A DNA stretch of 64,000 nucleotides from Planctomycetota bacterium (GTDB taxonomy: Bacteria > Planctomycetota > Phycisphaerae > Phycisphaerales > SM1A02). A model generated the notes under the pieces. It did not search any database, was not told the origin of the DNA, and saw only the letters and a program-made list of their open reading frames with translations. Location of the stretch: assembly GCA_017859745.1 (NCBI GenBank), contig JAFMML010000006.1, positions 1 to 64,000 of the forward strand, in the 5' to 3' direction. Shown one piece after another: positions 1 to 64,000 of the stretch. The position numbers and the translations under genes are program-made. The stretch's first letter is position 1; each line of letters opens with the position of its first letter.

Positions 1-2922
1 GCGTACACGATCGCGCTGCGTGCGGTGAACGCGCTGGGCGCGGGTGCCGGCTCGACGGCGACGAGCGTGACTCCGGCGACGGTACCGGGCGTGGCGACGA
101 TCGACTCGGCGACGCCGGGCAATCAGACCGCCACGATCGCCTTCACGGCGCCGGCGTCCGACGGCGGCTCGGCGATCACCGACTACGAGTACGAGCTCGA
201 TGCGAGCGGCACGTGGGTCTCCTTCGGGTCGACCTCGTCGCCGGCGACGATCACGGGCCTGACCAACGGGCAGACGTACGCGGTCTCGATCCGTGCGGTG
301 AACGCGATGGGCGCGGGTGCGGGCTCGACGGCCACGAATGTGACTCCGGCGACGGCGCCGAACGCGCCGACGGCGCCGACGTCGCTGTCGGCGACGGCGG
401 GCGACGGCTCCGCGACGATCTCGTTCACGGCGCCGGCGTCCGATGGCGGCTCGGCGATCACCAACTACGAGTACACGCTCGACTCGGGCGTGAACTGGAC
501 GCCCTTCAGCCCGGCGGCGACGACCTCGCCGGTGACGGTGACGGGCCTGACGAACGGGACGCCCTACTCGATCGCGTTGCGTGCGGTGAACAGCAACGGG
601 GCGGGCACGGCGTCGAGCCCGGTCTCGGTCACGCCGGCGACGGTGCCAGACGCCCCGACGTCGCTGTCGGCGACGGCGGGGAACGGCTCCGCGGCGATCT
701 CGTTCACGGCGCCGGCCGATGACGGCGGCGCGGCGATCACCAACTACGAGTACACGCTCGACTCGGGCGTGAACTGGACGCCCTTCAGCCCGGCGGCGAC
801 GGCCTCGCCGGTGACGGTGACGGGCCTGACGAACGGGACGGCGTACACGATCGCGCTGCGTGCGGTGAACGCGCTGGGCGCGGGTGCCGGCTCGAGTTCG
901 GTCTCGGCGACGCCGACGCTCTGCGCGAACTCCAGCCTCGGCTATGAGGATCTCCGCATCAACGCCGCGGGCGGCGAGTCGGCGGTCAAACTGCTCTCCT
1001 CGGGCACCTGCAGCTGGACGGCGACGTCCAACGCGGCGTGGCTCGTGCTCGACGGCTCGAGCGTCTCGGGCACCGGCGAGGCGGACCTGATCTTCACGGT
1101 CGGGGCGAATGCGACCACCGCCACGCGGACCGCGACGATCACGGTGACGGGCAGCTTCGCAAGCCCGCTGACCTTCACGGTGACGCAGACCTGCACGGGC
1201 CTGACGGCGGGCTGGGGTCTTTCGAAGTACGGCCTGAACGCGCCGCCGGCGGGCGAGTCGACGATGTCGTTCGCCTCGGCGTCGGCCAATCGCCGCAACA
1301 ACTCGGCGGTGCGGGCCGACGGCACCGTGGTCGTGTGGGGTCTCGACACCGACGGCCAGACCAACGTGCCGGCGGCGCTTGCAAACCCCGCGACCGCGAA
1401 CGTGATCCAGGTGGCGACCGGTCAGCGGCACGTGCTGGCGCTTCAGTCGGACGGCACCGTGGTCGCCTGGGGCCGCAACGCCGACGGGCAGTGCGATGTG
1501 CCGGTGGGCCTGAGTGCGATCTCGATCGCGGCAGGCCGCGCGCACTCGCTGGCGGTCCGTTCGAATGGCACGGTGGCGGCGTGGGGCCGCAACCAGGTCG
1601 GCCAGTGCGACGTGCCGGTGGGCCTGACCGGCGTGATCGAGGTGTCGGCGGGCGATTGGCACAGCGTGGCGCTCAAGTCCGACGGCACCGTGGTGGCGTG
1701 GGGCGACGACACGTGGGGCCAGGCGACGGTGCCGTCGGGCCTGACGGGGGTCTCGATGATCTCGGCGGGCCGGAACCACACGCTCGCGCTCAAGTCAGAC
1801 GGCACCGTGGTGGCGTGGGGCGACGATCGCCAGGGCCAGTCGACGGTGCGTGCGGACCTTCAGAATCCGGCGACCGCGAACGTGGTGCAGGTCTCGGGCG
1901 GACGCACGTCGAGCGTGGCGCTCAAGGCCGATGGCACAATCGTCTACTGGGGCACGACACCCAACGGCTCGGGCACGACGCCGTCGGGGGTGGCCAACGT
2001 GATGGCGATCGCCGCAGGCGACGATGCGACGCTCGCACTGGTGCCGCCGTCGGTGATTCCGCCCAACACCGCGGGCGGAAGCCTTGGCGGCGGGGCGGTC
2101 GGCGCGACGGTGCTGGTGCCCGAGCAGTACCCGACGATCGGCGAGGCGATCGCCTCGACCGGTGAAGGCTCGACGATCCTCGTGACGGCGGGCGTCTACC
2201 GCGAGCGGTTGGATCTGGGTGATCGCGGCCTGCAGCTCGTGGCGATCGGCGGTGCGGGCGAGGTGGTGCTCGATGCCCGTGGGCAGCAGGGCCCGGCGAT
2301 CTCGATCGTGTCGCTCAGCGGCGCGTCGTCGGGTCTCGTGACCCGCGTGTCTGGCTTCACGATCCTCGGCGGCGACGCGGTCTTTGGCGGCGGCGTGCTC
2401 GTCGACCGTGCGGTGGCGGAAGTGGTCGAGTGCGTCATCCGCGAGAACCGTGCGGAGATCGGCGGCGGCGTGTCGGTCCTCTTCGGCGACCTGCTGATCG
2501 AGGCGTGCATGATCGAGTCGAACGTGGCGGAGGCCTTCGGCGGCGGCGTGCATGCGTCGGCGTCGAGCCTGATGCTCTTGAACACGACGATCGCCGAGAA
2601 CCTCGCGGGAGTCGCAGGCGGCGGCGTGTGGGCCGATGAAGAGTCGATCGTCCTCGGCGAGGGCGTGTCGCTCTGCGGGAACCGGCCCGACGAGGCGGCG
2701 TTCGAGGGCGATCTTCCGCCGGAGCCGCCGCGGGCGTGCCCGGTGCTGGGTGATCTCGACGGCGACGGCGTGGTGGGCTCGAGCGACCTGTCGCTGATGC
2801 TTGCCGCGTGGGGCCGCTGCGAGTCGTGCGAGGCGGACCTCGATCGCGACGGCGACGTCGACGGGGCGGACCTTTCGATGCTGATGTCCGGCTGGTTGGC
2901 CGGAGTGGGAGGTGAGGCGTGA
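1..2922 (+). CDS. Modular secreted protein, C-terminal part: FN3 repeats, BACON-like, RCC1-like, beta-helix, dockerin-like (5' partial)
   Basis: The reading frame is open from base 1, so the gene begins outside the window; the visible part is 973 codons. In order it shows the end of one fibronectin type III repeat and three more FN3 repeats (to about base 920), a BACON-like beta domain with CSWTATSNAAWL (about 925-1190), six or so RCC1-like repeats with the pattern SDGTVVAWG-x-D-x2-GQ (about 1200-2050), a right-handed beta-helix region rich in GGG-V turns (about 2110-2700), and a C-terminal pair of Ca-binding loops (DLDGDGVV, DLDRDGDV) like the dockerin-type tails of Planctomycetes. It is probably an exported or surface adhesin-like protein; the ligand is unknown. 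The FN3 repeats are nearly identical at DNA level, so copy number may be unstable. The stop overlaps the next gene (GTGA). Confidence 0.85.
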   Translation, partial: AYTIALRAVNALGAGAGSTATSVTPATVPGVATIDSATPGNQTATIAFTAPASDGGSAITDYEYELDASGTWVSFGSTSSPATITGLTNGQTYAVSIRAVNAMGAGAGSTATNVTPATAPNAPTAPTSLSATAGDGSATISFTAPASDGGSAITNYEYTLDSGVNWTPFSPAATTSPVTVTGLTNGTPYSIALRAVNSNGAGTASSPVSVTPATVPDAPTSLSATAGNGSAAISFTAPADDGGAAITNYEYTLDSGVNWTPFSPAATASPVTVTGLTNGTAYTIALRAVNALGAGAGSSSVSATPTLCANSSLGYEDLRINAAGGESAVKLLSSGTCSWTATSNAAWLVLDGSSVSGTGEADLIFTVGANATTATRTATITVTGSFASPLTFTVTQTCTGLTAGWGLSKYGLNAPPAGESTMSFASASANRRNNSAVRADGTVVVWGLDTDGQTNVPAALANPATANVIQVATGQRHVLALQSDGTVVAWGRNADGQCDVPVGLSAISIAAGRAHSLAVRSNGTVAAWGRNQVGQCDVPVGLTGVIEVSAGDWHSVALKSDGTVVAWGDDTWGQATVPSGLTGVSMISAGRNHTLALKSDGTVVAWGDDRQGQSTVRADLQNPATANVVQVSGGRTSSVALKADGTIVYWGTTPNGSGTTPSGVANVMAIAAGDDATLALVPPSVIPPNTAGGSLGGGAVGATVLVPEQYPTIGEAIASTGEGSTILVTAGVYRERLDLGDRGLQLVAIGGAGEVVLDARGQQGPAISIVSLSGASSGLVTRVSGFTILGGDAVFGGGVLVDRAVAEVVECVIRENRAEIGGGVSVLFGDLLIEACMIESNVAEAFGGGVHASASSLMLLNTTIAENLAGVAGGGVWADEESIVLGEGVSLCGNRPDEAAFEGDLPPEPPRACPVLGDLDGDGVVGSSDLSLMLAAWGRCESCEADLDRDGDVDGADLSMLMSGWLAGVGGEA

Positions 2923-3683
2923 GCCAGTACCGAGATGCCAGCGAAGTTCGGATCGGCGGAGTCGCACCGACTTCGGTCGCGTCGCGTCTATCCCGCCTCA
3001 CGGCGTACGTGGCGGCGGCCGCCAGCGCCACGTCGGCGGGGGCCGCCATCCATTCGCAGACGGGGCTGTCGATCAAGGTGGGATATGTCGGCGGTTCCGG
3101 CAACGCCGTGAGCAACACCGCGACGATCACCGGCGCGGGCGGCGGGACGGTGCTGACCCTGAACGGCGTGGCGAGCTATGGCGCGGCGGGGACGAACTTC
3201 CGGCGCTGGGCCGCGATCACGGGAGCAGGCGTCGCGTTCAGGACGCTGTCGCAGAGCGCCAGCGTCGGCAACCTCAACGGTGGTCTCCCCGTCGCGTACG
3301 GAGCCACCTGGAGCGCGCCGGGTCGCACCAGCGGCTCGTTCGCGGACTGGCGTCAGTTCGGCACGGCGGCGCAGGGCGGCGTGAACCTGTCGACCTCGGC
3401 GTGGTCGGACTTCCAGCAAGTCGACGGCGGCACGACGTGGTACATGCTCTTCCGCTTCACGCAGTCGTCGCAGACGGTGTACGGCTGGCTGAGCTTCACC
3501 GCGACGATCGACGGCTTCGGCGGGTCGAGCAGCAACTACATCCAGATCACCGGCTGGGGTTGGGACGACAGCGGTTCGCAGATCGCCGCGGGCTTCACGG
3601 GCACGGCGGTCCCCGGCGGCGGCGGGCTGTTCGCCCTGGCGATCGGCGCGGCGGGCCTGCGAGGTCGGCGCAGGAGTCGTTGA
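2919..3683 (+). CDS. Secreted protein with PEP-CTERM-like C-terminal tail
   Basis: A 254-residue protein of unknown function. The GTG start overlaps the stop of the preceding modular protein by four bases and has a ggaggtg ribosome site a few bases upstream, so the two are probably translationally coupled. Residues about 25-46 form an Ala-rich signal-like segment. The middle is Gly/Ser/Thr-rich beta-type sequence. The C terminus (VPGGGG, then a hydrophobic stretch LFALAIGAAGL, then RGRRRSR) has the three-part layout of exosortase-type sorting signals, although it lacks the classical PEP triplet. It is likely a cell-surface or exported protein. The sorting call is inference; no exosortase is in this window. 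Confidence 0.75.
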   Translation: MSQYRDASEVRIGGVAPTSVASRLSRLTAYVAAAASATSAGAAIHSQTGLSIKVGYVGGSGNAVSNTATITGAGGGTVLTLNGVASYGAAGTNFRRWAAITGAGVAFRTLSQSASVGNLNGGLPVAYGATWSAPGRTSGSFADWRQFGTAAQGGVNLSTSAWSDFQQVDGGTTWYMLFRFTQSSQTVYGWLSFTATIDGFGGSSSNYIQITGWGWDDSGSQIAAGFTGTAVPGGGGLFALAIGAAGLRGRRRSR

Positions 3684-4047
3684 GCGGGCAGGCCACCTCG
3701 ACGACGCACGCGTGATCCACGGCGCGGAGCGGTGCTGATCGGCAACCGATTCGGTCGGCGTCGACGGCGTCGGTACGATTCGATTCACCACCGCGACTCC
3801 CGCCGCTTCCGTTCATTCGGGGCGGCGGCGTGGTCCGGAGGGCGTGCGTGGGCTGCAGACCGCTTCGGCGAGGTCCTGTTTGACGGATCGGCGTCGACCC
3901 GAGAGGCTCGAAGGGGGCCTCCAGCGAGGAGGGCGAAGCAGGCGATTCCCCAACGAATCGTCGATGCAGCCCGACGATGCGGGTGGTCGTCTCCGGGCCT
4001 CGAAGTCCCGATCGATCCGTCAAACAGGACCTAGGCTACCGCCACCG
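3684..4047. other. Gene-free stretch with inverted-repeat element
   Basis: These 364 bases between a secreted-protein gene and the SDR gene contain no coding frame I can support. Frames that are open here are Arg/Pro-rich shadows. The recognisable content is the 20-bp inverted repeat pair at 3871-3890 and 4013-4032. A possible -10 hexamer TAGGCT (4032-4037) lies ten bases before the SDR start codon, partly inside the right repeat arm. Confidence 0.6.
3871..4032. repeat. Perfect 20-bp inverted repeat enclosing 122 bp
   Basis: Left arm 3871-3890 (aggtcctgtttgacggatcg) and right arm 4013-4032 are exact reverse complements, with 122 bases between them and no open reading frame of their own. The size (162 bp), terminal inverted repeats and intergenic position fit a MITE-like or other non-autonomous repeat. 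I see no clear target-site duplication at the ends. It could instead be a paired operator or a long RNA hairpin ahead of the sugar locus. Confidence 0.6.
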
Positions 4048-4812
4048 ATGAAACCACCGAACTTCTCTCTCGCCGGCAAGGTCGCTCTCGTCACCGGGTC
4101 GAGCACCGGACTCGGCAAGGCGATGGCCTTCGCTCTCGGTCGCGCCGGCGCCAAGGTCGCCTTCAACTACGCCCACAACGGCAGTCGCGCCGAGGCGACG
4201 TTCGAGGCCTACCGGTCGGAAGGTCTTGAAGGAGGTCTCTTCCGTGGCGACGTCGTCGACGAGCAGGACGTGCCGCGACTCTGTCGAACCATCGCGAAGG
4301 AGCTTGGACCGATCGACATCCTCGTCGTCAACGCGACGCCGGAGCAGCCGCTCAAGCCGATCGAGGAGTACGACTGGGCGTTCCACCAGTCGATGCTCGA
4401 CTTCTTCGTGAAGAGTCCCTATCTGCTCGCGGTTCAGGTGCTGCCCCACATGAAGCGGCGGAAGTGGGGTCGAATCGTCAACATCACCAGCGAGGTCTTC
4501 CAACTCGGGGTGGCGCCGTTCTCGCCCTACGTCGCCGCCAAGGGCGCCCAATGCGGCTGGATGCGCAGCATGGCGACGGAGCTCGCACCGTTCGGAATCA
4601 CCTCCAACGCGATCGCGCCGGGCTGGATCCCGGTGGAGCGTCACGAGAAGGATCCGGCCGAGATGAAGGAGGCGTATCGCAGGACCGTACCCATGGGGGA
4701 GATGGGCGTCCCGGAGGACCTCGACGGGGCGATCGTCTTTCTCGCAAGCGGGGCGTCGCGCTTCGTGACCGGCCAGACCATCCACGTCAACGGCGGCCAC
4801 ACCGTCTTTTGA
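4048..4812 (+). CDS. SDR-family oxidoreductase
   Basis: A 254-residue classical short-chain dehydrogenase/reductase. It shows the cofactor motif TGSSTGLG (G17, G21, G23) and the catalytic set S148, Y161 and K165 (YVAAK) with normal spacing, followed by the usual PG segment (NAIAPGWI) and a C-terminal NGGH. The usual NNAG is replaced by VNAT. Such enzymes reduce or oxidise sugars, polyols or acyl intermediates with NAD(P). The start ATG is chosen because FSLAGKVALVTG follows directly, as in the family; the open frame runs further upstream but crosses the inverted-repeat region. As first gene of a sugar-uptake cluster it probably acts on the imported sugar or its acid; the exact substrate is not readable. 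Confidence 0.9.
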   Translation: MKPPNFSLAGKVALVTGSSTGLGKAMAFALGRAGAKVAFNYAHNGSRAEATFEAYRSEGLEGGLFRGDVVDEQDVPRLCRTIAKELGPIDILVVNATPEQPLKPIEEYDWAFHQSMLDFFVKSPYLLAVQVLPHMKRRKWGRIVNITSEVFQLGVAPFSPYVAAKGAQCGWMRSMATELAPFGITSNAIAPGWIPVERHEKDPAEMKEAYRRTVPMGEMGVPEDLDGAIVFLASGASRFVTGQTIHVNGGHTVF

Positions 4813-4862
4813 CCTCGGGCGGCGCCGGGCCTTCCCGGTCGCCGCTACCAGGAGCACCATTC

Positions 4863-5990
4863 ATGCCCGCATCGCCACGGACACGAACCCCGAACCTTCT
4901 TCGTCTCGCCGCCGCCACCTCCGTTATCGCGTTGGCCGCGGTGATCGCCGCACCCGCCGCCGCCCAGAGTCGCGAGGCCTACATCAAGCGGCAGATGCAG
5001 TCGATCGAACGCATGAAGGCCTCGCCCAAGGACCCTCCGAAGATCGCGTTCGTGACCAACGGCGTGGCGTTCTTCTGGGTGCTTGCGAAGGCCGGCGCCG
5101 AGGCGGCCGCGAAGGACACCGGCGCCGTCGTCAGCGTGCACATGCCGCCGTCGGGGATCGGCGACCAGAAGCGGATTCTCGAGGACCTCGTCGTCCGCGG
5201 CGTCGACGGCATCGCGGTCAGTCCGATCGATCCGGCCAACCAGACCGACACGATGAACAACGTCGCGCGGCGGGCGCTGCTCGTCACGCACGACAGCGAC
5301 GCCCCGGACAGTCCCCGCCTCTGCTACATCGGCGTCGACAACTACGAGGCCGGACGAATGTGCGGACAACTCCTCAAGGAGACCCTTCCCGATGGCGGGG
5401 AGATCGCCATCTTCATCGGTCGACTCGAACAGGACAACGCGCGGCGGCGACGGCAGGGCCTCATCGACGAACTCCTCGGACGCGACTCGAATCCCGATCG
5501 CTTCGATCCGCCGGGTGCGACGGTCTCCGGCAACGGATTCACCGTCGTCGGCACCTACACCGACCAGTTCGACCGGGCCAAGGCGAAGGCGAACGTCGAG
5601 GACGTGATCGCCCGGTACCCCTCGATCGACGGCATGGTCGGGCTGTTCGAGTACAACCCGCCGTTGATGCTCGAGGCTCTCGAACGTTCGGGGAAGATCG
5701 GTGCGGTCAAGGTCGTCGCCTTCGACGAGGCGCCGGAGACCCTCGCGGGCATTCGCAAGGGCACCGTGCATGCGACCGTGGTGCAGGATCCCTACATGTA
5801 CGGCTACCGGTCGGTGGAGATGCTCGACCGACTCTGCAAGGGCGACGCCTCGGCGCTGCCCGCCGGAGGATTCCTGAACGTGCCCGCGAAGGCGATCCGC
5901 AAGGCCAACCTCGCGGCCTTCGAGGCCGAACTCGCCGCCCGCGGACGCGCCGCCGGTCCAGCCGAAGGCGACGAGACCGACGACGATTGA
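4863..5990 (+). CDS. Ribose-type ABC transporter sugar-binding protein
   Basis: A 375-residue periplasmic binding protein of the Peripla_BP_4 / RbsB type. The N terminus is Arg-rich then hydrophobic (LLRLAAATSVIALAAVIAAPAAAQ), an export signal likely cleaved near residue 33. The mature part begins with the family pattern KIAFVTNGVAFFW, and has GVDGIAVSPIDP, the hinge-region motif YIGVDNYEAGRMCG and IDGMVGLFEYNP. The start has an aggag ribosome site about ten bases upstream. It binds a sugar and delivers it to the permease encoded two genes downstream. The acidic tail (DETDDD) is outside the usual fold. The sugar cannot be named from sequence. Confidence 0.9.
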   Translation: MPASPRTRTPNLLRLAAATSVIALAAVIAAPAAAQSREAYIKRQMQSIERMKASPKDPPKIAFVTNGVAFFWVLAKAGAEAAAKDTGAVVSVHMPPSGIGDQKRILEDLVVRGVDGIAVSPIDPANQTDTMNNVARRALLVTHDSDAPDSPRLCYIGVDNYEAGRMCGQLLKETLPDGGEIAIFIGRLEQDNARRRRQGLIDELLGRDSNPDRFDPPGATVSGNGFTVVGTYTDQFDRAKAKANVEDVIARYPSIDGMVGLFEYNPPLMLEALERSGKIGAVKVVAFDEAPETLAGIRKGTVHATVVQDPYMYGYRSVEMLDRLCKGDASALPAGGFLNVPAKAIRKANLAAFEAELAARGRAAGPAEGDETDDD

Positions 5991-5994
5991 CCCC

Positions 5995-7514
<1,520 letters not shown>

Positions 7515-7518
<4 letters not shown>

Positions 7519-8540
7519 AGAAGGCTCTCGGCATGCTGGTGCTGCTCGTCGTGGTGGCGGCACTCACCTCGCTCGCCGGGGAGGGCTTCCTTTCGGCGTA
7601 CAACCTCGAGAACCTCTGTCGGCGCACGGCGCTCTTCGGCATCCTCGCGATCGGCGCCGGCCTGGTGATCATGGCCGGCGGCATCGACCTCTCGACGGGA
7701 TCGGTGGTCTGTCTTTCGGGTTGCCTCCTGCCGTGGCTGCTGGTCGAACAGGGGTGGTCCGAACCGGCGGCGGTGGCGACGGTGCTCGGCGCGGGCATCG
7801 CGATCGGCCTGTTCCAAGGCGGCCTCGTCGCGTGGGGACGCCTGCAGCCGTTTCTGGTGACCCTTTGCGGGCTGCTCTTCTACCGGGGTGTCGCGCGGGG
7901 CTTCACCGCCGATCAGACGCAGGGATTCCAGGGCGGCTACGACGGCCTGCGCACGCTTGCAACCGGACGGATCCCGATCCCCGGACTCACCGATCTCGAG
8001 GCCTTCGACGGACCAGCCGCCTTCGCGATCCCCGCGCCGGTCGTCTCCCTGGTGGCAATCGTGGTGCTCGCGGCGTTTCTGCTTCGGTTCACGGTGTGGG
8101 GTCGGTGGCTCCTTGCGACCGGCCGCAATCCCGAGGCCGCCGCCTACAGCGGGGTGCCGGTCCGGTGGGTGACCTTGTCGGCGTTCGTCTCCGGCGCAGC
8201 ACTCTCGGCCTACGGCGGCATGCTCTTCGTCCTCGATGTGGGCAGCGCCCAGCCGGCCGACTTCGGGAACTTCTACGAGCTCTACGCGATCGCCGCCGCC
8301 GTGCTCGGCGGATGCAGTCTGCGGGGAGGGGAGGGCAGCGTCGTCGGGATCGTCGTCGGCGCGGCCCTGCTCCAGGTGCTGCGAAACACCATCACGCTCG
8401 TCGAGTGGATCCCGGACAACCTCGAGTACGCGGTTCTCGGGGCGGTGATCCTGGTGGGCGTGCTCGCGGACGAACTGGTCCGACGCTACTCCAGAAGACG
8501 CGGTCGACGCCTTGCCGAGGATCGGACCTCGGAGGCATGA
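7515..8540 (+). CDS. Ribose-type ABC sugar permease
   Basis: A 341-residue inner-membrane permease of the RbsC/BPD_transp_2 family with about eight to ten hydrophobic segments. Family landmarks include NLENLCRRTALFGILAIGAG, MAGGIDLSTGSVV and the loop GRWLLATGRNPEAA-AYSGV (positions about 205-225). The length is typical. The ATG overlaps the stop of the ATPase gene, indicating translational coupling. Only one permease is encoded, so it should act as a homodimer. The Arg-rich C terminus (RRYSRRRGRR) lies on the cytoplasmic side by the positive-inside rule. Confidence 0.92.
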
Positions 8541-8650
8541 TCTTCGTCTCTTCGAAGCACATCTCGACGAAGCACATCTCGAACCGCCCGTTGGCGGCTC
8601 TCGCGGACCCTCCACGACACCGAACCTTCGACTCCCTGCCGGAGACGCCC
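8541..8650 (+). repeat. Intergenic gap with a 15-bp tandem duplication
   Basis: The 110 bases between permease and epimerase genes contain two adjacent exact copies of cgaagcacatctcga at 8553-8567 and 8568-8582. No hairpin with a T-run is visible. The duplication may be a simple slippage product; no function is evident. Confidence 0.6.
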
Positions 8651-9925
8651 ATGACCACACTTCCGAATCGAACATCGAGCACGGTTCTCGCCGGAATGCT
8701 CGCCGCTCTGCTTGCAACCGTCGCCCTCGCCCAGACCGGTGTCGGTGGCGACGATCGACCCGCCCGCGTCAAACCCGTCAAGGAGGTCTCCGTGACCGAC
8801 AATTCACCCGTCGAGGATGGCGCCGCCGACCAGGCCGAGCGCGCCGCCCGCGCCCTCGGGACCGCGACCAGCGAGGTGTGGGGGATGGCCGACGGCAAGC
8901 GGGTGCGCCTGCACACCCTGACCAACGCCAACGGGCTCGTCGTCAAGGCCACCGACTACGGCACCATCGTCACCGAGGTCCTCGTGCCCGACCGCAAGGG
9001 CCGTCTTGCCGACGTGGTGCTCGGGCGGGCCACGCTGGCCGACTACGTCGAGAGCAACCCCTACTTCGGATGCACCGCGGGCCGCTGCGCGAATCGGATC
9101 GCAGGTGGGCGGTTCGAGATCGACGGCGTCGAGCACCGGGTGGCGACCAACAACGGACCGAACCACCTTCACGGCGGCGTGAAGGGATTCGACAAGGTGG
9201 TCTGGGACGGGCGGGCCCGCATGACGCCGCGAGGCCCGACCGCGACCTTCGAGTACGTCTCACCCGCCGGCGAGGAGGGCTACCCCGGCACCGTCCGCAC
9301 GATCGTCAACTACACGCTCACCAACGACGACGAGCTGATCGTGGACATGGCGGCGACCACCGACGCGAAGACGCCGGTCAACCTCGCCCATCACAGCTAC
9401 TGGAACCTCGCCGGACACGATGGGGGTTCGATCGCGAAGCATCTGCTGACGATTCCCGCCTCGAGATACACCCCCGTCGACGCCACCATGATCCCCACGG
9501 GTGAACTCGCGTCGGTGGAGGGCACGCCCTTGGACTTCCGCAAGGCCCGAAGCATCGCCTCGGCGCTCGAGAAGCTGCCGGGCAACGGCGACGATCCGGG
9601 CGGAGTCGATCACAACTTCGTGCTCGACCGGACTCCCGTCGATGGAAGATTGTGGCTGTCCGCGGTGCTGGAGGAGCCGGTCTCGGGTCGGGTCATGGAG
9701 GTCTGGTCGGACCAGCCGGGCATCCAGTTCTACAGCGGCAACTTCCTCGACGGCATCGCCGGCAAGTCCGGAGCCTCCTACCGCAAGCACGACGGCCTCT
9801 GCCTCGAGACCCAGGCGTTTCCCGACAGCGTCAACCGGCAGGGGAAGGGGGGATGGCCCGACGTCGTCCTCGAGCCCGGCTCGATCTACCGGCATCGCAT
9901 GGTCCATCGCTTCAGCACGAAGTAG
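8651..9925 (+). CDS. Exported aldose 1-epimerase (galactose mutarotase family)
   Basis: A 424-residue protein interconverting alpha and beta anomers of aldoses. It shows the family motifs GRCANRI, the substrate-contact NHLHGG, the catalytic-histidine segment LAHHSYWNLAGH, VDHNFVLDR and the C-terminal CLETQAFPDSVN containing the catalytic Glu. Unlike cytoplasmic GalM (about 345 residues) it has an N-terminal signal sequence (TVLAGMLAALLATVALAQ) and about 60 extra residues before the domain, so it should act in the periplasm. Placed directly after the sugar importer, it may prepare the anomer that the binding protein recognises. The start is the ATG just before the signal sequence; the longer upstream frame overlaps the permease and is not used. 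Confidence 0.9.
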   Translation: MTTLPNRTSSTVLAGMLAALLATVALAQTGVGGDDRPARVKPVKEVSVTDNSPVEDGAADQAERAARALGTATSEVWGMADGKRVRLHTLTNANGLVVKATDYGTIVTEVLVPDRKGRLADVVLGRATLADYVESNPYFGCTAGRCANRIAGGRFEIDGVEHRVATNNGPNHLHGGVKGFDKVVWDGRARMTPRGPTATFEYVSPAGEEGYPGTVRTIVNYTLTNDDELIVDMAATTDAKTPVNLAHHSYWNLAGHDGGSIAKHLLTIPASRYTPVDATMIPTGELASVEGTPLDFRKARSIASALEKLPGNGDDPGGVDHNFVLDRTPVDGRLWLSAVLEEPVSGRVMEVWSDQPGIQFYSGNFLDGIAGKSGASYRKHDGLCLETQAFPDSVNRQGKGGWPDVVLEPGSIYRHRMVHRFSTK

Positions 9926-9952
9926 CCGCGCCGGTTCCGAGGACGCCTGCGG

Positions 9953-9958
9953 TACCCT
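9953..9958 (+). promoter_or_regulatory. Candidate leaderless -10 element for the second SDR gene
   Basis: TACCCT ends six bases before the ATG at 9965, with no Shine-Dalgarno sequence in between. Transcription from this -10 would begin at or next to the start codon. No convincing -35 is seen. Confidence 0.45.
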
Positions 9959-9964
9959 CCGCGC

Positions 9965-10774
9965 ATGAACGAATCCAACCACTTCTCGCTCGCCGGACGC
10001 ACGGCGCTCGTCGGCGGCGCGACCCAGGGCATCGGCAAGGCGATCGCGATCGAGTTCGCAAGGCTTGGTGCCAGCGTCGTGGCGATGGGCCGCAACCCCG
10101 ACGGTCTGGCGCGGACGCTCGAGGATCTCCGAAACCTGCCCGACATCGATTCGCAACGTCACGAGACCCTGAGGATCGACCTCGACGACTGGAAGAGCGT
10201 CGAGCCGGCCGTGCACGGATTCCTCGCGTCGCGCTCGCCGATCGAGATCCTCGTCCACAACGGCGGGGGACCCGCCGCCGGGCCGGCCATCGAGGCGTCT
10301 CCAGAGCACTTCGCCCGCGCGTTCGAACACCACCTGCTGTGCGGACAGATCCTGGCCCAGGCGGTCGCACCCGGCATGCGCGACCGCGGCTACGGACGAA
10401 TCGTCAACGTGATCTCGACCTCGGTGGTCACGCCGATCCGAGGCCTCGGAGTCTCCAACACCATCCGCGGCGCCGTCGCCAACTGGGCCCGCACGCTCGC
10501 GGTCGAGCTTGCCCCGTTCTCGATCACGGTCAACAGCATCCTCCCAGGCTTCACCCGGACCGCGCGGCTCGAGGCGCTGTTCAAGGGCCGGGCCAGCCGC
10601 GCCGGCGCCAGCGTGCCGGAGGTCGAACAGGAGGCTCTGAAGGGGGTGCCGATGAGGCGCTTCGCCGAACCCGAGGAGGTCGCCCGGGTCGCGGCCTTTC
10701 TCGCAAGTCCCGCCGCAAGCTACCTGACCGGCGTCAACCTGCCCGTCGACGGCGGACGTCTCGCGTTGGGGTGA
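9965..10774 (+). CDS. Atypical SDR-family protein lacking the catalytic Tyr and Lys
   Basis: A 269-residue protein with the SDR fold and nucleotide motif GGATQGIG (G18, G22, G24). At the catalytic YxxxK position the sequence reads SNTIR, so Tyr is Ser164 and Lys is Arg168. This SN-x2-R pattern marks a known atypical subgroup of FabG-like SDRs (BKR_like_SDR_like), so the change is probably ancestral rather than a mutation. It may use a different mechanism or act as a non-redox or regulatory protein. It lies 39 bases after the epimerase gene on the same strand but has its own leaderless-type promoter. Its substrate cannot be inferred. Confidence 0.88.
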   Translation: MNESNHFSLAGRTALVGGATQGIGKAIAIEFARLGASVVAMGRNPDGLARTLEDLRNLPDIDSQRHETLRIDLDDWKSVEPAVHGFLASRSPIEILVHNGGGPAAGPAIEASPEHFARAFEHHLLCGQILAQAVAPGMRDRGYGRIVNVISTSVVTPIRGLGVSNTIRGAVANWARTLAVELAPFSITVNSILPGFTRTARLEALFKGRASRAGASVPEVEQEALKGVPMRRFAEPEEVARVAAFLASPAASYLTGVNLPVDGGRLALG

Positions 10775-10804
10775 CCGTGCCCGGACGCGCGCCGGTGCGG
10801 AAGA

Positions 10805-12118
10805 TCAGGAACTCGAACGCAGCAACATCGGCGTCGTGAACCGAAGGCGATCCTGCACCGGACCCCGAAGTCCCGGGCCGAGTTCGATGGTCAGATCGCC
10901 GCTCTCGATCGGAACCGAGATCGACGCCTGCGGCGACTCCCTGGAGAAGCGTCGACGAAGCACCTCGATGGTGCCGTCGAGGATTCGCAACTCGACGTCT
11001 CCAAACCGCCTCATCAAGGCCGGCAGCTCGACGTCGGCGGAGAGGATCGAACCCTTCGGGACCTTCGTCCTGAAGCGTGCTGGCCCGATCAGCTCGATCG
11101 TCGCCGCACCGAAGGGGGTGGGACCGCCCGCACGTCGCGGCGCAGGAAGCCAAGGCCGATCCGCGTTCTCGGCATGCGGAAGCACCTCGAACTCGCACCG
11201 GTCCAGCGGCATGATCACGTCGGGTCGCCAGGCGATCGCCACGACCTCTCTTGTGAAGACGACGCCCTCGCCTCGCCCGGCACCCTCGGCGACGGAGCGT
11301 TCGAAGGCGAGCAGGTCGGCTTCGGTCTCCCGACCGTCGTCGCCACGAGTCCCGCGAAGCGCCTCGACATCGACGACGGTTCCGTCTCGAGTCCAGACTC
11401 GGATCGAGGACGATGTCGACTCGCCCGCGACCAGGTCGATTCGAGACACCCGCTCGAAGGGCACGCGTGTCTGCGACCCATCCTCGATGCTCTCGACGAG
11501 GACGTCCCCCGCGACCTCGGTCACGAAACCCTCGACGCGATCTCCGTTGGCCAGGGTCACCACGTCCAGGTTCGATGTCGCGACCGACTCCGGAGGCGGG
11601 CCGACCTCGGACATCACCAGCGATCGAAGCGTGTCGAGGTCGATCGTGAAGTCGCCGAGCCACGCGTGCCGCCAGACGAGTTCGCCATCCACGAGATCCG
11701 GACGTCCCGGCAGACGTTCGCCACTCTGGAGGAGCAGGTGGGATCCGATCGACAGGACGGGCACTCCGACGCGACCGACGGTTCGAACACCCACCTCCGA
11801 AGCGCCGTCCACGGCGATCGGAAGTCGTCGTACCGGTCCGGCATCGACGCCTTCGACCTCGGACGGCACGACTCTCTCGAGACGATCGCCTCCGGTCGAC
11901 AAGGACCACGAGGACACCGTTCGACGAGCGCCATCCGACGCGACGACCGACCATCCGAGGTCGGGACCGGCAAGCCTCGAGTCGTCGGCGGATGCGATCG
12001 GGGAACCGAAGGCGATGCTCGTCGCCACCGCGACGAGCCACGCCGATCGAATCGGATGGGTCGTCCTCGGCTGCGGGTTGATTCCGGTCCTGATCGACCG
12101 ATCTCGTCTGTGGTTCAT
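10805..12118 (-). CDS. Secreted planctomycete-type protein of unknown function, last gene of the MoxR/Bat operon
   Basis: A 437-residue protein with an N-terminal export signal (SAWLVAVATSIAFGSPIASA, about residues 24-43). The middle contains two SH3-like beta hairpin segments (LANGDRVEGFVTEVAGDVLV then VPFERVSRIDL), a pattern found in many uncharacterised planctomycete exported proteins. The C-terminal half resembles a beta-sandwich (FGDVELRILDGTIEVL). No enzyme motif is visible. The ATG overlaps the stop of the upstream gene (ATGA), so it is the seventh and last member of the operon and probably serves the same envelope complex. Confidence 0.8.
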   Translation of the reverse strand: MNHRRDRSIRTGINPQPRTTHPIRSAWLVAVATSIAFGSPIASADDSRLAGPDLGWSVVASDGARRTVSSWSLSTGGDRLERVVPSEVEGVDAGPVRRLPIAVDGASEVGVRTVGRVGVPVLSIGSHLLLQSGERLPGRPDLVDGELVWRHAWLGDFTIDLDTLRSLVMSEVGPPPESVATSNLDVVTLANGDRVEGFVTEVAGDVLVESIEDGSQTRVPFERVSRIDLVAGESTSSSIRVWTRDGTVVDVEALRGTRGDDGRETEADLLAFERSVAEGAGRGEGVVFTREVVAIAWRPDVIMPLDRCEFEVLPHAENADRPWLPAPRRAGGPTPFGAATIELIGPARFRTKVPKGSILSADVELPALMRRFGDVELRILDGTIEVLRRRFSRESPQASISVPIESGDLTIELGPGLRGPVQDRLRFTTPMLLRSSS

Positions 12119-13290
12119 CGTTGGAAGATCGGCAGGTATCGCTTGGGCATCTGCAGGATGATCAGTGCCATCGCGGTCGCGTACGCGCTTCCCTGCTGCT
12201 GATCGAGCCATCCGCCCGCGGGCGTCTGTTGGTCCACCAGATCGTCGCGGATGGCCGGCCACCAGGTTCTCCACCACTCGCCACCGGCGAGATACATCGC
12301 CTGCACGGCGTAGTAGTGGCCGTAGAAGAAGTGGGCCTGCGTCAGCGGCGAACGACCGGACGGAAACGCCTGCCGCTTGAGGTAGTCCAGTCCTCTGGCG
12401 ATGGACTCGTCGCCGTACCGACCGGCATAGAAGAGCGTCGCCACCCCCGCGGCGCTTCGGGCCCAGCCGCTGCCTCCCGCGGCAAGCATGTACTTGAACC
12501 CGCCATCGGGGTTCTGGCACTTCTTCACGTAGTCGACGGCCCGCTCGATGGTGCTTGCCGGGACCTTGATGCCGGCATCTCGGGCCGAGCGGAGCGCCAT
12601 CACCTGGCAGATCGTCACCGAGACGTCCGCGTCGTAGGGCACCGGGTTGTAGCGCCACCCGCCTTCGTCGTTCTGACTGTTGACGATCAGCTCCACGGCC
12701 TTCTCGAGGACGTCCCGAACCCGGGCATCCCCGGGCGTCATGCCGTAGACCTCGCCGAGAAAGAGCGTCGCGAAGCCGTGACCGTACATCGGCCCATGTC
12801 CGGTCTCGGCGGCGATGAGTCCGGTCTCGGTGACGTGGTCGAGCAGGTAGTCGAGGCAGCGCCGCACGATTTCGCCGTGCCGACCGCGTCCGGGCACGTG
12901 ACCGTCTGCGAGAAACGCGATGCCGCAGAGGGCCACGATTCCGGCGTTGTCCGAGTACCGACCGATCCCGAAGGAACCATCTGCGGTCTGGAGGCTCGCA
13001 AGGTGGTCGAGACCTCGATCGATCGCATCGAGCACGGTGGAGTTCAGTTCGCCGTCCGCCGGGCGATTCTCGGCGCCCGATTCGGGAGACGGAATCGAGT
13101 CGTCCTGGACTTCGGTGCCTTCGAACTCGTCGGACGCCGATCCGGAACCAGCCACCGTCTTCTCCGGAGGCTCGTCGTCTTGAACGACCGCGCCAGGAGA
13201 TCCGTGCGAGGACACCGCTCCGATCGCCATCGACAACGAGGCCGCACAGGCAAGACGAGCCGAACACCACGATGCGGTCGAACGGTTCAT
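12115..13290 (-). CDS. Exported prenyltransferase/squalene-oxidase-repeat (alpha/alpha toroid) protein
   Basis: A 391-residue protein. Residues about 1-40 are a signal-like segment (ACAASLSMAIGAVSSHGSPG), followed by an acidic linker and then alpha/alpha-barrel repeats of the terpene-cyclase type, recognisable as Q-x2-DGSFG, NDEGGWRYNP, QNPDGGFKYM and PAGGWLDQ. It is too short for a squalene-hopene cyclase (about 630 residues) and lacks a DxDD acid motif, so a binding or scaffolding role is more likely than cyclisation. The ATG at 13290 overlaps the stop of the upstream coiled-coil gene, and its own stop overlaps the next start. The in-frame extension upstream is rejected because it lies inside that gene. 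Confidence 0.87.
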   Translation of the reverse strand: MNRSTASWCSARLACAASLSMAIGAVSSHGSPGAVVQDDEPPEKTVAGSGSASDEFEGTEVQDDSIPSPESGAENRPADGELNSTVLDAIDRGLDHLASLQTADGSFGIGRYSDNAGIVALCGIAFLADGHVPGRGRHGEIVRRCLDYLLDHVTETGLIAAETGHGPMYGHGFATLFLGEVYGMTPGDARVRDVLEKAVELIVNSQNDEGGWRYNPVPYDADVSVTICQVMALRSARDAGIKVPASTIERAVDYVKKCQNPDGGFKYMLAAGGSGWARSAAGVATLFYAGRYGDESIARGLDYLKRQAFPSGRSPLTQAHFFYGHYYAVQAMYLAGGEWWRTWWPAIRDDLVDQQTPAGGWLDQQQGSAYATAMALIILQMPKRYLPIFQR

Positions 13291-16200
13291 GGGACCGCCT
13301 CCTCGGCGAGACGCCGGTAGTACTGCTCGGTCAGGCGCCGGTAGATCGAGGAGATTCGATCCCGGCGACCCTGACGGACGAGTTCGCGAACCCGCTCCGG
13401 CAGTCGACCCCACTCGACGCGTCCCTCCTCGAGCATTCCGCCGAGTTCGGCCTGTTCGAATCCGGGTGGCGAGCCGTCGCCGGACTCGCCGGAAGGCCGA
13501 TCCTGCCCCGTCGACGGTGAGGATTGCGACTGCGACGATGGGGAACCGCTGGGACTCCGAGACGGCTCGTTGCTCGAGGAACCGGACGATCCCGAAGACT
13601 GCTGCTGTTGCTGCTGCCGTTGTCGCCGTGCGCTTTCGATGAGCGCCTGCAGGTTTCGAAGGACACCCTCCTGGATCCGCTGGGTCGAAAGGCCGGTGTC
13701 TCCCCGATCGGCGAGCGCCTCCTCGCTTTCGGCCATGCCGGCAAGCGCCTCCTTGAACCCGTCGGCGATCGGGCGTTCACGGAGTCGATCATCGAGCGCC
13801 GAGGGGATGTCGGTCGGCGCATCCCCGTCTTCGACCTCGGTTTCCTCCTCGTCGATTCCAAGCAGGTCGTCGAGCGATGGTGGAGGTTCCGGAGACGTCT
13901 CCTGAACGAGGATTCTCGCGCTCGATCCCAGTTCCGACGAATGCGAGGAGGACCGTCCACCCGCTTCCATCGGCAAGGCCGACGAACCGAGCGGTGGGGT
14001 TCCGCCCGCCTCCGGATCGGGGACCTCGCCCGAGGATGCCTCATCGAGCGCTTCGAGCAGGCGGTTTCCGTAGTCGATGATCGACCGCTGCATCTCGGCC
14101 AGCTGTTCGAGTTCTCCACGGCGAGTCGCCTCGTCGGGCGCTTCTGGCCCGCGGTTCTCCTCGAGGGCGCGGGTGGCGAGATAGACCTGCTCCTGCAGGC
14201 TCTTCAGCAGGCGGAGTTCCGAGATCGGCGGAATGGCGCCCTCGTCCCCACCGGCACCGCCGCCACCACCGCCACCGCCCGACCCTTCCGAACCCTCGCC
14301 TCCTGCGAATCGTTCGTCGTCCTGGGCGAGCGATTCCATCGCCTCGGCCATCGCCTTCGCCGTCGAAGCGATGCGACGTTGCCGCTGACCCACCTCGAAT
14401 CCGGCTTCGCCGCGAACAAGCAGCTCGGTCGCCTCGGCGCTCCAACGGTCGATCCAATCGTGTCCGCCGGCGAAGACGGCGGTGTCCGAGAGACCCTCGA
14501 TCCCGTCGGCGATCTCTCGAGACGAGGCGACCACCTCCTCCTGACGCGCCGATTGGCGACGGGTCTCGAGCAGGCGTCGTCGCCTGGCGATCTCGCCACG
14601 GTCGAGGCGACCCGCCAGAAGGAGGGTCTCGTCGGCGATCTCCTCCTGCAACGTTGCGAGCCTCCGGTAGTCCTCGGCGAGTTCGCGACGCTGCTCGCGC
14701 TGGGCCTCGCGTTCCGCGTCGTCTCCGATTCGCTGGGAAAGCTCGAGCGCCTCGCGAAGCATGCCGCTCGATCGCTCCATCGAAAGGGAGGCATCGGAAA
14801 CCCTCGGAACCCCATCCCGAAGCGCCACGATCGCCTCTCCCTGGGATCCTGCAGCACGCTCGAGCGCCGCCGAGACCGGCTCCGATTCCGCGCCGCCGGC
14901 CTTGGCCGTCGCTGCGACCGATCTCGTGTTTCGTTCGAGGCGGATCGATCTCTCGGACCGGACCGAGATGGCGTTCCCACTCCACGGAGCACCCTCTGCC
15001 AACAACGACCGCAAGGCGAGCGCCTCCTCCTCGCTGAAGGAAAGCAACGCCTCGATCGACTCGGCCAGTTCGGTCATCAGACGACGCAACGTCTCGGTTC
15101 GGACCTTCCGGGTGTCCTCGAGACGACGACCCATCTCCTGGAGAGCCTGGGCGGCGCGACGTTGGGACTCGGAGGCTCGATCGGTCCGGTTTCGTTCGAG
15201 CGACTCCTCCGCCTGTTCGAGATTGCGCTCGAGATCGGCCTGGCGACCCGTTTCGGCGGCCTGCCGCAACGCCTCCGCCTGGCCGAGATCCCTGTCCTCG
15301 AGGCGCCGGCTTCGCTCGTCCAGATCCGACATCAGGCGCGACGCGGCGTCACCGATCTCGTCCTGGCGTCGCATGAGTTCCCCATGAGCCCGACGGTCGT
15401 CGTCGCTCATCTCCTCCGGCATCTGTCCGATGGTCTCGCGACCAAACGCCTCCGCATCTCCAGCCAACTCCTCGAGGTCCTGCGCGAGACGGTCGAGTTC
15501 CCGCTCGAGGGCCCACGTGTCCTCGTCCCGATCGAGCGAGGCCACCAGTCCTTCGAGCTCCCGCCTGACGCGAGTCCCCTGCTGTCGGGCATCCGATCGG
15601 GCCTGCGACGCGACCTCGGACGAGGCCGACGTCGACGGGTCGGAATCGCTCGTCGATTCGTCTGGTGCTCGATCGCCCTCGACGTTGGACGAATCCGCGG
15701 ACTCGTTCGTCGGATCGGCGTTCTCCTCCGCCGCCCTCCGCCACGCCTGCTCGGCGTCGCTCGAGGCCCGACCGGCCGCCTCGGCGCGACGGGTCACCGT
15801 TTCCGCAAGGGCTTGTTGACGACCGTCGTCGAGGCGATTTCGTCGAAGCCGCTGCGACAGTTCACCGACGCCCTCCGCGATGCGTCCCACGCGGCGCGAG
15901 ACCGCCGCCTGACGAAGTCGCAGGACCGAAGCGTCGGCGACATCGCCGGCCTGCTCGGCCCGTTCGATCGCCTCGAGCAGCTCCGACTGCTCTCCGTCGG
16001 CTCGGATGGCGAGTTGGCGAAGCGCCGCGAAGTCGTCGCGGATCCTTCGGTCGAACTCCTCTTCTCCGACGATCGAGAGTCGCCGCGGGCTCGATCTCAC
16101 CATCTCTCGACCCGGCAGTCCATCGACCGCGAACGCGACGACCTCGACCACGTCGCCCGCCGCCGCACCGATCGACTCGATGGAGACCGTGCCTCGCACC

Positions 16201-17606
16201 GTGCGACGCTCGCCGCGGTCGCCGGGTTCGTCGTCGACCGGAACCCAGGTCGATCCGTCGATCGAAGACTCGAGTCCGGCCTCGATCACCTCGAGATCGT
16301 CACGGGCCTCCGCCTCGACCGACACGACGGCCGTGGGCAGCATCGCCTCGTCGATCTCGGGAACGACGATCGCGATCGAGGGTGGCGCATCGTCCACGAC
16401 ACCGACGCGGTAGGTCGCGCCCGCGGTCGACTCGAGTCCATGCTCGTCGCGCAGTCGACACTCCACCGCCACCGGACGCTCGAGTCGCCAGTTCAATTCC
16501 CAGGTCGATGGATTCTCGGGATCGACGGAGAGCGTCGCGTCCGTCGGCGCACCGACAAGGACCTCGCCCAACATCGATGCGTCGGGAACCGGAAGCGGCT
16601 TGGAGAGTTCCAGTCGCAGCGAAGCCGTCGAACCGGCAAGCTGAGGTGCCGACAATTCGGAGCGCCGATCGGTGCCGGGTCCCAGCTCGAATCGTTGTGG
16701 CGACCTCACCGACGATGCGTAGGCGGGCGGTTCGATGTGCAGGGATGCGGTCTCCACTTCGGGTGGAACGACGAATTCGATCCGTTGCGGATCGGTGGCG
16801 TCGTCGGCGCTCTCGAAGACGAACTCGATCGCATCCCCCTCGCTCGGCACGCGCCGCTCGAATCGACGACCCGACTGGCGGGTCAGCACGATCTCCTCCC
16901 ACTCGCCCAGCACGCCGTCCCGCTCGAGACGAAAGACCGCACGCACGCGCTCGCGCGTCGGATCGCCCAGATCGAGCGAGGCGGCCAGCGAGAATGGGCG
17001 TCCCCGGGCGGCGACATCCACGGCATCCATGAGGCTCGCGACCTCGGTCCTCGCCGGCCACGAGGCGTCGCTCCAAGGCATGAACGTCCTCGCCAGACCT
17101 GTTCTCGAGGGTTCGGGCCACAAGGCGAGCGCCGAGGCCGCCACAAGCAACGACCCGATTCCCAGGGCGAGCGCCCGACGGATCGGTTCGATCCGCAACC
17201 GCATGTCGAGCTTGTTCGCGTCGACCGAGGACGCGATCGCCGAGACGGCTGAAGCCGAGAAGGGATCGACTCGGTCGATGCCCGAAAGGTGCAGATCGAC
17301 CGCCGAGGCGAGACGGCCTCGCAGCGATGCGTGGTCGCGCTCGATCCGAAGCGCAACGTCGATGGGGGTCGGTCGAAACGCGAGCGCCGGCTTCAGGCGA
17401 CGTCGCCAGGCGATCGCCGCCGCCGCGATCAACGCCGCCAGGACGATCCATCGAATCGCCACCGGCCATCTGAAGATCGCGTCGAGCAGGATCGTGAAGA
17501 TGACGGCGAAGACGGCCATGGCGACCACGCTGCCGGTTCGGGAGGCCACCAACGCCGCACGGCTGCGGCGGGCGATCCTCCAAAGTCGTTCAAGCAGCGG
17601 CTGCAC
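13287..17606 (-). CDS. Large DUF4175-like membrane protein with long coiled-coil
   Basis: A 1439-residue protein. Two membrane helices at about residues 27-65 and a third near 146-167 are followed by a beta-rich region resembling DUF4175-type proteins (to about 510). From about 520 to 1250 it is almost continuously charged helix (RRELEGLVASLDRDEDTW, SRRLEDRDLGQAEALRQ), a probable periplasmic coiled coil. Near the C terminus there is a low-complexity tract of Gln then Ser/Gly/Pro. The GTG start is chosen because a stop codon lies 37 bases upstream in frame with no other start between, and a ggag lies about ten bases upstream. This is the only junction in the operon with a gap (102 bases) rather than an overlap. 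Probably a structural component working with the Bat proteins. Confidence 0.85.
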   Translation of the reverse strand: MQPLLERLWRIARRSRAALVASRTGSVVAMAVFAVIFTILLDAIFRWPVAIRWIVLAALIAAAAIAWRRRLKPALAFRPTPIDVALRIERDHASLRGRLASAVDLHLSGIDRVDPFSASAVSAIASSVDANKLDMRLRIEPIRRALALGIGSLLVAASALALWPEPSRTGLARTFMPWSDASWPARTEVASLMDAVDVAARGRPFSLAASLDLGDPTRERVRAVFRLERDGVLGEWEEIVLTRQSGRRFERRVPSEGDAIEFVFESADDATDPQRIEFVVPPEVETASLHIEPPAYASSVRSPQRFELGPGTDRRSELSAPQLAGSTASLRLELSKPLPVPDASMLGEVLVGAPTDATLSVDPENPSTWELNWRLERPVAVECRLRDEHGLESTAGATYRVGVVDDAPPSIAIVVPEIDEAMLPTAVVSVEAEARDDLEVIEAGLESSIDGSTWVPVDDEPGDRGERRTVRGTVSIESIGAAAGDVVEVVAFAVDGLPGREMVRSSPRRLSIVGEEEFDRRIRDDFAALRQLAIRADGEQSELLEAIERAEQAGDVADASVLRLRQAAVSRRVGRIAEGVGELSQRLRRNRLDDGRQQALAETVTRRAEAAGRASSDAEQAWRRAAEENADPTNESADSSNVEGDRAPDESTSDSDPSTSASSEVASQARSDARQQGTRVRRELEGLVASLDRDEDTWALERELDRLAQDLEELAGDAEAFGRETIGQMPEEMSDDDRRAHGELMRRQDEIGDAASRLMSDLDERSRRLEDRDLGQAEALRQAAETGRQADLERNLEQAEESLERNRTDRASESQRRAAQALQEMGRRLEDTRKVRTETLRRLMTELAESIEALLSFSEEEALALRSLLAEGAPWSGNAISVRSERSIRLERNTRSVAATAKAGGAESEPVSAALERAAGSQGEAIVALRDGVPRVSDASLSMERSSGMLREALELSQRIGDDAEREAQREQRRELAEDYRRLATLQEEIADETLLLAGRLDRGEIARRRRLLETRRQSARQEEVVASSREIADGIEGLSDTAVFAGGHDWIDRWSAEATELLVRGEAGFEVGQRQRRIASTAKAMAEAMESLAQDDERFAGGEGSEGSGGGGGGGGAGGDEGAIPPISELRLLKSLQEQVYLATRALEENRGPEAPDEATRRGELEQLAEMQRSIIDYGNRLLEALDEASSGEVPDPEAGGTPPLGSSALPMEAGGRSSSHSSELGSSARILVQETSPEPPPSLDDLLGIDEEETEVEDGDAPTDIPSALDDRLRERPIADGFKEALAGMAESEEALADRGDTGLSTQRIQEGVLRNLQALIESARRQRQQQQQQSSGSSGSSSNEPSRSPSGSPSSQSQSSPSTGQDRPSGESGDGSPPGFEQAELGGMLEEGRVEWGRLPERVRELVRQGRRDRISSIYRRLTEQYYRRLAEEAVP

Positions 17607-17708
17607 GAGGACGAGGCTCCGTCTTGGTCGGTCGATTGTCGCTCAGGCGAGGTCCATCGTCCCGTCTGGATCGTCGAAATCCTCGCCTGAACTCCGATTC
17701 GGGTTCCA

Positions 17709-20039
17709 TCAGGCCAAACGAAGTGCCCGACGTCCCACCCACTCCATGCCCAGAAGCAGCACCGCCACCAGAAGCGCGAGTGGACTGGACCAGATGCGCT
17801 CGACGAGCGGCATCGAGATCGTCACCGAGAGGTTCGGGAGTCGATCCGGAAGCGATGCGAAACCCTCCGTGGTGGGTGGCGAGGTTCCGCCGCCGGTCGC
17901 CTGGGCGATCGATTCGAGGGTCTCGTGATCGGCATCGGGACGCCGCCACTCCGCATCGGGAGGCTCGACCTCGACCTCGTCGCGAGCCGAACGCGAACCC
18001 AGCGGTTCGAGTTCAGGTTCGTCGATCGACAGGTCGTGTCGACCCGTGATCCTCGGACGCCAGGAACCGGCGTACAGGCCGCCACCGATGGCCGGCAGGT
18101 CGATTCGTTCGACGCCGTCGCGGGACTCGATCTCGACCGAGACGGTGGGGAGTTCCAGTCCCAGTCCTCTGCTCTCCAGCAGTTCGACCTCGACCCGCAC
18201 GACCTCGCCGAGAGCCGCCACGTTCGGTTGCGCCATGAGGCGAACCGGTTGATCGTCGTTGGCCATCGACTCTCGACCGAGGCTTCGAAGCAACGGAATC
18301 CAGAATCGCTCCTGAAGACCTTCACCGCGACCGTAGCGCCAACGCCACGTCTCGTCGGTCGCGAGGTAGCACACCCGGCCGGATCCGTAGCGCATTCGAA
18401 GCAGGATCGGCTCGCCCTCCTCCGTCGCGACAAGCACCTCGGTCGCCGGCTTCAGGGCATCCTCGTCGATCCGCTGGACCCAACGAAGTCCCGCCCAGTC
18501 GGATTCGGGATCGCCGATCTCCTCCGGCCACGATCCATCTCCCTCGCTCGGCCAGACGCCCAGACCCGGTCCCGAGGCATCGACCTCCGCCATCGCTCGC
18601 ACCTCTCGACCAATGGTCGGCAGCGCCAGTCCTCCGCCGAAGGGGGCCAGTTCCGCGAGAGGAGTGTCTTCCCACGAGGCGGGAGTGTGTCTTGGACCGC
18701 CGAGAATCAGCAGACCCGTGCCACGCGTGGCGACCATGTCGCGGATCGTCTCGAGCTGGTCCGGCGAGAAGTGGTTCGCCGGCACGTCGCCGACGACGAT
18801 GAGGTCGTAGTCGGCGAACTCCTCGGGACTTCTCGGGAGGCGGGCGATCGGACGATCACCCTCCTGAGCGAAGTCCCGATCCGCGGACACCAGCATCACC
18901 GACACCTCGACGGACTTCTCGCGGACGAGCAGGTTCTTGAGGTAGCGGTACTCCCACCTCGGATACCCGTCGACATAGAGCACCCGAAGCGGTCGATCGA
19001 CGATCTCGATCGAGACCAGACGCCGGTCGTTCTCCTGCACGAGGTCGCCCGCGGGTGCATCGACCTCGACCCTCCACCGACGAGACCCCGGACCGGGGCT
19101 TCGTGCCAACAGACGCACCGGCTCCTCGAGTCGGTCCGGTGTCGCCACTTCGGTCGCGAGCACCTCCCCGGTCGCGTCGTCCACCAGACGAATCTCCACC
19201 GGTCCGTCGGGTGCGGTCCCTCGCGTCTCGAGATCGACGATCACGGGAACCTCGTCGTCGAGAAACGCCCGTCGTGGCACCTCGACCTCGCCGACGGCGA
19301 GATCTCCAAGCGATCGCCGAGACCCCAGCGGAAACGTGAACACGGCCACGCCCTCGCGCTCGAGACGACGCAGGATGGCGGGGTCGATCGGTTCGGAACT
19401 TCGTCCATCGCTCACCACGACGATTCCCGAGATGGGACGGCCACCTGCGCGATCGAGCGCCATCTCGATGGCCCAACCGAGTCGAGTCCTCGAACCGGCC
19501 GCCTCGCCGAGGTCCGGAACGCCATCGGAGTCTCCGGAGACCGTCCGAAGATCGAACGCCTCCTCGTCGAAGCCGAACCAGAGCAGATCGTGCTGCGACT
19601 CGATCTCGGCGATCGGCTCGCTGGAGGACTCGAGCAGTTCGCGAAGACGATCCTCCCGCGTGGCGCCGTCCTCCCCATCGGCGACGAGGAGACTGGCCGA
19701 ACGGTCGACCAGCATCACCACCCGATCCCGCTCGGTTCGTTCTCGGGGCAGGACGAGGGTCGGCCCGGCAAGCAGCACGACCACCCACACCAGAGTCGCC
19801 GCTCTCAGCGCGCCCAACGCCAGGCGTCCCACCCTCGACGCGTCGAAGCGGGCATAGGCGATCCATGCGACGGCCGCCGCGGCCACGACGACCAGCGCCC
19901 ACGCCCAGGGTGGGATGGCGTGTTCGAAGGCGAACTCCAGCGAACCGGGCGGGGTGTCCGCCGGAATCCGATCCACATCGAGCCACCATCGCCAGAGCGA
20001 GTTCGACTCGACCGGAACGGTTGTCGGAGCACCCGTCAC
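17709..20039 (-). CDS. vWA membrane protein with glutamine-amidotransferase-like domain (BatB/BatA-like)
   Basis: A 776-residue inner-membrane protein. Membrane helices lie at about 43-65 and 73-97 and near the C terminus (about 748-768). A von Willebrand A domain follows, with a complete MIDAS start DRSAS near residue 108. A central part (LRVLYVDGYPRWEYRYLKNLL, then LIVVGDVPANHFS and LLILGGPRHTP) looks like the class I glutamine-amidotransferase-like fold found in planctomycete Bat-type proteins, without an evident catalytic Cys. The GTG start overlaps the stop of the BatA-like gene by four bases. It is thought to bind partners through a metal ion and to work with the MoxR ATPase. Confidence 0.87.
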   Translation of the reverse strand: MTGAPTTVPVESNSLWRWWLDVDRIPADTPPGSLEFAFEHAIPPWAWALVVVAAAAVAWIAYARFDASRVGRLALGALRAATLVWVVVLLAGPTLVLPRERTERDRVVMLVDRSASLLVADGEDGATREDRLRELLESSSEPIAEIESQHDLLWFGFDEEAFDLRTVSGDSDGVPDLGEAAGSRTRLGWAIEMALDRAGGRPISGIVVVSDGRSSEPIDPAILRRLEREGVAVFTFPLGSRRSLGDLAVGEVEVPRRAFLDDEVPVIVDLETRGTAPDGPVEIRLVDDATGEVLATEVATPDRLEEPVRLLARSPGPGSRRWRVEVDAPAGDLVQENDRRLVSIEIVDRPLRVLYVDGYPRWEYRYLKNLLVREKSVEVSVMLVSADRDFAQEGDRPIARLPRSPEEFADYDLIVVGDVPANHFSPDQLETIRDMVATRGTGLLILGGPRHTPASWEDTPLAELAPFGGGLALPTIGREVRAMAEVDASGPGLGVWPSEGDGSWPEEIGDPESDWAGLRWVQRIDEDALKPATEVLVATEEGEPILLRMRYGSGRVCYLATDETWRWRYGRGEGLQERFWIPLLRSLGRESMANDDQPVRLMAQPNVAALGEVVRVEVELLESRGLGLELPTVSVEIESRDGVERIDLPAIGGGLYAGSWRPRITGRHDLSIDEPELEPLGSRSARDEVEVEPPDAEWRRPDADHETLESIAQATGGGTSPPTTEGFASLPDRLPNLSVTISMPLVERIWSSPLALLVAVLLLGMEWVGRRALRLA

Positions 20040-22246
20040 GACGTCCGTTCCATCGATGGGTTCGTTGTTCGCCTTCCTCCGTCACCGACTCCATAGGCCG
20101 CCAGAAACGCTGGTGCCGGCTCGGCCGAGTCGCCCATGGTCGACGTTCGGCTGAATCGCCGAGCCAACAACGCCTCGAGAAGAAGCAGCACGATCACCCC
20201 GACGAGCATCGACGTCGAGATCGACGTGTCACCGGACTCTCCTGCGGCGACGGAATCGTCGGAGTCGAGATCGTCGGTGAAACGCCATGGTCCGCCTTCG
20301 CCGAGACGTGTCGCCACCACTTCTCGATCGACCGGTTCCGTCGACGCGGCGCTCGCTTCGATGTTGACGACCAGACCACCGATTCGACTTCCCGAGACGT
20401 CGACGACACTCAACCGACCCGTCTCGTCGACGGGACGTTCGAGAACGCCCTGCCTCATCTCGATTCGGCCTCCGGACGGCGTCTCGATCGCGGTCGCCTC
20501 CACGAGTCCACGGAATCGGTCGTCTCCCACGGTTCCGACCGTTCGAATACGACTCCGGTCGATGCCCTCCCGCAGCAGTTCCTGCACCAGCGGGACCATC
20601 AATGGTCGCACCGGAAGATCGCTCCAATCCAGATCGAGCGCCACCATGAACAGGGCGATCGATCCTCCCGACGGCGCGGTCGCCGCGATCACCAGCGGAG
20701 CACCATCGAGACTTCGGACGACGATCTCAGACTCCGGAACGCCATCTCCGATCTCCAGCCGTCTGCCGATCGAGACCGGTGCCGCGAGATCCTCGAACTC
20801 CGCGGCGATCATGCCCATCCACGCGGCATGAGGTGTGGCCGCGTCGATGCGGCGGCCTGGTCCATCCGGGACGTCGATCGGTCCGGCTCCGAACGACCAG
20901 CTCCGCTCGGGGACGATCTCCGCGAGACGATCGAGCCAGGCGATGCCGCCTCCCACCGAAGGCGGGGCGACGATGACCACGCCGCCGCGATCGATCATTC
21001 GAGCCAGGTCGGACCATGCCGACGCGGGAACCAGGTCCGGGCGGGCCACCACCATGGCCTCGATCGTCCGCAGCGAAGACCCGTCCAGCAGTGCCGGTTC
21101 GATCGGAACCAGTTCGATCGGCGTCTCCGTCGAGGGGGACAACGCTCTCGCGAACCAGCCTTCAAGATCCCGATCATCCGCGGCGACCCCCACCCGAAGG
21201 CGGGGTCTCGCGTCGAGCAGGCCGAATCGACGATCGTCCGCCGCCTGGGCATCCGGCTCGATCGAGACCTCGACGAGAACATCGGGATCCTCCCCGGGCG
21301 CAACCAGCGGCATGGGGACCTGGAGTTCGACCGATGCGGTCCGCTCTCCCGATCTCCAGCGAACGTCGCGTTCGATCGCCGTCGCCAGTCTCGGACCCGA
21401 CAGCGAGACGCGTGTGGTCGATGGATTCGCGTCGCCCTGTCGAGCCAATTCGATTCTCACCGGCGCCAGACCTCCACCAACCGGAGGTCTGCCTGGTGCC
21501 AGAGAGACCACCGCGACGTTGTCGATGGGTTCCACGCCGGGTGGCAGGGCCAGACGATCGAGACCATCCATCGCGGCCAACGCCGACACTCCCGATGTCG
21601 AGTTCGATCGCGGCGGCTCGAGGCTTCCAAGGCGAAGGTCGCTTGCCACCAGGACGATCGGATCGATCGTCGGATTCGCGGCGAGTCGCGATGCGACAAG
21701 GGCGATCGCTGCGTCCAGATCGGTGCCGGCGAGACTCGGAATCGTGGACTCGATGCGCTCGGACACCCGACGGTGGTCGGCGGTCGGTTCGATCAGGATC
21801 CGAGCCGGGTGGGAAGCCAGGATCACACCGATGTCGTCGCCGACGGGACGTTTCGAGATCCAGGCGTTCGTCCGTGTCGCGACCCCCTCGAAGGCGGTCC
21901 TGCCGTCGCCATCCTCGACGCGACTGGAGACGCCGTCGTCGAGCACGATCCATACGGTTCGACTTCCCGATCCGGTCTCCGCACCCTCGAGGTAGGGACG
22001 TGCGAGGGCGGCGCCGAGGAGGCCCAGGGCCGCCATGCGAATGGCCAGCAGCAACCAGCGTTCGAGACGGAGTTGGCGTCGCCTGCGTTCGATGGCTCTT
22101 CGAAGCAGGTCCATCGCCGCCCATTCGATCGGACGTCGCCGCCTTCGAAGCAGAAGATGGATGAGGACCGGCAACGCCATGGCGACGAGGCCGGCGATCG
22201 CGAGGCCTGGTGCAGCGAATCCGGCGGCGAGCACCGTGGCCGTCAT
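20036..22246 (-). CDS. BatA-like membrane protein
   Basis: A 736-residue protein with the N-terminal signature of the BatA/aerotolerance family: a first membrane helix (LAIAGLVAMALPVLIHLLL), a basic loop RRRRRPIEW, a helical stretch, and a second helix (LLLAIRMAALGLLGAALARP). A vWA-like domain follows (VWIVLDDGVSS), in which the MIDAS serines are partly kept, then a long extracytoplasmic region and a C-terminal membrane helix (MLVGVIVLLLLEALLARR). The ATG overlaps the stop of the DUF58 gene (ATGA) and its stop overlaps the next GTG. The longer frame upstream is rejected for that reason. Confidence 0.88.
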   Translation of the reverse strand: MTATVLAAGFAAPGLAIAGLVAMALPVLIHLLLRRRRRPIEWAAMDLLRRAIERRRRQLRLERWLLLAIRMAALGLLGAALARPYLEGAETGSGSRTVWIVLDDGVSSRVEDGDGRTAFEGVATRTNAWISKRPVGDDIGVILASHPARILIEPTADHRRVSERIESTIPSLAGTDLDAAIALVASRLAANPTIDPIVLVASDLRLGSLEPPRSNSTSGVSALAAMDGLDRLALPPGVEPIDNVAVVSLAPGRPPVGGGLAPVRIELARQGDANPSTTRVSLSGPRLATAIERDVRWRSGERTASVELQVPMPLVAPGEDPDVLVEVSIEPDAQAADDRRFGLLDARPRLRVGVAADDRDLEGWFARALSPSTETPIELVPIEPALLDGSSLRTIEAMVVARPDLVPASAWSDLARMIDRGGVVIVAPPSVGGGIAWLDRLAEIVPERSWSFGAGPIDVPDGPGRRIDAATPHAAWMGMIAAEFEDLAAPVSIGRRLEIGDGVPESEIVVRSLDGAPLVIAATAPSGGSIALFMVALDLDWSDLPVRPLMVPLVQELLREGIDRSRIRTVGTVGDDRFRGLVEATAIETPSGGRIEMRQGVLERPVDETGRLSVVDVSGSRIGGLVVNIEASAASTEPVDREVVATRLGEGGPWRFTDDLDSDDSVAAGESGDTSISTSMLVGVIVLLLLEALLARRFSRTSTMGDSAEPAPAFLAAYGVGDGGRRTTNPSMERTS

Positions 22247-23244
22247 CCCGTTCTTCCCGATCGAAGCATGGCCGACCGTCTGGCGAGAAGCAGCGCCAAC
22301 GCGGGACCGACCGAGGCGTGCGTGTCCAGCAGCAGGTGGTCGAAGCCGAATCCTCGCGCGGTGCGACGGACCTCCTCGAGATGGAGCCTCAGGGCGTTCA
22401 GGTAGTCCTGCCGAATGGCCCGGGCGTCCGCTTCGAGGACGCCTTCTCCCTCGAGGCCCTCGAATGGCGCCGAACCGTCGATCGAGAAGTGGAGTTCCCG
22501 ACGATCGAGGGTCTGCAGCAGCACCACGTCCTGGCGGCGGTGTCGACAGGTTGCGAGTGCCTGGTGGAGATCCTCGATCGGACCCAGGAGATCGGAGATC
22601 ACGATCATCAGACCTCGTCCGGACTGGCGGGCGATCGCCTGGTCGATCGATCGCGAGAGATTGGCGACGCCCTCGACGCCCGCCGACGCAAGGACTCTGA
22701 CGATCGACCTCCACTGATCCCGACTGGATCTTCGACGAAGGCTCGGTCCAAGACCGTCGGCGTAGATCGAAAGTCCGACTCGATCACGCTGCTGCAGGGC
22801 GAGGTACGCCAACGCCGCCGCCGTCGCCACGGCGTGATCGAACTTGGTCCAGAGTCGTCGATCCGTCGACGCCTCGGTGCCGCCCCAACCTCGCTTCACC
22901 TCGAGCGATCCGTAGGACATCGACCCGGAACCGTCGACGAGGATCTCGACGTCGAGCGTGGTCTCCTGCTGAAACCGCTTCAGATGCAGCTTGTCGGTCC
23001 GTGCGAACACCTTCCAGTCGAGGTGGCGGAGATCGTCTCCGGGCACGTACGAGCGGTGCTCTGCGAACTCGACCGCCGGTCCCTGGAATGGGGATCGGTG
23101 CATGCCGCTGGTGATGCCCTCGGCGATCATGCGGGCGCGGAGTTCGAACGTCGCCAACTGTCCGATCGTCTCGGGCGCGAGGTACTGCTCGGCGCGAAGC
23201 GCCCCACCGGATCCTTCCGGTCCCCTCGCCCCGAAGTCGGTCAC
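22243..23244 (-). CDS. DUF58 domain protein
   Basis: A 333-residue DUF58 protein, the constant partner of MoxR ATPases. It has the family's hallmark block YVPGDDLRHLDWKVFARTDK followed by QQETTLDVEILVDGSGSM, where DGSGSM is a vWA-type metal site. The GTG start overlaps the moxR stop (GTGA), which sets the start unambiguously although the frame remains open upstream. Homologues are soluble or membrane-associated vWA proteins acting as substrates or adaptors for MoxR; this copy has no membrane helix. Confidence 0.92.
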   Translation of the reverse strand: MTDFGARGPEGSGGALRAEQYLAPETIGQLATFELRARMIAEGITSGMHRSPFQGPAVEFAEHRSYVPGDDLRHLDWKVFARTDKLHLKRFQQETTLDVEILVDGSGSMSYGSLEVKRGWGGTEASTDRRLWTKFDHAVATAAALAYLALQQRDRVGLSIYADGLGPSLRRRSSRDQWRSIVRVLASAGVEGVANLSRSIDQAIARQSGRGLMIVISDLLGPIEDLHQALATCRHRRQDVVLLQTLDRRELHFSIDGSAPFEGLEGEGVLEADARAIRQDYLNALRLHLEEVRRTARGFGFDHLLLDTHASVGPALALLLARRSAMLRSGRTG

Positions 23245-24302
23245 TTCGCCACCGTGCCGAGGACCCGCGCCGACTCGCCGGACTCCACCGGCGTCTCCTC
23301 GAGAATGGCGCGGACGACGTCGTCGACGCCCACCCCGTCGGCCTCCGCGTTGAAGTTGGTGATCACGCGATGCCTCAGCACCGGCAGGGCGACTTCGCGG
23401 AGATGGTCCGGCGTGACGCAGGCGTCTCCCGCGATCGCCGCCTTGGCCTTGGCCGCCAGCACAAGGAACTGGCTCGCCCGTGGTCCAGCGCCCCAACGGA
23501 GATAGTCGCGGACCATCGCAGGCCGCTCGCCGGGCTCGTCGATCCTGGTCGTGCGCACCAGTCGCAGCGCATAGCGAGCGACATGGTCCGCGACCGGAAC
23601 CGACCGGACCGTCTGCTGAAGACGAAGACAGTCCTCGGCATCGAGCACTCGATCCGGCTCCTCGCTGGTGCCGGTGGTCGTGCGGCGCACGATCTCGAGT
23701 TCCTCCTCCTCGGTGGGATAGCCGATGCGGATGTCGAGCATGAACCGATCGAGCTGGGCCTCGGGCAACGGATAGGTGCCCTCCTGCTCGATGGGATTCT
23801 GCGTCGCGAGGACGAAGAACGGTCTCGGCAGGCGGTGCTGGACTCCGCCGACGGTCACCTGTCGTTCCTGCATCGCCTCGAGCAGCGCCGCCTGGGTCTT
23901 CGGGGGCGTGCGGTTGATCTCGTCGGCGAGGATGACGTTCGAGAAGATCGGGCCCCGAACGAAGCGGAGTTCGCGGGTGCCGGTCGCCTTGTCCTCCTCG
24001 ATCACCTCGGTGCCGGTCATGTCCGAAGGCATGAGATCGGGAGTGAACTGGATCCGGGAGAACCCCAGACTCAACGACTTCGCGACGGTCGAGATCAGCA
24101 GCGTCTTCGCCAGGCCCGGAACCCCCTCGACGACGGCGTGCCCCCCGCAGAACATCGCCAGCAGCACCTCGTCGAGCACCTCGTCCTGACCGACGATGAC
24201 CTTGTGGACCTCCGCCGAGATCCTGCGGGCGGCCTGGCGAACCTCGTCGATCGCGCCTGCGGGCGTCGGGGACTCGTGGCCGTCGCGGTCTGATTCGGTC
24301 AT
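23241..24302 (-). CDS. moxR: MoxR-family AAA+ ATPase
   Basis: A 353-residue AAA+ ATPase. Walker A is GVPGLAKT (60-67), Walker B is VILADEINR (D128, E129), and sensor ATQNPIEQEGTYPLPEAQLDRF is complete in the usual two parts. MoxR proteins act as chaperone-like motors that load metal or remodel vWA partners; here five downstream genes are plausible clients. It is the first gene of the minus-strand operon. A ggag lies about eight bases before the ATG and a TATACT -10 element about 60 bases upstream. Confidence 0.95.
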   Translation of the reverse strand: MTESDRDGHESPTPAGAIDEVRQAARRISAEVHKVIVGQDEVLDEVLLAMFCGGHAVVEGVPGLAKTLLISTVAKSLSLGFSRIQFTPDLMPSDMTGTEVIEEDKATGTRELRFVRGPIFSNVILADEINRTPPKTQAALLEAMQERQVTVGGVQHRLPRPFFVLATQNPIEQEGTYPLPEAQLDRFMLDIRIGYPTEEEELEIVRRTTTGTSEEPDRVLDAEDCLRLQQTVRSVPVADHVARYALRLVRTTRIDEPGERPAMVRDYLRWGAGPRASQFLVLAAKAKAAIAGDACVTPDHLREVALPVLRHRVITNFNAEADGVGVDDVVRAILEETPVESGESARVLGTVAK

Positions 24303-24365
24303 CGAAGTCTCCTGATCGTGGCGTGGGCTCCTCGACGCGAATCCGCTTCATCGACGAGGCGATCG

Positions 24366-24371
24366 AGTATA
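24366..24371 (-). promoter_or_regulatory. Candidate -10 element of the MoxR/Bat operon
   Basis: On the minus strand the sequence TATACT lies about 63 bases before the moxR start, in the 138-base gap shared with the divergent mutM. It matches the sigma70 -10 consensus at five of six positions in very GC-rich surroundings. I see no good -35. It leaves a leader of roughly 55 bases with a Shine-Dalgarno sequence. Confidence 0.45.
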
Positions 24372-24440
24372 GGTTCGGCCCGAGCACAAACCCCCGGTTC
24401 GACGCCGCCGACACACGCCTCGGAACCATCCCAGCCACCC

Positions 24441-25331
24441 ATGCCCGAACTCCCCGAAGTCGAATGCGTTCGTCGTTCACTCGAGGTGCTCGAGGGAGCT
24501 GTGATCGAGTCGGTCGAGGTGCGGAGGCGCGACTTCGTGTCGTCGTCCAAGGCGTCCGAACGCCGACACCCGATGGCCGGCGCCACCATCGATCGAATCG
24601 TCCGGCACGGCAAGGAACTCGCCCTCGTCGAACGGGGCCCCCGTCGCCTGCGAATGCGTCTGGGCATGACCGGTCGTCTCCTCGTGGAGCGAACGAACGA
24701 CGGTCGAGGTCCCGCTCGCCTTCCGCATGAGCATGTCCGCTGGATCGCCAGGGGAACCGGCGACACGAGGTGGGTGCTTCGATCGGTGGACCCGCGACGG
24801 TTCGGAGACCTGGTCGTCTTCGAGACCGAGGAGGACTTCGAACAGGACCGCACCCGCCTGGGGCCGGATGCCCTCTCGATCCGGTCACGCGAACTCGCTC
24901 AGGCGCTTTCGGCAACGCGGCGGGCCATCAAGATCGCCCTCCTCGATCAGAAGGTGCTTGCCGGGGTCGGCAACATCTACGCCGACGAGGCGCTCTTCGC
25001 TGTCGGGGTCCATCCGGCCACTCCGGCGAATCGCCTCGCTCGAGATGCCGTCTCAAGACTTTCCGCCGCCATCCGATCCCTTCTCCGGAGGTCGATCTCC
25101 GCGGGCGGCACGACCATTCGAGATTATCGAAATGGATCGAACGAACCAGGAACGGCACAGCGTCATCTGAAGGTCTATGGACGGCAGGGTGAGGCCTGCC
25201 ATCGATGCCGAACCGATCTCGAGCACACCGTGATGGGCCAACGCACCACAACCTGGTGTCCGAAGTGTCAACAGTTGATCCACATCACTCTGGACAACTC
25301 GGAATCGTGCAGACTCCAACCACAAGATTGA
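24441..25331 (+). CDS. mutM: Formamidopyrimidine-DNA glycosylase
   Basis: A 296-residue base-excision repair enzyme removing 8-oxoguanine and ring-opened purines. It shows the N-terminal PELPEVE with catalytic Pro (exposed after Met removal) and Glu, the conserved HGKELAL lysine, the helix-two-turn-helix VGNIYADEALF, and a C-terminal zinc finger of the form C-x2-C-x16-C-x2-C ending TWCPKCQ. The ATG is fixed by the need for Pro at position 2; the frame is open further upstream but the extension would destroy the active site. It is divergent from moxR and ends at the probable replication origin. Confidence 0.96.
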   Translation: MPELPEVECVRRSLEVLEGAVIESVEVRRRDFVSSSKASERRHPMAGATIDRIVRHGKELALVERGPRRLRMRLGMTGRLLVERTNDGRGPARLPHEHVRWIARGTGDTRWVLRSVDPRRFGDLVVFETEEDFEQDRTRLGPDALSIRSRELAQALSATRRAIKIALLDQKVLAGVGNIYADEALFAVGVHPATPANRLARDAVSRLSAAIRSLLRRSISAGGTTIRDYRNGSNEPGTAQRHLKVYGRQGEACHRCRTDLEHTVMGQRTTTWCPKCQQLIHITLDNSESCRLQPQD

Positions 25332-25491
25332 CAAATCACAAGACGCGACCGATGGGCTCACGGAGGTGCTGTCTAGAGAGAGAAAGAGATGTTCTTAGCC
25401 GTCGTAGTAGAGGCCCTGACGGAATGCGGGTTCACCACGACAATCAAACCATAAACCCAACCAATAAAGACACTTACACACGACAAGATAC

Positions 25492-25513
25492 TGTGGAGAA
25501 CCTGTGTGGACAA
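25492..25513 (-). promoter_or_regulatory. Pair of DnaA-box-like 9-mers
   Basis: On the minus strand, TTGTCCACA (25505-25513) and TTCTCCACA (25492-25500) lie in the same orientation with four bases between them. Each differs from the consensus TTATCCACA only at the third base. The pair adjoins the most AT-rich stretch of the gap. Confidence 0.6.
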
Positions 25514-25659
25514 CTGTCTGATCAAGGTGGTCCCAAGCGGTGATGACGGAGGCGATCCGAGTGGGGATGGGGTGTCGCTGGCAGTCCACCCCATGATGTG
25601 GTGGGTCAATGATCAACAGCAAACCCAACCCAGACATCGACCATGGGACAAGTGACGAG

Positions 25660-25668
25660 TTGTCCACA
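25660..25668 (+). promoter_or_regulatory. DnaA-box-like 9-mer
   Basis: TTGTCCACA on the plus strand, one mismatch from TTATCCACA, opposite in orientation to the pair 150 bases upstream. It sits just before the hairpin at 25672-25705. Confidence 0.55.
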
Positions 25669-25671
25669 TGA

Positions 25672-25717
25672 GTTGGGTATGGCGCTTGGCCCCAAGGCAC
25701 CCAACCGCTTGCGGTTG
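25672..25717. repeat. Nested inverted repeats in the origin region
   Basis: Three overlapping hairpins are visible: gttgggt/acccaac (25672-25678 with 25699-25705), inside it cttgg/ccaag (25685-25689 with 25692-25696), and next to it caaccgc/gcggttg with a two-base loop (25702-25717). The outer and last stems share bases, so they are alternative structures. Confidence 0.6.
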
Positions 25718-25840
25718 ACCCGCTGTCTTCGAGGCAACCGGAACACGACAGAAGTCGGGTGATCACCGATAGGCGATCACGAGTTCAAGCTTCTGTTTTG
25801 AGCAATAGAGCGTCGAAGTCGGGTGACGCCCGAACCGGCC

Positions 25841-27187
25841 TCAGGCCCCCGTCTCGGTGAGATCGAGTTCGATCCGCTCGACCTCGTCGCTGAAGCGGTC
25901 GTCGGTCTTGCGGCGGGCGTCGATGGTGCGGATCGCGTGCATGACGGTCGTGTGATCCCGGCCACCGAAGTATCCACCGATCTCCTCGAGGCTGAACCGG
26001 GTGTGGCGGCGGGCCAACCACATGCAGACCTGGCGTGGCAGGGCGATCGACTTGTGGCGTCGCTTGGAAAGCAGATCGGTCAACTTGACGTCGTAGAAGG
26101 CGGTCACCGCATCGACGATCAGCTGGATGTTCGGCTGGCCGGCGGATCGGTTGGCGGTCGGGTCGGCGGCGAGGGCGGCCTTGGCCAGGTCGAGGGTGAT
26201 CGGGACGCCCATGGCGTGGGCGACCCCCCGGACCTTCGTCAGGGCGCCTTCGAGTTCCCGGATGTTGGAGTCGATGCGGGCGGCGATGTATGCGGGAACG
26301 TCGTCGGGAAGGGTCGCGTCGAGCAGGCGAGCCTTGGTCTTCAGGATCGACACCCGCGTCTCGTAGCAGGGCTTGTCGATGCGGGCGACGAGACCGCAGT
26401 TGAACCTACTGGTCAATCGCTCCTCGAGATCCGGGATGTCCTGTGGTGCCGCGTCGGAGGAGAGCACCACCTGACGTCCCGCCTGATAGAGGGCGTTGAA
26501 GGTGTGGAAGAACTCCTCCTGACTCTGTTCCCGCTTCGCCAGAAAGTGGATGTCGTCGATGACGAGCATGTCCACGTTTCGGAACCGATGGCGAAACGCG
26601 TTCATCCGACCGGCCTTGACCGATTCGTGGAACGCATCGGTGAAGGTGCCGCAGGAGATGTAGCAGATCTCCGCACGACGATTTCGACTGAGGATCGACT
26701 GGGTCACCGCCTGCAGCAGGTGGGTCTTGCCGAGACCGACGCCACCATGGATGAAGAACGGGTTGTAGGCCCGACCCGGCTGCTCCGCGACGGCCGTCGC
26801 CGCTGCGTGGGCGAGACGATTGCCCGGTCCGACGACGAAGTTCTCGAAGGAGTAGTCGGGGGAGAGCAGCATCTGCTCGCCGAGTTCGGGCAGATCGTCG
26901 CCGCCGGAGACGGAGGGTTCGGGTGCTGCGGTGAACTCCTCCTCGGGTCCCACGAAGCGAAGGGCCAGGAGACGGCCCGACACCTGCTGGGCCGCTTCGG
27001 TGAACTGCTGCACACAGCATCGTTGGAGATACCGAAGCTGCACAGGCTCGTTGACCAGCATCCGGACCACACCACCCTCGATGTCGAGGGGCTCGATGTC
27101 GTCGAACCAGTGCCGGCACATGTCCCCGTGATGGCGACGCAGGTACGCCATCAGGTCCGGCTTGAAGTTCGACTCGAGGCGGGCCAT
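25841..27187 (-). CDS. dnaA: Chromosomal replication initiator DnaA
   Basis: A 448-residue AAA+ initiator that binds DnaA boxes and melts oriC. The N-terminal interaction domain (about 1-85) is followed by a short linker, the ATPase domain with YNPFFIHGGVGLGKTHLL (Walker A 148-155) and MLVIDDIHFL (Walker B D211, D212), and the DNA-binding domain IV with FGGRDHTTVMHAIRTI near the C terminus. Its length matches other bacterial DnaA proteins. The ATG is the first in frame and lies about 50 bases downstream of a recognisable promoter. A palindrome in the leader (27204-27225) suggests control. Confidence 0.97.
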   Translation of the reverse strand: MARLESNFKPDLMAYLRRHHGDMCRHWFDDIEPLDIEGGVVRMLVNEPVQLRYLQRCCVQQFTEAAQQVSGRLLALRFVGPEEEFTAAPEPSVSGGDDLPELGEQMLLSPDYSFENFVVGPGNRLAHAAATAVAEQPGRAYNPFFIHGGVGLGKTHLLQAVTQSILSRNRRAEICYISCGTFTDAFHESVKAGRMNAFRHRFRNVDMLVIDDIHFLAKREQSQEEFFHTFNALYQAGRQVVLSSDAAPQDIPDLEERLTSRFNCGLVARIDKPCYETRVSILKTKARLLDATLPDDVPAYIAARIDSNIRELEGALTKVRGVAHAMGVPITLDLAKAALAADPTANRSAGQPNIQLIVDAVTAFYDVKLTDLLSKRRHKSIALPRQVCMWLARRHTRFSLEEIGGYFGGRDHTTVMHAIRTIDARRKTDDRFSDEVERIELDLTETGA

Positions 27188-27203
27188 CGAGGTGCTCCGG
27201 GGA

Positions 27204-27225
27204 CGTTCGCGTGGAGTCGCGAACG
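27204..27225 (-). promoter_or_regulatory. Palindrome in the dnaA leader
   Basis: Perfect 8-base arms cgttcgcg and cgcgaacg are separated by six bases (tggagt). The palindrome lies just downstream of the predicted transcription start and about 17 bases before the dnaA ATG. It could be a repressor operator or a leader hairpin. It does not match a DnaA box. Confidence 0.5.
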
Positions 27226-27246
27226 GTGGAATTCCGAGGGGAGGCG

Positions 27247-27275
27247 AATCTACGAGTCCGTTCAGGCAGCGTCAA
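27247..27275 (-). promoter_or_regulatory. Sigma70-type promoter of dnaA
   Basis: Reading the minus strand, TTGACG (27275-27270) and TAGATT (27252-27247) are separated by exactly 17 bases, giving five and four matches to the -35 and -10 consensus. The predicted start near 27240 leaves a leader of about 53 bases. This is the best two-part promoter seen in the window. Confidence 0.65.
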
Positions 27276-27288
27276 TGAAGAACATGGC

Positions 27289-28233
27289 TCATGTGCCCGA
27301 TCTGCTCGAAGACCCCTCCACCGCGGCCGCGGGGGCGGCCTCTTCAAGCTGTGCCTCGTGCCGACGCCGGTTCGCTCGGTGGTCCATCAGCACCAGAAGG
27401 CGGTCCTTGTGCTCGCCACCGTCGATGGCGTCGAGCCGATCCCGGATGAGTCCCAGAGGACTCCGTCGTGACAGGTGCACCACCACGACGGCCTTGGCCT
27501 TCCAGACCCGCACCAGTTGTGCGAGATCCTCCACATGCAGGTGGCGGCCGACCTTGGCGCGGCCGCGATGGCTCTCGTCGAAGAAGGTGCACTCGCTGAC
27601 GACGATCTTCGCGTCGGCGAACTCGGGCCGGTAGAGAAACGGTCCCATCTCGGTGTCGCCGGTGTAGGCGACCAGGGGGATCTCGACGGTTCTGGTGATC
27701 TGGGTGCCTCTGGACTTCAGTTCGACGAGTCGATCCTGAGGCAGATCCGCGAACTCCTCGAGCAGCTTGCTGCGACGCTCGATCACGGCCCACCCCATGC
27801 TTGGGCTGGTGTGGCTGACCTCGATCGCCCGCAGCACGAGGTTGGGGCGAAGGGTGAACTCCTCGCCATCCTCGACTCCGGTCAGTTCGAACGGCGTCTT
27901 CTGTCGTTCGAGATCGACCCAGCTCTCGATCATCTTCCGGATCGGTCCCTCGAGGCGGCGATGGCAGACGATGCGCCCTGGACCGAGCTTCTGGAAGTGC
28001 CGCTGGCTGAGCCAGTAGGGAAGTCCACCCACATGGTCCATGTGGCCGTGGCTGATCGCGACCGTCGGAGACGGCAGCACCATCCGTGGGCACATTCCGA
28101 TGTCGAAGCAGACATCGAGCTCCGGCACCTGGATCACGGTGCCTTCGCCGGCGATGCTGAACCCTTGGATGCGGTAGGGGGGGACGTAGAGGAAACCCGG
28201 TTGGGTCTCCCGAGGCGGGGCCTTCGGAACCAT
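27289..28233 (-). CDS. Metallo-beta-lactamase-fold hydrolase, ribonuclease Z-like
   Basis: A 314-residue protein with the metal motif SHGHMDHVGG (H62, H64, D66, H67), a GDTE segment (YTGDTEMGP), SECTF and a late conserved VVHLS histidine, the arrangement of the RNase Z / tRNase Z branch of the MBL family. It may trim tRNA 3' ends or be a related nuclease. The ATG at 28233 is preferred because gaggag lies eight bases before it; the longer GTG start at 28287 would sit one base after a TACCCT -10 element and has no ribosome site. The gene ends just beyond the dnaA promoter, on the same strand as dnaA. The C-terminal tail is Ala/Ser-rich. Confidence 0.85.
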   Translation of the reverse strand: MVPKAPPRETQPGFLYVPPYRIQGFSIAGEGTVIQVPELDVCFDIGMCPRMVLPSPTVAISHGHMDHVGGLPYWLSQRHFQKLGPGRIVCHRRLEGPIRKMIESWVDLERQKTPFELTGVEDGEEFTLRPNLVLRAIEVSHTSPSMGWAVIERRSKLLEEFADLPQDRLVELKSRGTQITRTVEIPLVAYTGDTEMGPFLYRPEFADAKIVVSECTFFDESHRGRAKVGRHLHVEDLAQLVRVWKAKAVVVVHLSRRSPLGLIRDRLDAIDGGEHKDRLLVLMDHRANRRRHEAQLEEAAPAAAVEGSSSRSGT

Positions 28234-28288
28234 CGTTCGAATCTCCTCGAGCAGGGCTTTCGCCCGGCCGGGGGCATGAAGAACCACG

Positions 28289-28294
28289 AGGGTA
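28289..28294 (-). promoter_or_regulatory. Candidate -10 element of the MBL-fold gene
   Basis: TACCCT on the minus strand, about 55 bases before the preferred ATG at 28233. The resulting leader would carry the gaggag ribosome site. No clear -35. Confidence 0.4.
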
Positions 28295-28407
28295 GTGGAC
28301 GCCGACGAGGCCGGTCAATCCACGAGGATCGGGGTGGCCATCGTCAACATCGATCCGATTCGCAAGGACGGCAGAAGGCGCCGCGGTCGTGGGCCGATCT
28401 TGCCGTC

Positions 28408-28761
28408 ATGTCGCCGCCGCCCGATCAACACCATGGACTGCAGATCGCTCGTCTGAGGTTCCCGGACGATCCCGAGATGGCGGCGTTGGCCGAGATGTTC
28501 CTGCAGCAGCTCGAGGTTCGGATCCAGGAACTTCGAGAGGCGTGTCGGCGCGGCGATCTCGACACCGTCCGTTTCGGCACCCACCAGCTTCGTGGGGCCG
28601 CCGGCGGGTACGGGTTCCCGGAGATCGGGAAGGCCGCCGGCGAGATCGAGGATCTGCTTCGAATCCGGGCGACGGACACGGAGGACTCGATGGGCGAGAT
28701 GGAGATCTCTCGAGGTCTCGAGAGTCTCGAATCGCTGTTTCGTTCGATCGCGGCGGCGTGA
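28408..28761 (+). CDS. HPt (histidine phosphotransfer) domain protein
   Basis: A 117-residue, all-helical single-domain protein with the phosphoacceptor motif THQLRGAAGGYGF, His at residue 59 followed by the conserved small residues of HPt bundles. It would pass a phosphoryl group between a hybrid kinase and a response regulator. The stop is ten bases before the next gene, with the aggagg ribosome site of that gene overlapping the stop codon, so the two are co-transcribed and probably partners. No histidine kinase is encoded nearby. Confidence 0.85.
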   Translation: MSPPPDQHHGLQIARLRFPDDPEMAALAEMFLQQLEVRIQELREACRRGDLDTVRFGTHQLRGAAGGYGFPEIGKAAGEIEDLLRIRATDTEDSMGEMEISRGLESLESLFRSIAAA

Positions 28762-28766
28762 GGAGG
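28761..28766 (+). promoter_or_regulatory. Consensus ribosome-binding site for the REC-GGDEF gene
   Basis: AGGAGG begins on the last base of the HPt stop codon and ends five bases before the ATG at 28772. It fixes the start of the response regulator and implies coupled translation. Confidence 0.75.
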
Positions 28767-28771
28767 ACTCG

Positions 28772-29707
28772 ATGGGCGAACCCGATGTCCGACCTCGAAT
28801 CCTCGCCATCGACGATTGCCCGCTGGTCCACCAGCTGCTGAGGCACCATCTTCGACACGAGTCGGCGGAGATCCATCTCGCCGGTGGGGCGACCGAGGGA
28901 CTCGCGATGGCGAAGTCGCTTCGTCCCGACGTGGTTCTGCTCGACATCGATCTCGGCGAGTCGGGTGATCTCGACGGATTCGAGATCCTCTCGCGGCTCA
29001 AGTCCGACGAGGTCACTTCCGACGCGGCGGTCATCTTCCTGTCGGCGAGCGCTTCGACCGAGGCGAGGGTCCGAGGCCTCGATCTCGGTGCGATCGACTT
29101 CGTCGCCAAGCCCTTCGAAGCAGCGGAGCTTCGGGCTCGTGTGCGATCGGCGCTTCGCATCCGGCAACTCGTTCGAATGCTCGCCCAGAAGGCCCGAATC
29201 GACGGACTGACCGGTCTCTGGAACCGTTCGTACTTCGATCGTCGGCTCGAAGAGGAGGTCTCGGAGTGCCGTCGGTACGGGCGGCCGGTGACCTTGATCC
29301 TCGCCGACATCGACCACTTCAAGCGGATCAACGACGAGTTCGGGCACCCGGTCGGGGACTCCGTCATCGAACGTTTCGCCTCGATCCTCTCGACGGGACG
29401 CCAAAGCGACGTGCCTTGCCGATACGGGGGCGAGGAGTTCGGACTGATCCTGCCCGGCGTCTCCGCGGCGTCTGCCATCGAGGTCGCCGAGAGGATCCGA
29501 AGGCGGCTCTCCGAGGAGAGGTGGCCCGGACGCGATCGACTCCAGGTGACGGCTTCCTTCGGCATCGCCGATCTCGACGGATGCCGGTCCGGGGGAGATG
29601 CCGTGGCCCTCGTGGCCGCCGCCGACGATGCCCTCTACCGGGCCAAGAGCGCCGGCCGAGATCGGGTGTACGCGGTGGCCGCTCGGGAACCACGTCGCTC
29701 GGCCTGA
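28772..29707 (+). CDS. Response regulator with GGDEF diguanylate cyclase domain (PleD-like)
   Basis: A 311-residue two-domain protein. The receiver domain has the acidic pair D14/D15, the phosphoacceptor D58 (VVLLDID) and the conserved lysine in VAKPFEA. After a helical linker the cyclase domain begins with DGLTGLWNRSYF and carries the active-site GGEEF at 219-223. The inhibitory site RQSD (210-213) stands five residues before it, so product feedback by c-di-GMP is expected. Phosphorylation by way of the adjacent HPt protein probably controls dimerisation and c-di-GMP synthesis. No output domain beyond the cyclase is present. Confidence 0.94.
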   Translation: MGEPDVRPRILAIDDCPLVHQLLRHHLRHESAEIHLAGGATEGLAMAKSLRPDVVLLDIDLGESGDLDGFEILSRLKSDEVTSDAAVIFLSASASTEARVRGLDLGAIDFVAKPFEAAELRARVRSALRIRQLVRMLAQKARIDGLTGLWNRSYFDRRLEEEVSECRRYGRPVTLILADIDHFKRINDEFGHPVGDSVIERFASILSTGRQSDVPCRYGGEEFGLILPGVSAASAIEVAERIRRRLSEERWPGRDRLQVTASFGIADLDGCRSGGDAVALVAAADDALYRAKSAGRDRVYAVAAREPRRSA

Positions 29708-29759
29708 AGAAGTGGCCTCGTCGCCGTTCCGGGGGTCGAAGAAGGACGCCGGTCGCGGC

Positions 29760-29765
29760 TATCGT
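29760..29765 (+). promoter_or_regulatory. Candidate leaderless -10 element for recO
   Basis: TATCGT ends six bases before the GTG start at 29772; there is no Shine-Dalgarno sequence. The position suits a transcript beginning at the start codon. Confidence 0.4.
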
Positions 29766-29771
29766 CCGCCC

Positions 29772-30557
29772 GTGCCGAGGATCGAAGACGAGGCGCTCTG
29801 CATCCGCCACTGGGACTGGTCCGAGACGAGCCAGACGGTGAGCCTGTTCGGCCGTGGCCATGGTCTGATTCGCGGCCTCGCCAAGGGGGCTCGCCGCGAG
29901 CGGGGCCGGTTCGGCGGAGGATTCGATCTCTTCACCCGTGGCGAGATCCTGGCCCTCGGGAAGAGCGATCGGAGTCTGCTGACCCTGACCGACTGGACGA
30001 TGCTCGAGACCTTTCCGCGTCTTCGGAGAGATCTCGAGGCGAGTCGCGCCGCGTTCTATCTCGGAGATCTCCTGCAGCGGACCATGCCGTCCCAGGACCC
30101 CCACCCGGTCTCCTACGACGCCGCGGTCGGTGCGTTGCGTGCGATCGATTCCGGCACACGCCCCCTCGAAGCGATCGCCCTGTTCCAGTGGCGCCTTCTG
30201 GTCGACATCGGCTACGCGCCGGACCTGTCGTTGCCCGCAGGATCGGGACCGGTGCTGTTCGATCCCGGCGAAGGTCGGTTCATCTCGATCCCGGTCGAGG
30301 GCGAACCTTCGCCCGAACGATCCTGGCGGGTGCGTCGGGACACCGTCGATTGGATCGGGCGTCTTGGCGAGCGTGAAGTCCCCGAGGACGATCGACCTTC
30401 GCACATCGAGGATCGAAGCGAAGGATCCGACGGCGAGACCGTCCCGCTGGAGATCGTGGCCCGGGCGGCCCGGCTGCTCGCGGTCTGTCTTCGCGAACTG
30501 ATCGGCGAGGAGCCGATGTCGATGCGTCAGTTCCTGCCGAGACTTCCACGAACATGA
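29772..30557 (+). CDS. recO: DNA repair protein RecO
   Basis: A 261-residue protein of RecO length. The N-terminal OB-fold region reads DEALCIRHWDWSETSQTVSLFGR with GLIRGLAKGARR, typical of RecO, and the central helical region has LTDWTMLETFPRLRRDLEASRAA in two parts, with a late FQWRLLVDIGYAPDL. The four zinc-binding cysteines of some RecO proteins are absent. RecO loads RecA onto SSB-coated DNA together with RecR and anneals strands. The GTG start gives the proper N terminus; the longer frame upstream overlaps the GGDEF gene and is Pro-rich junk. Confidence 0.88.
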   Translation: MPRIEDEALCIRHWDWSETSQTVSLFGRGHGLIRGLAKGARRERGRFGGGFDLFTRGEILALGKSDRSLLTLTDWTMLETFPRLRRDLEASRAAFYLGDLLQRTMPSQDPHPVSYDAAVGALRAIDSGTRPLEAIALFQWRLLVDIGYAPDLSLPAGSGPVLFDPGEGRFISIPVEGEPSPERSWRVRRDTVDWIGRLGEREVPEDDRPSHIEDRSEGSDGETVPLEIVARAARLLAVCLRELIGEEPMSMRQFLPRLPRT

Positions 30558-30573
30558 AGAACCGGTCCGGAAG

Positions 30574-30792
30574 TCACTCGGTCGTCAACCGTTCACGAAG
30601 CGCTGGCCGAGGCTTGCCGTACATGTCCGGCACCTGCATCGGCACGTAGACCTGTCGCATCCGGTCGTAGTCCTCGAACTGGCTGCGGGTGGACTTCGCG
30701 GGGAAGAGCACCTTCTGACAACCCGCCGTTCCCGAGCCGATCGATACCGTCGCGAGCAGCAGGCCTCCGACAAGGCGTCGTCGTCGTTTCAT
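30574..30792 (-). CDS. Small lipoprotein
   Basis: A 72-residue protein with a short basic start (MKRRRR), a hydrophobic stretch and a lipobox-like TAGC at residues about 22-25. The -3 residue is Thr rather than Leu, so lipidation is likely but not certain. The remainder (RSQFEDYDRMRQVYVP, PDMYGKPRPALRERL) has the look of small planctomycete lipoproteins of unknown function. The ATG overlaps the stop of the upstream lipoprotein gene (ATGA), making it the third gene of the rex operon. Confidence 0.75.
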   Translation of the reverse strand: MKRRRRLVGGLLLATVSIGSGTAGCQKVLFPAKSTRSQFEDYDRMRQVYVPMQVPDMYGKPRPALRERLTTE

Positions 30793-31463
30793 CGCGAGCG
30801 TCCCCCTTCCTGGACATCCGGCACATCCTGGACATCGCGATCGACCGGCACCAGACCGTGTCGGGAGAACTCCCCGCCACCGATCGCATCTCTGAAGGTC
30901 GCCAGCACGGTGGCCTCCTGGAACTCCTCCGCAACCTCTGGAACGACCACCGGGACCTCGAAGAGGTAGACGCTTCCACCGAACCCGCTCCGCCATGCGT
31001 CTCGGACCTCGCCGGGGGAGAACGATCGCTCGCCGATCAGGCTTGGTGGCGATCGTCGGTCCAGCATCGAAGATCGGATCGAGACCCATCCGGTGATCTG
31101 CATGAAGCGTCCACGGCCGTCGCCGGGAACGAGTCGCACCAGCAACGTGCCACGACCATCCGCACCCAACCGAAGCACGCTGGAACTTGCGATCGAGATG
31201 CTGGAGAGCCTCGGTGCAGCAGCGAGGGCTTCGCGATCGGACGGCACGAACGACGCTTCGGCCCCGATCATCGCGAGCTTCGACTCGGATTCGACCAGAC
31301 GCATCCGAAGGCCATCGACTTCGGCCTGGAGTCGATCGTTCTCCTCCCGAAGTCGATCCGCGGGACTCGGCGTCAGCACCTTCATGTCGCACCCGCACAA
31401 CAGACCCATCGACAACAGGGAGGTCGCTGCGGCCATCGAACGCGTCCGAGGGATTCGGATCAT
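30789..31463 (-). CDS. Lipoprotein with N-terminal coiled coil
   Basis: A 224-residue protein. The signal (AAATSLLSMGLLCGC) ends in a clear lipobox LCGC. A heptad-rich helix follows (ADRLREENDRLQAEVDGLRMRL), then a beta-type domain. No family assigned. Its ATG overlaps the rex stop and its stop overlaps the next small lipoprotein gene, so rex and two lipoproteins are one unit. Why a redox regulator is coupled to envelope lipoproteins is not evident. Confidence 0.8.
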   Translation of the reverse strand: MIRIPRTRSMAAATSLLSMGLLCGCDMKVLTPSPADRLREENDRLQAEVDGLRMRLVESESKLAMIGAEASFVPSDREALAAAPRLSSISIASSSVLRLGADGRGTLLVRLVPGDGRGRFMQITGWVSIRSSMLDRRSPPSLIGERSFSPGEVRDAWRSGFGGSVYLFEVPVVVPEVAEEFQEATVLATFRDAIGGGEFSRHGLVPVDRDVQDVPDVQEGGRSR

Positions 31464-32161
31464 CGTCTGATGCTCCGTGCCCGAACCGGACCGGATCGTG
31501 CGGGGTCCTCCTCGATCTCGAGAAGTTCTCCGTTGACCAGACGCACCTGCAGGGCAAGCTGAAGCAGCGACATCCCCAGATCGACCTCGGTCGACACGAC
31601 CGAAGGGGGAACCTCGAGTCGACAGGGCGCGAAGTTGAGAATGCCGGAGATGCCGGCTTCGACGAGTGCGTCGGCGGCGTCCTGAGCCGCGGCGGGGGGC
31701 GTCGTGACGATGGCGATCCGGATGCCCCGCTCCCGGACGAGTTCGCCGAGGCGTTCCATCGGGAGGATCTCGTGGGTGCCGACGTGGCGACCGATCTTCT
31801 CCGGATCCGAGTCGAACGCCGCGACGATCCGGAAGCCCTCCGACTCGAAGCGGTCGTAGCTCAACAGGGCGCGTCCGATGTTGCCGACCCCGACGACCGC
31901 GGCTCTCCACCCCCGATCCGTGCCGGAGAGAAACCGAAGTCGGGCGATGAGATCCTCGATCCGGTAGCCCACCCCTGGGAATCCCAGATGTCCGATGTGA
32001 CCGAGGTCCTTCCGGACCTGGGTGTCGGTCAAGCCGAGGCAATGCCCGAGTTCACGGGATCTGATGGTGGACTCACCCCGTTCGAGACGCCGCTCGAGTT
32101 CCCGCAGGTACAGGCTCACCCGCGCGGCGGTCGGGCGTGGGATCCTCGGCGTTCCGGCCAT
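31460..32161 (-). CDS. rex: Redox-sensing transcriptional repressor Rex
   Basis: A 233-residue Rex protein. The winged-helix domain includes RVSLYLRELERRLERG and SRELGHCLGLTDTQVRKDLG; the Rossmann domain has VVGVGNIGRALLSY, followed by VAAFDSDPEKIG and the LNFAP segment. Rex represses fermentative and respiratory genes when NADH/NAD is low and releases DNA on NADH binding. The ATG is preceded by a TAGACT -10 element with six bases between, suggesting a leaderless message. I found no Rex operator (TTGTGAA-N4-TTCACAA) near the gene. Confidence 0.95.
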   Translation of the reverse strand: MAGTPRIPRPTAARVSLYLRELERRLERGESTIRSRELGHCLGLTDTQVRKDLGHIGHLGFPGVGYRIEDLIARLRFLSGTDRGWRAAVVGVGNIGRALLSYDRFESEGFRIVAAFDSDPEKIGRHVGTHEILPMERLGELVRERGIRIAIVTTPPAAAQDAADALVEAGISGILNFAPCRLEVPPSVVSTEVDLGMSLLQLALQVRLVNGELLEIEEDPARSGPVRARSIRR

Positions 32162-32167
32162 GCGACG

Positions 32168-32173
32168 AGTCTA
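32168..32173 (-). promoter_or_regulatory. Candidate leaderless -10 element for rex
   Basis: TAGACT on the minus strand ends six bases before the rex ATG; no Shine-Dalgarno sequence is present between it and the start. Confidence 0.45.
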
Positions 32174-32261
32174 CCAACGGTCCCTCGAGAACACTCCAGG
32201 GACTGGAGCCGCGTGGTGTCCTCGGCCGAACTCAAGAGGTACCGTCTAGGTCGAGGAACCC

Positions 32262-33170
32262 ATGCACATCGACGAGATCTTCAAGCGCGACTCCACGACC
32301 CTCTCCTACGAGTTCTTTCCCCCTCGAAGCGAGTCGGGATGGTCGAGCCTGTTCGAGTCGATTCGAGAGTTCGAGTCCCTCAAGCCGTCCTTCGTCTCGG
32401 TCACCTACGGGGCCGGCGGCTCGACCCGGGACCGGACCCACGAACTTGTGGTCCGACTGCGTCGGGAGACCACCCTCGATCCGATTCCGCACCTGACCTG
32501 CGTGGGTCACTCCCACGACGAGATCTCCGCCATCCTCGAGCGCTACGCGCAGGCGGGGGTCTCCAACATCCTCGCGCTTCGGGGCGATCCGCCACAAGGT
32601 GGCGACACCGCACCTGCAGGGGACTTCCCCTTCGCCGCGGATCTCGTTCGAAAGATCCGATCCACGGGAGAGCGTCTCGGTGTGCCCGGTGGTTTCGGCA
32701 TCGGAGTCGCAGGCTTTCCCGAAGGCCACCCGGAGACCCCCAACACCCTTGTCCAGATCGAGCACCTCAAGGCGAAGGTGGATGCGGGTGCCGACTACAT
32801 CTGCTCGCAGATGTTCTTCGACAACCCCAGCTTCCTCGACTGGTGCGAGCGCTGTCGCATCGCCGGGATCGAGGTGCCCATCGTCGCGGGCATCATGCCG
32901 ATCACGAGCATCTCCGGACTGCGACGCATGGCCGATCTCGCGGCGGGAACCCGATTCCCTGCGCCGCTGTTGAAGGCGCTCGAACGATGCAAGGACGATC
33001 CGGAGTCCGTGGAGCGGGTGGGCACGCACTGGGCCGCCGAGCAGTGCCGAGATCTCATCGACCACGGGGTCCGCGGCATCCACTTCTACACGCTCAACAA
33101 GTCCCGCGCGACCAGAGAGGTGCACAGGACCCTCGGACTCATGGCCGGACCGTCGGCGCTTTCGAACTGA
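32262..33170 (+). CDS. metF: 5,10-methylenetetrahydrofolate reductase
   Basis: A 302-residue flavoenzyme reducing methylene-THF to methyl-THF for methionine synthesis. It shows LSYEFFPPRSE near the start, FVSVTYGAGGSTRDRT, HLTCVGHSHDEI, ILALRGDPP, AGFPEGHPE, CSQMFFDN and the late GIHFYTLN, all standard for the family and at the usual positions. A gagg lies about eight bases before the ATG. It is divergent from rex with 100 bases between. Confidence 0.96.
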   Translation: MHIDEIFKRDSTTLSYEFFPPRSESGWSSLFESIREFESLKPSFVSVTYGAGGSTRDRTHELVVRLRRETTLDPIPHLTCVGHSHDEISAILERYAQAGVSNILALRGDPPQGGDTAPAGDFPFAADLVRKIRSTGERLGVPGGFGIGVAGFPEGHPETPNTLVQIEHLKAKVDAGADYICSQMFFDNPSFLDWCERCRIAGIEVPIVAGIMPITSISGLRRMADLAAGTRFPAPLLKALERCKDDPESVERVGTHWAAEQCRDLIDHGVRGIHFYTLNKSRATREVHRTLGLMAGPSALSN

Positions 33171-33179
33171 ACTCCGCGA

Positions 33180-34958
33180 TCACTTCCCGGTTTCGTCGCC
33201 GTCGTCGGCGATCCAGATCGCCTCGACGAGTTCCGCGAGGCGCTCGGTGGACCGTTCGAGGCGCATCGAGGCGACGCCTTCTGAGGTCATCGCGTCGTCG
33301 CCGATCTGGTGTCCGATGAACCCGAGCAGGAGTCCGTAGCCGCCGAGGTCGCGGTCGAGGGCGATCCGTTCGCGCGCCGTCTCCGCGACGCGTTCGAGAC
33401 GGTCCCGAGGAGGCAGCAGATCGGCGGCGTAGCGGGTGTCGATCATCTCCGGGTAGTCGGTGAAGAGATTTCGAAGGGTGAGTCCTGCAGACATGTAGAG
33501 ACCCGCGCCGATCTGGGCGCTGGCGATGCCCGCCGACGCCATCGGGTGGTCGGTCTGGATCCGCAGGGCGCTCTCGAAGCGTCGCTCGGCGCGGAAGTAC
33601 TCGCCCTCGCCGATCAGGCGCTGACCCTCCTCGATGAGCTCCTGGACGCGGGTGCGCTCGCCCTCGGTCAGGCGCTCGACGAGCCGGCCGTGGCGAAGCA
33701 CCTCCGCCATCTCCTCGATCGAGAGCAATCGCTCCGGCGGAACCTCGAGCGCCGGATCGATCTCCCGTGGATCGTCCTCGGGGATTCCAGGAAGGCCCGG
33801 CAGGCCCGGAAGCGGCGCGGTCCCGCCCGGAAGGCGGATCGCCGTCCCCGAGCCGGTCTCCGGCGCGGTGTCGCCGATCTCGGACTCTTCGGTCGGATCG
33901 ATCATCTCGCCGGGCAGCATCGGATCGGGACGGATGAACTGCTCGAGTGATTCCCCAAGCACATCGAAGTCGCCGTCGAGTTCGCCGCGGAGGTTCCTTC
34001 GCAGCTCCTCGAGTCGATCGCGAAGGTCGTTCATGACCTCGCCGTCGGCGGTCAACTCGACGTCCTCGCGATCGGCGTACTGCTCGAAGATCCGCTCGAC
34101 GATTCGCTCGTATCCCGGATCGCGACCGGGTTCTCCCATCTCGAAGCGTCCGGTGTCGACGGCGTTGGAGATCGGACCTCGTTCGTCTCGGCCTCCCCGA
34201 AGACCCGTCGGTGCGGGACGTTCGGCCTGGGCCTCCGACTGCACGGCGAGGGGACTTCGGAACGCGGTGCCGACGGTGCGAGGATCGAGGGTGCCGCGGC
34301 GGGCCTCCTCGACGACTCGGGCCCGGTCGTATGGGGTCAGGTTGGCATCGAACAACGGATCCTCGAGAGGCGTCGCCCGAACGCCGCGCAGCGGAGATGC
34401 GGAGATGATCGAGGCGCCCTGCTCGGCGTCGCGGACGAGTCCGATCTGGCTCTGGCCGACGGCGGTCGAATAGAGGTTGCCGGTCATGATCGCCGCTGCG
34501 GAGCGATCGAGTCGGATCTGCTGTTCGACCAGACCACCGACCTGATCGACGCTGGTGTAGAGCGGAAGCGCCGTGTACTGCCGTCGGTACTGGTAGATGC
34601 CGAGACCGTCGGCCATCCGGAACTGCTCGTTGCGAAGCGGCGAGTTGAAGAGGGACGGATCGCTGTAGGCGCTGAAGGAGAGCGAACGCTGAAGACTGTC
34701 GGCGCCGACCTGGCCACCGAAGTCGCCACTGGCGCGGTAGCCGACGTTGCCTCGGAAGCTGCGCCCTCCGGCAAGGGTTCCGGTGACGTCCTCGTTGCGG
34801 GCCCGGTAGTCGACCTTCGGCGCGGCTGGGTTGATCCGACTCGAGCCGGGTCCCCGCTGCAGGTTGTGGTCGAGGGCGTTCTGGGCGACGGCGACGCCAG
34901 CGACCCCGAGCAGCACGGCAAGCGTCATCGGCGCGGGGAACTGGGTGGGAGACGGCAT
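33180..34958 (-). CDS. Exported protein with C-terminal TPR-like helices
   Basis: A 592-residue protein of unknown function. The start is the ATG preceded by gagagga, followed by a signal sequence (MTLAVLLGVAGVAVAQ, cleaved near residue 26). A long region without recognisable domains carries GGRSFRGNVGYRASGDFGG and resembles planctomycete-specific envelope proteins. A Pro/Gly linker (LPGLPGLPGIPE) is followed by helical repeats (GEYFRAERRFESALRIQTDHP) of TPR type near 490-560. It may be a scaffold in the periplasm. It converges on metF with nine bases between. Confidence 0.78.
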   Translation of the reverse strand: MPSPTQFPAPMTLAVLLGVAGVAVAQNALDHNLQRGPGSSRINPAAPKVDYRARNEDVTGTLAGGRSFRGNVGYRASGDFGGQVGADSLQRSLSFSAYSDPSLFNSPLRNEQFRMADGLGIYQYRRQYTALPLYTSVDQVGGLVEQQIRLDRSAAAIMTGNLYSTAVGQSQIGLVRDAEQGASIISASPLRGVRATPLEDPLFDANLTPYDRARVVEEARRGTLDPRTVGTAFRSPLAVQSEAQAERPAPTGLRGGRDERGPISNAVDTGRFEMGEPGRDPGYERIVERIFEQYADREDVELTADGEVMNDLRDRLEELRRNLRGELDGDFDVLGESLEQFIRPDPMLPGEMIDPTEESEIGDTAPETGSGTAIRLPGGTAPLPGLPGLPGIPEDDPREIDPALEVPPERLLSIEEMAEVLRHGRLVERLTEGERTRVQELIEEGQRLIGEGEYFRAERRFESALRIQTDHPMASAGIASAQIGAGLYMSAGLTLRNLFTDYPEMIDTRYAADLLPPRDRLERVAETARERIALDRDLGGYGLLLGFIGHQIGDDAMTSEGVASMRLERSTERLAELVEAIWIADDGDETGK

Positions 34959-35040
34959 CGTGGTCCTCTCGGCGTGGTCGGCGAAGACGGAAGGGGTCCG
35001 CATCGGGAACGGTTCGATCGGTCCGAACCCCCCTTCAAGA

Positions 35041-35796
35041 CTACGAACGGTGGATCGGCGATTCGAGCCTCGACTCCACGCCTTCGGCGGAATCGCGTCC
35101 GGGAACCACAAATCGATCCTGACTGGGACCCCGGACCTGACGGGGCAGAGGGTCCTCGGGATCGATGGCGGGTCGATCGAGAAGCGACGGGGTCAGATCC
35201 TCCAGCACCTTGTCGTCGTCGCAGTGCACGATCCAGACGACGGGTCCGTCGACGAACACGAGCACCGGGACCCCATTGGTGGTTTCGGCGGCGGAGAATC
35301 GAAGCACCTCGCCGTCGAGCAGCGGCGTGGATCGGACGAATCCGTCGTAGCGGTGGAACTCTCCGCCATCGGCGACCGCCGCGACGCTCAGTCGAACCCG
35401 ACCGGAGCCGCCTTCGCCATCCCGATCGAACACTCCGACGACCACCGGATTCGGATCGGAGAAGCTCGTTCCGACGCCGTCCTCGATCTGCGCCCCTCGG
35501 TAGGTCCAGACTTCCCCGGTCGGTTCCAGCACCCGGGTCGCGCCGAGGGCCTCGACGGCCTCGCGCCATCCGCTCCTTGGAACGTTCTCCGAGGCGACCC
35601 GGGAGCGATGCGCCTCGCCGAGACGCTCGACGACCGCTCCAAGAGGGATGCCCTCGGGGACCAGGCCCCGACGACCCATGTCGGGACCGAAGACGCCCAC
35701 CAGCACCGCGATGGCGATCGCCACGAGGGTGCCGAAGATCGCCGGACCGCTCGTGGTGCGTCGTCGCGGCGTCGTGATGTCAGCGTCCTCGGTCAC
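35041..35796 (-). CDS. Single-pass membrane protein of unknown function
   Basis: A 251-residue protein with a short cytoplasmic start, one membrane helix at about 20-40 (IFGTLVAIAIAVLVGVFGP) and an extracytoplasmic domain (for example VLVFVDGPVVWIVHCDDD). The GTG start has gtaggag about seven bases upstream and gives the proper distance to the helix. The layout resembles anti-sigma-factor partners in planctomycetes, but no sigma factor is adjacent, so this is not claimed. It shares a 62-base gap with divergent metG. Confidence 0.7.
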   Translation of the reverse strand: MTEDADITTPRRRTTSGPAIFGTLVAIAIAVLVGVFGPDMGRRGLVPEGIPLGAVVERLGEAHRSRVASENVPRSGWREAVEALGATRVLEPTGEVWTYRGAQIEDGVGTSFSDPNPVVVGVFDRDGEGGSGRVRLSVAAVADGGEFHRYDGFVRSTPLLDGEVLRFSAAETTNGVPVLVFVDGPVVWIVHCDDDKVLEDLTPSLLDRPAIDPEDPLPRQVRGPSQDRFVVPGRDSAEGVESRLESPIHRS

Positions 35797-35844
35797 GTCG
35801 GACTCCTACGTTCCTTTCGGACGGAGGGATCGGCACCTCGTCCA

Positions 35845-35852
35845 TTTATACT
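35845..35852. promoter_or_regulatory. Overlapping divergent -10 elements for metG and its neighbour
   Basis: TATACT on the plus strand (35847-35852) ends six bases before the metG ATG, and TATAAA on the minus strand (35850-35845) faces the divergent membrane-protein gene. The two share bases, so the same AT-rich island could serve both directions in a mutually exclusive way. Confidence 0.5.
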
Positions 35853-35858
35853 CGCGCC

Positions 35859-37436
35859 ATGCCCGACCAGACTGCGGCGACGGCCTACGTCACCACGCCG
35901 ATCTACTACGTCAACGACCGTCCGCACATCGGGCACGCCTACACCACGACGCTGTGCGACGTGTGGGCCCGGTTCATGCGCCTTTCGGGGCGGGACGTCT
36001 TCTTCCTGACCGGCACCGACGAGCATGGGGTGAAGGTCGAGAAGTCCGCCCGCGACCGTGGCACCACCCCACAGGCCCTCGCCGACGAGAACGCCGCGGA
36101 GTTCCGTCGGGTGCTGGGCCTGTTCGGTCTTTCCAACGACGACTTCATCCGCACCACCGAGCCGCGTCACGAGCGGCAGGTGCAGCGACTGCTCGAGCGC
36201 CTCGAGGCCGCCGGCGCGGTGCACCTCGGCGAGTTCGAGGGCTGGTACGACGAGGGCCAGGAGGAGTACCACACCGAGACCAGGGCGAAGGAGCTCGACT
36301 ACAGGAGTCCCGTGTCAGGTCGCCCGCTGGTTCGCGCGAAGGAGAGCAACTACTACTTCAGGCTCAGCGCGTTTCAGGAACGCCTCGAGCGGCACTTCGA
36401 CGAGAACCCAGAGTTCGTTCGTCCCGCTGCTCGACGAAACGAGGTGCTGGGTCGACTCCGGGAGGGCCTGCAGGACGTCCCGATCACGCGGACCAACTTC
36501 TCCTGGGGCATTCCCATGCCCGGCGCCGAAGGCCACGTCGTCTACGTCTGGATCGACGCGCTCTTCAACTACGCGACCGCGCTGGGTCTCGGCGAGGAGG
36601 ACCCCACCTCGAGCGAACGCGCGAAGTTCTGGCCCGCAGACTTCCACGTGATCGGCAAGGAGATCCTCTGGTTCCATGCGGTGATCTGGCCGGCGCTTCT
36701 CATGGCTCTGGAGCTGCCGCTTCCGAAGTGCATCTACGCCCACGCGTTCTGGATCGCCGAGGGCCAGAAGATGAGCAAGAGCCTCGGCAACTTCGTCGAT
36801 CTCGAGGCGATCGGACGCTACCACGATCGCTATGGACTCGACGCGTGGCGGTGGTTCATGGCGACCCGTGGTCCGCTCGGCGCCTCCGACGCGGACTTTC
36901 GCGAGGATCAGTTCGCCGACGCCTACGCGACCGATCTGGTCAACACCGTCGGCAACGGAGCAAGTCGAGTGACCGCGATGGCGGAACGCTACTTCGAGGG
37001 CTCGGTGCCGCGACCGGAGGACCCGCATCGGATCGTGGGCGACCGGGACTGGAACGCCTCGATCGCCGAGGCGCTGCGCGAGGCCGAATCCGCCGCCGGT
37101 CGGTTCGCGATCGATCGGATGGCCGAGGCCGGACTCTCCCTGTTCCGATCGCTCGACGGCTTCATCCACCGCACCGAGCCGTTCCGACTCGCCAAGGACC
37201 CCGATCGCCGCGAGGATCTCGCGCGGATCCTGCACCAGTCGTTGGAGGTGCTCTTCGCCGCGAGCGCCCTGTTGTGGCCTCTGATGCCCGACTCGATGGA
37301 TCGTCTTCGCGAGGCGTTGGGATGCGCGAAGGTCACCGAGAGCGGACCGTTGGCGGACCAGGTCCGCATGGATGCGGCGCGGGACTTCGACGGGGTTCGG
37401 AAGATCGCGCTGTTTCCCCGCATCGAGACGGCCTGA
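35859..37436 (+). CDS. metG: Methionyl-tRNA synthetase
   Basis: A 525-residue class I synthetase charging tRNA-Met. The HIGH motif is at 23-26 (RPHIGHAY) and KMSKS at 304-308 (GQKMSKSLGN). The connective region reads GWYDEGQEEY where zinc-binding versions have Cys pairs, so no zinc site is formed. The C-terminal tRNA-binding (Trbp111-like) domain of longer bacterial enzymes is missing. The ATG is the first in frame and lies just after a TATACT element, fitting a leaderless message. It ends at a strong hairpin shared with the convergent gene. Confidence 0.96.
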   Translation: MPDQTAATAYVTTPIYYVNDRPHIGHAYTTTLCDVWARFMRLSGRDVFFLTGTDEHGVKVEKSARDRGTTPQALADENAAEFRRVLGLFGLSNDDFIRTTEPRHERQVQRLLERLEAAGAVHLGEFEGWYDEGQEEYHTETRAKELDYRSPVSGRPLVRAKESNYYFRLSAFQERLERHFDENPEFVRPAARRNEVLGRLREGLQDVPITRTNFSWGIPMPGAEGHVVYVWIDALFNYATALGLGEEDPTSSERAKFWPADFHVIGKEILWFHAVIWPALLMALELPLPKCIYAHAFWIAEGQKMSKSLGNFVDLEAIGRYHDRYGLDAWRWFMATRGPLGASDADFREDQFADAYATDLVNTVGNGASRVTAMAERYFEGSVPRPEDPHRIVGDRDWNASIAEALREAESAAGRFAIDRMAEAGLSLFRSLDGFIHRTEPFRLAKDPDRREDLARILHQSLEVLFAASALLWPLMPDSMDRLREALGCAKVTESGPLADQVRMDAARDFDGVRKIALFPRIETA

Positions 37437-37457
37437 CGGCTTCCGTTCGAAGCCGTC
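37435..37457. terminator. Candidate bidirectional terminator hairpin
   Basis: Perfect 9-base arms gacggcttc and gaagccgtc with a five-base loop lie between the convergent metG and AsmA-like genes, starting on the metG stop codon. There is no T-run on either side, so it may end transcripts with help of Rho or simply stabilise 3' ends. Confidence 0.5.
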
Positions 37458-37479
37458 GCCGCGTCGTTTCGTGGTCCGG

Positions 37480-38376
37480 TCAGGGCGACTTCGAGTCGTC
37501 CCCGCCGCCGAAGGCGCCCTCGAGACCCTTCTCCAGGCTCTCCCCAAGGCCTCCGATCGAGTCGCCGACGCCCTTGGCGGCACCTTCGATCAACTTCCCG
37601 GCCCCCTCGGCGATGCCACTTCCGAGATCGACGGCGACTCCGCCGATCTTCATGGTCGCGTCGGGAATTCCGAGCGAATCGACGAGACCGCCGAGTCCGT
37701 CGACGAGCGCGCCGGGAGCCTTGATCGTCAGTTGCTCGACCACCGCCGCGATCACCGCGCCGACGACCTTGGAGACGAGTTCATCCATCAACAGGCCTTC
37801 GGCGTCTCCCGAATCGAGGTCGGCGATCTCGATCTCCTCGATCTCGAATGTGATCTCGCTGGCGCCACCTGCGATGGGCAGGATCTGTGCGGTGACCGAG
37901 ACGTCCTTGATGGAGAGCCGGTCCACCTGAAAGCGCTGAGTCGTTCCAGGCTCGCCCGTGACCGCTCCGTCGTCTCCGACCGCCGCCGCCTTCATCCCAT
38001 CGATCAGCTCCTTGAGGTTCGAGGTGCCCGGCTTCTGCTCGACATCGACCTTCACTCCGTCGATGAGGATCTCGGGAACCTCGGGGCGATCGGACAGCAG
38101 CGATCCCAGCCGTACGGCGATGCTGCCCCGATCGAGAACCAGGATGGAGGGCTTTCGATAGCCCTGCGGGTTGGCGACGGAGAGTCCGGCGATCGACGCT
38201 CGTCCGGCGACGGGTCGAATCGAGATCGAGTCGAGTTCGACCGAGGTGCCCAGGGCCTTGGAGCCCTGGCTCTCGACGACACCCTTGGCGATCGAGTCGA
38301 GCGACAGCAGCGCGACCACCACACCGACGACGAGAAGCAGGACGAACGCGACGGCGAGGCGCAGGAGGATCTTCAT
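37480..38376 (-). CDS. AsmA/DUF748-like membrane-anchored protein
   Basis: A 298-residue protein with one N-terminal membrane helix (LLRLAVAFVLLLVVGVVVALLSL) and then the pattern seen at the start of AsmA-like lipid-transport or envelope proteins: LGTSVELDSISIRPVAGRASIAGLSV split over two strands, followed by ILIDGVKVDVEQ. The C terminus is a glycine-rich amphipathic stretch. It is much shorter than AsmA or DUF748 proteins. Its ATG overlaps the stop of the CHAD gene. Confidence 0.75.
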   Translation of the reverse strand: MKILLRLAVAFVLLLVVGVVVALLSLDSIAKGVVESQGSKALGTSVELDSISIRPVAGRASIAGLSVANPQGYRKPSILVLDRGSIAVRLGSLLSDRPEVPEILIDGVKVDVEQKPGTSNLKELIDGMKAAAVGDDGAVTGEPGTTQRFQVDRLSIKDVSVTAQILPIAGGASEITFEIEEIEIADLDSGDAEGLLMDELVSKVVGAVIAAVVEQLTIKAPGALVDGLGGLVDSLGIPDATMKIGGVAVDLGSGIAEGAGKLIEGAAKGVGDSIGGLGESLEKGLEGAFGGGDDSKSP

Positions 38377-39296
38377 GACGGGTCGTCTCGGGGGGGAACT
38401 GAACGGGTGGTCTCGGCGGGTGCCAGCATCGACCAGGCCTTTCGACGAAGGCGACGCAGTCCTCCGATGTGCCGATGCAGTACGAGGGACAGTTCGGCGC
38501 GTCGCCGATCGATCGCGTCTCGAAGCGGATCATCCCCCTCGCCACTGGCGGCAAGGGCGAGTGCGAGATCGCGATCCTCTCCGATCGTCTCGTAGACGCG
38601 ACTGATCCGCTTGCGTCTTCTCCGAACACGTCGATCGCCGATCCCCTCGAACAGCATCAACTGCGTCTCGAGGCGCCCACAGGCCTTGCGGACCGCGTGC
38701 AGCCGCTCGTCGCCGCCCCGGGAGGCCTCCTTGCGAAGTCGTCGCCGCGTCCGGATCCAGCGTCTCGAGATGCGCCGCCTCAACCTCGACCACGAGATCT
38801 CTTCGATCGCCAGATCACCGACCCGGTCCTCGAGTTGGCGCATCCTCGCCTGCACGAGATCCGCGGACCGATCGGTCTCGGCGATGGCGTCGGGACGGTC
38901 GCGGGACGCCTCGGTCGTTCCGGTCGCGGCCATCTCCGGTCCCAGCAGTCGCGCGATCGTCTGGAGACGCACGTCCCGATCCCGCTGGGTGGAGAGTCGT
39001 CTTCCGGCGTCGCGCAGGTCGTCGTCGATGCTCGCGATCGTGGCGGCGTCGGCGCGTCCTCGAACCAGTCGGAGGATCGCCCGAGTCCGCTTGATCGCCT
39101 TGCGGCATCGTCTGAGTTCGGCTGCGCGGGTGGCGGCCTCGCCGCTCATCGGAATGCGGGCGGCGGCATCCTCGGCCCACTCGATCTGATCGAGCATCGA
39201 GCGTCGAAGGCCTTCCGCAAGTGGAAGGTTCGCATCGATTCGGGGAGGTCGGTTCGATGGACCGGGTGTCTGGGAGTTCCGGATCGACTCGTTCAT
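38373..39296 (-). CDS. CHAD domain protein
   Basis: A 307-residue, strongly basic helical protein of the CHAD family, which binds polyphosphate through conserved His/Arg/Lys faces. The family pattern includes VHxxRxxxRRxR-type helices, here HAVRKACGRLETQLMLFEG and RRCRKAIKRTRAILRLVRG in separate helices. There is no fused CYTH triphosphatase domain. It may sit on polyphosphate granules. The stop overlaps the AsmA-like gene; 137 bases separate it from the UbiA-type gene upstream on the same strand. Confidence 0.85.
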   Translation of the reverse strand: MNESIRNSQTPGPSNRPPRIDANLPLAEGLRRSMLDQIEWAEDAAARIPMSGEAATRAAELRRCRKAIKRTRAILRLVRGRADAATIASIDDDLRDAGRRLSTQRDRDVRLQTIARLLGPEMAATGTTEASRDRPDAIAETDRSADLVQARMRQLEDRVGDLAIEEISWSRLRRRISRRWIRTRRRLRKEASRGGDERLHAVRKACGRLETQLMLFEGIGDRRVRRRRKRISRVYETIGEDRDLALALAASGEGDDPLRDAIDRRRAELSLVLHRHIGGLRRLRRKAWSMLAPAETTRSVPPRDDPS

Positions 39297-39433
39297 GACT
39301 GCCTGTTCGCGAGTTCCGAGTGCTCGCGGTTCCGTCTCGATTCGTGCGGCGGCGGTTGGGCCTCGTCGCCTCCGAGGAACATTCTCGCGGATGGATGGTC
39401 CGCGACCAAGGGTCGAACACCCGAGGTCTCGGC

Positions 39434-40414
39434 CTATCCCGCGACGAGGTCCGCGATGCCGGCCCCACCGACGATCACGCTGACCACCCCGTTGAGGGTC
39501 GCGAAGGTCAGCGCCATCCTCGTGGTGCCCCAACGCTTCACGGTGAGATGCTCGATGAGAAGGACGAGCGCGGCGATCGCGACGGCGCCGACGTAGATCC
39601 GACCGAGGGCTCGGCTCGGATCGAGCAGGTAGACGCCCACGAGCAGACCGATGCTCGCGACGTGCAACACCCGGCTCGCGTGCATCGCCCGGGCCTCGCC
39701 CAGAGATGCAGGCATGCTCATGAGTCCGTCGCGGCGATCGACCTCGACGTCCTGCAGGGCGTAGATCACATCGAATCCCGCGACCCAGCACGTGACCGCG
39801 GCGCCGAGAAGCCAGGGTGCGAGGTGGCCCAGCGCACTCGGTTCGACCGCCAGCACCGCGGCGATCGGACTGATGCCCAGACCGATTCCCAACCAGACGT
39901 GGCAGAGCCAGGTGAACCGCTTGGTGTATCCGTACGCCCAGAGCCACAGCAGAACCGGCAGGGCGAGTCGGATCGGCCACTGGTTGCCGTCGATGGGAAT
40001 GAACGCCGCGCACGCGCCGGCGAAGACCGCAGCCGATGCGAGCATCGCCACGACGGCGGTGCCGGCGGACAGTCGTCCCGAGGGAATCGCCCGCCCGGAG
40101 GTTCGGGGATTCGTCGCATCGATCCTTCGGTCGGCGATCCGGTTGGCGAGCATCGCCACGGTCCGGGCCGAGACCATCGCCACCAGGATCAGGGCGAGTT
40201 GCCAGACGAACCGCGAGCGATCCGGAGGATCCGACGTCAACGGACCCCCGGCCGAGGTGGCGGCGAGGAACGCGCCGAACAGGGCGAAGGGAAGGGCGAA
40301 GATGCTGTGGGCGAGCTTGATGTCCGACGCGATCACCGCGATCGCGGCCAGACCACGTGCGGGCGCGGCGGCACTCCCCGCGTCGGTGGGCCTGGTGGCG
40401 TCGTCGTCGCTCAT
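39434..40414 (-). CDS. UbiA-family aromatic prenyltransferase
   Basis: A 326-residue integral membrane enzyme with about eight to nine helices. It shows NRIADRRIDATNPRT-GRAIPSG, the first Asp-rich prenyl-diphosphate site, and a second site DVIYALQDVEVDRRDG. The sequence is closest in style to the planctomycete/epsilon-type UbiA proteins that act in menaquinone synthesis by the futalosine route (MqnP), or 4-hydroxybenzoate prenylation; the sequence does not decide between them. The ATG is followed by an Asp/Ala-rich start and preceded by TACCAT, six bases away. Confidence 0.88.
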   Translation of the reverse strand: MSDDDATRPTDAGSAAAPARGLAAIAVIASDIKLAHSIFALPFALFGAFLAATSAGGPLTSDPPDRSRFVWQLALILVAMVSARTVAMLANRIADRRIDATNPRTSGRAIPSGRLSAGTAVVAMLASAAVFAGACAAFIPIDGNQWPIRLALPVLLWLWAYGYTKRFTWLCHVWLGIGLGISPIAAVLAVEPSALGHLAPWLLGAAVTCWVAGFDVIYALQDVEVDRRDGLMSMPASLGEARAMHASRVLHVASIGLLVGVYLLDPSRALGRIYVGAVAIAALVLLIEHLTVKRWGTTRMALTFATLNGVVSVIVGGAGIADLVAG

Positions 40415-40420
40415 CGCCCG

Positions 40421-40426
40421 ATGGTA
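40421..40426 (-). promoter_or_regulatory. Candidate leaderless -10 element for the UbiA-type gene
   Basis: TACCAT on the minus strand ends six bases before the ATG at 40414, with no ribosome site between. Confidence 0.4.
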
Positions 40427-40540
40427 CCTTCGGCGATTCGACGACTCCGGCAGTCGGCGCCTGGGGAGTTCGTCCCCGGCCCGAGCTCGCCGACGTCGAT
40501 CCTCTCGCTGACTTCTCTCCGTTCTCGGGAATCCACCCTC

Positions 40541-42121
40541 ATGAGCGCTCCAAAGACCGCCATCACACCCACCCGAAGCGAGAACTACGCCGAGTGGTAC
40601 CAGCAGGTCGTCCGCGCCGCGGACCTCGCCGAGACCTCTCCGGTCCGCGGCTGCATGGTGATCAAGCCCTGGGGCTGGGGGATCTGGGAGAACATCCAGC
40701 GCGGCCTCGACGGGATGTTCAAGGCGACCGGCCACAAGAACGCCTACTTCCCGCTCTTCATCCCGCTCTCCTTCCTCGAGAAGGAGGCCGAGCACGTCGA
40801 GGGCTTCGCCAAGGAGTGCGCGGTGGTCACGCACCACCGCCTCGAGGCCGGCCCGGGCGGCAAGCTGATTCCAGCGGGCGAGCTCGAGGAGCCGCTCGTG
40901 GTGCGGCCGACCAGCGAGACGATCATCGGCGCGACCTTCGCGAAGTGGGTGCAGAGCCACCGCGACCTGCCGCTGCTCATCAACCAGTGGGCGAACGTCG
41001 TGCGGTGGGAGATGCGCACCCGACTCTTCCTCCGCACCGCAGAGTTCCTCTGGCAGGAGGGACACACCGCCCACGCGACCGCCGACGAAGCGAAGGCCGA
41101 GACCATGCAGATGCTCGACGTCTACGCCGACTTCGCCGAGAACTGGCTCGCGATGCCGGTCGTGCGCGGCGAGAAGACCGCGGGCGAGCGGTTCCCCGGC
41201 GCCGTCGAGACCTGGTGCATCGAGGCCATGATGCAGGACCGCAAGGCGCTGCAGGCCGGCACCAGCCACTTCCTCGGTCAGAACTTCTCGAAGGCGCAGG
41301 AGATCCAGTTCCAGGACGACCAGGGCAGGCGCGAGTTCTGCTGGACCACGAGCTGGGGCGTCAGCACCCGTCTCATCGGCGGCACCATCATGACCCACGC
41401 CGACGACGACGGCATGATCTGCCCGCCGATGGTCGCGCCGGCCCACGTCGTGGTGCAGCCGGTGCTGCACAAGCCCGAGTCCGCCGCCGAGGTCCGCGAG
41501 TTCTGCGACCGTCTGGTCGCGGACCTTCGCAAGAAGCACTTCGGCGGCCGCGCCGTCGAGGTCGAGTACGACACCCGCGACATTCGGGGCGGCGACAAGA
41601 CCTGGCAGTGGGTGAAGCGCGGGGCGCCGGTCCGCGTCGAGGTCGGTCCGCGCGACGTCGCGTCCGGCAGCGTCTTCGTCGGACGCCGCGACAAGGGCGT
41701 CAAGGAGAAGGAGTCGATCCCGGTCGGCGCGTTCGTCGAGGGCATCGAGTCCACGCTCGCGGAGATCCAGCAGGGCCTCTTCGATCGTGCGAAGGCCTTC
41801 CGCACCGAGCACACCCGCGTCATCGACTCGAAGGACGACTTCCACGACTTCTTCAGGAGTCCCGGCAGGGCGGTGGAGAAGGGCGGCGAGGAGTCCGGGG
41901 AGGACTCCGGTGCCGCGACCCCGATCCATGGCGGCTTCGCGCTGGCGCACTTCAACGGCGATCCGAAGCTCGAGGAGAAGATCAAGCAGGATCTCGCGGT
42001 CACGGTGCGCTGCATTCCGCTCGACGGGCAGGGTCTCTGCGGCGACGAAGGCGAGCCGGGCGTCTGCCCCTTCACCGGCGAACCGAGCGCCAAGCGGGTG
42101 GTGTGGGCGAAGAGCTACTGA
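40541..42121 (+). CDS. proS: Prolyl-tRNA synthetase, archaeal/eukaryotic type
   Basis: A 526-residue class II synthetase for tRNA-Pro of the short form without the editing insertion. Landmarks are ENYAEWYQQVV near the start, VRPTSETIIG, WEMRTRLFLRTAEFLWQEGHTAH (motif 2, in two adjacent parts), the WTTSWGVSTRLIGG motif 3 segment, and a C-terminal domain with CGDEGEPGVCPFTG ending in the conserved Tyr (WAKSY). This type is common in archaea and eukaryotes and scattered in bacteria including planctomycetes. It is divergent from the UbiA-type gene. Confidence 0.96.
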   Translation: MSAPKTAITPTRSENYAEWYQQVVRAADLAETSPVRGCMVIKPWGWGIWENIQRGLDGMFKATGHKNAYFPLFIPLSFLEKEAEHVEGFAKECAVVTHHRLEAGPGGKLIPAGELEEPLVVRPTSETIIGATFAKWVQSHRDLPLLINQWANVVRWEMRTRLFLRTAEFLWQEGHTAHATADEAKAETMQMLDVYADFAENWLAMPVVRGEKTAGERFPGAVETWCIEAMMQDRKALQAGTSHFLGQNFSKAQEIQFQDDQGRREFCWTTSWGVSTRLIGGTIMTHADDDGMICPPMVAPAHVVVQPVLHKPESAAEVREFCDRLVADLRKKHFGGRAVEVEYDTRDIRGGDKTWQWVKRGAPVRVEVGPRDVASGSVFVGRRDKGVKEKESIPVGAFVEGIESTLAEIQQGLFDRAKAFRTEHTRVIDSKDDFHDFFRSPGRAVEKGGEESGEDSGAATPIHGGFALAHFNGDPKLEEKIKQDLAVTVRCIPLDGQGLCGDEGEPGVCPFTGEPSAKRVVWAKSY

Positions 42122-42174
42122 TAGACGCGAGCAAGCGAGCCGTAGACGCGTGTCCGGATCAGACGCCGGCCCGA

Positions 42175-42230
42175 AGTCCGACATGTCCGACGTGTCCGAA
42201 CCTGTCCGACCCTGTCTGACCCTGTTCGAC
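42175..42230. repeat. Degenerate TGTCCGAC repeat upstream of comEC
   Basis: After the block gacgccggcccgaagtccgac, the sequence carries about seven variants of tgtccgac (atgtccgac, gtgtccga, ctgtccgac, ctgtctgac, ctgttcgac). The same leading block and the same word recur at 45339-45441 after comEC. It lies in the 233-base gap between proS and comEC, where no gene is seen. Confidence 0.6.
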
Positions 42231-42341
42231 TCGAATATCCGCTGCGCGCGTCGGACGTCGTCCGCATCCTCGTCGACGATGCCGGCCGTCTCGATCCGAA
42301 GCCATTCCGCATCGTTTCGCGGTTCATCGCCTCGAGGCTTC

Positions 42342-42347
42342 TACCTT
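42342..42347 (+). promoter_or_regulatory. Candidate leaderless -10 element for comEC
   Basis: TACCTT ends seven bases before the ATG at 42355; no Shine-Dalgarno sequence is seen. Confidence 0.4.
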
Positions 42348-42354
42348 CACACGG

Positions 42355-45228
42355 ATGCCGATCGGGGTGGAGCAACGGCGGGCGATCGAGAATGTCGCTT
42401 CCGGTCTGAAGGCGGCACAGCGCCGGTCTAGGGCGGCGGACGATCGGAAATCGCCGGACGGCTCCGAGAGTGAGAAGGCCGCCCGCCCGGTGCCGCCGAT
42501 CGTGCCGGTCGCCTTCGCCTTCGTGGTGGGCTGCGCGATCGGCGTCGCCAGCGGCATCGGGCCTGGCGACGTCGGCGTGACCGTGCCGTCGGGGGCGGAG
42601 GTGTCTTCACGGGCATGGTTCGCCGCGTCGGCGGTGGCGGGTCTCGGGTGGTGCTTCCGGACTCGTCGTCGGCGATCGCCCTCGATCGCGACAGGCCCGC
42701 TCGAGCAGATCGCCCGGCACCCCGAGACGAAGACCCATCCGAACATCGACGGGCCGACGGGACGGTCATCGCGACGACGACCACCGAGATGGAAGGACAC
42801 TTCGGCAACCATCGCTTCCGTCGTTCGCGAGCACGAAGCGATGATCTGGTCGCTTGCGGCCTGTCTGCTGCTGGGGGCCGGACACGCGTGCCGCGCCGTC
42901 TCGATCGACGCCCAGCAACGGGCGAACCTCTCTTCGCCCGACGGCAGCCCTCGCATCGTCGTCTTTCGGGGCATGGTCGCGAGCGAGCCGGCCCTGCCGC
43001 GACGCCGCGATCGGCTGCACCGCTTCCTGCCGCTCGGCAGCGACCCGGGCGTGGATCTTCGCGCGGTGTCGATCTTCGATCGCGACGGCCGGGCATGGGA
43101 CCTCGACGGTCCGGTTCGGCTGATCGTGCGACACGGGTCGATCCCGTTTCCGATTGGAACCTTCGTCGAGGGCGAGGGTCTTCTGCATGGAGAGCGTCGC
43201 AAGACCAATCCCGGAGGCACCCTGCCGCCACGGGCGACGCTGGTCGGATCGCCCCTGGCGACGATCGTCGTTCCCGACATTCGACTGCTTGGGGTCCGCA
43301 ACGAAAGCCCCGGTGTTCTCGACCTGGCGCGGGCCCGTCTCGCCGAGATCCGGGTGTCGGTGCGAGATCGGGTCCGAAGCGCGTTTCGGCAGATGCTCGA
43401 TTCGGTCGAGGAGTCCGTGGACACCCCGGCCCGTCGAACGCTGCTGGACGCGCTGGTCCTCGGCATTCGGCGAGGCGAGGGATTCGAACGACTTCGAACC
43501 GGATTCGCGGCGGCGGGGCTTGCGCACTTCCTCGCGATCTCCGGATTCAATCTGGCGGTGCTGGCTGGAGTCGCTGCGGTCGGGGCGAGACTGCTCGGTG
43601 TTCGACCGCGAAGACGGGGTGCGATCGTGGTGGCGGCGCTCGCGTGCTACATCGCAGTGCTTCCTGCGGCGCTGCCGGTGATGCGAGCCGGGGCGACCGC
43701 GATGCTGATGGCGCTCGGCTCGATGTTCGCGCGTCGCTGGGACGGCCGCGCCGCGACGGCGCTTGCGGCGATCGCGCTGCTGGCGATCGCGCCGGGCGAG
43801 GTGGTGCGTCCGGGATTCCAACTGTCATTCGGGGCGGTCTTCACGCTGCAGGCGATCGCCCCACGCCTAAGAAGGCGCTGGTTCGGCGAGCCGGATCGGC
43901 TGGCGCGGTCTCGTTCGAGCGTGATCCGAAGCCGCCTTGCGGATGCGACGGCGGCCGCGGTCTCTGCATGGGCGGTGTCGACGCCGATCGCGGCGGCGCA
44001 CTTCGGCATGATTGCGCTGCTCGGCGTGCCGGCCACGCTGATCGCGACTCCGGTCGTCGCGGCGATCGTCACGACGTCGGCGGTGGCTTTGCCGATCTCG
44101 ATGGCGTCGCCGGGCGTCGCGCCGGTCGCCGGGTGGATGCTGGATGCGATGGCGGGAACGCTCGTCGGGCTCGCGGAGATCGTCGAGTCCGTGCCGGGCG
44201 GCCACCGGATCGGTTCGCCGCTGGGCTGGGTCCTCGCGACGACGACCGCTCTTGCGATCGCGGGCTGGCTCGCCGCGCCGCCGGGCGTCGCCTGTCGCCG
44301 GGCTCGGATCGTCGCGATCGTGGCGGTGGCTTTCGCGATCGCGGGCATGCTGCCTTCGCCGCGGGATCGGGATCGACTCGCGGCGACCTTCCTCGATGTC
44401 GGCGATGGGGCCTCGATCGTCGTGGAGGCGGGCGGCAGCGTCGTGCTGGTCGATGCGGGAAGCCTGAACCGCCGCACCGTCGGAAGCGGCGTGGTGGTGC
44501 CGGCGCTCGTCGAGATGGGCGTTCGAAGACTCGACGCGATCGTGGTGAGCCATCCGAACCTCGACCACTTCTCCGGGCTCGCCGAGGTGATCGATGCCGT
44601 CGCGGTCGATCGAATCGTCGTGGGCGAGGCGTTCATGCAGGCCGTGCGCGATCGGCCCGCAGGCGCCGAGGCGGCGTCGATGTCGATCGTTCGCGATCGG
44701 TCGATTCCGATTCGCGTCGTGGCGGCGGGGGATCGGATGGTGTTTGCCGACGGTGCGAGCGGCATGACCTGTCTCCATCCACCGACCGCGGTACATGGGA
44801 AGAGTGATGCGGAGGCCCTCGGAGCCAACGATGCCTCTCTCGCCTGGCGCGTCGATCGAGACGATCTTGATCGGCCGTTCGTCGCGACGCTCGGCGACCT
44901 CGAGTCGGCCGGCCTCGAGGCGGTGATGGAGACGGTGACACGCGCATCGCCGATGGTGGCCGAGGTCCCTCACCACGGCAGCGTGACCGAGGAGACCGTG
45001 CGACTGCTGGCGGCCTTGCCGGACACGGTGTGGATCCAATCGACCGGGCCGAAGCGGCTTCGGCCAGATCGACTCGGAGCGGCACTGGCGGAAGCGAACT
45101 CGTTGGACCGTCGTCTGGTCACCGCCCGAGATGGTGCGGTGCGGGTGACGCTCTCGGGGGCGGACGGCGGTGAATCGAAGATGGCCGTGACAGTCGAACG
45201 ATTCGGGGGACCGGGAGATCGCTGGTGA
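42355..45228 (+). CDS. comEC: ComEC/Rec2 DNA-uptake channel protein
   Basis: A 957-residue membrane protein for transport of single-stranded DNA during natural transformation. The first ~190 residues hold membrane helices broken by an unusually long charged loop. An OB-like DUF4131 region (RIVVFRGMVASEPALP) is followed by the competence domain with GLAHFLAISGFNLAVLAGV and LPVMRAGATAMLMALG. The C-terminal MBL-like domain begins ATFLDVGDGASIVVEAGG. Its metal motif reads SHPNLDHFSG, that is HxNxDH, with Asn at the third position. GDLESAG and PHHGS follow as expected. No other competence genes are in the window. Confidence 0.92.
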   Translation: MPIGVEQRRAIENVASGLKAAQRRSRAADDRKSPDGSESEKAARPVPPIVPVAFAFVVGCAIGVASGIGPGDVGVTVPSGAEVSSRAWFAASAVAGLGWCFRTRRRRSPSIATGPLEQIARHPETKTHPNIDGPTGRSSRRRPPRWKDTSATIASVVREHEAMIWSLAACLLLGAGHACRAVSIDAQQRANLSSPDGSPRIVVFRGMVASEPALPRRRDRLHRFLPLGSDPGVDLRAVSIFDRDGRAWDLDGPVRLIVRHGSIPFPIGTFVEGEGLLHGERRKTNPGGTLPPRATLVGSPLATIVVPDIRLLGVRNESPGVLDLARARLAEIRVSVRDRVRSAFRQMLDSVEESVDTPARRTLLDALVLGIRRGEGFERLRTGFAAAGLAHFLAISGFNLAVLAGVAAVGARLLGVRPRRRGAIVVAALACYIAVLPAALPVMRAGATAMLMALGSMFARRWDGRAATALAAIALLAIAPGEVVRPGFQLSFGAVFTLQAIAPRLRRRWFGEPDRLARSRSSVIRSRLADATAAAVSAWAVSTPIAAAHFGMIALLGVPATLIATPVVAAIVTTSAVALPISMASPGVAPVAGWMLDAMAGTLVGLAEIVESVPGGHRIGSPLGWVLATTTALAIAGWLAAPPGVACRRARIVAIVAVAFAIAGMLPSPRDRDRLAATFLDVGDGASIVVEAGGSVVLVDAGSLNRRTVGSGVVVPALVEMGVRRLDAIVVSHPNLDHFSGLAEVIDAVAVDRIVVGEAFMQAVRDRPAGAEAASMSIVRDRSIPIRVVAAGDRMVFADGASGMTCLHPPTAVHGKSDAEALGANDASLAWRVDRDDLDRPFVATLGDLESAGLEAVMETVTRASPMVAEVPHHGSVTEETVRLLAALPDTVWIQSTGPKRLRPDRLGAALAEANSLDRRLVTARDGAVRVTLSGADGGESKMAVTVERFGGPGDRW

Positions 45229-45301
45229 ATGGAGCGGTACGAATCGCCTGCGTGATGTCGGAGGGGCGCCGCGAACTTCGGACGACGATCGCAGGAGTCA
45301 T

Positions 45302-45316
45302 CCTCGCGAAGCGAGG
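45302..45316. repeat. Short palindrome downstream of comEC
   Basis: cctcgc and gcgagg flank a three-base loop (gaa). It could be a weak transcript-end hairpin; there is no T-run. Confidence 0.35.
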
Positions 45317-45338
45317 CGTCGACCAGTTCCCGCACCAG

Positions 45339-45441
45339 GCGCCGGCCCGAAGTGCGACGCGGTGCCAGTCCGACTCTGTCCGACCAGTCCGACATGTCCG
45401 ACGTCCGACATGTCCGACGTCCGACCCGTCCGACCCGTCCA
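45339..45441. repeat. Degenerate TGTCCGAC repeat downstream of comEC
   Basis: The block gcgccggcccgaagtgcgac is followed by about eight words related to tgtccgac, including two exact copies of gacatgtccgacgtcc in tandem (45391 and 45407). It matches the arrangement at 42164-42230 on the other side of comEC. The 238-base gap holds no gene; the repeat ends just before the RidA promoter. Confidence 0.6.
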
Positions 45442-45454
45442 CCGACGCCCGCAC

Positions 45455-45460
45455 TACCCT
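45455..45460 (+). promoter_or_regulatory. Candidate leaderless -10 element for the RidA-family gene
   Basis: TACCCT ends six bases before the ATG at 45467, with no ribosome site. The same hexamer and spacing occur at 9953. Confidence 0.45.
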
Positions 45461-45466
45461 TCGGGC

Positions 45467-45886
45467 ATGAGCGACATCCACTCCACGCGGGCTCCCGAGG
45501 CGGTCGGTCCCTTTCCCCACGCCAAGCGGGTCGGCGACCTGCTGTTCCTCTCGGGCATCGGCCCCCGCACCCGCGGCAGCAAGGCGATTCCGGGAGTGAC
45601 CCTCGCCCCGGACGGCTCGATCGAGTCCTACGACTTCGACGTCCAGTGCCGGGCGTGCATCGAGAACGTCCGCACGGTCATGGAGGACTCGGGGGTGCCG
45701 TTCGAGAACATCGTCGACGTGCTCTGCTTCCTGACCGACATGAAGCGGGACTTCAAGGCGTTCAACCGGATCTACGGCGAGCACTTCGCCGGCGATGGCA
45801 AGCCCAACCCGACCCGGACCACCATCGAGGTCGGAAGTCTGCCCACGCCGATCGCCGTCGAGCTGAAGGTGATCGCAAGGGTGTAG
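45467..45886 (+). CDS. RidA/YjgF/YER057c-family protein
   Basis: A 139-residue single-domain protein. RidA-family enzymes hydrolyse reactive enamine/imine intermediates. Motifs seen are VGDLLFLSGIGPRTRG, NVRTVMEDSGVPFENIVDVLCFLTD in two strands, NRIYGEHF, and the signature NPTRTTIEVGSLPTPIAVELKVIA. The Arg of PTRTT, equivalent to catalytic Arg105 of RidA, is present. It is closer to the 2-aminomuconate-deaminase/RutC-like subgroup than to RidA proper, so the substrate is open. The ATG follows a -10-like TACCCT by six bases. Confidence 0.9.
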   Translation: MSDIHSTRAPEAVGPFPHAKRVGDLLFLSGIGPRTRGSKAIPGVTLAPDGSIESYDFDVQCRACIENVRTVMEDSGVPFENIVDVLCFLTDMKRDFKAFNRIYGEHFAGDGKPNPTRTTIEVGSLPTPIAVELKVIARV

Positions 45887-45928
45887 GCGGCGCCCGTCGC
45901 GATCACCGTCGGGTCGCCCTCGGGATCG

Positions 45929-45957
45929 TTGCCCTTCCAGCTCGCCTTCTCTACGCT
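45929..45957 (+). promoter_or_regulatory. Candidate promoter of the GTPase operon
   Basis: TTGCCC (45929-45934) and TACGCT (45952-45957) are 17 bases apart, each with four consensus matches. The leader to the GTG at 46039 would be about 75 bases. The rest of the 152-base gap shows nothing else. Confidence 0.45.
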
Positions 45958-46038
45958 TCGACAGGCGGCGGCGCTGGAAGGTCCATCGATGTCGTCGAAC
46001 CGTCGTCGACGACGTCCGTCGATCCGTCAGGGGGACCC

Positions 46039-47226
46039 GTGAGCGATCCAAGGGCAACCACCGAGTCGGATGCGGACGAGGCCACCGTTCCCGATTCCAT
46101 CCTCTCCGAGTCCCCCGGAGACGAGGACACCGCGGCCGATCCGGATGCGATGACGACACCTTCGGTCCGCGAGTCCACGCCATCCGGTCCAGCGATCGAT
46201 TCCGATCCCGGCGCCACGGGGTCGTGGGGTCGTTCGACGACCCTCGAAGCCACCGACGCGGGCATCTCCGAGAGTCAGGAGCCGTCGACAGCGGTCCCAA
46301 CGTCGCCGACTCGTCGGCCTGTGGCGTCGGGTGCCGTTCGGGATCGCATCGTCATCCTCGGCCGTCGCAACGCCGGCAAGACGATCTTCCTCGCGCGGGT
46401 CTACGAGCAGTTGTGGCGCTCGACGGACAACTTCCACATGCGGGCCCTCGACGGCAACGACCACCTCTTCTTCATGGAGACGGCACGGGTGCTGTCGGAG
46501 CGGGTGTGGCCACCGGCGACCGGTTCGAGCACCCAGGTCCATCTCGAGGTCACCCTCGAGGGACGCACCCGAAAGGTGACGAGCCTCGACTACTCGGGCG
46601 AGGTGTTCAAGCGGGCGTTCATCGACGGCTCGGTCGATCCGGGAACCATCGAACTGCTGGCAAACCTCGACCGGGCGGCCGCAGTCATTCTGCTGGTCGA
46701 TCCCGGCATCGTGCTGCACGGAACGCCTGAGCAGATCGCCGAGGACGAGTTCGGCCTGACCGCTGCGGTTCGGCGAGTGCGTCAGGGAACGGGAGGGGGC
46801 TCGATTCCCATCGCGTTGGTGCTCACCAAGCTCGACCTGCATGGTCGAGTGGTTCGAGAGTGCGGTGGTCTCGTCGGCTTCGTCAAGAACCACCTGTTTC
46901 CACTGCTTCGCGCCTTGCACCGGGTTCGCGTCTTCGGCTGCGTTGCGGTCCGAAGTCGACCCGACGCGATGGGACGGCCTCGCCCCGATCCGGCGACGCC
47001 GCCCATGGGTCTGCTCGAGCCGCTGGAGTACTGCATGAAGGCGATGCCGGAGACTCCGGCGGCGGCTCAGGTCTCCACGGCCCGGGCCGCAGCACCCTCG
47101 ACCGAGACCGCCGACGATGCCGGAGCATTCGCCCGCCTGGCACTGCCGCTGGGCATCGTGGCGGCGGCGGGGATCGCCGCAGGATTCATCATCGCCTGGG
47201 CCTTGGGCATGGTGGGAGGCACGTGA
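46039..47226 (+). CDS. Membrane-tailed TRAFAC-type GTPase
   Basis: A 395-residue protein. Residues 1-100 are acidic and Ser/Pro-rich, probably disordered. The GTPase domain has Walker A GRRNAGKT (108-115), a DxxG switch motif DYSG (184-187) and the base-recognition motif TKLD (263-266), so it should bind GTP specifically. It ends with a single membrane helix (LPLGIVAAAGIAAGFIIAWAL, about 368-390), placing the catalytic part in the cytoplasm. The GTG start follows caggggg; the long open frame upstream runs through the repeat and RidA gene and is not coding. Its stop overlaps the next ATG by one base. I relate it to the GTPases of the GAP1-associated systems described computationally for bacteria. 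Confidence 0.87.
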   Translation: MSDPRATTESDADEATVPDSILSESPGDEDTAADPDAMTTPSVRESTPSGPAIDSDPGATGSWGRSTTLEATDAGISESQEPSTAVPTSPTRRPVASGAVRDRIVILGRRNAGKTIFLARVYEQLWRSTDNFHMRALDGNDHLFFMETARVLSERVWPPATGSSTQVHLEVTLEGRTRKVTSLDYSGEVFKRAFIDGSVDPGTIELLANLDRAAAVILLVDPGIVLHGTPEQIAEDEFGLTAAVRRVRQGTGGGSIPIALVLTKLDLHGRVVRECGGLVGFVKNHLFPLLRALHRVRVFGCVAVRSRPDAMGRPRPDPATPPMGLLEPLEYCMKAMPETPAAAQVSTARAAAPSTETADDAGAFARLALPLGIVAAAGIAAGFIIAWALGMVGGT

Positions 47227-49361
47227 TGGCTCCGGTCCCTGCGGGACTCGGCGAAGCGATGGTCTCGACGCATCTCTTCGGATCGCACGAGGGCTACCGC
47301 ACCTTGGCGCGAAGCGTCGACGTCACCGACGCGGAGGATGCCGAGCTTGCGGTCTTCGGGTTCGGCCAGACGGCCGATCAGGATGTGCTCGAAGCGCTCG
47401 AGACGGCCCCGACGGCGTATGGCCGTCCGCTTGCGGGTGGCCGCGTCGCCATCACCCGCATCTTCGCCGGACCAGCCGACGAGTCGGGCCGGGCGACCCT
47501 TGAATTGAGAACGATTCTGATCTCCCCCAGCTCGATCGGCGATCTGCTCTCGACGGGCTTCGGAGGGATCCTTCATCAGCGTTCGCTCTGGAATCGATCG
47601 TCGTTCGAGAAGGGCAGCACCCTTCGGGTCGTTCCGGTGCGTGGTGCCTCCGAACGTTCACCCGCCGCGGAAGAGGCCTTTGCGGCGTGGTCCGAGGCGG
47701 TGATCGATCCGACGCCCATGCGGGGCGGCGGCACCAGCGACGAACCACCGTTGCTTCCGGTCTCGGATCGACCGATGGTCCTGTTGGAGCCGGAGCCGGA
47801 AGGCTCGACCGCGCTCGCGGCTCTGGCGGCCTCGTTGACGCCGACCGATCTCTCGAGTCTCCGCTGGGGGGTGCGGCTGCTCTCGACGGGGGTGCCGGTC
47901 GACGTGGCGACGTTGTCTCCGTCGGGCCGCATCGCCTCGGGACGATCGGTCGTGCGTCATCGGATGGGATCCAGCGACCATGGCATCGCCTCCGAGGCGC
48001 TCGCGGAGACCCGAGGATCCGACCGTCTTCCCAGCCTTGGTTCCGTGGCGCGTCGTGCCGTGGTCGAGTCGTCGCCCGCCGCACCGGGATTGGCCGCACT
48101 CCGCACGACGGTTCTTGCCGCTGCGCCGATCGTGCTGGTCGTCCTCGTCATCCTGATCGTCGCGAACGGTTGGCGACGTGACGACTCGATCGAGGTGGCG
48201 TCGGCGAGCGACATCGAAGCGTCGTCGTTGCCGCTCCGGGGATCCCGGTCCGATTCCGCCGAAAGGGCGGGGACCAAGGCGCCCGACCAGAGCACGCCTC
48301 CGCCGACGCCAACGGTGACGACGGCCCCTGGTCCTTCGGCGAAGGCGTATCGCGATCGATCCACACCGAGTTCGCGGCCTTCCACATCGAATCCCAACGA
48401 GAACCCGGCATCGACCGCCACGCCGTCACGATCGGGTGATTCGCAGGATGGAATCGACGGCGACTTGGACGGCGAGTCGATGGCACGGGATCCGTCGAAC
48501 GACCCGCCTGCCGCCGGGGTCGCGCCCGACGCCGTGTCCGGAGATTCCGAGGCAGAACCCGCGAACGATCCCGCAACCGACCCATCGAGTCCCACGAGCG
48601 ACGACGCGGTCGAAGGCGTCTCCGACGCGAAGGACGCCGTGGAATCGGAGGCGTCGCCGATTCCGCCATCGGCCGCCGCCGGTTCCGCCGCGTCTTCCTC
48701 CTCCGCGACGATGGTGGAGGACGATGCGGCCGGCGATCTCGTCGACGATCCGAAGACTGGACTTGCCGACGACGATCCCTGCGTGATCTGCGGCGCCGAT
48801 CTCGGGAGATTGAGAGATCAGCTCGCACGGGCGAGGGCGTCGGATGCGCTTGGCGATCGCAAGGCGTTCGATGCGGCGATGGCCTCGGTGATCGCGTTGC
48901 TTCGGTCGATCGGGCTCGAGTCGGTCGAGGACGAGCATCGAGCCGAGGTCCTCAAGCGCCTTCGCGGCAACCAGCGTCCCGATCCGACTCGATTCGCGGA
49001 GGACTGGCGGACTCTTCGACTGCTCCTGTGTCGCCTGGAGGCCTGGCACGCGGTGCTCGACGAACTCGATGCGATCGCGGAGCGTTTCCCGAGCGGCACG
49101 CCGTACCGTCGAGAACTCGCCGGCCTGCGCCGCGACGCCCTCTGGGTGCGAGGCTCGGAACGAATCGAACCGGCGATGATCCGGGTTCGAATCGGTCGTC
49201 TGAAGCAGACGCTTCGGCAGCAGCTCGAGAACGCCGTGGTCCTGCAGTCGGCGGAGATCTCTGCATGGCTGGATCTGGAGCAGGACGTGGGTTCGCAGGC
49301 GTGGTCGGAAGGTCGCTTCCGACCACCAGCGGCGCTGGCCGTCGTGGAGTCGGACTCGTGA
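47226..49361 (+). CDS. GAP1-like (GTPase-associated) membrane protein
   Basis: A 711-residue protein. The first ~270 residues (starting VSTHLFGSHEGYRTLARS) resemble the N-terminal domain of GTPase-associated protein 1 families: a repeated beta/alpha domain without catalytic motif. One membrane helix (APIVLVVLVILIVANGW, about 297-315) is followed by a 200-residue Ser/Pro/Asp-rich linker. A short C-P-x2-C-like element (DDDPCVICGADL) leads into a C-terminal helical domain (about 525-711). The ATG overlaps the GTPase stop (TGATG), implying a stoichiometric partner. The family assignment is from memory of sequence style and needs an HMM search. Confidence 0.75.
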   Translation: MAPVPAGLGEAMVSTHLFGSHEGYRTLARSVDVTDAEDAELAVFGFGQTADQDVLEALETAPTAYGRPLAGGRVAITRIFAGPADESGRATLELRTILISPSSIGDLLSTGFGGILHQRSLWNRSSFEKGSTLRVVPVRGASERSPAAEEAFAAWSEAVIDPTPMRGGGTSDEPPLLPVSDRPMVLLEPEPEGSTALAALAASLTPTDLSSLRWGVRLLSTGVPVDVATLSPSGRIASGRSVVRHRMGSSDHGIASEALAETRGSDRLPSLGSVARRAVVESSPAAPGLAALRTTVLAAAPIVLVVLVILIVANGWRRDDSIEVASASDIEASSLPLRGSRSDSAERAGTKAPDQSTPPPTPTVTTAPGPSAKAYRDRSTPSSRPSTSNPNENPASTATPSRSGDSQDGIDGDLDGESMARDPSNDPPAAGVAPDAVSGDSEAEPANDPATDPSSPTSDDAVEGVSDAKDAVESEASPIPPSAAAGSAASSSSATMVEDDAAGDLVDDPKTGLADDDPCVICGADLGRLRDQLARARASDALGDRKAFDAAMASVIALLRSIGLESVEDEHRAEVLKRLRGNQRPDPTRFAEDWRTLRLLLCRLEAWHAVLDELDAIAERFPSGTPYRRELAGLRRDALWVRGSERIEPAMIRVRIGRLKQTLRQQLENAVVLQSAEISAWLDLEQDVGSQAWSEGRFRPPAALAVVESDS

Positions 49362-52153
49362 GGACGCCCGTCGTGCGTGATCTCGGACTCGCATGCTCGA
49401 TCGTCTGCGGCATCGCCCTCGTGGGCTGCCGAAGCGATCCCCATCCCTCGGAACCGGAAGAGGCCGAGATCGTGGCGGCCCGCATCGATCGGGTCCGGAT
49501 CGATCCGACCGCGCGGCCCGATCCCGACCAACGCGACGACGCCGATGAACCCTCCGAACTCGAATCGGCGGCGATCGAAGCGGCGCGTCTCGAGGCGATG
49601 CGCGTGAAGCTCGAGACGTCGCCGAGCGGGTCTTCGACGGCGACCGGCGGGTCCGAGGATGCCAGCGGCAGCGGAAGCGGCGACGACGACGGGGGACGTG
49701 CCAGCGCCGAGAGCGAATCAGATCGAGAGGCAGGCGGCGACGGACGGCAAGGCGACGGTTCGTCGGCGGAAGGTGCCGGCGACGGCGGCGAACAGGGATC
49801 GAGCACGGGATCCGATGCCGAATCGAGCGGCGGCAACGCCGGGACTTCGGCAGGATCGGCTGGCGATTCCTCCGGCGAATCTTCCGGCAACGGATCGGGA
49901 TCGCCGTCGAATCCAGCTTCGACCTCCTCCTCCAGCGCGTCTCCCACCGTATCTCCCACCGTATCCCCCACCGTATCCCCAGCTTCGAGCGGTTCGACAG
50001 GCTCCGGAACAAGCGGCGCCGGAGGACGGAATGCCGGTTCGTCGCCCGGTGACGGGGGCGATGCGTCGGACGAGGCGGCATCGGGAGAGGCCGGCAACGG
50101 CTCCGGACAAGCCACTCGATCGACCGGAGTCCCGACGACGGCGGGTGGCGCCGGCGTGGGGAGAGGAACCGGCGAGCTCGCTTCGGTGCGAGATCGAAGC
50201 GACGAGTTCGTCGAGGGCGATGGTGGTACGTCCGGAGATGCGGCGGGAGGCTCGGGCGGAGATCCGGGCTTCATCGAACCCGAGGCGATGACCGGAAGCG
50301 GCGATCGACTGCCCGGCGGCGGCGCCTCGACGGGCGGTGGTTCGGGCGAATCGACCGAGCGCGGCGACGGCGTCGGTGGAGGTGGTTCCGAGGCAGGAGG
50401 CGGACGGGAGGGCGGCGCTGCGGGCGACGAGGATGCACCGGCGTCGACCACGATCGGCACGCTGGAGTTGGAGACGACCGATGGCGGCTCCGCATCGGAC
50501 GAGGCGGAGGCGGACGACTTCCTCGATGCGCCCGTCGTGCTCGATGCGCCGTCGAGCGCCGATGGCGACACGTCGGAGGCACCTGACGCGCAGCGTCCGG
50601 AGACGTCGCGTGTCGACGAGGAGCCCTCGAGCGCCGATCTCGAGACGACCACCGCTTCGAACCCAGCCGACGGGGCCGACCTGGGACTCGATGGTGTCCG
50701 TGCCGAGACGGATCTCGAGGGCGTGGTGGGGACGCCGGGCCGCGATTCGCCGGAGTCCTCGATGCTGGATGCCGAAGTCGTGCCCGAAGACCGACACCAG
50801 ACGGGGATCGAGGACGCCTCGGCCGACGGTGGCGTCGTGCGATCCGACGAGTCGAACGCCGACTCCGGCGCGGCCGTGCACTCCGATCGGAGACGCGGTT
50901 CGAGACCGAGCGCGGCCCCGGAGCGAGGCGGCGACGGAATCGTCGAAGGCGTCGAGGCGGGATCGGGACCAGGATCGGGACCAGGATCGGGACCAGGTTC
51001 GGGCGAAAGGTCGGTCGAAACGGGCGCATCGTCCGAATCGGTTCCGCTTCGAGATCGACTGTCGGTGCCCGAAGTCGATCTTGCGCCGATCGAGACCTCG
51101 CTCGACCGTAGAGACCATCGTTCGGACGAGGCGCCCCGGGACGACCCTGCATGGCTGCTGCGGGGCGCGTGGGAGCAGATCGACGCCGATCCGAACGGCC
51201 CCGACTTCGCGCCGGGAGGCTACGAGCGCAACATCGTCGCCATCGATCCGCGCGAAGGCACCTTGGAGGTCTACCGGGTGTATCGCGGCGGGATCGTCGT
51301 CTCGGGTGCGTTTCGCGCGGAGCTTCTTCCCGAGGGCACGTTGCTTCTCTCCGCCGACGATCGGTTGCCGCACCGGTTTCCCAGGGAGGCCATTCGACTC
51401 GGTGGCGCCGTGGTCGTCGAGCCACCCATCGAACCGGTGGATCTCGATCGACGGTGGAGCTTCGCCGACGGGGTCTTCGAGATCGAGGGCAGGCGCTTCG
51501 CGAGAATCGACCGCGATGCGTTCGAGCGGGTCACCCGTGGCGCGACGACCTCGCCGCCTCGGGAGCAGGCCGCGCTCGATGGCGGGACCGCTCCGGTCGC
51601 CGACGTCGGGAACGACTCGGACGGCGTCGCCGATCCCGCCGCCTCGGTCGACTTCTTCGGCACCAGCATCGTGGGCCGGCACATCTGCTACGTCGTGGAC
51701 ATCTCCGGATCGATGGCCGGTCCCCGACTTGCCGCGGCACTCGACGAACTCGCTCGCAGCATTCGAGCCCTGCCGCCGGACCGATCGTTCTACGTGTTGT
51801 TCTTCAGCGGGGGCAAGCTGGTGCTGGAGGATCGCTGGCAGCGGGCGACGAGCGGTCGCAAGCGGGCGTTCACCTCGCGATTCGTGGACATCGAGGCGCA
51901 GGGCGGCACCGAGCCTCGGCAGGCGATCGAGCACGCCTTCACGAAGCTCGTTCCGGTTCCGGACGAGATCCACTTCATGACCGACGGGCAGATCCCGACC
52001 GACACGCCGCGTCTGCTGCTCGATCTGAACGGTGGTCGAATCCGCACCGTCGTCCACACCTACGCCTTCGGCGACTCGAGCGGCGGCGCGGTGCTCGAAC
52101 GGATCGCCGCCGAGCACGGTGGCCAGTACCGGTTCGTGCCCGATCGTCCCTGA
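49358..52153 (+). CDS. vWA-domain lipoprotein with very long disordered linker
   Basis: A 931-residue protein. The GTG start overlaps the previous stop (GTGA). The signal ends in a lipobox LVGC with Cys24. Residues about 30-585 are almost entirely Gly, Ser, Asp, Glu and Ala, including two stretches from 12-base tandem repeats. A small beta domain (about 590-720, GGYERNIVAIDPREGTLEVY) precedes a C-terminal vWA domain with MIDAS D781-x-S-x-S785 (VVDISGSMAG) and a late MTDGQIPTD metal-site Asp. It would hang in the periplasm on a flexible tether and bind a partner through a metal ion. It is the last gene of the plus operon and faces the convergent ExbBD operon. Confidence 0.85.
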   Translation: MRTPVVRDLGLACSIVCGIALVGCRSDPHPSEPEEAEIVAARIDRVRIDPTARPDPDQRDDADEPSELESAAIEAARLEAMRVKLETSPSGSSTATGGSEDASGSGSGDDDGGRASAESESDREAGGDGRQGDGSSAEGAGDGGEQGSSTGSDAESSGGNAGTSAGSAGDSSGESSGNGSGSPSNPASTSSSSASPTVSPTVSPTVSPASSGSTGSGTSGAGGRNAGSSPGDGGDASDEAASGEAGNGSGQATRSTGVPTTAGGAGVGRGTGELASVRDRSDEFVEGDGGTSGDAAGGSGGDPGFIEPEAMTGSGDRLPGGGASTGGGSGESTERGDGVGGGGSEAGGGREGGAAGDEDAPASTTIGTLELETTDGGSASDEAEADDFLDAPVVLDAPSSADGDTSEAPDAQRPETSRVDEEPSSADLETTTASNPADGADLGLDGVRAETDLEGVVGTPGRDSPESSMLDAEVVPEDRHQTGIEDASADGGVVRSDESNADSGAAVHSDRRRGSRPSAAPERGGDGIVEGVEAGSGPGSGPGSGPGSGERSVETGASSESVPLRDRLSVPEVDLAPIETSLDRRDHRSDEAPRDDPAWLLRGAWEQIDADPNGPDFAPGGYERNIVAIDPREGTLEVYRVYRGGIVVSGAFRAELLPEGTLLLSADDRLPHRFPREAIRLGGAVVVEPPIEPVDLDRRWSFADGVFEIEGRRFARIDRDAFERVTRGATTSPPREQAALDGGTAPVADVGNDSDGVADPAASVDFFGTSIVGRHICYVVDISGSMAGPRLAAALDELARSIRALPPDRSFYVLFFSGGKLVLEDRWQRATSGRKRAFTSRFVDIEAQGGTEPRQAIEHAFTKLVPVPDEIHFMTDGQIPTDTPRLLLDLNGGRIRTVVHTYAFGDSSGGAVLERIAAEHGGQYRFVPDRP
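49941..49980 (+). repeat. 12-bp tandem repeat (three copies) in the vWA lipoprotein gene
   Basis: ctcccaccgtat at 49941, 49953 and (one change) 49965, then a partial copy. It encodes the repeated SPTV in the disordered linker and keeps frame, so copy number can change without breaking the gene. Confidence 0.75.
50961..50996 (+). repeat. 12-bp tandem repeat (three exact copies) in the vWA lipoprotein gene
   Basis: gatcgggaccag occurs at 50961, 50973 and 50985, coding for GPGS units of the linker just before the structured part. Length variation would again be in frame. Confidence 0.75.
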
Positions 52154-52171
52154 GGCCTCGCCGCCCGATCT

Positions 52172-53146
52172 TCACTGGGCGGTGGTCCGTCCCTCGAGGA
52201 TGGTGTCCCGGTAGATCCCTCCAGACTCGATCTCGACGGGTGCGACGTCGTAGAGGAAACCCCGCTTCGCGATGGCGGCGCGGAACGCCGTGAAGGCGTC
52301 GAAGGAGTCCGGATCGCACTTGATCGAGATCACGTGGCGCATGGGGTCGAGCATCGACATGGCGCGACGCCACTCGCGGTCGCGCTCGAGATCGCTCCAG
52401 TCATCCCCATCGGGATCGCGGAGATCGACGCCGCCCCCGATGCGGAGGCGGATCGCCCGATCGATGTGCTGACCACCCGCCCTCCAGCAGTAGTGGACGA
52501 TCGCCTCGCTGGACTCCGGCACGACGGCCTGCTCGTTCCAGGTGCACCAGCTGTCGCATGGATGCGCGAGTCGGTCCGACCAGTCGTTGATCAGATGGGC
52601 CCGGTCCCGCCACAGGACGACCTGCACCGGAAGGCGGCCGACCAGCTCGCGACGTCGCGGCGTGCGGACGGAGATCTCCTTGGTCTCGCGAATTCGGGTC
52701 GTCGCGTCCTCGAGCGCCGCGATCTCGGCCTCGATCTCGGGCAGGCTCTCCTCGATCGACTGCGCCTCGGTGCGCTCCTCGTCGACGGCCTCGCGCAGAC
52801 TTGCAAGCAGCATCGCCCGACGCTGCACCTCCCGTTCCGCCTCCTCGAGCATCGCGCGGGCCTCGGCAAGAGCCGCTTCGTCGGCTGCGATCTCCGATTC
52901 GTCGATCGAGGCGATCGCCCTCTCCAGCGCCGAACGACGCCGCTCCGCGAGGACACGGTCGTCCACGGCGAACTCCTCGTCGGGCGGTGCGATCTCCGGT
53001 TCGATGGCGCTGCCCCGGGTGGATACGAGAAGCGCCACGAGCATCGCCACGAAGATGAACAGCCCGAACATGTTGCAGATCGTGTCCAGCAGCAGGTCCA
53101 GGCCGTCCCCGTCCTCGCCGGCGCCGCGGACTCCTCGGGCGCTCAT
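52172..53146 (-). CDS. ExbD-like stator protein, type with DTICNMFG helix
   Basis: A 324-residue protein with one N-terminal membrane helix containing an acidic residue, LLLDTICNMFGLFIFVAMLV (about 17-37), the likely proton-binding Asp. A long charged coiled coil (about 60-160) and a C-terminal alpha/beta domain (about 170-324) follow. The layout is that of ExbD/TolR/MotB stators. The ATG at 53146 overlaps the stop of the first ExbD-like gene; the longer frame upstream lies within that gene. Its stop is 18 bases from the convergent vWA lipoprotein gene. Confidence 0.8.
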   Translation of the reverse strand: MSARGVRGAGEDGDGLDLLLDTICNMFGLFIFVAMLVALLVSTRGSAIEPEIAPPDEEFAVDDRVLAERRRSALERAIASIDESEIAADEAALAEARAMLEEAEREVQRRAMLLASLREAVDEERTEAQSIEESLPEIEAEIAALEDATTRIRETKEISVRTPRRRELVGRLPVQVVLWRDRAHLINDWSDRLAHPCDSWCTWNEQAVVPESSEAIVHYCWRAGGQHIDRAIRLRIGGGVDLRDPDGDDWSDLERDREWRRAMSMLDPMRHVISIKCDPDSFDAFTAFRAAIAKRGFLYDVAPVEIESGGIYRDTILEGRTTAQ

Positions 53147-53979
53147 GGCGAGGACTCCTCGATGGGTTTGGGTCTGGCGGCCGGAAATCGATCCGACGTC
53201 CATCGGTCCTCGGCCAGCAGGTCGACGCCCACGGCGACGTCGCGGTAGCGATCGTCCTCGCGCAGCAGGCGAAGCAGCGCCGACCAGGTCGCGAGTCCCG
53301 ACGGCTTGAGGACCACCAGAAGCGTCCGCTCCCGCCAGTCCTCCCGCGCCGTGAAGAGCTCGAGCAGGTTCGACGCGGCGCGCTCCGGCGTCATGTCGGA
53401 GAGCGCGACCGACGCTTCGCTCTCCTGATCGAACGAGAGCACCACGCGGTCCGAGGAGATCTCCGCCACCGTCGGCGGATGCGGCGACTCGTCGGACACG
53501 AGGTAGACGATCCGCTGGCGACGCCGCACTTCGTCGAGGTCCTCGGCGAGGCGGTCGCGACGGCGGGCGAGCGCCGCGGCGATCGCGTCCTCGGCGTCGA
53601 GTTCGCGATCCCGAAGGGTCTCGACGAGCGCGGCATCGGCGGTCTCGATCTCCCGCCGCGCGAGCGCAAGTTCCGCATCGAGGGCGATCAGGCGTCGTCG
53701 GGTCCGGGCGAGTTCGGCGATGGGATCCTCGCCCGCGCGGGCCTCGAGTTCGGCCAGCCTCGCTTCGAGGCGCGAGACCTCGAGTTCGATCTCGGAGAGT
53801 TCCTCGGTCCGCAAGGCGTCGGGTTCGGGGGTCTCGGTGGAGGCGGACGCATCGGCGATGGAGGTGCCCACCTGCAGGATCAGGACCAGCGTCAGCAGCA
53901 GCGTCAGGCCGATGGTGCAGACCATCACGTCCTGAAACGAGAAGAAGGAGACAGGGGCGCCGTGTCCGCGTCGTCGCAT
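53143..53979 (-). CDS. ExbD-like stator protein, type with FSFQD helix
   Basis: A 278-residue protein whose single membrane helix reads SFFSFQDVMVCTIGLTLLLT (about 10-30), with an Asp at the proton-pathway position. A coiled coil (about 60-145, LEARLAELEARAGEDP) leads to a periplasmic alpha/beta domain. This FSFQD type and the DTICN type usually come as a pair in planctomycetes. The ATG lies 13 bases after the ExbB-like stop, and its stop overlaps the next gene (ATGA). Confidence 0.8.
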   Translation of the reverse strand: MRRRGHGAPVSFFSFQDVMVCTIGLTLLLTLVLILQVGTSIADASASTETPEPDALRTEELSEIELEVSRLEARLAELEARAGEDPIAELARTRRRLIALDAELALARREIETADAALVETLRDRELDAEDAIAAALARRRDRLAEDLDEVRRRQRIVYLVSDESPHPPTVAEISSDRVVLSFDQESEASVALSDMTPERAASNLLELFTAREDWRERTLLVVLKPSGLATWSALLRLLREDDRYRDVAVGVDLLAEDRWTSDRFPAARPKPIEESSP

Positions 53980-53992
53980 CTGAGAGACCGGT

Positions 53993-54898
53993 TCAGGCCT
54001 GCGGTGCAGAGATCAGTCGGACCCGCGCGACGACCTCGTTGGTGCACGCCTCCCGCACCTCGTCGAGGAAGGTCTCGTCCTCGCGACGCACGAAGACCTG
54101 AAGCAGATGGATGAGCAGGGCCGCCACCAGGCCCTCGCCGGTGGTGACGAACGCGGTGTCGAGTCCACCGATGACGTCGGTGAGTCCTGCGGTGATCTCC
54201 TCCAGCGGCATGCCGGGTTCCGACAGCACCGTGCCGAACCGTCCGATCGCCGCGGTGAGTCCGACGATCGTTCCGATGAATCCGAGGACCGGAATCGCCC
54301 AGACGAATCCCCGCACCAGGGTGTAGCCGCCATCGACGACGATCTCGTCCTGTTCGGCGCGGCTCGAGAGCATCTCGTCGATGTCGCCCACGCGTCCGAC
54401 GTTGCGAACGCTCTTGAGCGCTCGAAGCACCCGTTGCAGATACATGAACCGCTCCGGTTCGTCGACGCTGGTCTCGATCGCCTCGATGACCCGCTCGGCG
54501 GTTGCGCTCGACAGGGTGAAGGCCGCGTCCGTCGGCAGGAACCGAAGACGCAGCGCCCGACGTTGCGCGGAGATCTTCAGACGCTTCAGCAGGAGCATCG
54601 ACGTCGCCCATGCGGCGAGGAACGCCATGGGGATGGGAATGCCGGAGAAGCCGGTCAGATAGGTCCACGCGACGTCGAATCCCGGACGCTCTCGCAGTGG
54701 AGCGAGTCCGCCGTAGACCACCGCCAGCATCAGCAGCGCAAGCAGCAGGCTCGACGCGGCGCTGGGATTGGTGAAGCGTCCCGTCGGCAGCCCGAGGCGC
54801 CGTTCGGGATCGGCACGTCCGAAGGCGAGGACCGGAGCCGCGGCGGCACTTCGGGTCCGTCGGGACTCTCGCGTCATGGGTGTCGCGTCATCGGCCAT
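53993..54898 (-). CDS. MotA/TolQ/ExbB-type proton channel protein
   Basis: A 301-residue inner-membrane protein with four helices: about 44-68, 90-110, and the diagnostic pair GFVWAIPVLGFIGTIVGLT (about 195-215) and GLDTAFVTTGEGLVAALLIHL (about 245-268). These last two match the MotA/TolQ/ExbB proton-channel domain, including the conserved Pro and Thr residues. It should pair with the two ExbD-like proteins just downstream to use the proton gradient for mechanical work. A gap of 30 bases separates it from the 997-residue protein gene upstream. Confidence 0.9.
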   Translation of the reverse strand: MADDATPMTRESRRTRSAAAAPVLAFGRADPERRLGLPTGRFTNPSAASSLLLALLMLAVVYGGLAPLRERPGFDVAWTYLTGFSGIPIPMAFLAAWATSMLLLKRLKISAQRRALRLRFLPTDAAFTLSSATAERVIEAIETSVDEPERFMYLQRVLRALKSVRNVGRVGDIDEMLSSRAEQDEIVVDGGYTLVRGFVWAIPVLGFIGTIVGLTAAIGRFGTVLSEPGMPLEEITAGLTDVIGGLDTAFVTTGEGLVAALLIHLLQVFVRREDETFLDEVREACTNEVVARVRLISAPQA

Positions 54899-54928
54899 GG
54901 GGCGTTCCGTGGAGGGTCGGGGGCGGAC

Positions 54929-57922
54929 TCATCGGACGAAGACCAGATGCGGGGCGGGTGGCGGCTCCGGACCGAGGAAGACCGCGACGCCGTCGTCGAT
55001 CTCGACGGGCACGAACGCCGCGCCGCCGCCGCGGCCTTCGACGACGACCGAGCCCTCGATCCGACCTCGAGCTCCGACCGCTCCCCCGGCGCCGAGGCCG
55101 ACGAATCTCCACGCGTCGGCCGACGCGTCCGGTTCGACGACTCCGGCGACCGACCGGGCTTGAAGCGCGTCTCGGAGATTCGTCCATGCGGCGAGCGATC
55201 GGTCCTGCGACGCGGCGGCGTCGGGCATCGAAGACAGCGCCAGACGTGCAAGACGTCGCGGCGCCGCCAGCGCTTCACGACCCCGAGGCGAGTCCGCGGC
55301 CCAGTCGGCGGGCGTGGTCGGCGGCGTCCGACGATCGAGTTCGTCGAGCCAGAGCTTCGATGGGCGCTGCGACGCGTCGACACCCGTGATGGGGAGGCGA
55401 GCGAGCACGCGATGGATCGCCTCGAGAAACGCCAACTGCAGCATCGGGTCCGCCTCCTCCGCGGCTGCGGCCGCCGCGGCGAGACCGAGCAGCTCGCCAC
55501 GGACTCGGCTTCCCGGAGCGTTCTCGATCCGGGGCAGCCACGAGTCCAGCAGGGTCGCCGGCATCGTGCGTTCGACGCCGCCGGCGGCCGGCGACGAGAC
55601 GTCGGTGCGAGGCAGCAGGCGGCCCGCGGGCACCACGAGATCCCCGGACTGGGACAACGCGTTGTCGAACAAGCGTTCGCCACCCGCCTTGCGGTACACG
55701 AAGCCGCCGTTGGCCAGCGGCACCCGAAGCAGCTCGTCGAAACCGGTGGCGCGAAGTTCCGCCGCGACGATTCCGGCGGGGTCGTCCGGTCCGCCGGGAT
55801 CGGTCCGAAGGGCGGCGATCGAATCGGCGAGGGTCGCGAGCTCCTCGGCGGCCGACGCGTAGGGCGATCGTGGATGAAGCGAGAGGTGCTCGGCGAGGAT
55901 CGCCCGAAGGGTGCGAGCCGCGGGGACGTCGGCGGGATGCCATGGGTCGTCGAGCGGTGTCGTGGCGAGGATCGACCGGCTGGCGGTCCGTCGCCAGTGG
56001 GCGACCGCTTCGGCGAGTTCCGCCGCGGCGAGGCCGTCCTCGAAGTCGATCAATCGCCCCCGGGCAGCGAGCACGTCGCCATGCTCGTCGACGAAGGTTC
56101 GATAGCGCTCCAGGAAGATCCGCTCGTCCGGCGAGCGGGGCAGTTCGCGAAGTCGGCGATCGAACGACTCCAGCGATTCGCCGCGACGTGTCGCGGCGGC
56201 GAGGCGCCGCTCGAGACGCTCTCGAAGGGATCGGGCGGCCTCGAGCTCGGTCGGTCCGGCGGCGGGATCGATCGAGATCGACGCGGCGTCCGCGGCGAGC
56301 GCCGCCAGCGCCGCGCGCTCGGCGACGATCTCGTCGGGGCCGCTCTCGGGTCCGGTGGTCGCAAGTGCGGCGAACGCCGACTCGATCTCGAGAAGGTTCC
56401 CTCGGAGTTGCGCCGCGGCGCGCCTGGAGATCGCGTCGATGCGGGCCGAGATCTCGGATCGAGGTCCGGCGAGGCGTGGTTCGTCGGCGTCGCCTGCCGC
56501 GTCCGCGATCGCCTGCAGGCGCCCGAGTTCGGCGAGTCGCGTCTCGCGTTCGGGATCGTCGGCGCGATCGGACTCGAGACCGCTCGCGATCTCGATCAGC
56601 GCCGAGTCGAGGCGTCGGGATCGCTCCTTCGAATCGGCGATGGCGTTGCGCGCATTCGCCTCGATCTCGAGGAATCGCAAGCGGACGTCTCCGCTCCAGA
56701 AGGCCTCGGATCCGCCCTCGAGAGCGAGCTCCGCCAGCAGCGCCTCGGCACGTTCGTACTCGGCGCGATCGACGCGCCTCGCGACCTCCTCGATCGACTC
56801 CATCGATCGTCGATCGCGATCGATGCGCCAGGCGACGTAGGCGGCGCCGGAGATCGTCGCCAGCACCAGCGCGCCGGTCACGGCGAATCGTCGTCGACGA
56901 CGGGTGCGTCCGGCCGCGTCTGCGCGAAGTTCGAGGGACTCGAGTCGAGTGGAGAGCCGGACCGGCAACGCGCCACCGACCTCGTCGAGGCGTCGGCGGC
57001 ATGCTCGGAGCTCCTCGAGCGTCGAGCCGGCGTCGAGCAGGCGTTCGAGTTCCGCGATCGTCTCCGCCGCCCGGCGATCGGAGGCTTCGGCCTCGCGATG
57101 GGTGGCGAGCCATCGGAACGCGCTCTCGGCGGCTTCGACGGTCGAGGCTCCGACGGCGCCGCCGCCGGTGCCGTCGGGCGAGGTCAGGCTCCGCCACTCC
57201 GGCTCGATCGCAGCGACCTCGGAGGCATCCATGGCTGCAAAGGCGCGATGGAGCCTCGACGCCAGATCCTCGGCGAGCCCCGCGATGCGCCGCCGCCTCA
57301 GGACTTCGCGGGTGTCCCGAAGCGTTGCGACGACTCGATCGGGAAGATCGCGGCCCCAGTTCCTTCTCGCGATGCGGCGGTGAAGCGCATCAAGCGCCTC
57401 GGCATCCTCGCGCGCGGCGGCCTGCTGGACGTCGCGTTCGAGTTCCGAGACGGCCAGACGCTCGAGCGCCTCGGCATCCGCGGACCAGCCGGGATGGACG
57501 CGATGACGTCGACGAATCGCGTCGATCGCATCGAGGCGATCGTCGGCGGAGGCTCGGGAGAGGTTCGACCGACGATGGGTCGCCAGCAGATCCTCGATCG
57601 AGGCCACGTCGGCGTAGGCCACGTCGAGTCGATCCAGGCGACGTCGATCCAGAGCGCCGGGAAGACCGGTCGCGTCGAGCGTGATGCGAGCGATGGCGTC
57701 GTCGACGGCACGACCTCGCCGCACGAGGTTGCCGGCGTCCTCGGAGTAGGCCACCGCTTCCACGAAGAATCCGTCGTCGATCCAGCGCACCGCCTCGCGC
57801 AACGCGTCGTCGATTCGGGCGTGCTCCGCGGCCAGACGTTCCCCGAGCGCCGCGAGGCGGCTCGGATCTCCGCCCGCCGCTCGGATCTCCTCGACGAGTT
57901 CGAGATCGAACGGAGCACTCAT
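54929..57922 (-). CDS. Large helical membrane protein of the GAP1/ExbBD operon
   Basis: A 997-residue protein with a single membrane helix in the middle (FAVTGALVLATISGAAYVAW, about residues 358-378), flanked on both sides by long charged helical arrays (ALREAVRWIDDGFFVEAV; AELALEGGSEAFWS). No enzymatic motif and no named domain recognised. The C-terminal 130 residues contain short beta-like strands (EGSVVVEGRGGGAAFVPVEI). The ATG overlaps the stop of the GAP1-like gene (ATGA), which fixes the start. It is probably a transmembrane scaffold linking the cytoplasmic GAP1-like protein and the periplasm. Confidence 0.78.
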   Translation of the reverse strand: MSAPFDLELVEEIRAAGGDPSRLAALGERLAAEHARIDDALREAVRWIDDGFFVEAVAYSEDAGNLVRRGRAVDDAIARITLDATGLPGALDRRRLDRLDVAYADVASIEDLLATHRRSNLSRASADDRLDAIDAIRRRHRVHPGWSADAEALERLAVSELERDVQQAAAREDAEALDALHRRIARRNWGRDLPDRVVATLRDTREVLRRRRIAGLAEDLASRLHRAFAAMDASEVAAIEPEWRSLTSPDGTGGGAVGASTVEAAESAFRWLATHREAEASDRRAAETIAELERLLDAGSTLEELRACRRRLDEVGGALPVRLSTRLESLELRADAAGRTRRRRRFAVTGALVLATISGAAYVAWRIDRDRRSMESIEEVARRVDRAEYERAEALLAELALEGGSEAFWSGDVRLRFLEIEANARNAIADSKERSRRLDSALIEIASGLESDRADDPERETRLAELGRLQAIADAAGDADEPRLAGPRSEISARIDAISRRAAAQLRGNLLEIESAFAALATTGPESGPDEIVAERAALAALAADAASISIDPAAGPTELEAARSLRERLERRLAAATRRGESLESFDRRLRELPRSPDERIFLERYRTFVDEHGDVLAARGRLIDFEDGLAAAELAEAVAHWRRTASRSILATTPLDDPWHPADVPAARTLRAILAEHLSLHPRSPYASAAEELATLADSIAALRTDPGGPDDPAGIVAAELRATGFDELLRVPLANGGFVYRKAGGERLFDNALSQSGDLVVPAGRLLPRTDVSSPAAGGVERTMPATLLDSWLPRIENAPGSRVRGELLGLAAAAAAAEEADPMLQLAFLEAIHRVLARLPITGVDASQRPSKLWLDELDRRTPPTTPADWAADSPRGREALAAPRRLARLALSSMPDAAASQDRSLAAWTNLRDALQARSVAGVVEPDASADAWRFVGLGAGGAVGARGRIEGSVVVEGRGGGAAFVPVEIDDGVAVFLGPEPPPAPHLVFVR

Positions 57923-58929
57923 GGCGTCGCCCCCGTCGGATCCTCGAAGGCCAGCGAGAACGCGAACAAGGCCAGGGCCAGCACGATCGCCGCCGCGGCC
58001 AGAACCACCATCCACCGCCCGCGATCGGACACCTCAGGCTCGAGTCGGACCTCGATCGGCTCGGTCCAGATCCCGCTCGGCTGGACCTTTTCGATCTCGA
58101 TCGATCCGAGCGGGACCTCGCGCCGGGCGCGCGTGATCGAGATCGTCGCACCGCCCGCGCGGGCCGCGTCGCTCTCGGCGCCTTCGGGGGTCGTCGGGGA
58201 TGTCCGACCTCGGCGCAGATCGAGCAGCGCCACGCCGCCGGGCATCGGCTTCTCCGCGAGAGCCAGCGATCGTTCGTCGAGCAGCACGAGGCGAAGACCT
58301 TCGTCGCAGCGCCGCAGGCGATCGGCGAAGGTGAGACGCGCACGCTCCTCCGGGGGAAGCAGCCTCAACAGATCCGCCGCGAGGGTGGCGGTGTCGGCGG
58401 TCCCTTCGAGGAGTACGACGAGCGGCTCGCCGCCGAGCTCGCGGATCCTCAGGATCGCCTCGCCGGCCCACCCGGAGTCGCCGGTCGCCCGATGCCAGTT
58501 CGAGGCCGCGGTCGTGGGACGCTCGTCGGCCGCCGGCAGGGTCGGTGGCGCGTCGCGGACTTCGGGTGCACCGTCGTACTCGCGCTGCGGCCGCCACGAC
58601 GAGACGGTCTCGCCGAGGTCGATCCGTTCGAGATCGAGTTCGTCCAGTACGAGATGGTGCGAGATGCGACGAGTCGTTCCGGGTGCGGTCGGGTCGGTCG
58701 ACGCCAGGGGTCTGGTCGCGGTGAGGATCGTCCAGACGCCGTCGGCCCGCTCGAAGCGGCGCATCGCGATGGTGCCTCGATCGTCCTCGGGAAGACGGTG
58801 ACCCGAGCAGGCCACGGCGAGGCGTTCGATCGGCCGGGGCAGGCCCGCGGTTCGAACCACCGACACGAATCCGGGACCGTCTCCATCGAGTCCGCGAGCC
58901 GACCAGGCGTGGATCAACTCGAAGCTCAC
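57919..58929 (-). CDS. GAP1-like protein with C-terminal membrane helix
   Basis: A 336-residue protein that starts FELIHAWSARGLDGDGPGF and continues VVRTAGLPRPIERLAVACSG and ISHHLVLDELDL. These segments fit the N-terminal domain pattern of GTPase-associated protein 1 (an initial Y/H-T/A-S-x-R-GL, then a FCTVA-like strand and FAHHLVL). A second alpha/beta region follows (residues ~165-270), then a membrane helix near 306-328 (VVLAAAAIVLALALFAFSLAF). The GTG start overlaps the zinc-ribbon stop (GTGA). It is a second GAP1-like protein, beside the one in the convergent operon. Family name is from memory. Confidence 0.75.
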   Translation of the reverse strand: MSFELIHAWSARGLDGDGPGFVSVVRTAGLPRPIERLAVACSGHRLPEDDRGTIAMRRFERADGVWTILTATRPLASTDPTAPGTTRRISHHLVLDELDLERIDLGETVSSWRPQREYDGAPEVRDAPPTLPAADERPTTAASNWHRATGDSGWAGEAILRIRELGGEPLVVLLEGTADTATLAADLLRLLPPEERARLTFADRLRRCDEGLRLVLLDERSLALAEKPMPGGVALLDLRRGRTSPTTPEGAESDAARAGGATISITRARREVPLGSIEIEKVQPSGIWTEPIEVRLEPEVSDRGRWMVVLAAAAIVLALALFAFSLAFEDPTGATP

Positions 58930-59198
58930 GAGGTCGTCATCCCGTCGAGTGCGGCGATCTCGAGTCGACAGGCGCGGCATGCCAGGCGACGGCAGGCGAC
59001 ACCGCTGGGATCGATGGGTCGGCCCGAGACGTCGAAGCGAGATGGCTGGAAGCGAAGCGACTCGCCGGCGCCGAGGATCGGATCGGGAGGAAGGCGGGAA
59101 CCCTCGGCGATCGCGAGGACCTTCGCTCGATCGACCACGGCGCCGCAGTGCGGGCAGCGGTCGGGGATCCCGGGTTCGGCGTTGGAGGAGTCGGTCAT
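58926..59198 (-). CDS. Small zinc-ribbon protein
   Basis: A 90-residue protein with two Cys pairs, CPHC near residue 15 and CRAC near 77, spaced to form a zinc ribbon around a basic middle region. It is the first gene of the minus operon. The ATG is chosen because the frame upstream has no start near and codes Arg-rich nonsense. Its stop overlaps the GAP1-like GTG. It could be an adaptor or nucleic-acid sensor; no function is recognised. Confidence 0.7.
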   Translation of the reverse strand: MTDSSNAEPGIPDRCPHCGAVVDRAKVLAIAEGSRLPPDPILGAGESLRFQPSRFDVSGRPIDPSGVACRRLACRACRLEIAALDGMTTS

Positions 59199-59231
59199 CG
59201 GCGTGGCATCGAAGCACCCTTGGCAGAGGCG

Positions 59232-59237
59232 AGGGTA
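59232..59237 (-). promoter_or_regulatory. Candidate -10 element of the GAP1/ExbBD operon
   Basis: TACCCT on the minus strand, about 34 bases ahead of the zinc-ribbon ATG, in the 116-base gap after the acylase gene. Same hexamer as in front of three other genes in the window. No clear -35. Confidence 0.35.
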
Positions 59238-59314
59238 GCGGTTGGCGTGCGAAGAGGCGGGACCGTTGGCCCGGCGGCGCGTCCCTGCGGCGCCGGTGCG
59301 GGGCGAGGGTCGCC

Positions 59315-61849
59315 TCACTCCGGCACGAGGCGCAGGGGAACCGCGGGATCGTTCGCGTCGAGGGCCGGGAGCAGCGGCTCGGGATCGCCGAACCGCCACG
59401 CCTCGTGACGGTCGCGGTAGTGCATCGTTCCCGGCACGCCGGACTGGCCGCCCGGGGTCTGGAGAATCGCCGTCGCCTCGCGGCCGGGGCCGACGACGAG
59501 ACGGGCGCTGGCACCGAAGCCTCGAGCCGCCACACGGACCGCGTCGGGATGTCCGGCCTGCGGATGGGCGGGCACGTCGTACCCGCGGGAGAGGAAGGGC
59601 ATCGCTCTCGACATCGGATGCTGCATCGACAGTTCGTTCCGCTCGCCCCAGGTCGGGCAGGCGCCGGGGCCTTCGACGAGTCGAAGGGAATCGAGGGTCG
59701 CCACCCGCACGAGCGTCGCGAGGATGAATCGGTCCCACGACCGGAACGGGGGCGGCAGAAGGTGGAAGGGCCGCGCCTCCAGCAGGCGCAGCCATGGTTC
59801 GTCGGATGCCACCCGAAAGCGCTCGTCGGGACGCTCGCCGCATCGCCCCGCGGCCTCGTCGAGGATCGCCGAGAGCAGCGCCTGCGCGAACGCGTTGCGG
59901 ACCTCGTTCAGCACCACCGGTCCCCGTTCGTCCTCGTCGGCTCGCCCGTTCCAGAACTCGCAGATCTCCCGCAGGCTCGCAAGAGGCCCCTCGACGTCGG
60001 GCGGAAGGTGATCGAGGACGAGATCACGCCACGGTTCAAGCGCCGGCACACCGGTGTCGAGCTGCATCGCAAGCAGCGTCGACTCGTCGATCGGTCCCTG
60101 CCCATCGGTCTCGTAGGCGAGCAGCTCTCGAATGCGATGGGCCCGCGTCGGTTCGGCCCAGTGGCGGCCGAGGCGATCGGCGTCGGCAAGGGGCATCGGC
60201 CGGGCGTTTGCGGTGAACAGCACGCCCGAGGGCGGGTCCACGACGCGGGGTCGCATGGACTCGTCGAGACGCGTTGGAAATGCGCCGCCTCCTGCGGCGA
60301 GCGATCGCGCGGTGCGTCCGTCGGCGCCGCCGCGATCGGGCAGCAGGCCGGTGACGGTCCAGCCGATGCGACCGTTTGCATCCGCGACGAGGGCGTTCTG
60401 CGGTGGACCGTGCCAGCGGGCGAGGATCGAAAGCGCCTCGTCGAGGTCGGTCGCCTCGTCGAGTTCGAGCAGCGCGAGGTTCGTGGCGTCGGGATCGTCG
60501 ATGGTCGCCACCTTGACCAGCGGCGCACCGAGATGGCTCGTCGCCGAGACCGGTCCCCATCGGGTCGTGCGCACCACGAGTTCGCGCGGCTCGCCGCCGC
60601 GGACCTCGATCGACTCGACCCGTTCGCCGAAGACCTCGAGGCCTTCGGGGGTTCGATAGCGATCGGCGTTGCCGGGATCGACCTCGATCTCGATCCAGTC
60701 CTCGAAGTCGCCGGTCAGGTTGGTGAAGCCCCATGCGACGCGGCCGTTGGTGCCGATGATCACGCCGGGCATGCCGGGCAGCGACAGTCCCGCGACCTGC
60801 GCGTCCGGCCAACGCAACGCGATTCGATACCAGAGCGTCGGCATCGAGAGGCCCAGGTGCGGATCGTTGGCGAGGATCGCGCGTCCGTCGGCGGTGTGGA
60901 CGCCCGCCACTGCGAAGGCGTTGCTTCCGGGTGTCGGCGCCGACTTCGTGAAGGTCGCGTCGAGCGCGAAGGACCCGTGGAGTTCCGCCGCGTCGGCGCC
61001 GCGCCCGGGTCCACGCGGCCTGCGCCGCGGACCACGCTCCCGCGGGCCGTTCAGTTCGAACACGGCAGGTCCCGGAATCGGCGCGGCGCGATCCCGTTCG
61101 GCACCTTCCTCGACCAGCAGCGCATCGAATCGGGAGACCGGGCACAGCAGGAACTCGAACATCTCCTCGCCAAGACACTCCCGCCAGGCGCTCCAACCGA
61201 GTTCGCGTCCGCGGTTGGAGGCCAGCATCTCGTGCATCGAGAGCGCCGTCAGCACGCTGTCCTCGGGCCGCCACGGCGAGGGTGGCCATCCTGCGAGGGC
61301 GTACTCGGGCGGCATGTCGATCGACGCGATCGCGGCGTTGACGCCGTCGCTGTAGCGGCGAAGCAGTCGGCGATCCTCCTCCGGCAGGCGGTCGAGGATT
61401 CGACGCGCCAGATCCCGACGCGCGTGCACCCGCGCGGAGAGATCGCGATCGACGACGAATGGCCCGAGCAACGCCGCAAGTTCGCCGGCGGCGTTTCGGC
61501 GCATGAGGTCCATCTGGAAGAGCCGGTCGCGACCGTGGACGAAGCCCTCGGCGGCGAACGCGTCGAGACGGCTGCGGGCCGCGATCTCGGGCACGCCGAG
61601 CGGATCGATCCTCACCTCGACCGGCGCGCCGAGCGAGGCGAGGGCGATCGGCTCGTTGGCGAGGGCGGTCTCCGGCCCGGCCACCGCGGCGACGGTGCCC
61701 GACAAGGCGAGGACGCCCGCAGCGAGGCGTCGTCCGGCGCCACGTCCCCGATCTCGTGCCGGTGCGGCGAGCGGATCGGGCCGAGCGATGGAGGCTGGTT
61801 CGCCGAGCGCGCCGATCGGCGATCGGCGGCGGGATTCGATCGCATTCAT
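59315..61849 (-). CDS. Penicillin-acylase-family N-terminal-nucleophile hydrolase
   Basis: An 844-residue precursor. A signal-like segment lies at about 38-62. The alpha part runs to residue 308, where the self-cleavage site GSNAFAVAG leaves Ser309 as the new N-terminal nucleophile of the beta chain. The beta chain has ILANDPHLGLSMP, MPGVIIGTNGRVAWGFTN and FTNLTGDFEDWIEIE, all family landmarks. Such enzymes hydrolyse amide bonds of beta-lactams, acyl-homoserine lactones or related acylated compounds; the substrate here is not determined. The ATG follows TACGCT by six bases, another leaderless-type start. It is divergent from the FG-GAP gene. Confidence 0.92.
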   Translation of the reverse strand: MNAIESRRRSPIGALGEPASIARPDPLAAPARDRGRGAGRRLAAGVLALSGTVAAVAGPETALANEPIALASLGAPVEVRIDPLGVPEIAARSRLDAFAAEGFVHGRDRLFQMDLMRRNAAGELAALLGPFVVDRDLSARVHARRDLARRILDRLPEEDRRLLRRYSDGVNAAIASIDMPPEYALAGWPPSPWRPEDSVLTALSMHEMLASNRGRELGWSAWRECLGEEMFEFLLCPVSRFDALLVEEGAERDRAAPIPGPAVFELNGPRERGPRRRPRGPGRGADAAELHGSFALDATFTKSAPTPGSNAFAVAGVHTADGRAILANDPHLGLSMPTLWYRIALRWPDAQVAGLSLPGMPGVIIGTNGRVAWGFTNLTGDFEDWIEIEVDPGNADRYRTPEGLEVFGERVESIEVRGGEPRELVVRTTRWGPVSATSHLGAPLVKVATIDDPDATNLALLELDEATDLDEALSILARWHGPPQNALVADANGRIGWTVTGLLPDRGGADGRTARSLAAGGGAFPTRLDESMRPRVVDPPSGVLFTANARPMPLADADRLGRHWAEPTRAHRIRELLAYETDGQGPIDESTLLAMQLDTGVPALEPWRDLVLDHLPPDVEGPLASLREICEFWNGRADEDERGPVVLNEVRNAFAQALLSAILDEAAGRCGERPDERFRVASDEPWLRLLEARPFHLLPPPFRSWDRFILATLVRVATLDSLRLVEGPGACPTWGERNELSMQHPMSRAMPFLSRGYDVPAHPQAGHPDAVRVAARGFGASARLVVGPGREATAILQTPGGQSGVPGTMHYRDRHEAWRFGDPEPLLPALDANDPAVPLRLVPE

Positions 61850-61855
61850 GCCCGA

Positions 61856-61861
61856 AGCGTA
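61856..61861 (-). promoter_or_regulatory. Candidate leaderless -10 element for the acylase gene
   Basis: TACGCT on the minus strand ends six bases before the ATG at 61849; no Shine-Dalgarno sequence between. Confidence 0.4.
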
Positions 61862-61956
61862 CGAGGAACGCGTCGGTCGATTCGGCCCACGAACCTTTTG
61901 CGGATTCCCCGCGTATCCCATGTCCACGGCAACACGTTCTGGACCACACTTTCCGC

Positions 61957-63384
61957 GTGCGTCTTCTCTCCAATCCATCCACCCCGCTCGCCGCCGCCTG
62001 TTCGATTCTCCTCGCAGGCGGCGGCGTTGCGTCCACGGCACGCGGTCAGGTCGCCTTCGATCCGCCGCAGACGATTCCGCTTCCCGACGGCCATCTGCCC
62101 ACGGCGATCCTTCCGGTGGATCTCGACGGGGACGGCGTGCTGGATCTGGTGGTGCCCGGCCGCGGGCTCGAGGGACGGGTCGAGCGGTTCCGAGGCCTCG
62201 AGGACGGGACCTTCGAGGCGCTGCCGGCGTGGGAACTCGAAGTGCCCACCGACGAGGTCGCCCCGGGCGATCTCGACGGGGACGGAGACCTCGATCTGGT
62301 CTTCGCCGTGCGCACGGCGCAGGGGCAACTCGCGATTCTCGAGAACCTCGGCGGCCACGAGTTCGCTCCCGCGGTCATGGTGAGGCTCGAACGGGAGCCG
62401 CGGGGCGTGGCCCTTGCGGATCTCGATGGCGATGGCGTGCTGGATGCCGTCGCGGTCAACTACGGATCCGACTCCATCTCGACGCTTGCCGGCGACGGTG
62501 CCGGCGGATTCGAACCTGCGGACGCACGCACGATCGGCCGCGAGTCGGTGGCGATCTGCTTCCCGCAGGAGGTCGCGGCGGTGGACCTCGATCTCGACGG
62601 TCTCGCCGAGGCGGTGATTCCCGCGATCGGCAACGGGCGGGTGCGGGTCGCGGACTTCTCCGGTGCCGATCTCTCGATTCCACCGACGCGGGGCACCATC
62701 TCGCCGTGGATCGTCAACCAGCAGTCGGCCATCACGACGCTGGCGACCGGTGATCTCGATGCGGACGGCGACGTCGACCTCGTGACGCCGGTGATCCTGC
62801 TGGGTCTGCCGCAACGGGTCGTCGTCTACACCAACGACGGTTCGGGCGGGCTCGACGACCGCTCGCACTTCCAGACCAACTTCTCGGGGTTCTCCTGGTG
62901 CGCGACGGTGACGGACTTCACCGGCGACGGTCTTCCCGAGATCGTGGCGGGCATGGCGATTCCCGGCTCGATCATGGTGCTCGAGAATCGAACCGAACCC
63001 GAAGGGCCGATCGACTTCGCCGCCGCGGTGCCGATCCACGAGGGGGCGTTCATCCGCAGTCTCGCCTCCGGCGACGTCGACCGCGACGGCCGAGCCGATC
63101 TGCTGGCGGTGGACATCGCCTCGGACGTGCTCTTGATCTTCCGGAACCGCAGCGGCGAGGGCGGAATCGCCGGAATCGACGATGCGGCTGGAGTCTCCGC
63201 CGCCGGCGTCGGGCTCGGGTCCGATTCCCTTCGAGCGGCGCCGTCGCCGATGCGTCCCCTCGCGGATCGAAACCGAGACGGTCGCATCGACGGGAGAGAC
63301 CTCGCCATCGAACTCGCCGAGTTCGGACCTCGTTCGGCGCCGCGATGGGGCGAGGCCACCGATGCCGAGGGGGACCGCCGATGA
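61957..63384 (+). CDS. Exported FG-GAP/VCBS repeat protein with dockerin-like tail
   Basis: A 475-residue protein. The GTG start gives a normal signal sequence (LAAACSILLAGGGVASTARG). Seven or so beta-propeller repeats follow with the Ca-loop pattern DLDGDGVLDLV, DLDGDGDLDLVF, DLDADGDVDLVT, DVDRDGRADLLA, typical of FG-GAP/VCBS integrin-like propellers. The C terminus (DRNRDGRIDGRDLAIELAEFG) is one more EF-hand-like loop of the dockerin type. Function is likely extracellular binding. Its stop overlaps the ATG of the next gene (ATGA). The ATG-initiated extension upstream is rejected because it crosses the divergent promoter. Confidence 0.88.
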   Translation: MRLLSNPSTPLAAACSILLAGGGVASTARGQVAFDPPQTIPLPDGHLPTAILPVDLDGDGVLDLVVPGRGLEGRVERFRGLEDGTFEALPAWELEVPTDEVAPGDLDGDGDLDLVFAVRTAQGQLAILENLGGHEFAPAVMVRLEREPRGVALADLDGDGVLDAVAVNYGSDSISTLAGDGAGGFEPADARTIGRESVAICFPQEVAAVDLDLDGLAEAVIPAIGNGRVRVADFSGADLSIPPTRGTISPWIVNQQSAITTLATGDLDADGDVDLVTPVILLGLPQRVVVYTNDGSGGLDDRSHFQTNFSGFSWCATVTDFTGDGLPEIVAGMAIPGSIMVLENRTEPEGPIDFAAAVPIHEGAFIRSLASGDVDRDGRADLLAVDIASDVLLIFRNRSGEGGIAGIDDAAGVSAAGVGLGSDSLRAAPSPMRPLADRNRDGRIDGRDLAIELAEFGPRSAPRWGEATDAEGDRR

Positions 63385-64000
63385 TCTTCCTTCGACCGGT
63401 CGCGATTCGGGTGACCACGGCCCTCCTCGCAGGACTTCTCTCCATGCGGGCCTCCGCGCAGTGCGGCGATGGCGCCGGCGACTGCTACGAGCCCCACGGC
63501 ACGCCCGGTTGCGTGCAGACGGCCTGCTGCGATCTGGTCTGCGAGTTCGATGCCCTCTGCTGCGACGAGGGATGGGACGAGTTCTGCGTCGCGGCCGCCG
63601 AGGAGCTGTGCGAGGGCATCGCCTGTCCGAATCCCGGCTCGTGCCTGGAGTTCCACGAGAATCCCGGATGCGAGGACGAATCCTGTTGCGACTTCGTCTG
63701 CGTGCTCGATCCGTTCTGCTGCTCGGCCCTCTGGGACGACCTGTGCGTCGAGCGGGCGATGCTCTGTGCCTTGCCCCCGTGCGCCATCGTGCCGCCTCCC
63801 GCGGCTCGCGTCGAGGCCGAACCGTGCTACGAACGCCTCAACGACGGATGCAGCCTCGACGATCCGATGTTCGAGTCGCTCACCGCAGGCGAGGTCGTCT
63901 TCGGCAAGTGGACGAGCAACGGCGCTCGCGACACCGACTGGTACCGCCTCGACGACTCGGTCGATCGGGTGCTGGTGCGGGCGGAGTTTCCGGTGCACCT
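63381..64000 (+). CDS. Secreted cysteine-repeat protein (3' partial)
   Basis: The frame is open to the window end (at least 206 residues). ATG overlaps the previous stop. A signal sequence (VTTALLAGLLSMRASAQ) is followed by two cysteine repeats of the form H-x-NPGC/TPGC...CCD-x-VC-x2-D-x2-CC-x4-WD-x2-C-x7-LC (about residues 36-80 and 83-133), a planctomycete repeat that probably forms disulfides outside the cytoplasm. After these a domain begins (VVFGKWTSNGARDTDWYRL) that looks like the bacterial pre-peptidase C-terminal beta sandwich. Probably a large surface or secreted protein. Confidence 0.8.
   Translation, partial: MIFLRPVAIRVTTALLAGLLSMRASAQCGDGAGDCYEPHGTPGCVQTACCDLVCEFDALCCDEGWDEFCVAAAEELCEGIACPNPGSCLEFHENPGCEDESCCDFVCVLDPFCCSALWDDLCVERAMLCALPPCAIVPPPAARVEAEPCYERLNDGCSLDDPMFESLTAGEVVFGKWTSNGARDTDWYRLDDSVDRVLVRAEFPVH

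Follow-up and report, generated by a model that had tools for sequence, protein, structure and literature searches.

Can a GTPase switch and an ion-driven motor, encoded on opposite strands of a planctomycete contig, belong to one machine? The question is raised by the window analysed here, a stretch of 64,000 nucleotides from a bacterium of the Phycisphaerales (contig JAFMML010000006.1), in which nine overlapping genes at positions 46039-59198 form two convergent operons.

Layout of the locus

The two operons end 18 bases apart (the gap between their stop codons is bases 52154-52171), and an earlier note on this DNA described the nine genes, their tight overlaps and this gap correctly. On the + strand, GTPase 1 and GAPa overlap by 1 base, GAPa and the vWA gene by 4 bases. 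This + strand GTPase-GAP1-vWA operon is called module A below, and the - strand ExbB-side operon is called module B or the core. The features are as follows.

46039-47226, + strand: GTPase 1, DO-GTPase2 family, with complete G1, G3 and G4 motifs and a C-terminal membrane anchor at residues 367-385 (PF19993, motifs, helix, orthologues)
47226-49361, + strand: GAPa, with a GAP1-N2-like domain (assigned at family level), a membrane helix at 295-313, a disordered stretch and a helical C-terminus
49358-52153, + strand: vWA lipoprotein, with lipobox ALVGC, a Gly/Ser/Asp-rich linker of ~530 residues and a C-terminal vWA domain with MIDAS motif DISGS (PF13768, 1.3e-11)
52172-53146, - strand: ExbD2, stator-like, with a membrane helix carrying an invariant Asp, a coiled coil and an ExbD-like periplasmic domain (conserved Asp, structure match)
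53143-53979, - strand: ExbD1, the other stator-like subunit and a homologue of ExbD2 (conserved Asp, profile match)
53993-54898, - strand: ExbB/TolQ-type proton channel subunit (PF01618, 1.4e-7; invariant channel threonines)
54929-57922, - strand: P997, a 997-residue protein with TPR-like repeats, a membrane helix at 346-364, a periplasmic helical region and a beta domain (AlphaFold2, BamD likeness)
57919-58929, - strand: GAPb, with GAP1-N2, GAP1-M and a C-terminal membrane helix at 308-326 (Pfam, family level)
58926-59198, - strand: zinc-ribbon (ZnR) protein, the N-terminal part of a second DO-GTPase, G domain missing (alignment to full-length ZnR-GTPases)

Alignment of homologues places the ExbD2 start at 53146 (324 residues, overlapping the ExbD1 stop) and not at 53203. 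With its high G+C content, the region is also covered by long antisense ORFs, and ORF length alone is therefore no proof of a gene. The nine reading frames are real, since other genomes carry their orthologues, many of them 30-77% identical, in matching order.

A conserved motor core and its GTPases

The core runs in the order ZnR(-GTPase), GAP1-N2/M protein (GAPb), P997 of about 1000 residues, ExbB, ExbD1 and ExbD2, and this order is found repeatedly in Planctomycetota, Verrucomicrobia and Victivallales as well as in a few other MAGs. P997 and GAPb are present in all 38 core loci with at least 8 kb upstream, and the ZnR/GTPase in 36 of these 38; in the other two, GAPb begins near the locus edge. 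Two ExbDs are encoded in 63/66 core loci, and a GYF-domain protein in 19. Among 376 good planctomycete genomes, 67 encode the core; isolates with it include Botrimarina colliarenosi. The ExbB-side operon is an ancient, self-sufficient core, normally with its own GTPase.

The proposed motor of one ExbB and two ExbDs is supported. ExbB exceeds the cut-off for MotA_ExbB (PF01618) in the window and reaches 3.7e-12 in Botrimarina, and the proton-path residues are invariant: the channel threonines of ExbB in 83/83 sequences, and the membrane Asp in 75/75 for ExbD1 and 73/73 for ExbD2. A PDB sequence search with the ExbB profile gave no match. ExbD1 and ExbD2 match each other clearly as profiles (probability 99.4, E 5.6e-22), but neither matches the Pfam ExbD/TolR family PF02472, in the window or among distant relatives, and profile comparison with true ExbDs is weak, with a best E of 0.001 for the ExbD2 C-terminus. 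Proteins of the ExbD/TolR type often score under detection thresholds (PMC12505986). For residues 179-335 of ExbD2 (numbered from the 53203 start), the best PDB match is the ExbD periplasmic domain 8pek, at a middling Z of 6.4 (rmsd 3.3, 86 residues aligned, chain of 98). The host also has further, canonical ExbB/ExbD sets.

P997 is indeed a helical membrane protein. Modelled by AlphaFold2 with pLDDT 86, it has cytoplasmic TPR-like helical repeats, a single membrane helix with an Arg-rich flank on its N side, a periplasmic helical region of ~600 residues and a C-terminal beta domain. The TPR nature rests on the partial resemblance of residues 109-205 to the TPR of BamD (Z 7.9), and a Foldseek search returned nothing under 0.001, generic helical repeats only, and no clear relative over the full length.

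In the window itself, both GAP1-like membrane proteins score below the Pfam cut-offs (GAPa 13.7 bits for GAP1-N2; GAPb 17.8 bits for GAP1-M and 15.7 bits for GAP1-N2). Among their relatives, GAP1-N2 is matched by 12/19 members of the GAPa family (best 1.5e-6) and 31/34 of the GAPb family (best 4.7e-29), and GAP1-M by 22/34 of the latter (best 1.6e-16). The predicted GAP1 assignment is confirmed at this family level, and the Pfam models for DO-GTPase2 and MotA_ExbB are matched by the window proteins themselves. GTPase 1 exceeds the cut-off for PF19993 (E 1.2e-10) and has the motifs GRRNAGKT, DYSGEV and TKLD; its complete G motifs and C-terminal membrane helix, like the vWA lipoprotein, are as the earlier note had read them. 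A PDB sequence search with the GTPase profile gave, among the matches listed, HtrA-type proteases, which owe their match to a single fused member.

The zinc ribbon is also present, but it does not stand as an independent part. Its family has a DO-GTPase2 match in 20 of 28 members; every full-length protein has Walker A and DNAGE, whereas all 12 short ones are devoid of any G motif. By alignment with the ZnR-GTPases, which rejects a stand-alone zinc-ribbon regulator, the window protein is a second DO-GTPase without its whole G domain. This absence is tied to module A, whose GTPase adjoins every short-ZnR locus that has enough flank (10/10). The short-ZnR loci occupy two separate positions in the ExbB tree (the window genus and marine Phycisphaerales), a hint that the G domain may have been lost twice, in a tree with weak deep branches and one outgroup inside. 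The PADLOC mad8 profile matches 4/28 ZnR-GTPases (2.2e-6), which is taken as shared P-loop similarity.

One unit or two

The single nine-gene, two-operon unit that had been proposed is not borne out: the core is self-sufficient, and the + strand operon is an addition. Orthologues of GTPase 1 occur in 9/61 relatives, whose genomes divide into 7 with both modules, 2 with A only, 7 with B only and 45 with neither (Fisher p 2e-4, a value that ignores kinship). Module A is separable, since it sits on a different contig from the core in some genomes (G017 and G029). The expected conservation of the neighbourhood stands in part: the core order is kept across phyla and module A adjoins the core in at least 16 loci, in differing arrangements, but it is missing near most core loci. 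The GTPase-GAP1-vWA operon is a lineage-specific add-on, which adjoins the core in the Phycisphaerales lineage and lies at a different place in the genome in other lineages. Conserved synteny indicates a functional link between GTPase/GAP1 and motor.

A proposed machine and its alternatives

A motor set of matching composition, with a TPR gene, TolQ, two TolR and vWA (Mol Biol Evol 2025, Fig 4a), has been independently proposed as a force transducer of PVC bacteria (PMC12204202). The comparison is one of gene kinds and order (TPR type, TolQ-like, two different TolR-like, vWA) and of PVC distribution. The vWA protein of those transducers has an inner-membrane tether and an SHLS/His helix, whereas in the window it is a lipoprotein whose linker is very long; tethered vWA relatives show no clear SHLS helix. 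The searched portions of that paper make no mention of a GTPase. The GTPase/GAP1 half corresponds to the GAP1-N2-type DO-GTPase systems (eLife 2020, PMC7159879), with which it shares DO-GTPase2, GAP1-N2/GAP1-M, N-terminal zinc ribbons, membrane helices and the GYF pair in planctomycetes. Effectors are variable there, whereas here the ExbB/ExbD/TPR-like partners are constant, and ExbD, MotA, TolQ, TolR and proton go unmentioned in the searched portions of that text. Because no FNIII component was matched by Pfam in any of the nine proteins, the window set is a relative and not a standard member of these systems. The earlier note called the whole uncharacterised, which holds for the combination of GTPase/GAP1/vWA with the motor, but not for the TPR/TolQ/two TolR/vWA half, already reported.

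On balance we lean toward a GTPase-controlled, proton-driven machine spanning the envelope, which by analogy would work like the Myxococcus Agl-Glt machine without being it. ExbB and the two ExbDs would together make up an ion-driven inner-membrane motor, presumably powered by proton flow. P997 would connect the motor with both cytoplasm and periplasm and, together with the vWA protein, pass force or movement outward, the vWA domain perhaps touching a target at the surface, the cell wall or the outer membrane. Membrane-anchored beside the motor, DO-GTPase and GAP1 would be the switch that engages or assembles it by GTP state, so that GTP and its hydrolysis may gate the motor. Such control has a precedent, because the effectors of Myxococcus MglA include GltJ and AglR, the latter a subunit of the motor (PMC12288465). 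The ancestral switch would be the ZnR-DO-GTPase, whose gene directly precedes that of GAPb. In the window lineage, this old GTPase has lost all but its zinc-ribbon docking part, the G domain being absent, and the second GTPase-GAP1 pair next door, membrane-anchored and with the vWA lipoprotein, probably supplies the switch. The proteins may form one complex. Against this reading, the core is found in some genomes that lack module A, and the GTPase in two that lack the core; the ExbDs go without a Pfam ExbD match and with a middling structural one, and no structure clearly resembles P997 along its whole length. The force route is also hard to trace, because the window vWA protein is a lipoprotein without a TolA/TonB-type motor-side helix.

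A more specific output of the GTPase-controlled machine would be gliding or surface motility, with the motor as the planctomycete counterpart of Agl-Glt and the vWA protein as adhesin. The Myxococcus machine, with MglA/MglB and CglB, likewise has a GTPase-controlled motor of one ExbB and two ExbDs and a vWA lipoprotein (PMC13104615, PMC3169522, PMC12288465), and the set here is of the same kinds: GTPase, GAP-type partner, ExbB and two ExbDs, vWA lipoprotein, zinc ribbon and GYF-domain protein. This comparison is by component kinds. However, the GTPase belongs to a different family, and GAP1 stands in place of the Roadblock protein MglB, which was found in 0/21 relatives, host included, with control genomes positive. 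Canonical MglAB gliding is rejected, MglB being absent, and we regard the broader gliding reading as rather unlikely.

We give somewhat less weight still to an energy transducer of the Tol/Ton type that serves uptake or the maintenance of the outer membrane, in which the GTPase would tune expression or assembly without gating the motor. The motor-vWA set has been proposed as TolA/TonB-like in PVC bacteria (PMC12204202), but the window vWA lipoprotein has no membrane helix besides its lipobox, and thus none of the TolA/TonB type. GAP1 varies no more than the motor genes do (38/38), above expectation for an accessory, and the host's other ExbB/ExbD sets are canonical. Since the core is absent from most planctomycetes, its role is not a housekeeping one.

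An anti-phage or conflict system, where GTPase/GAP1 would sense invasion and the ExbB/ExbD channel would be the effector (by Zorya-like depolarisation or as a nuclease-activating motor), is doubtful to the same degree. DO-GTPase/GAP1 sets have been proposed as conflict systems (PMC7159879), the spread of the core is patchy, and ZorAB, like the set here, is a MotA/ExbB-type motor outside flagella. The ZorA profile matches ExbB weakly, however (4e-4; 15.4 of 700 bits, under the curated cut-off), with no other Zorya match, and Zorya is rejected, the likeness being confined to this weak ExbB similarity. PADLOC found no ZorB/C/D/E-type partner and, for eight of the nine proteins, no match beyond coiled-coil noise. 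Neither a nuclease nor any other toxic domain was found, and the components stay the same from phylum to phylum, unlike variable effectors. Marine Phycisphaerales loci share core-metabolism neighbours (by eye, IMP dehydrogenase and succinate dehydrogenase), and two genomes (G000 and G002) have a flanking penicillin amidase in common; these shared neighbours speak against mobile islands.

Finally, two unrelated operons side by side by chance, as the different contigs and the many core loci lacking module A would allow, are highly improbable given the repeated adjacency in different arrangements, the co-occurrence at genome level and the confinement of ZnR G-domain absence to loci beside module A (10/10 of those with enough flank).

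DO-GTPase/GAP1 systems are widely predicted, with no mechanism known to us, and we know of no controller or function reported for the PVC TolQ/TolR/vWA motors. These two halves, predicted separately, form one conserved gene set, in which each gains the other's missing half. It is possible, and we suggest it tentatively, that PVC bacteria have a class of GTPase-gated, proton-driven trans-envelope machine distinct from Tol/Ton, flagellar stators and Agl-Glt. Its 5:2 motor, moving a vWA adhesin, would be switched directly by DO-GTPase/GAP1, and the window lineage would be a natural swap of the GTPase switch that kept the old zinc-ribbon docking piece. The natural variants, in which the zinc ribbon stands alone beside a second GTPase, are ready-made controls, and the locus offers a testable case of GTP-state gating of a proton motor outside Myxococcus, possibly across the whole envelope.

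A conserved two-module architecture

The nine genes described in the earlier note are present, forming two convergent, overlapping operons whose ends lie 18 bases apart. The sole amendment is the start of ExbD2, now placed at 53146 (324 aa).

46039-47226 (+), GTPase, module A
47226-49361 (+), GAPa, GAP1-like protein, module A
49358-52153 (+), vWA protein, module A
59198-58926 (-), ZnR, zinc ribbon protein, module B (the core)
58929-57919 (-), GAPb, GAP1-like protein, module B
57922-54929 (-), P997, 997-aa membrane protein, module B
following on (-), ExbB, ExbD1 and ExbD2, module B
42355-45228 and 45467-45886, flanking ComEC-type competence protein and RidA/L-PSP protein
59315-61921, penicillin amidase, flanking the cluster here and in relative G002

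High G+C keeps antisense frames in the window open for >1000 codons, and position-specific G+C separates them poorly from true frames; the nine frames are read as genes from their conservation in relatives. The host genus and family were searched first with the GTPase, then with ExbB and ExbD2. Named genomes were searched with an ExbB profile (289 relatives, 80 loci kept), and every locus was scanned with profiles, one built from each window protein. Two modules emerge from these scans, and both their architecture and its conservation are plain. Module B, in the order ZnR(-GTPase), GAP1, P997, ExbB, ExbD1, ExbD2, is found in Phycisphaerales, Planctomycetia (including the isolate Botrimarina colliarenosi, L110), Verrucomicrobiales and Victivallales. 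Among the 80 loci, 38 extend 8 kb or more beyond ExbB on its upstream side; P997 and GAP1 occur in all of these, and the ZnR gene in 36, GAP1 beginning near the locus edge in the other two; both ExbDs are present in 63 of 66 loci with 2.5 kb downstream. In the phylum as a whole, ExbD2 is detected at E<=1e-10 in 67 of the 376 good genomes. Module B also lies on single MAG contigs labelled Desulfamplus (L135), Syntrophus (L123) and Nitrospiraceae (L107), whose ExbB sequences nest among those of PVC bacteria in the ExbB tree; these clusters may reflect transfer or binning errors.

The earlier note would have been refuted by operons lying apart in most relatives, and this is partly what is seen. 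Module A (GTPase, GAPa, often vWA) adjoins module B in three groups, namely the genus of the window, the marine Phycisphaerales and a number of lake planctomycetes; in relatives G029 and G017 it lies elsewhere in the genome. By our reading of the GTPase and ExbD2 searches in 61 relatives, with short coiled-coil hits left out, 7 have both modules, 2 the GTPase only, 7 ExbD2 only and 45 neither (Fisher p 2e-4, uncorrected for kinship). In G019 (L026:8596-11608), two tandem module-A GTPases and GAPa are followed by a full core with its own ZnR-GTPase, making one cluster with three DO-GTPases. In G014 (L022:11903-15877), GTPase-GAPa accompanies a divergent ExbD-like gene, and the genome has no ExbB of the core family, so that the module may have no motor to go with it.

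GAP1 proteins and the proposed GTPase switch

Although the window GAP1-like proteins score below Pfam cut-offs, their relatives match GAP1-N2 (31 of 34 for GAPb, best 4.7e-29; 12 of 19 for GAPa) and GAP1-M (22 of 34 for GAPb), so the GAP1 assignment, which the earlier note had made depend on a hit to some GAP1 family, holds.

In most loci, the ZnR gene encodes 373-534 aa and continues into a P-loop GTPase. The full proteins have a Walker A of GxPxxGK[ST] type and DNAGE, and 20 of 28 sampled family members match Pfam DO-GTPase2. Short ZnR proteins occur in 12 loci including the window (84-241 aa; 90 aa in the window), all lacking Walker A and G3 motifs. The window ZnR therefore corresponds to the N-terminal portion of another DO-GTPase, the second in the window. 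Module A adjoins module B in 10/10 short-ZnR loci with enough flank, the remaining two contigs ending before its position can be read. In the simplest story, whose order of events we infer, the neighbouring module-A GTPase would have taken over the switch role. The short forms lie on two branches of the ExbB tree, where deep support is not firm. In G022 (L025:17386-19167), a module-A type DO-GTPase carries a trypsin/HtrA-like protease domain as a C-terminal fusion, and locus L090 has a similar protease gene close to its core.

The predicted motor and its envelope proteins

Window ExbB has its Pfam domain. Of its three threonine positions, those in two pore helices are invariant (83/83), as is the Asp at the start of the membrane helix in ExbD1 (75/75) and ExbD2 (73/73); by position, these presumably correspond to the residues known to form the proton path in the ExbB/ExbD family. 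The two ExbDs are homologous to each other, and Pfam ExbD finds neither, which agrees with the observation that B subunits are hard to detect (PMC12505986). The best solved match to the predicted ExbD2 periplasmic domain is that of ExbD (8pek, Z 6.4, 86 residues aligned), weak alone, yet fitting the context. The AlphaFold2 model of P997 (pLDDT 86) places helical repeats on either side of one membrane helix, with a small C-terminal beta domain; its predicted cytoplasmic part resembles BamD TPRs (~98 residues, Z 7.9), and no structural match covering the whole protein was found.

Planctomycetia loci encode a vWA protein that combines a strong membrane helix with a linker of 120-180 residues. The window's lineage has a lipoprotein form, in which 400-1000 residues separate the lipobox from the vWA domain and MIDAS is intact in most cases. 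Where the lipobox is readable, a residue other than Asp follows the lipid Cys; by the E. coli Lol rule this would direct the protein to the outer membrane, although planctomycetes may follow another rule. An extra protein in 19 core loci, mainly Planctomycetia, carries one or two GYF_2 domains where scanned; this agrees with PMC7159879, which notes a GYF pair in the GAP1 systems of planctomycetes. At 12118-13776 (-), the window has an ORF ~30% identical over ~300 residues to proteins encoded beside the core of other planctomycetes; of these, the scanned L113 protein combines GYF with a squalene-cyclase/pectate-lyase-like part.

Known systems and a possible force machine

The motor half known from PVC bacteria (PMC12204202) and the DO-GTPase/GAP1-N2 half belong to one gene set. 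The latter is described as conflict systems in the passages searched of PMC7159879, where ExbD, TolQ, TolR, MotA and proton go unmentioned. Tol/Ton-like upkeep is a rival reading of the set, as is defence. The closest working analogue is Agl-Glt of Myxococcus, whose one ExbB-type and two ExbD-type subunits (PMC3169522) and vWA adhesin, CglB (PMC13104615), resemble the core's ExbB, ExbD1, ExbD2 and the vWA protein; MglA effectors there include AglR and GltJ (PMC12288465). Membership of Agl-Glt itself is excluded on the GAP side, by the absence of a Roadblock protein from 21 genomes. The window proteins would form a complex of their own, driven by protons and controlled by GTP. A GTPase-switched trans-envelope force machine is the most likely reading, at slightly better than even chances, and gliding or adhesion is a plausible output.
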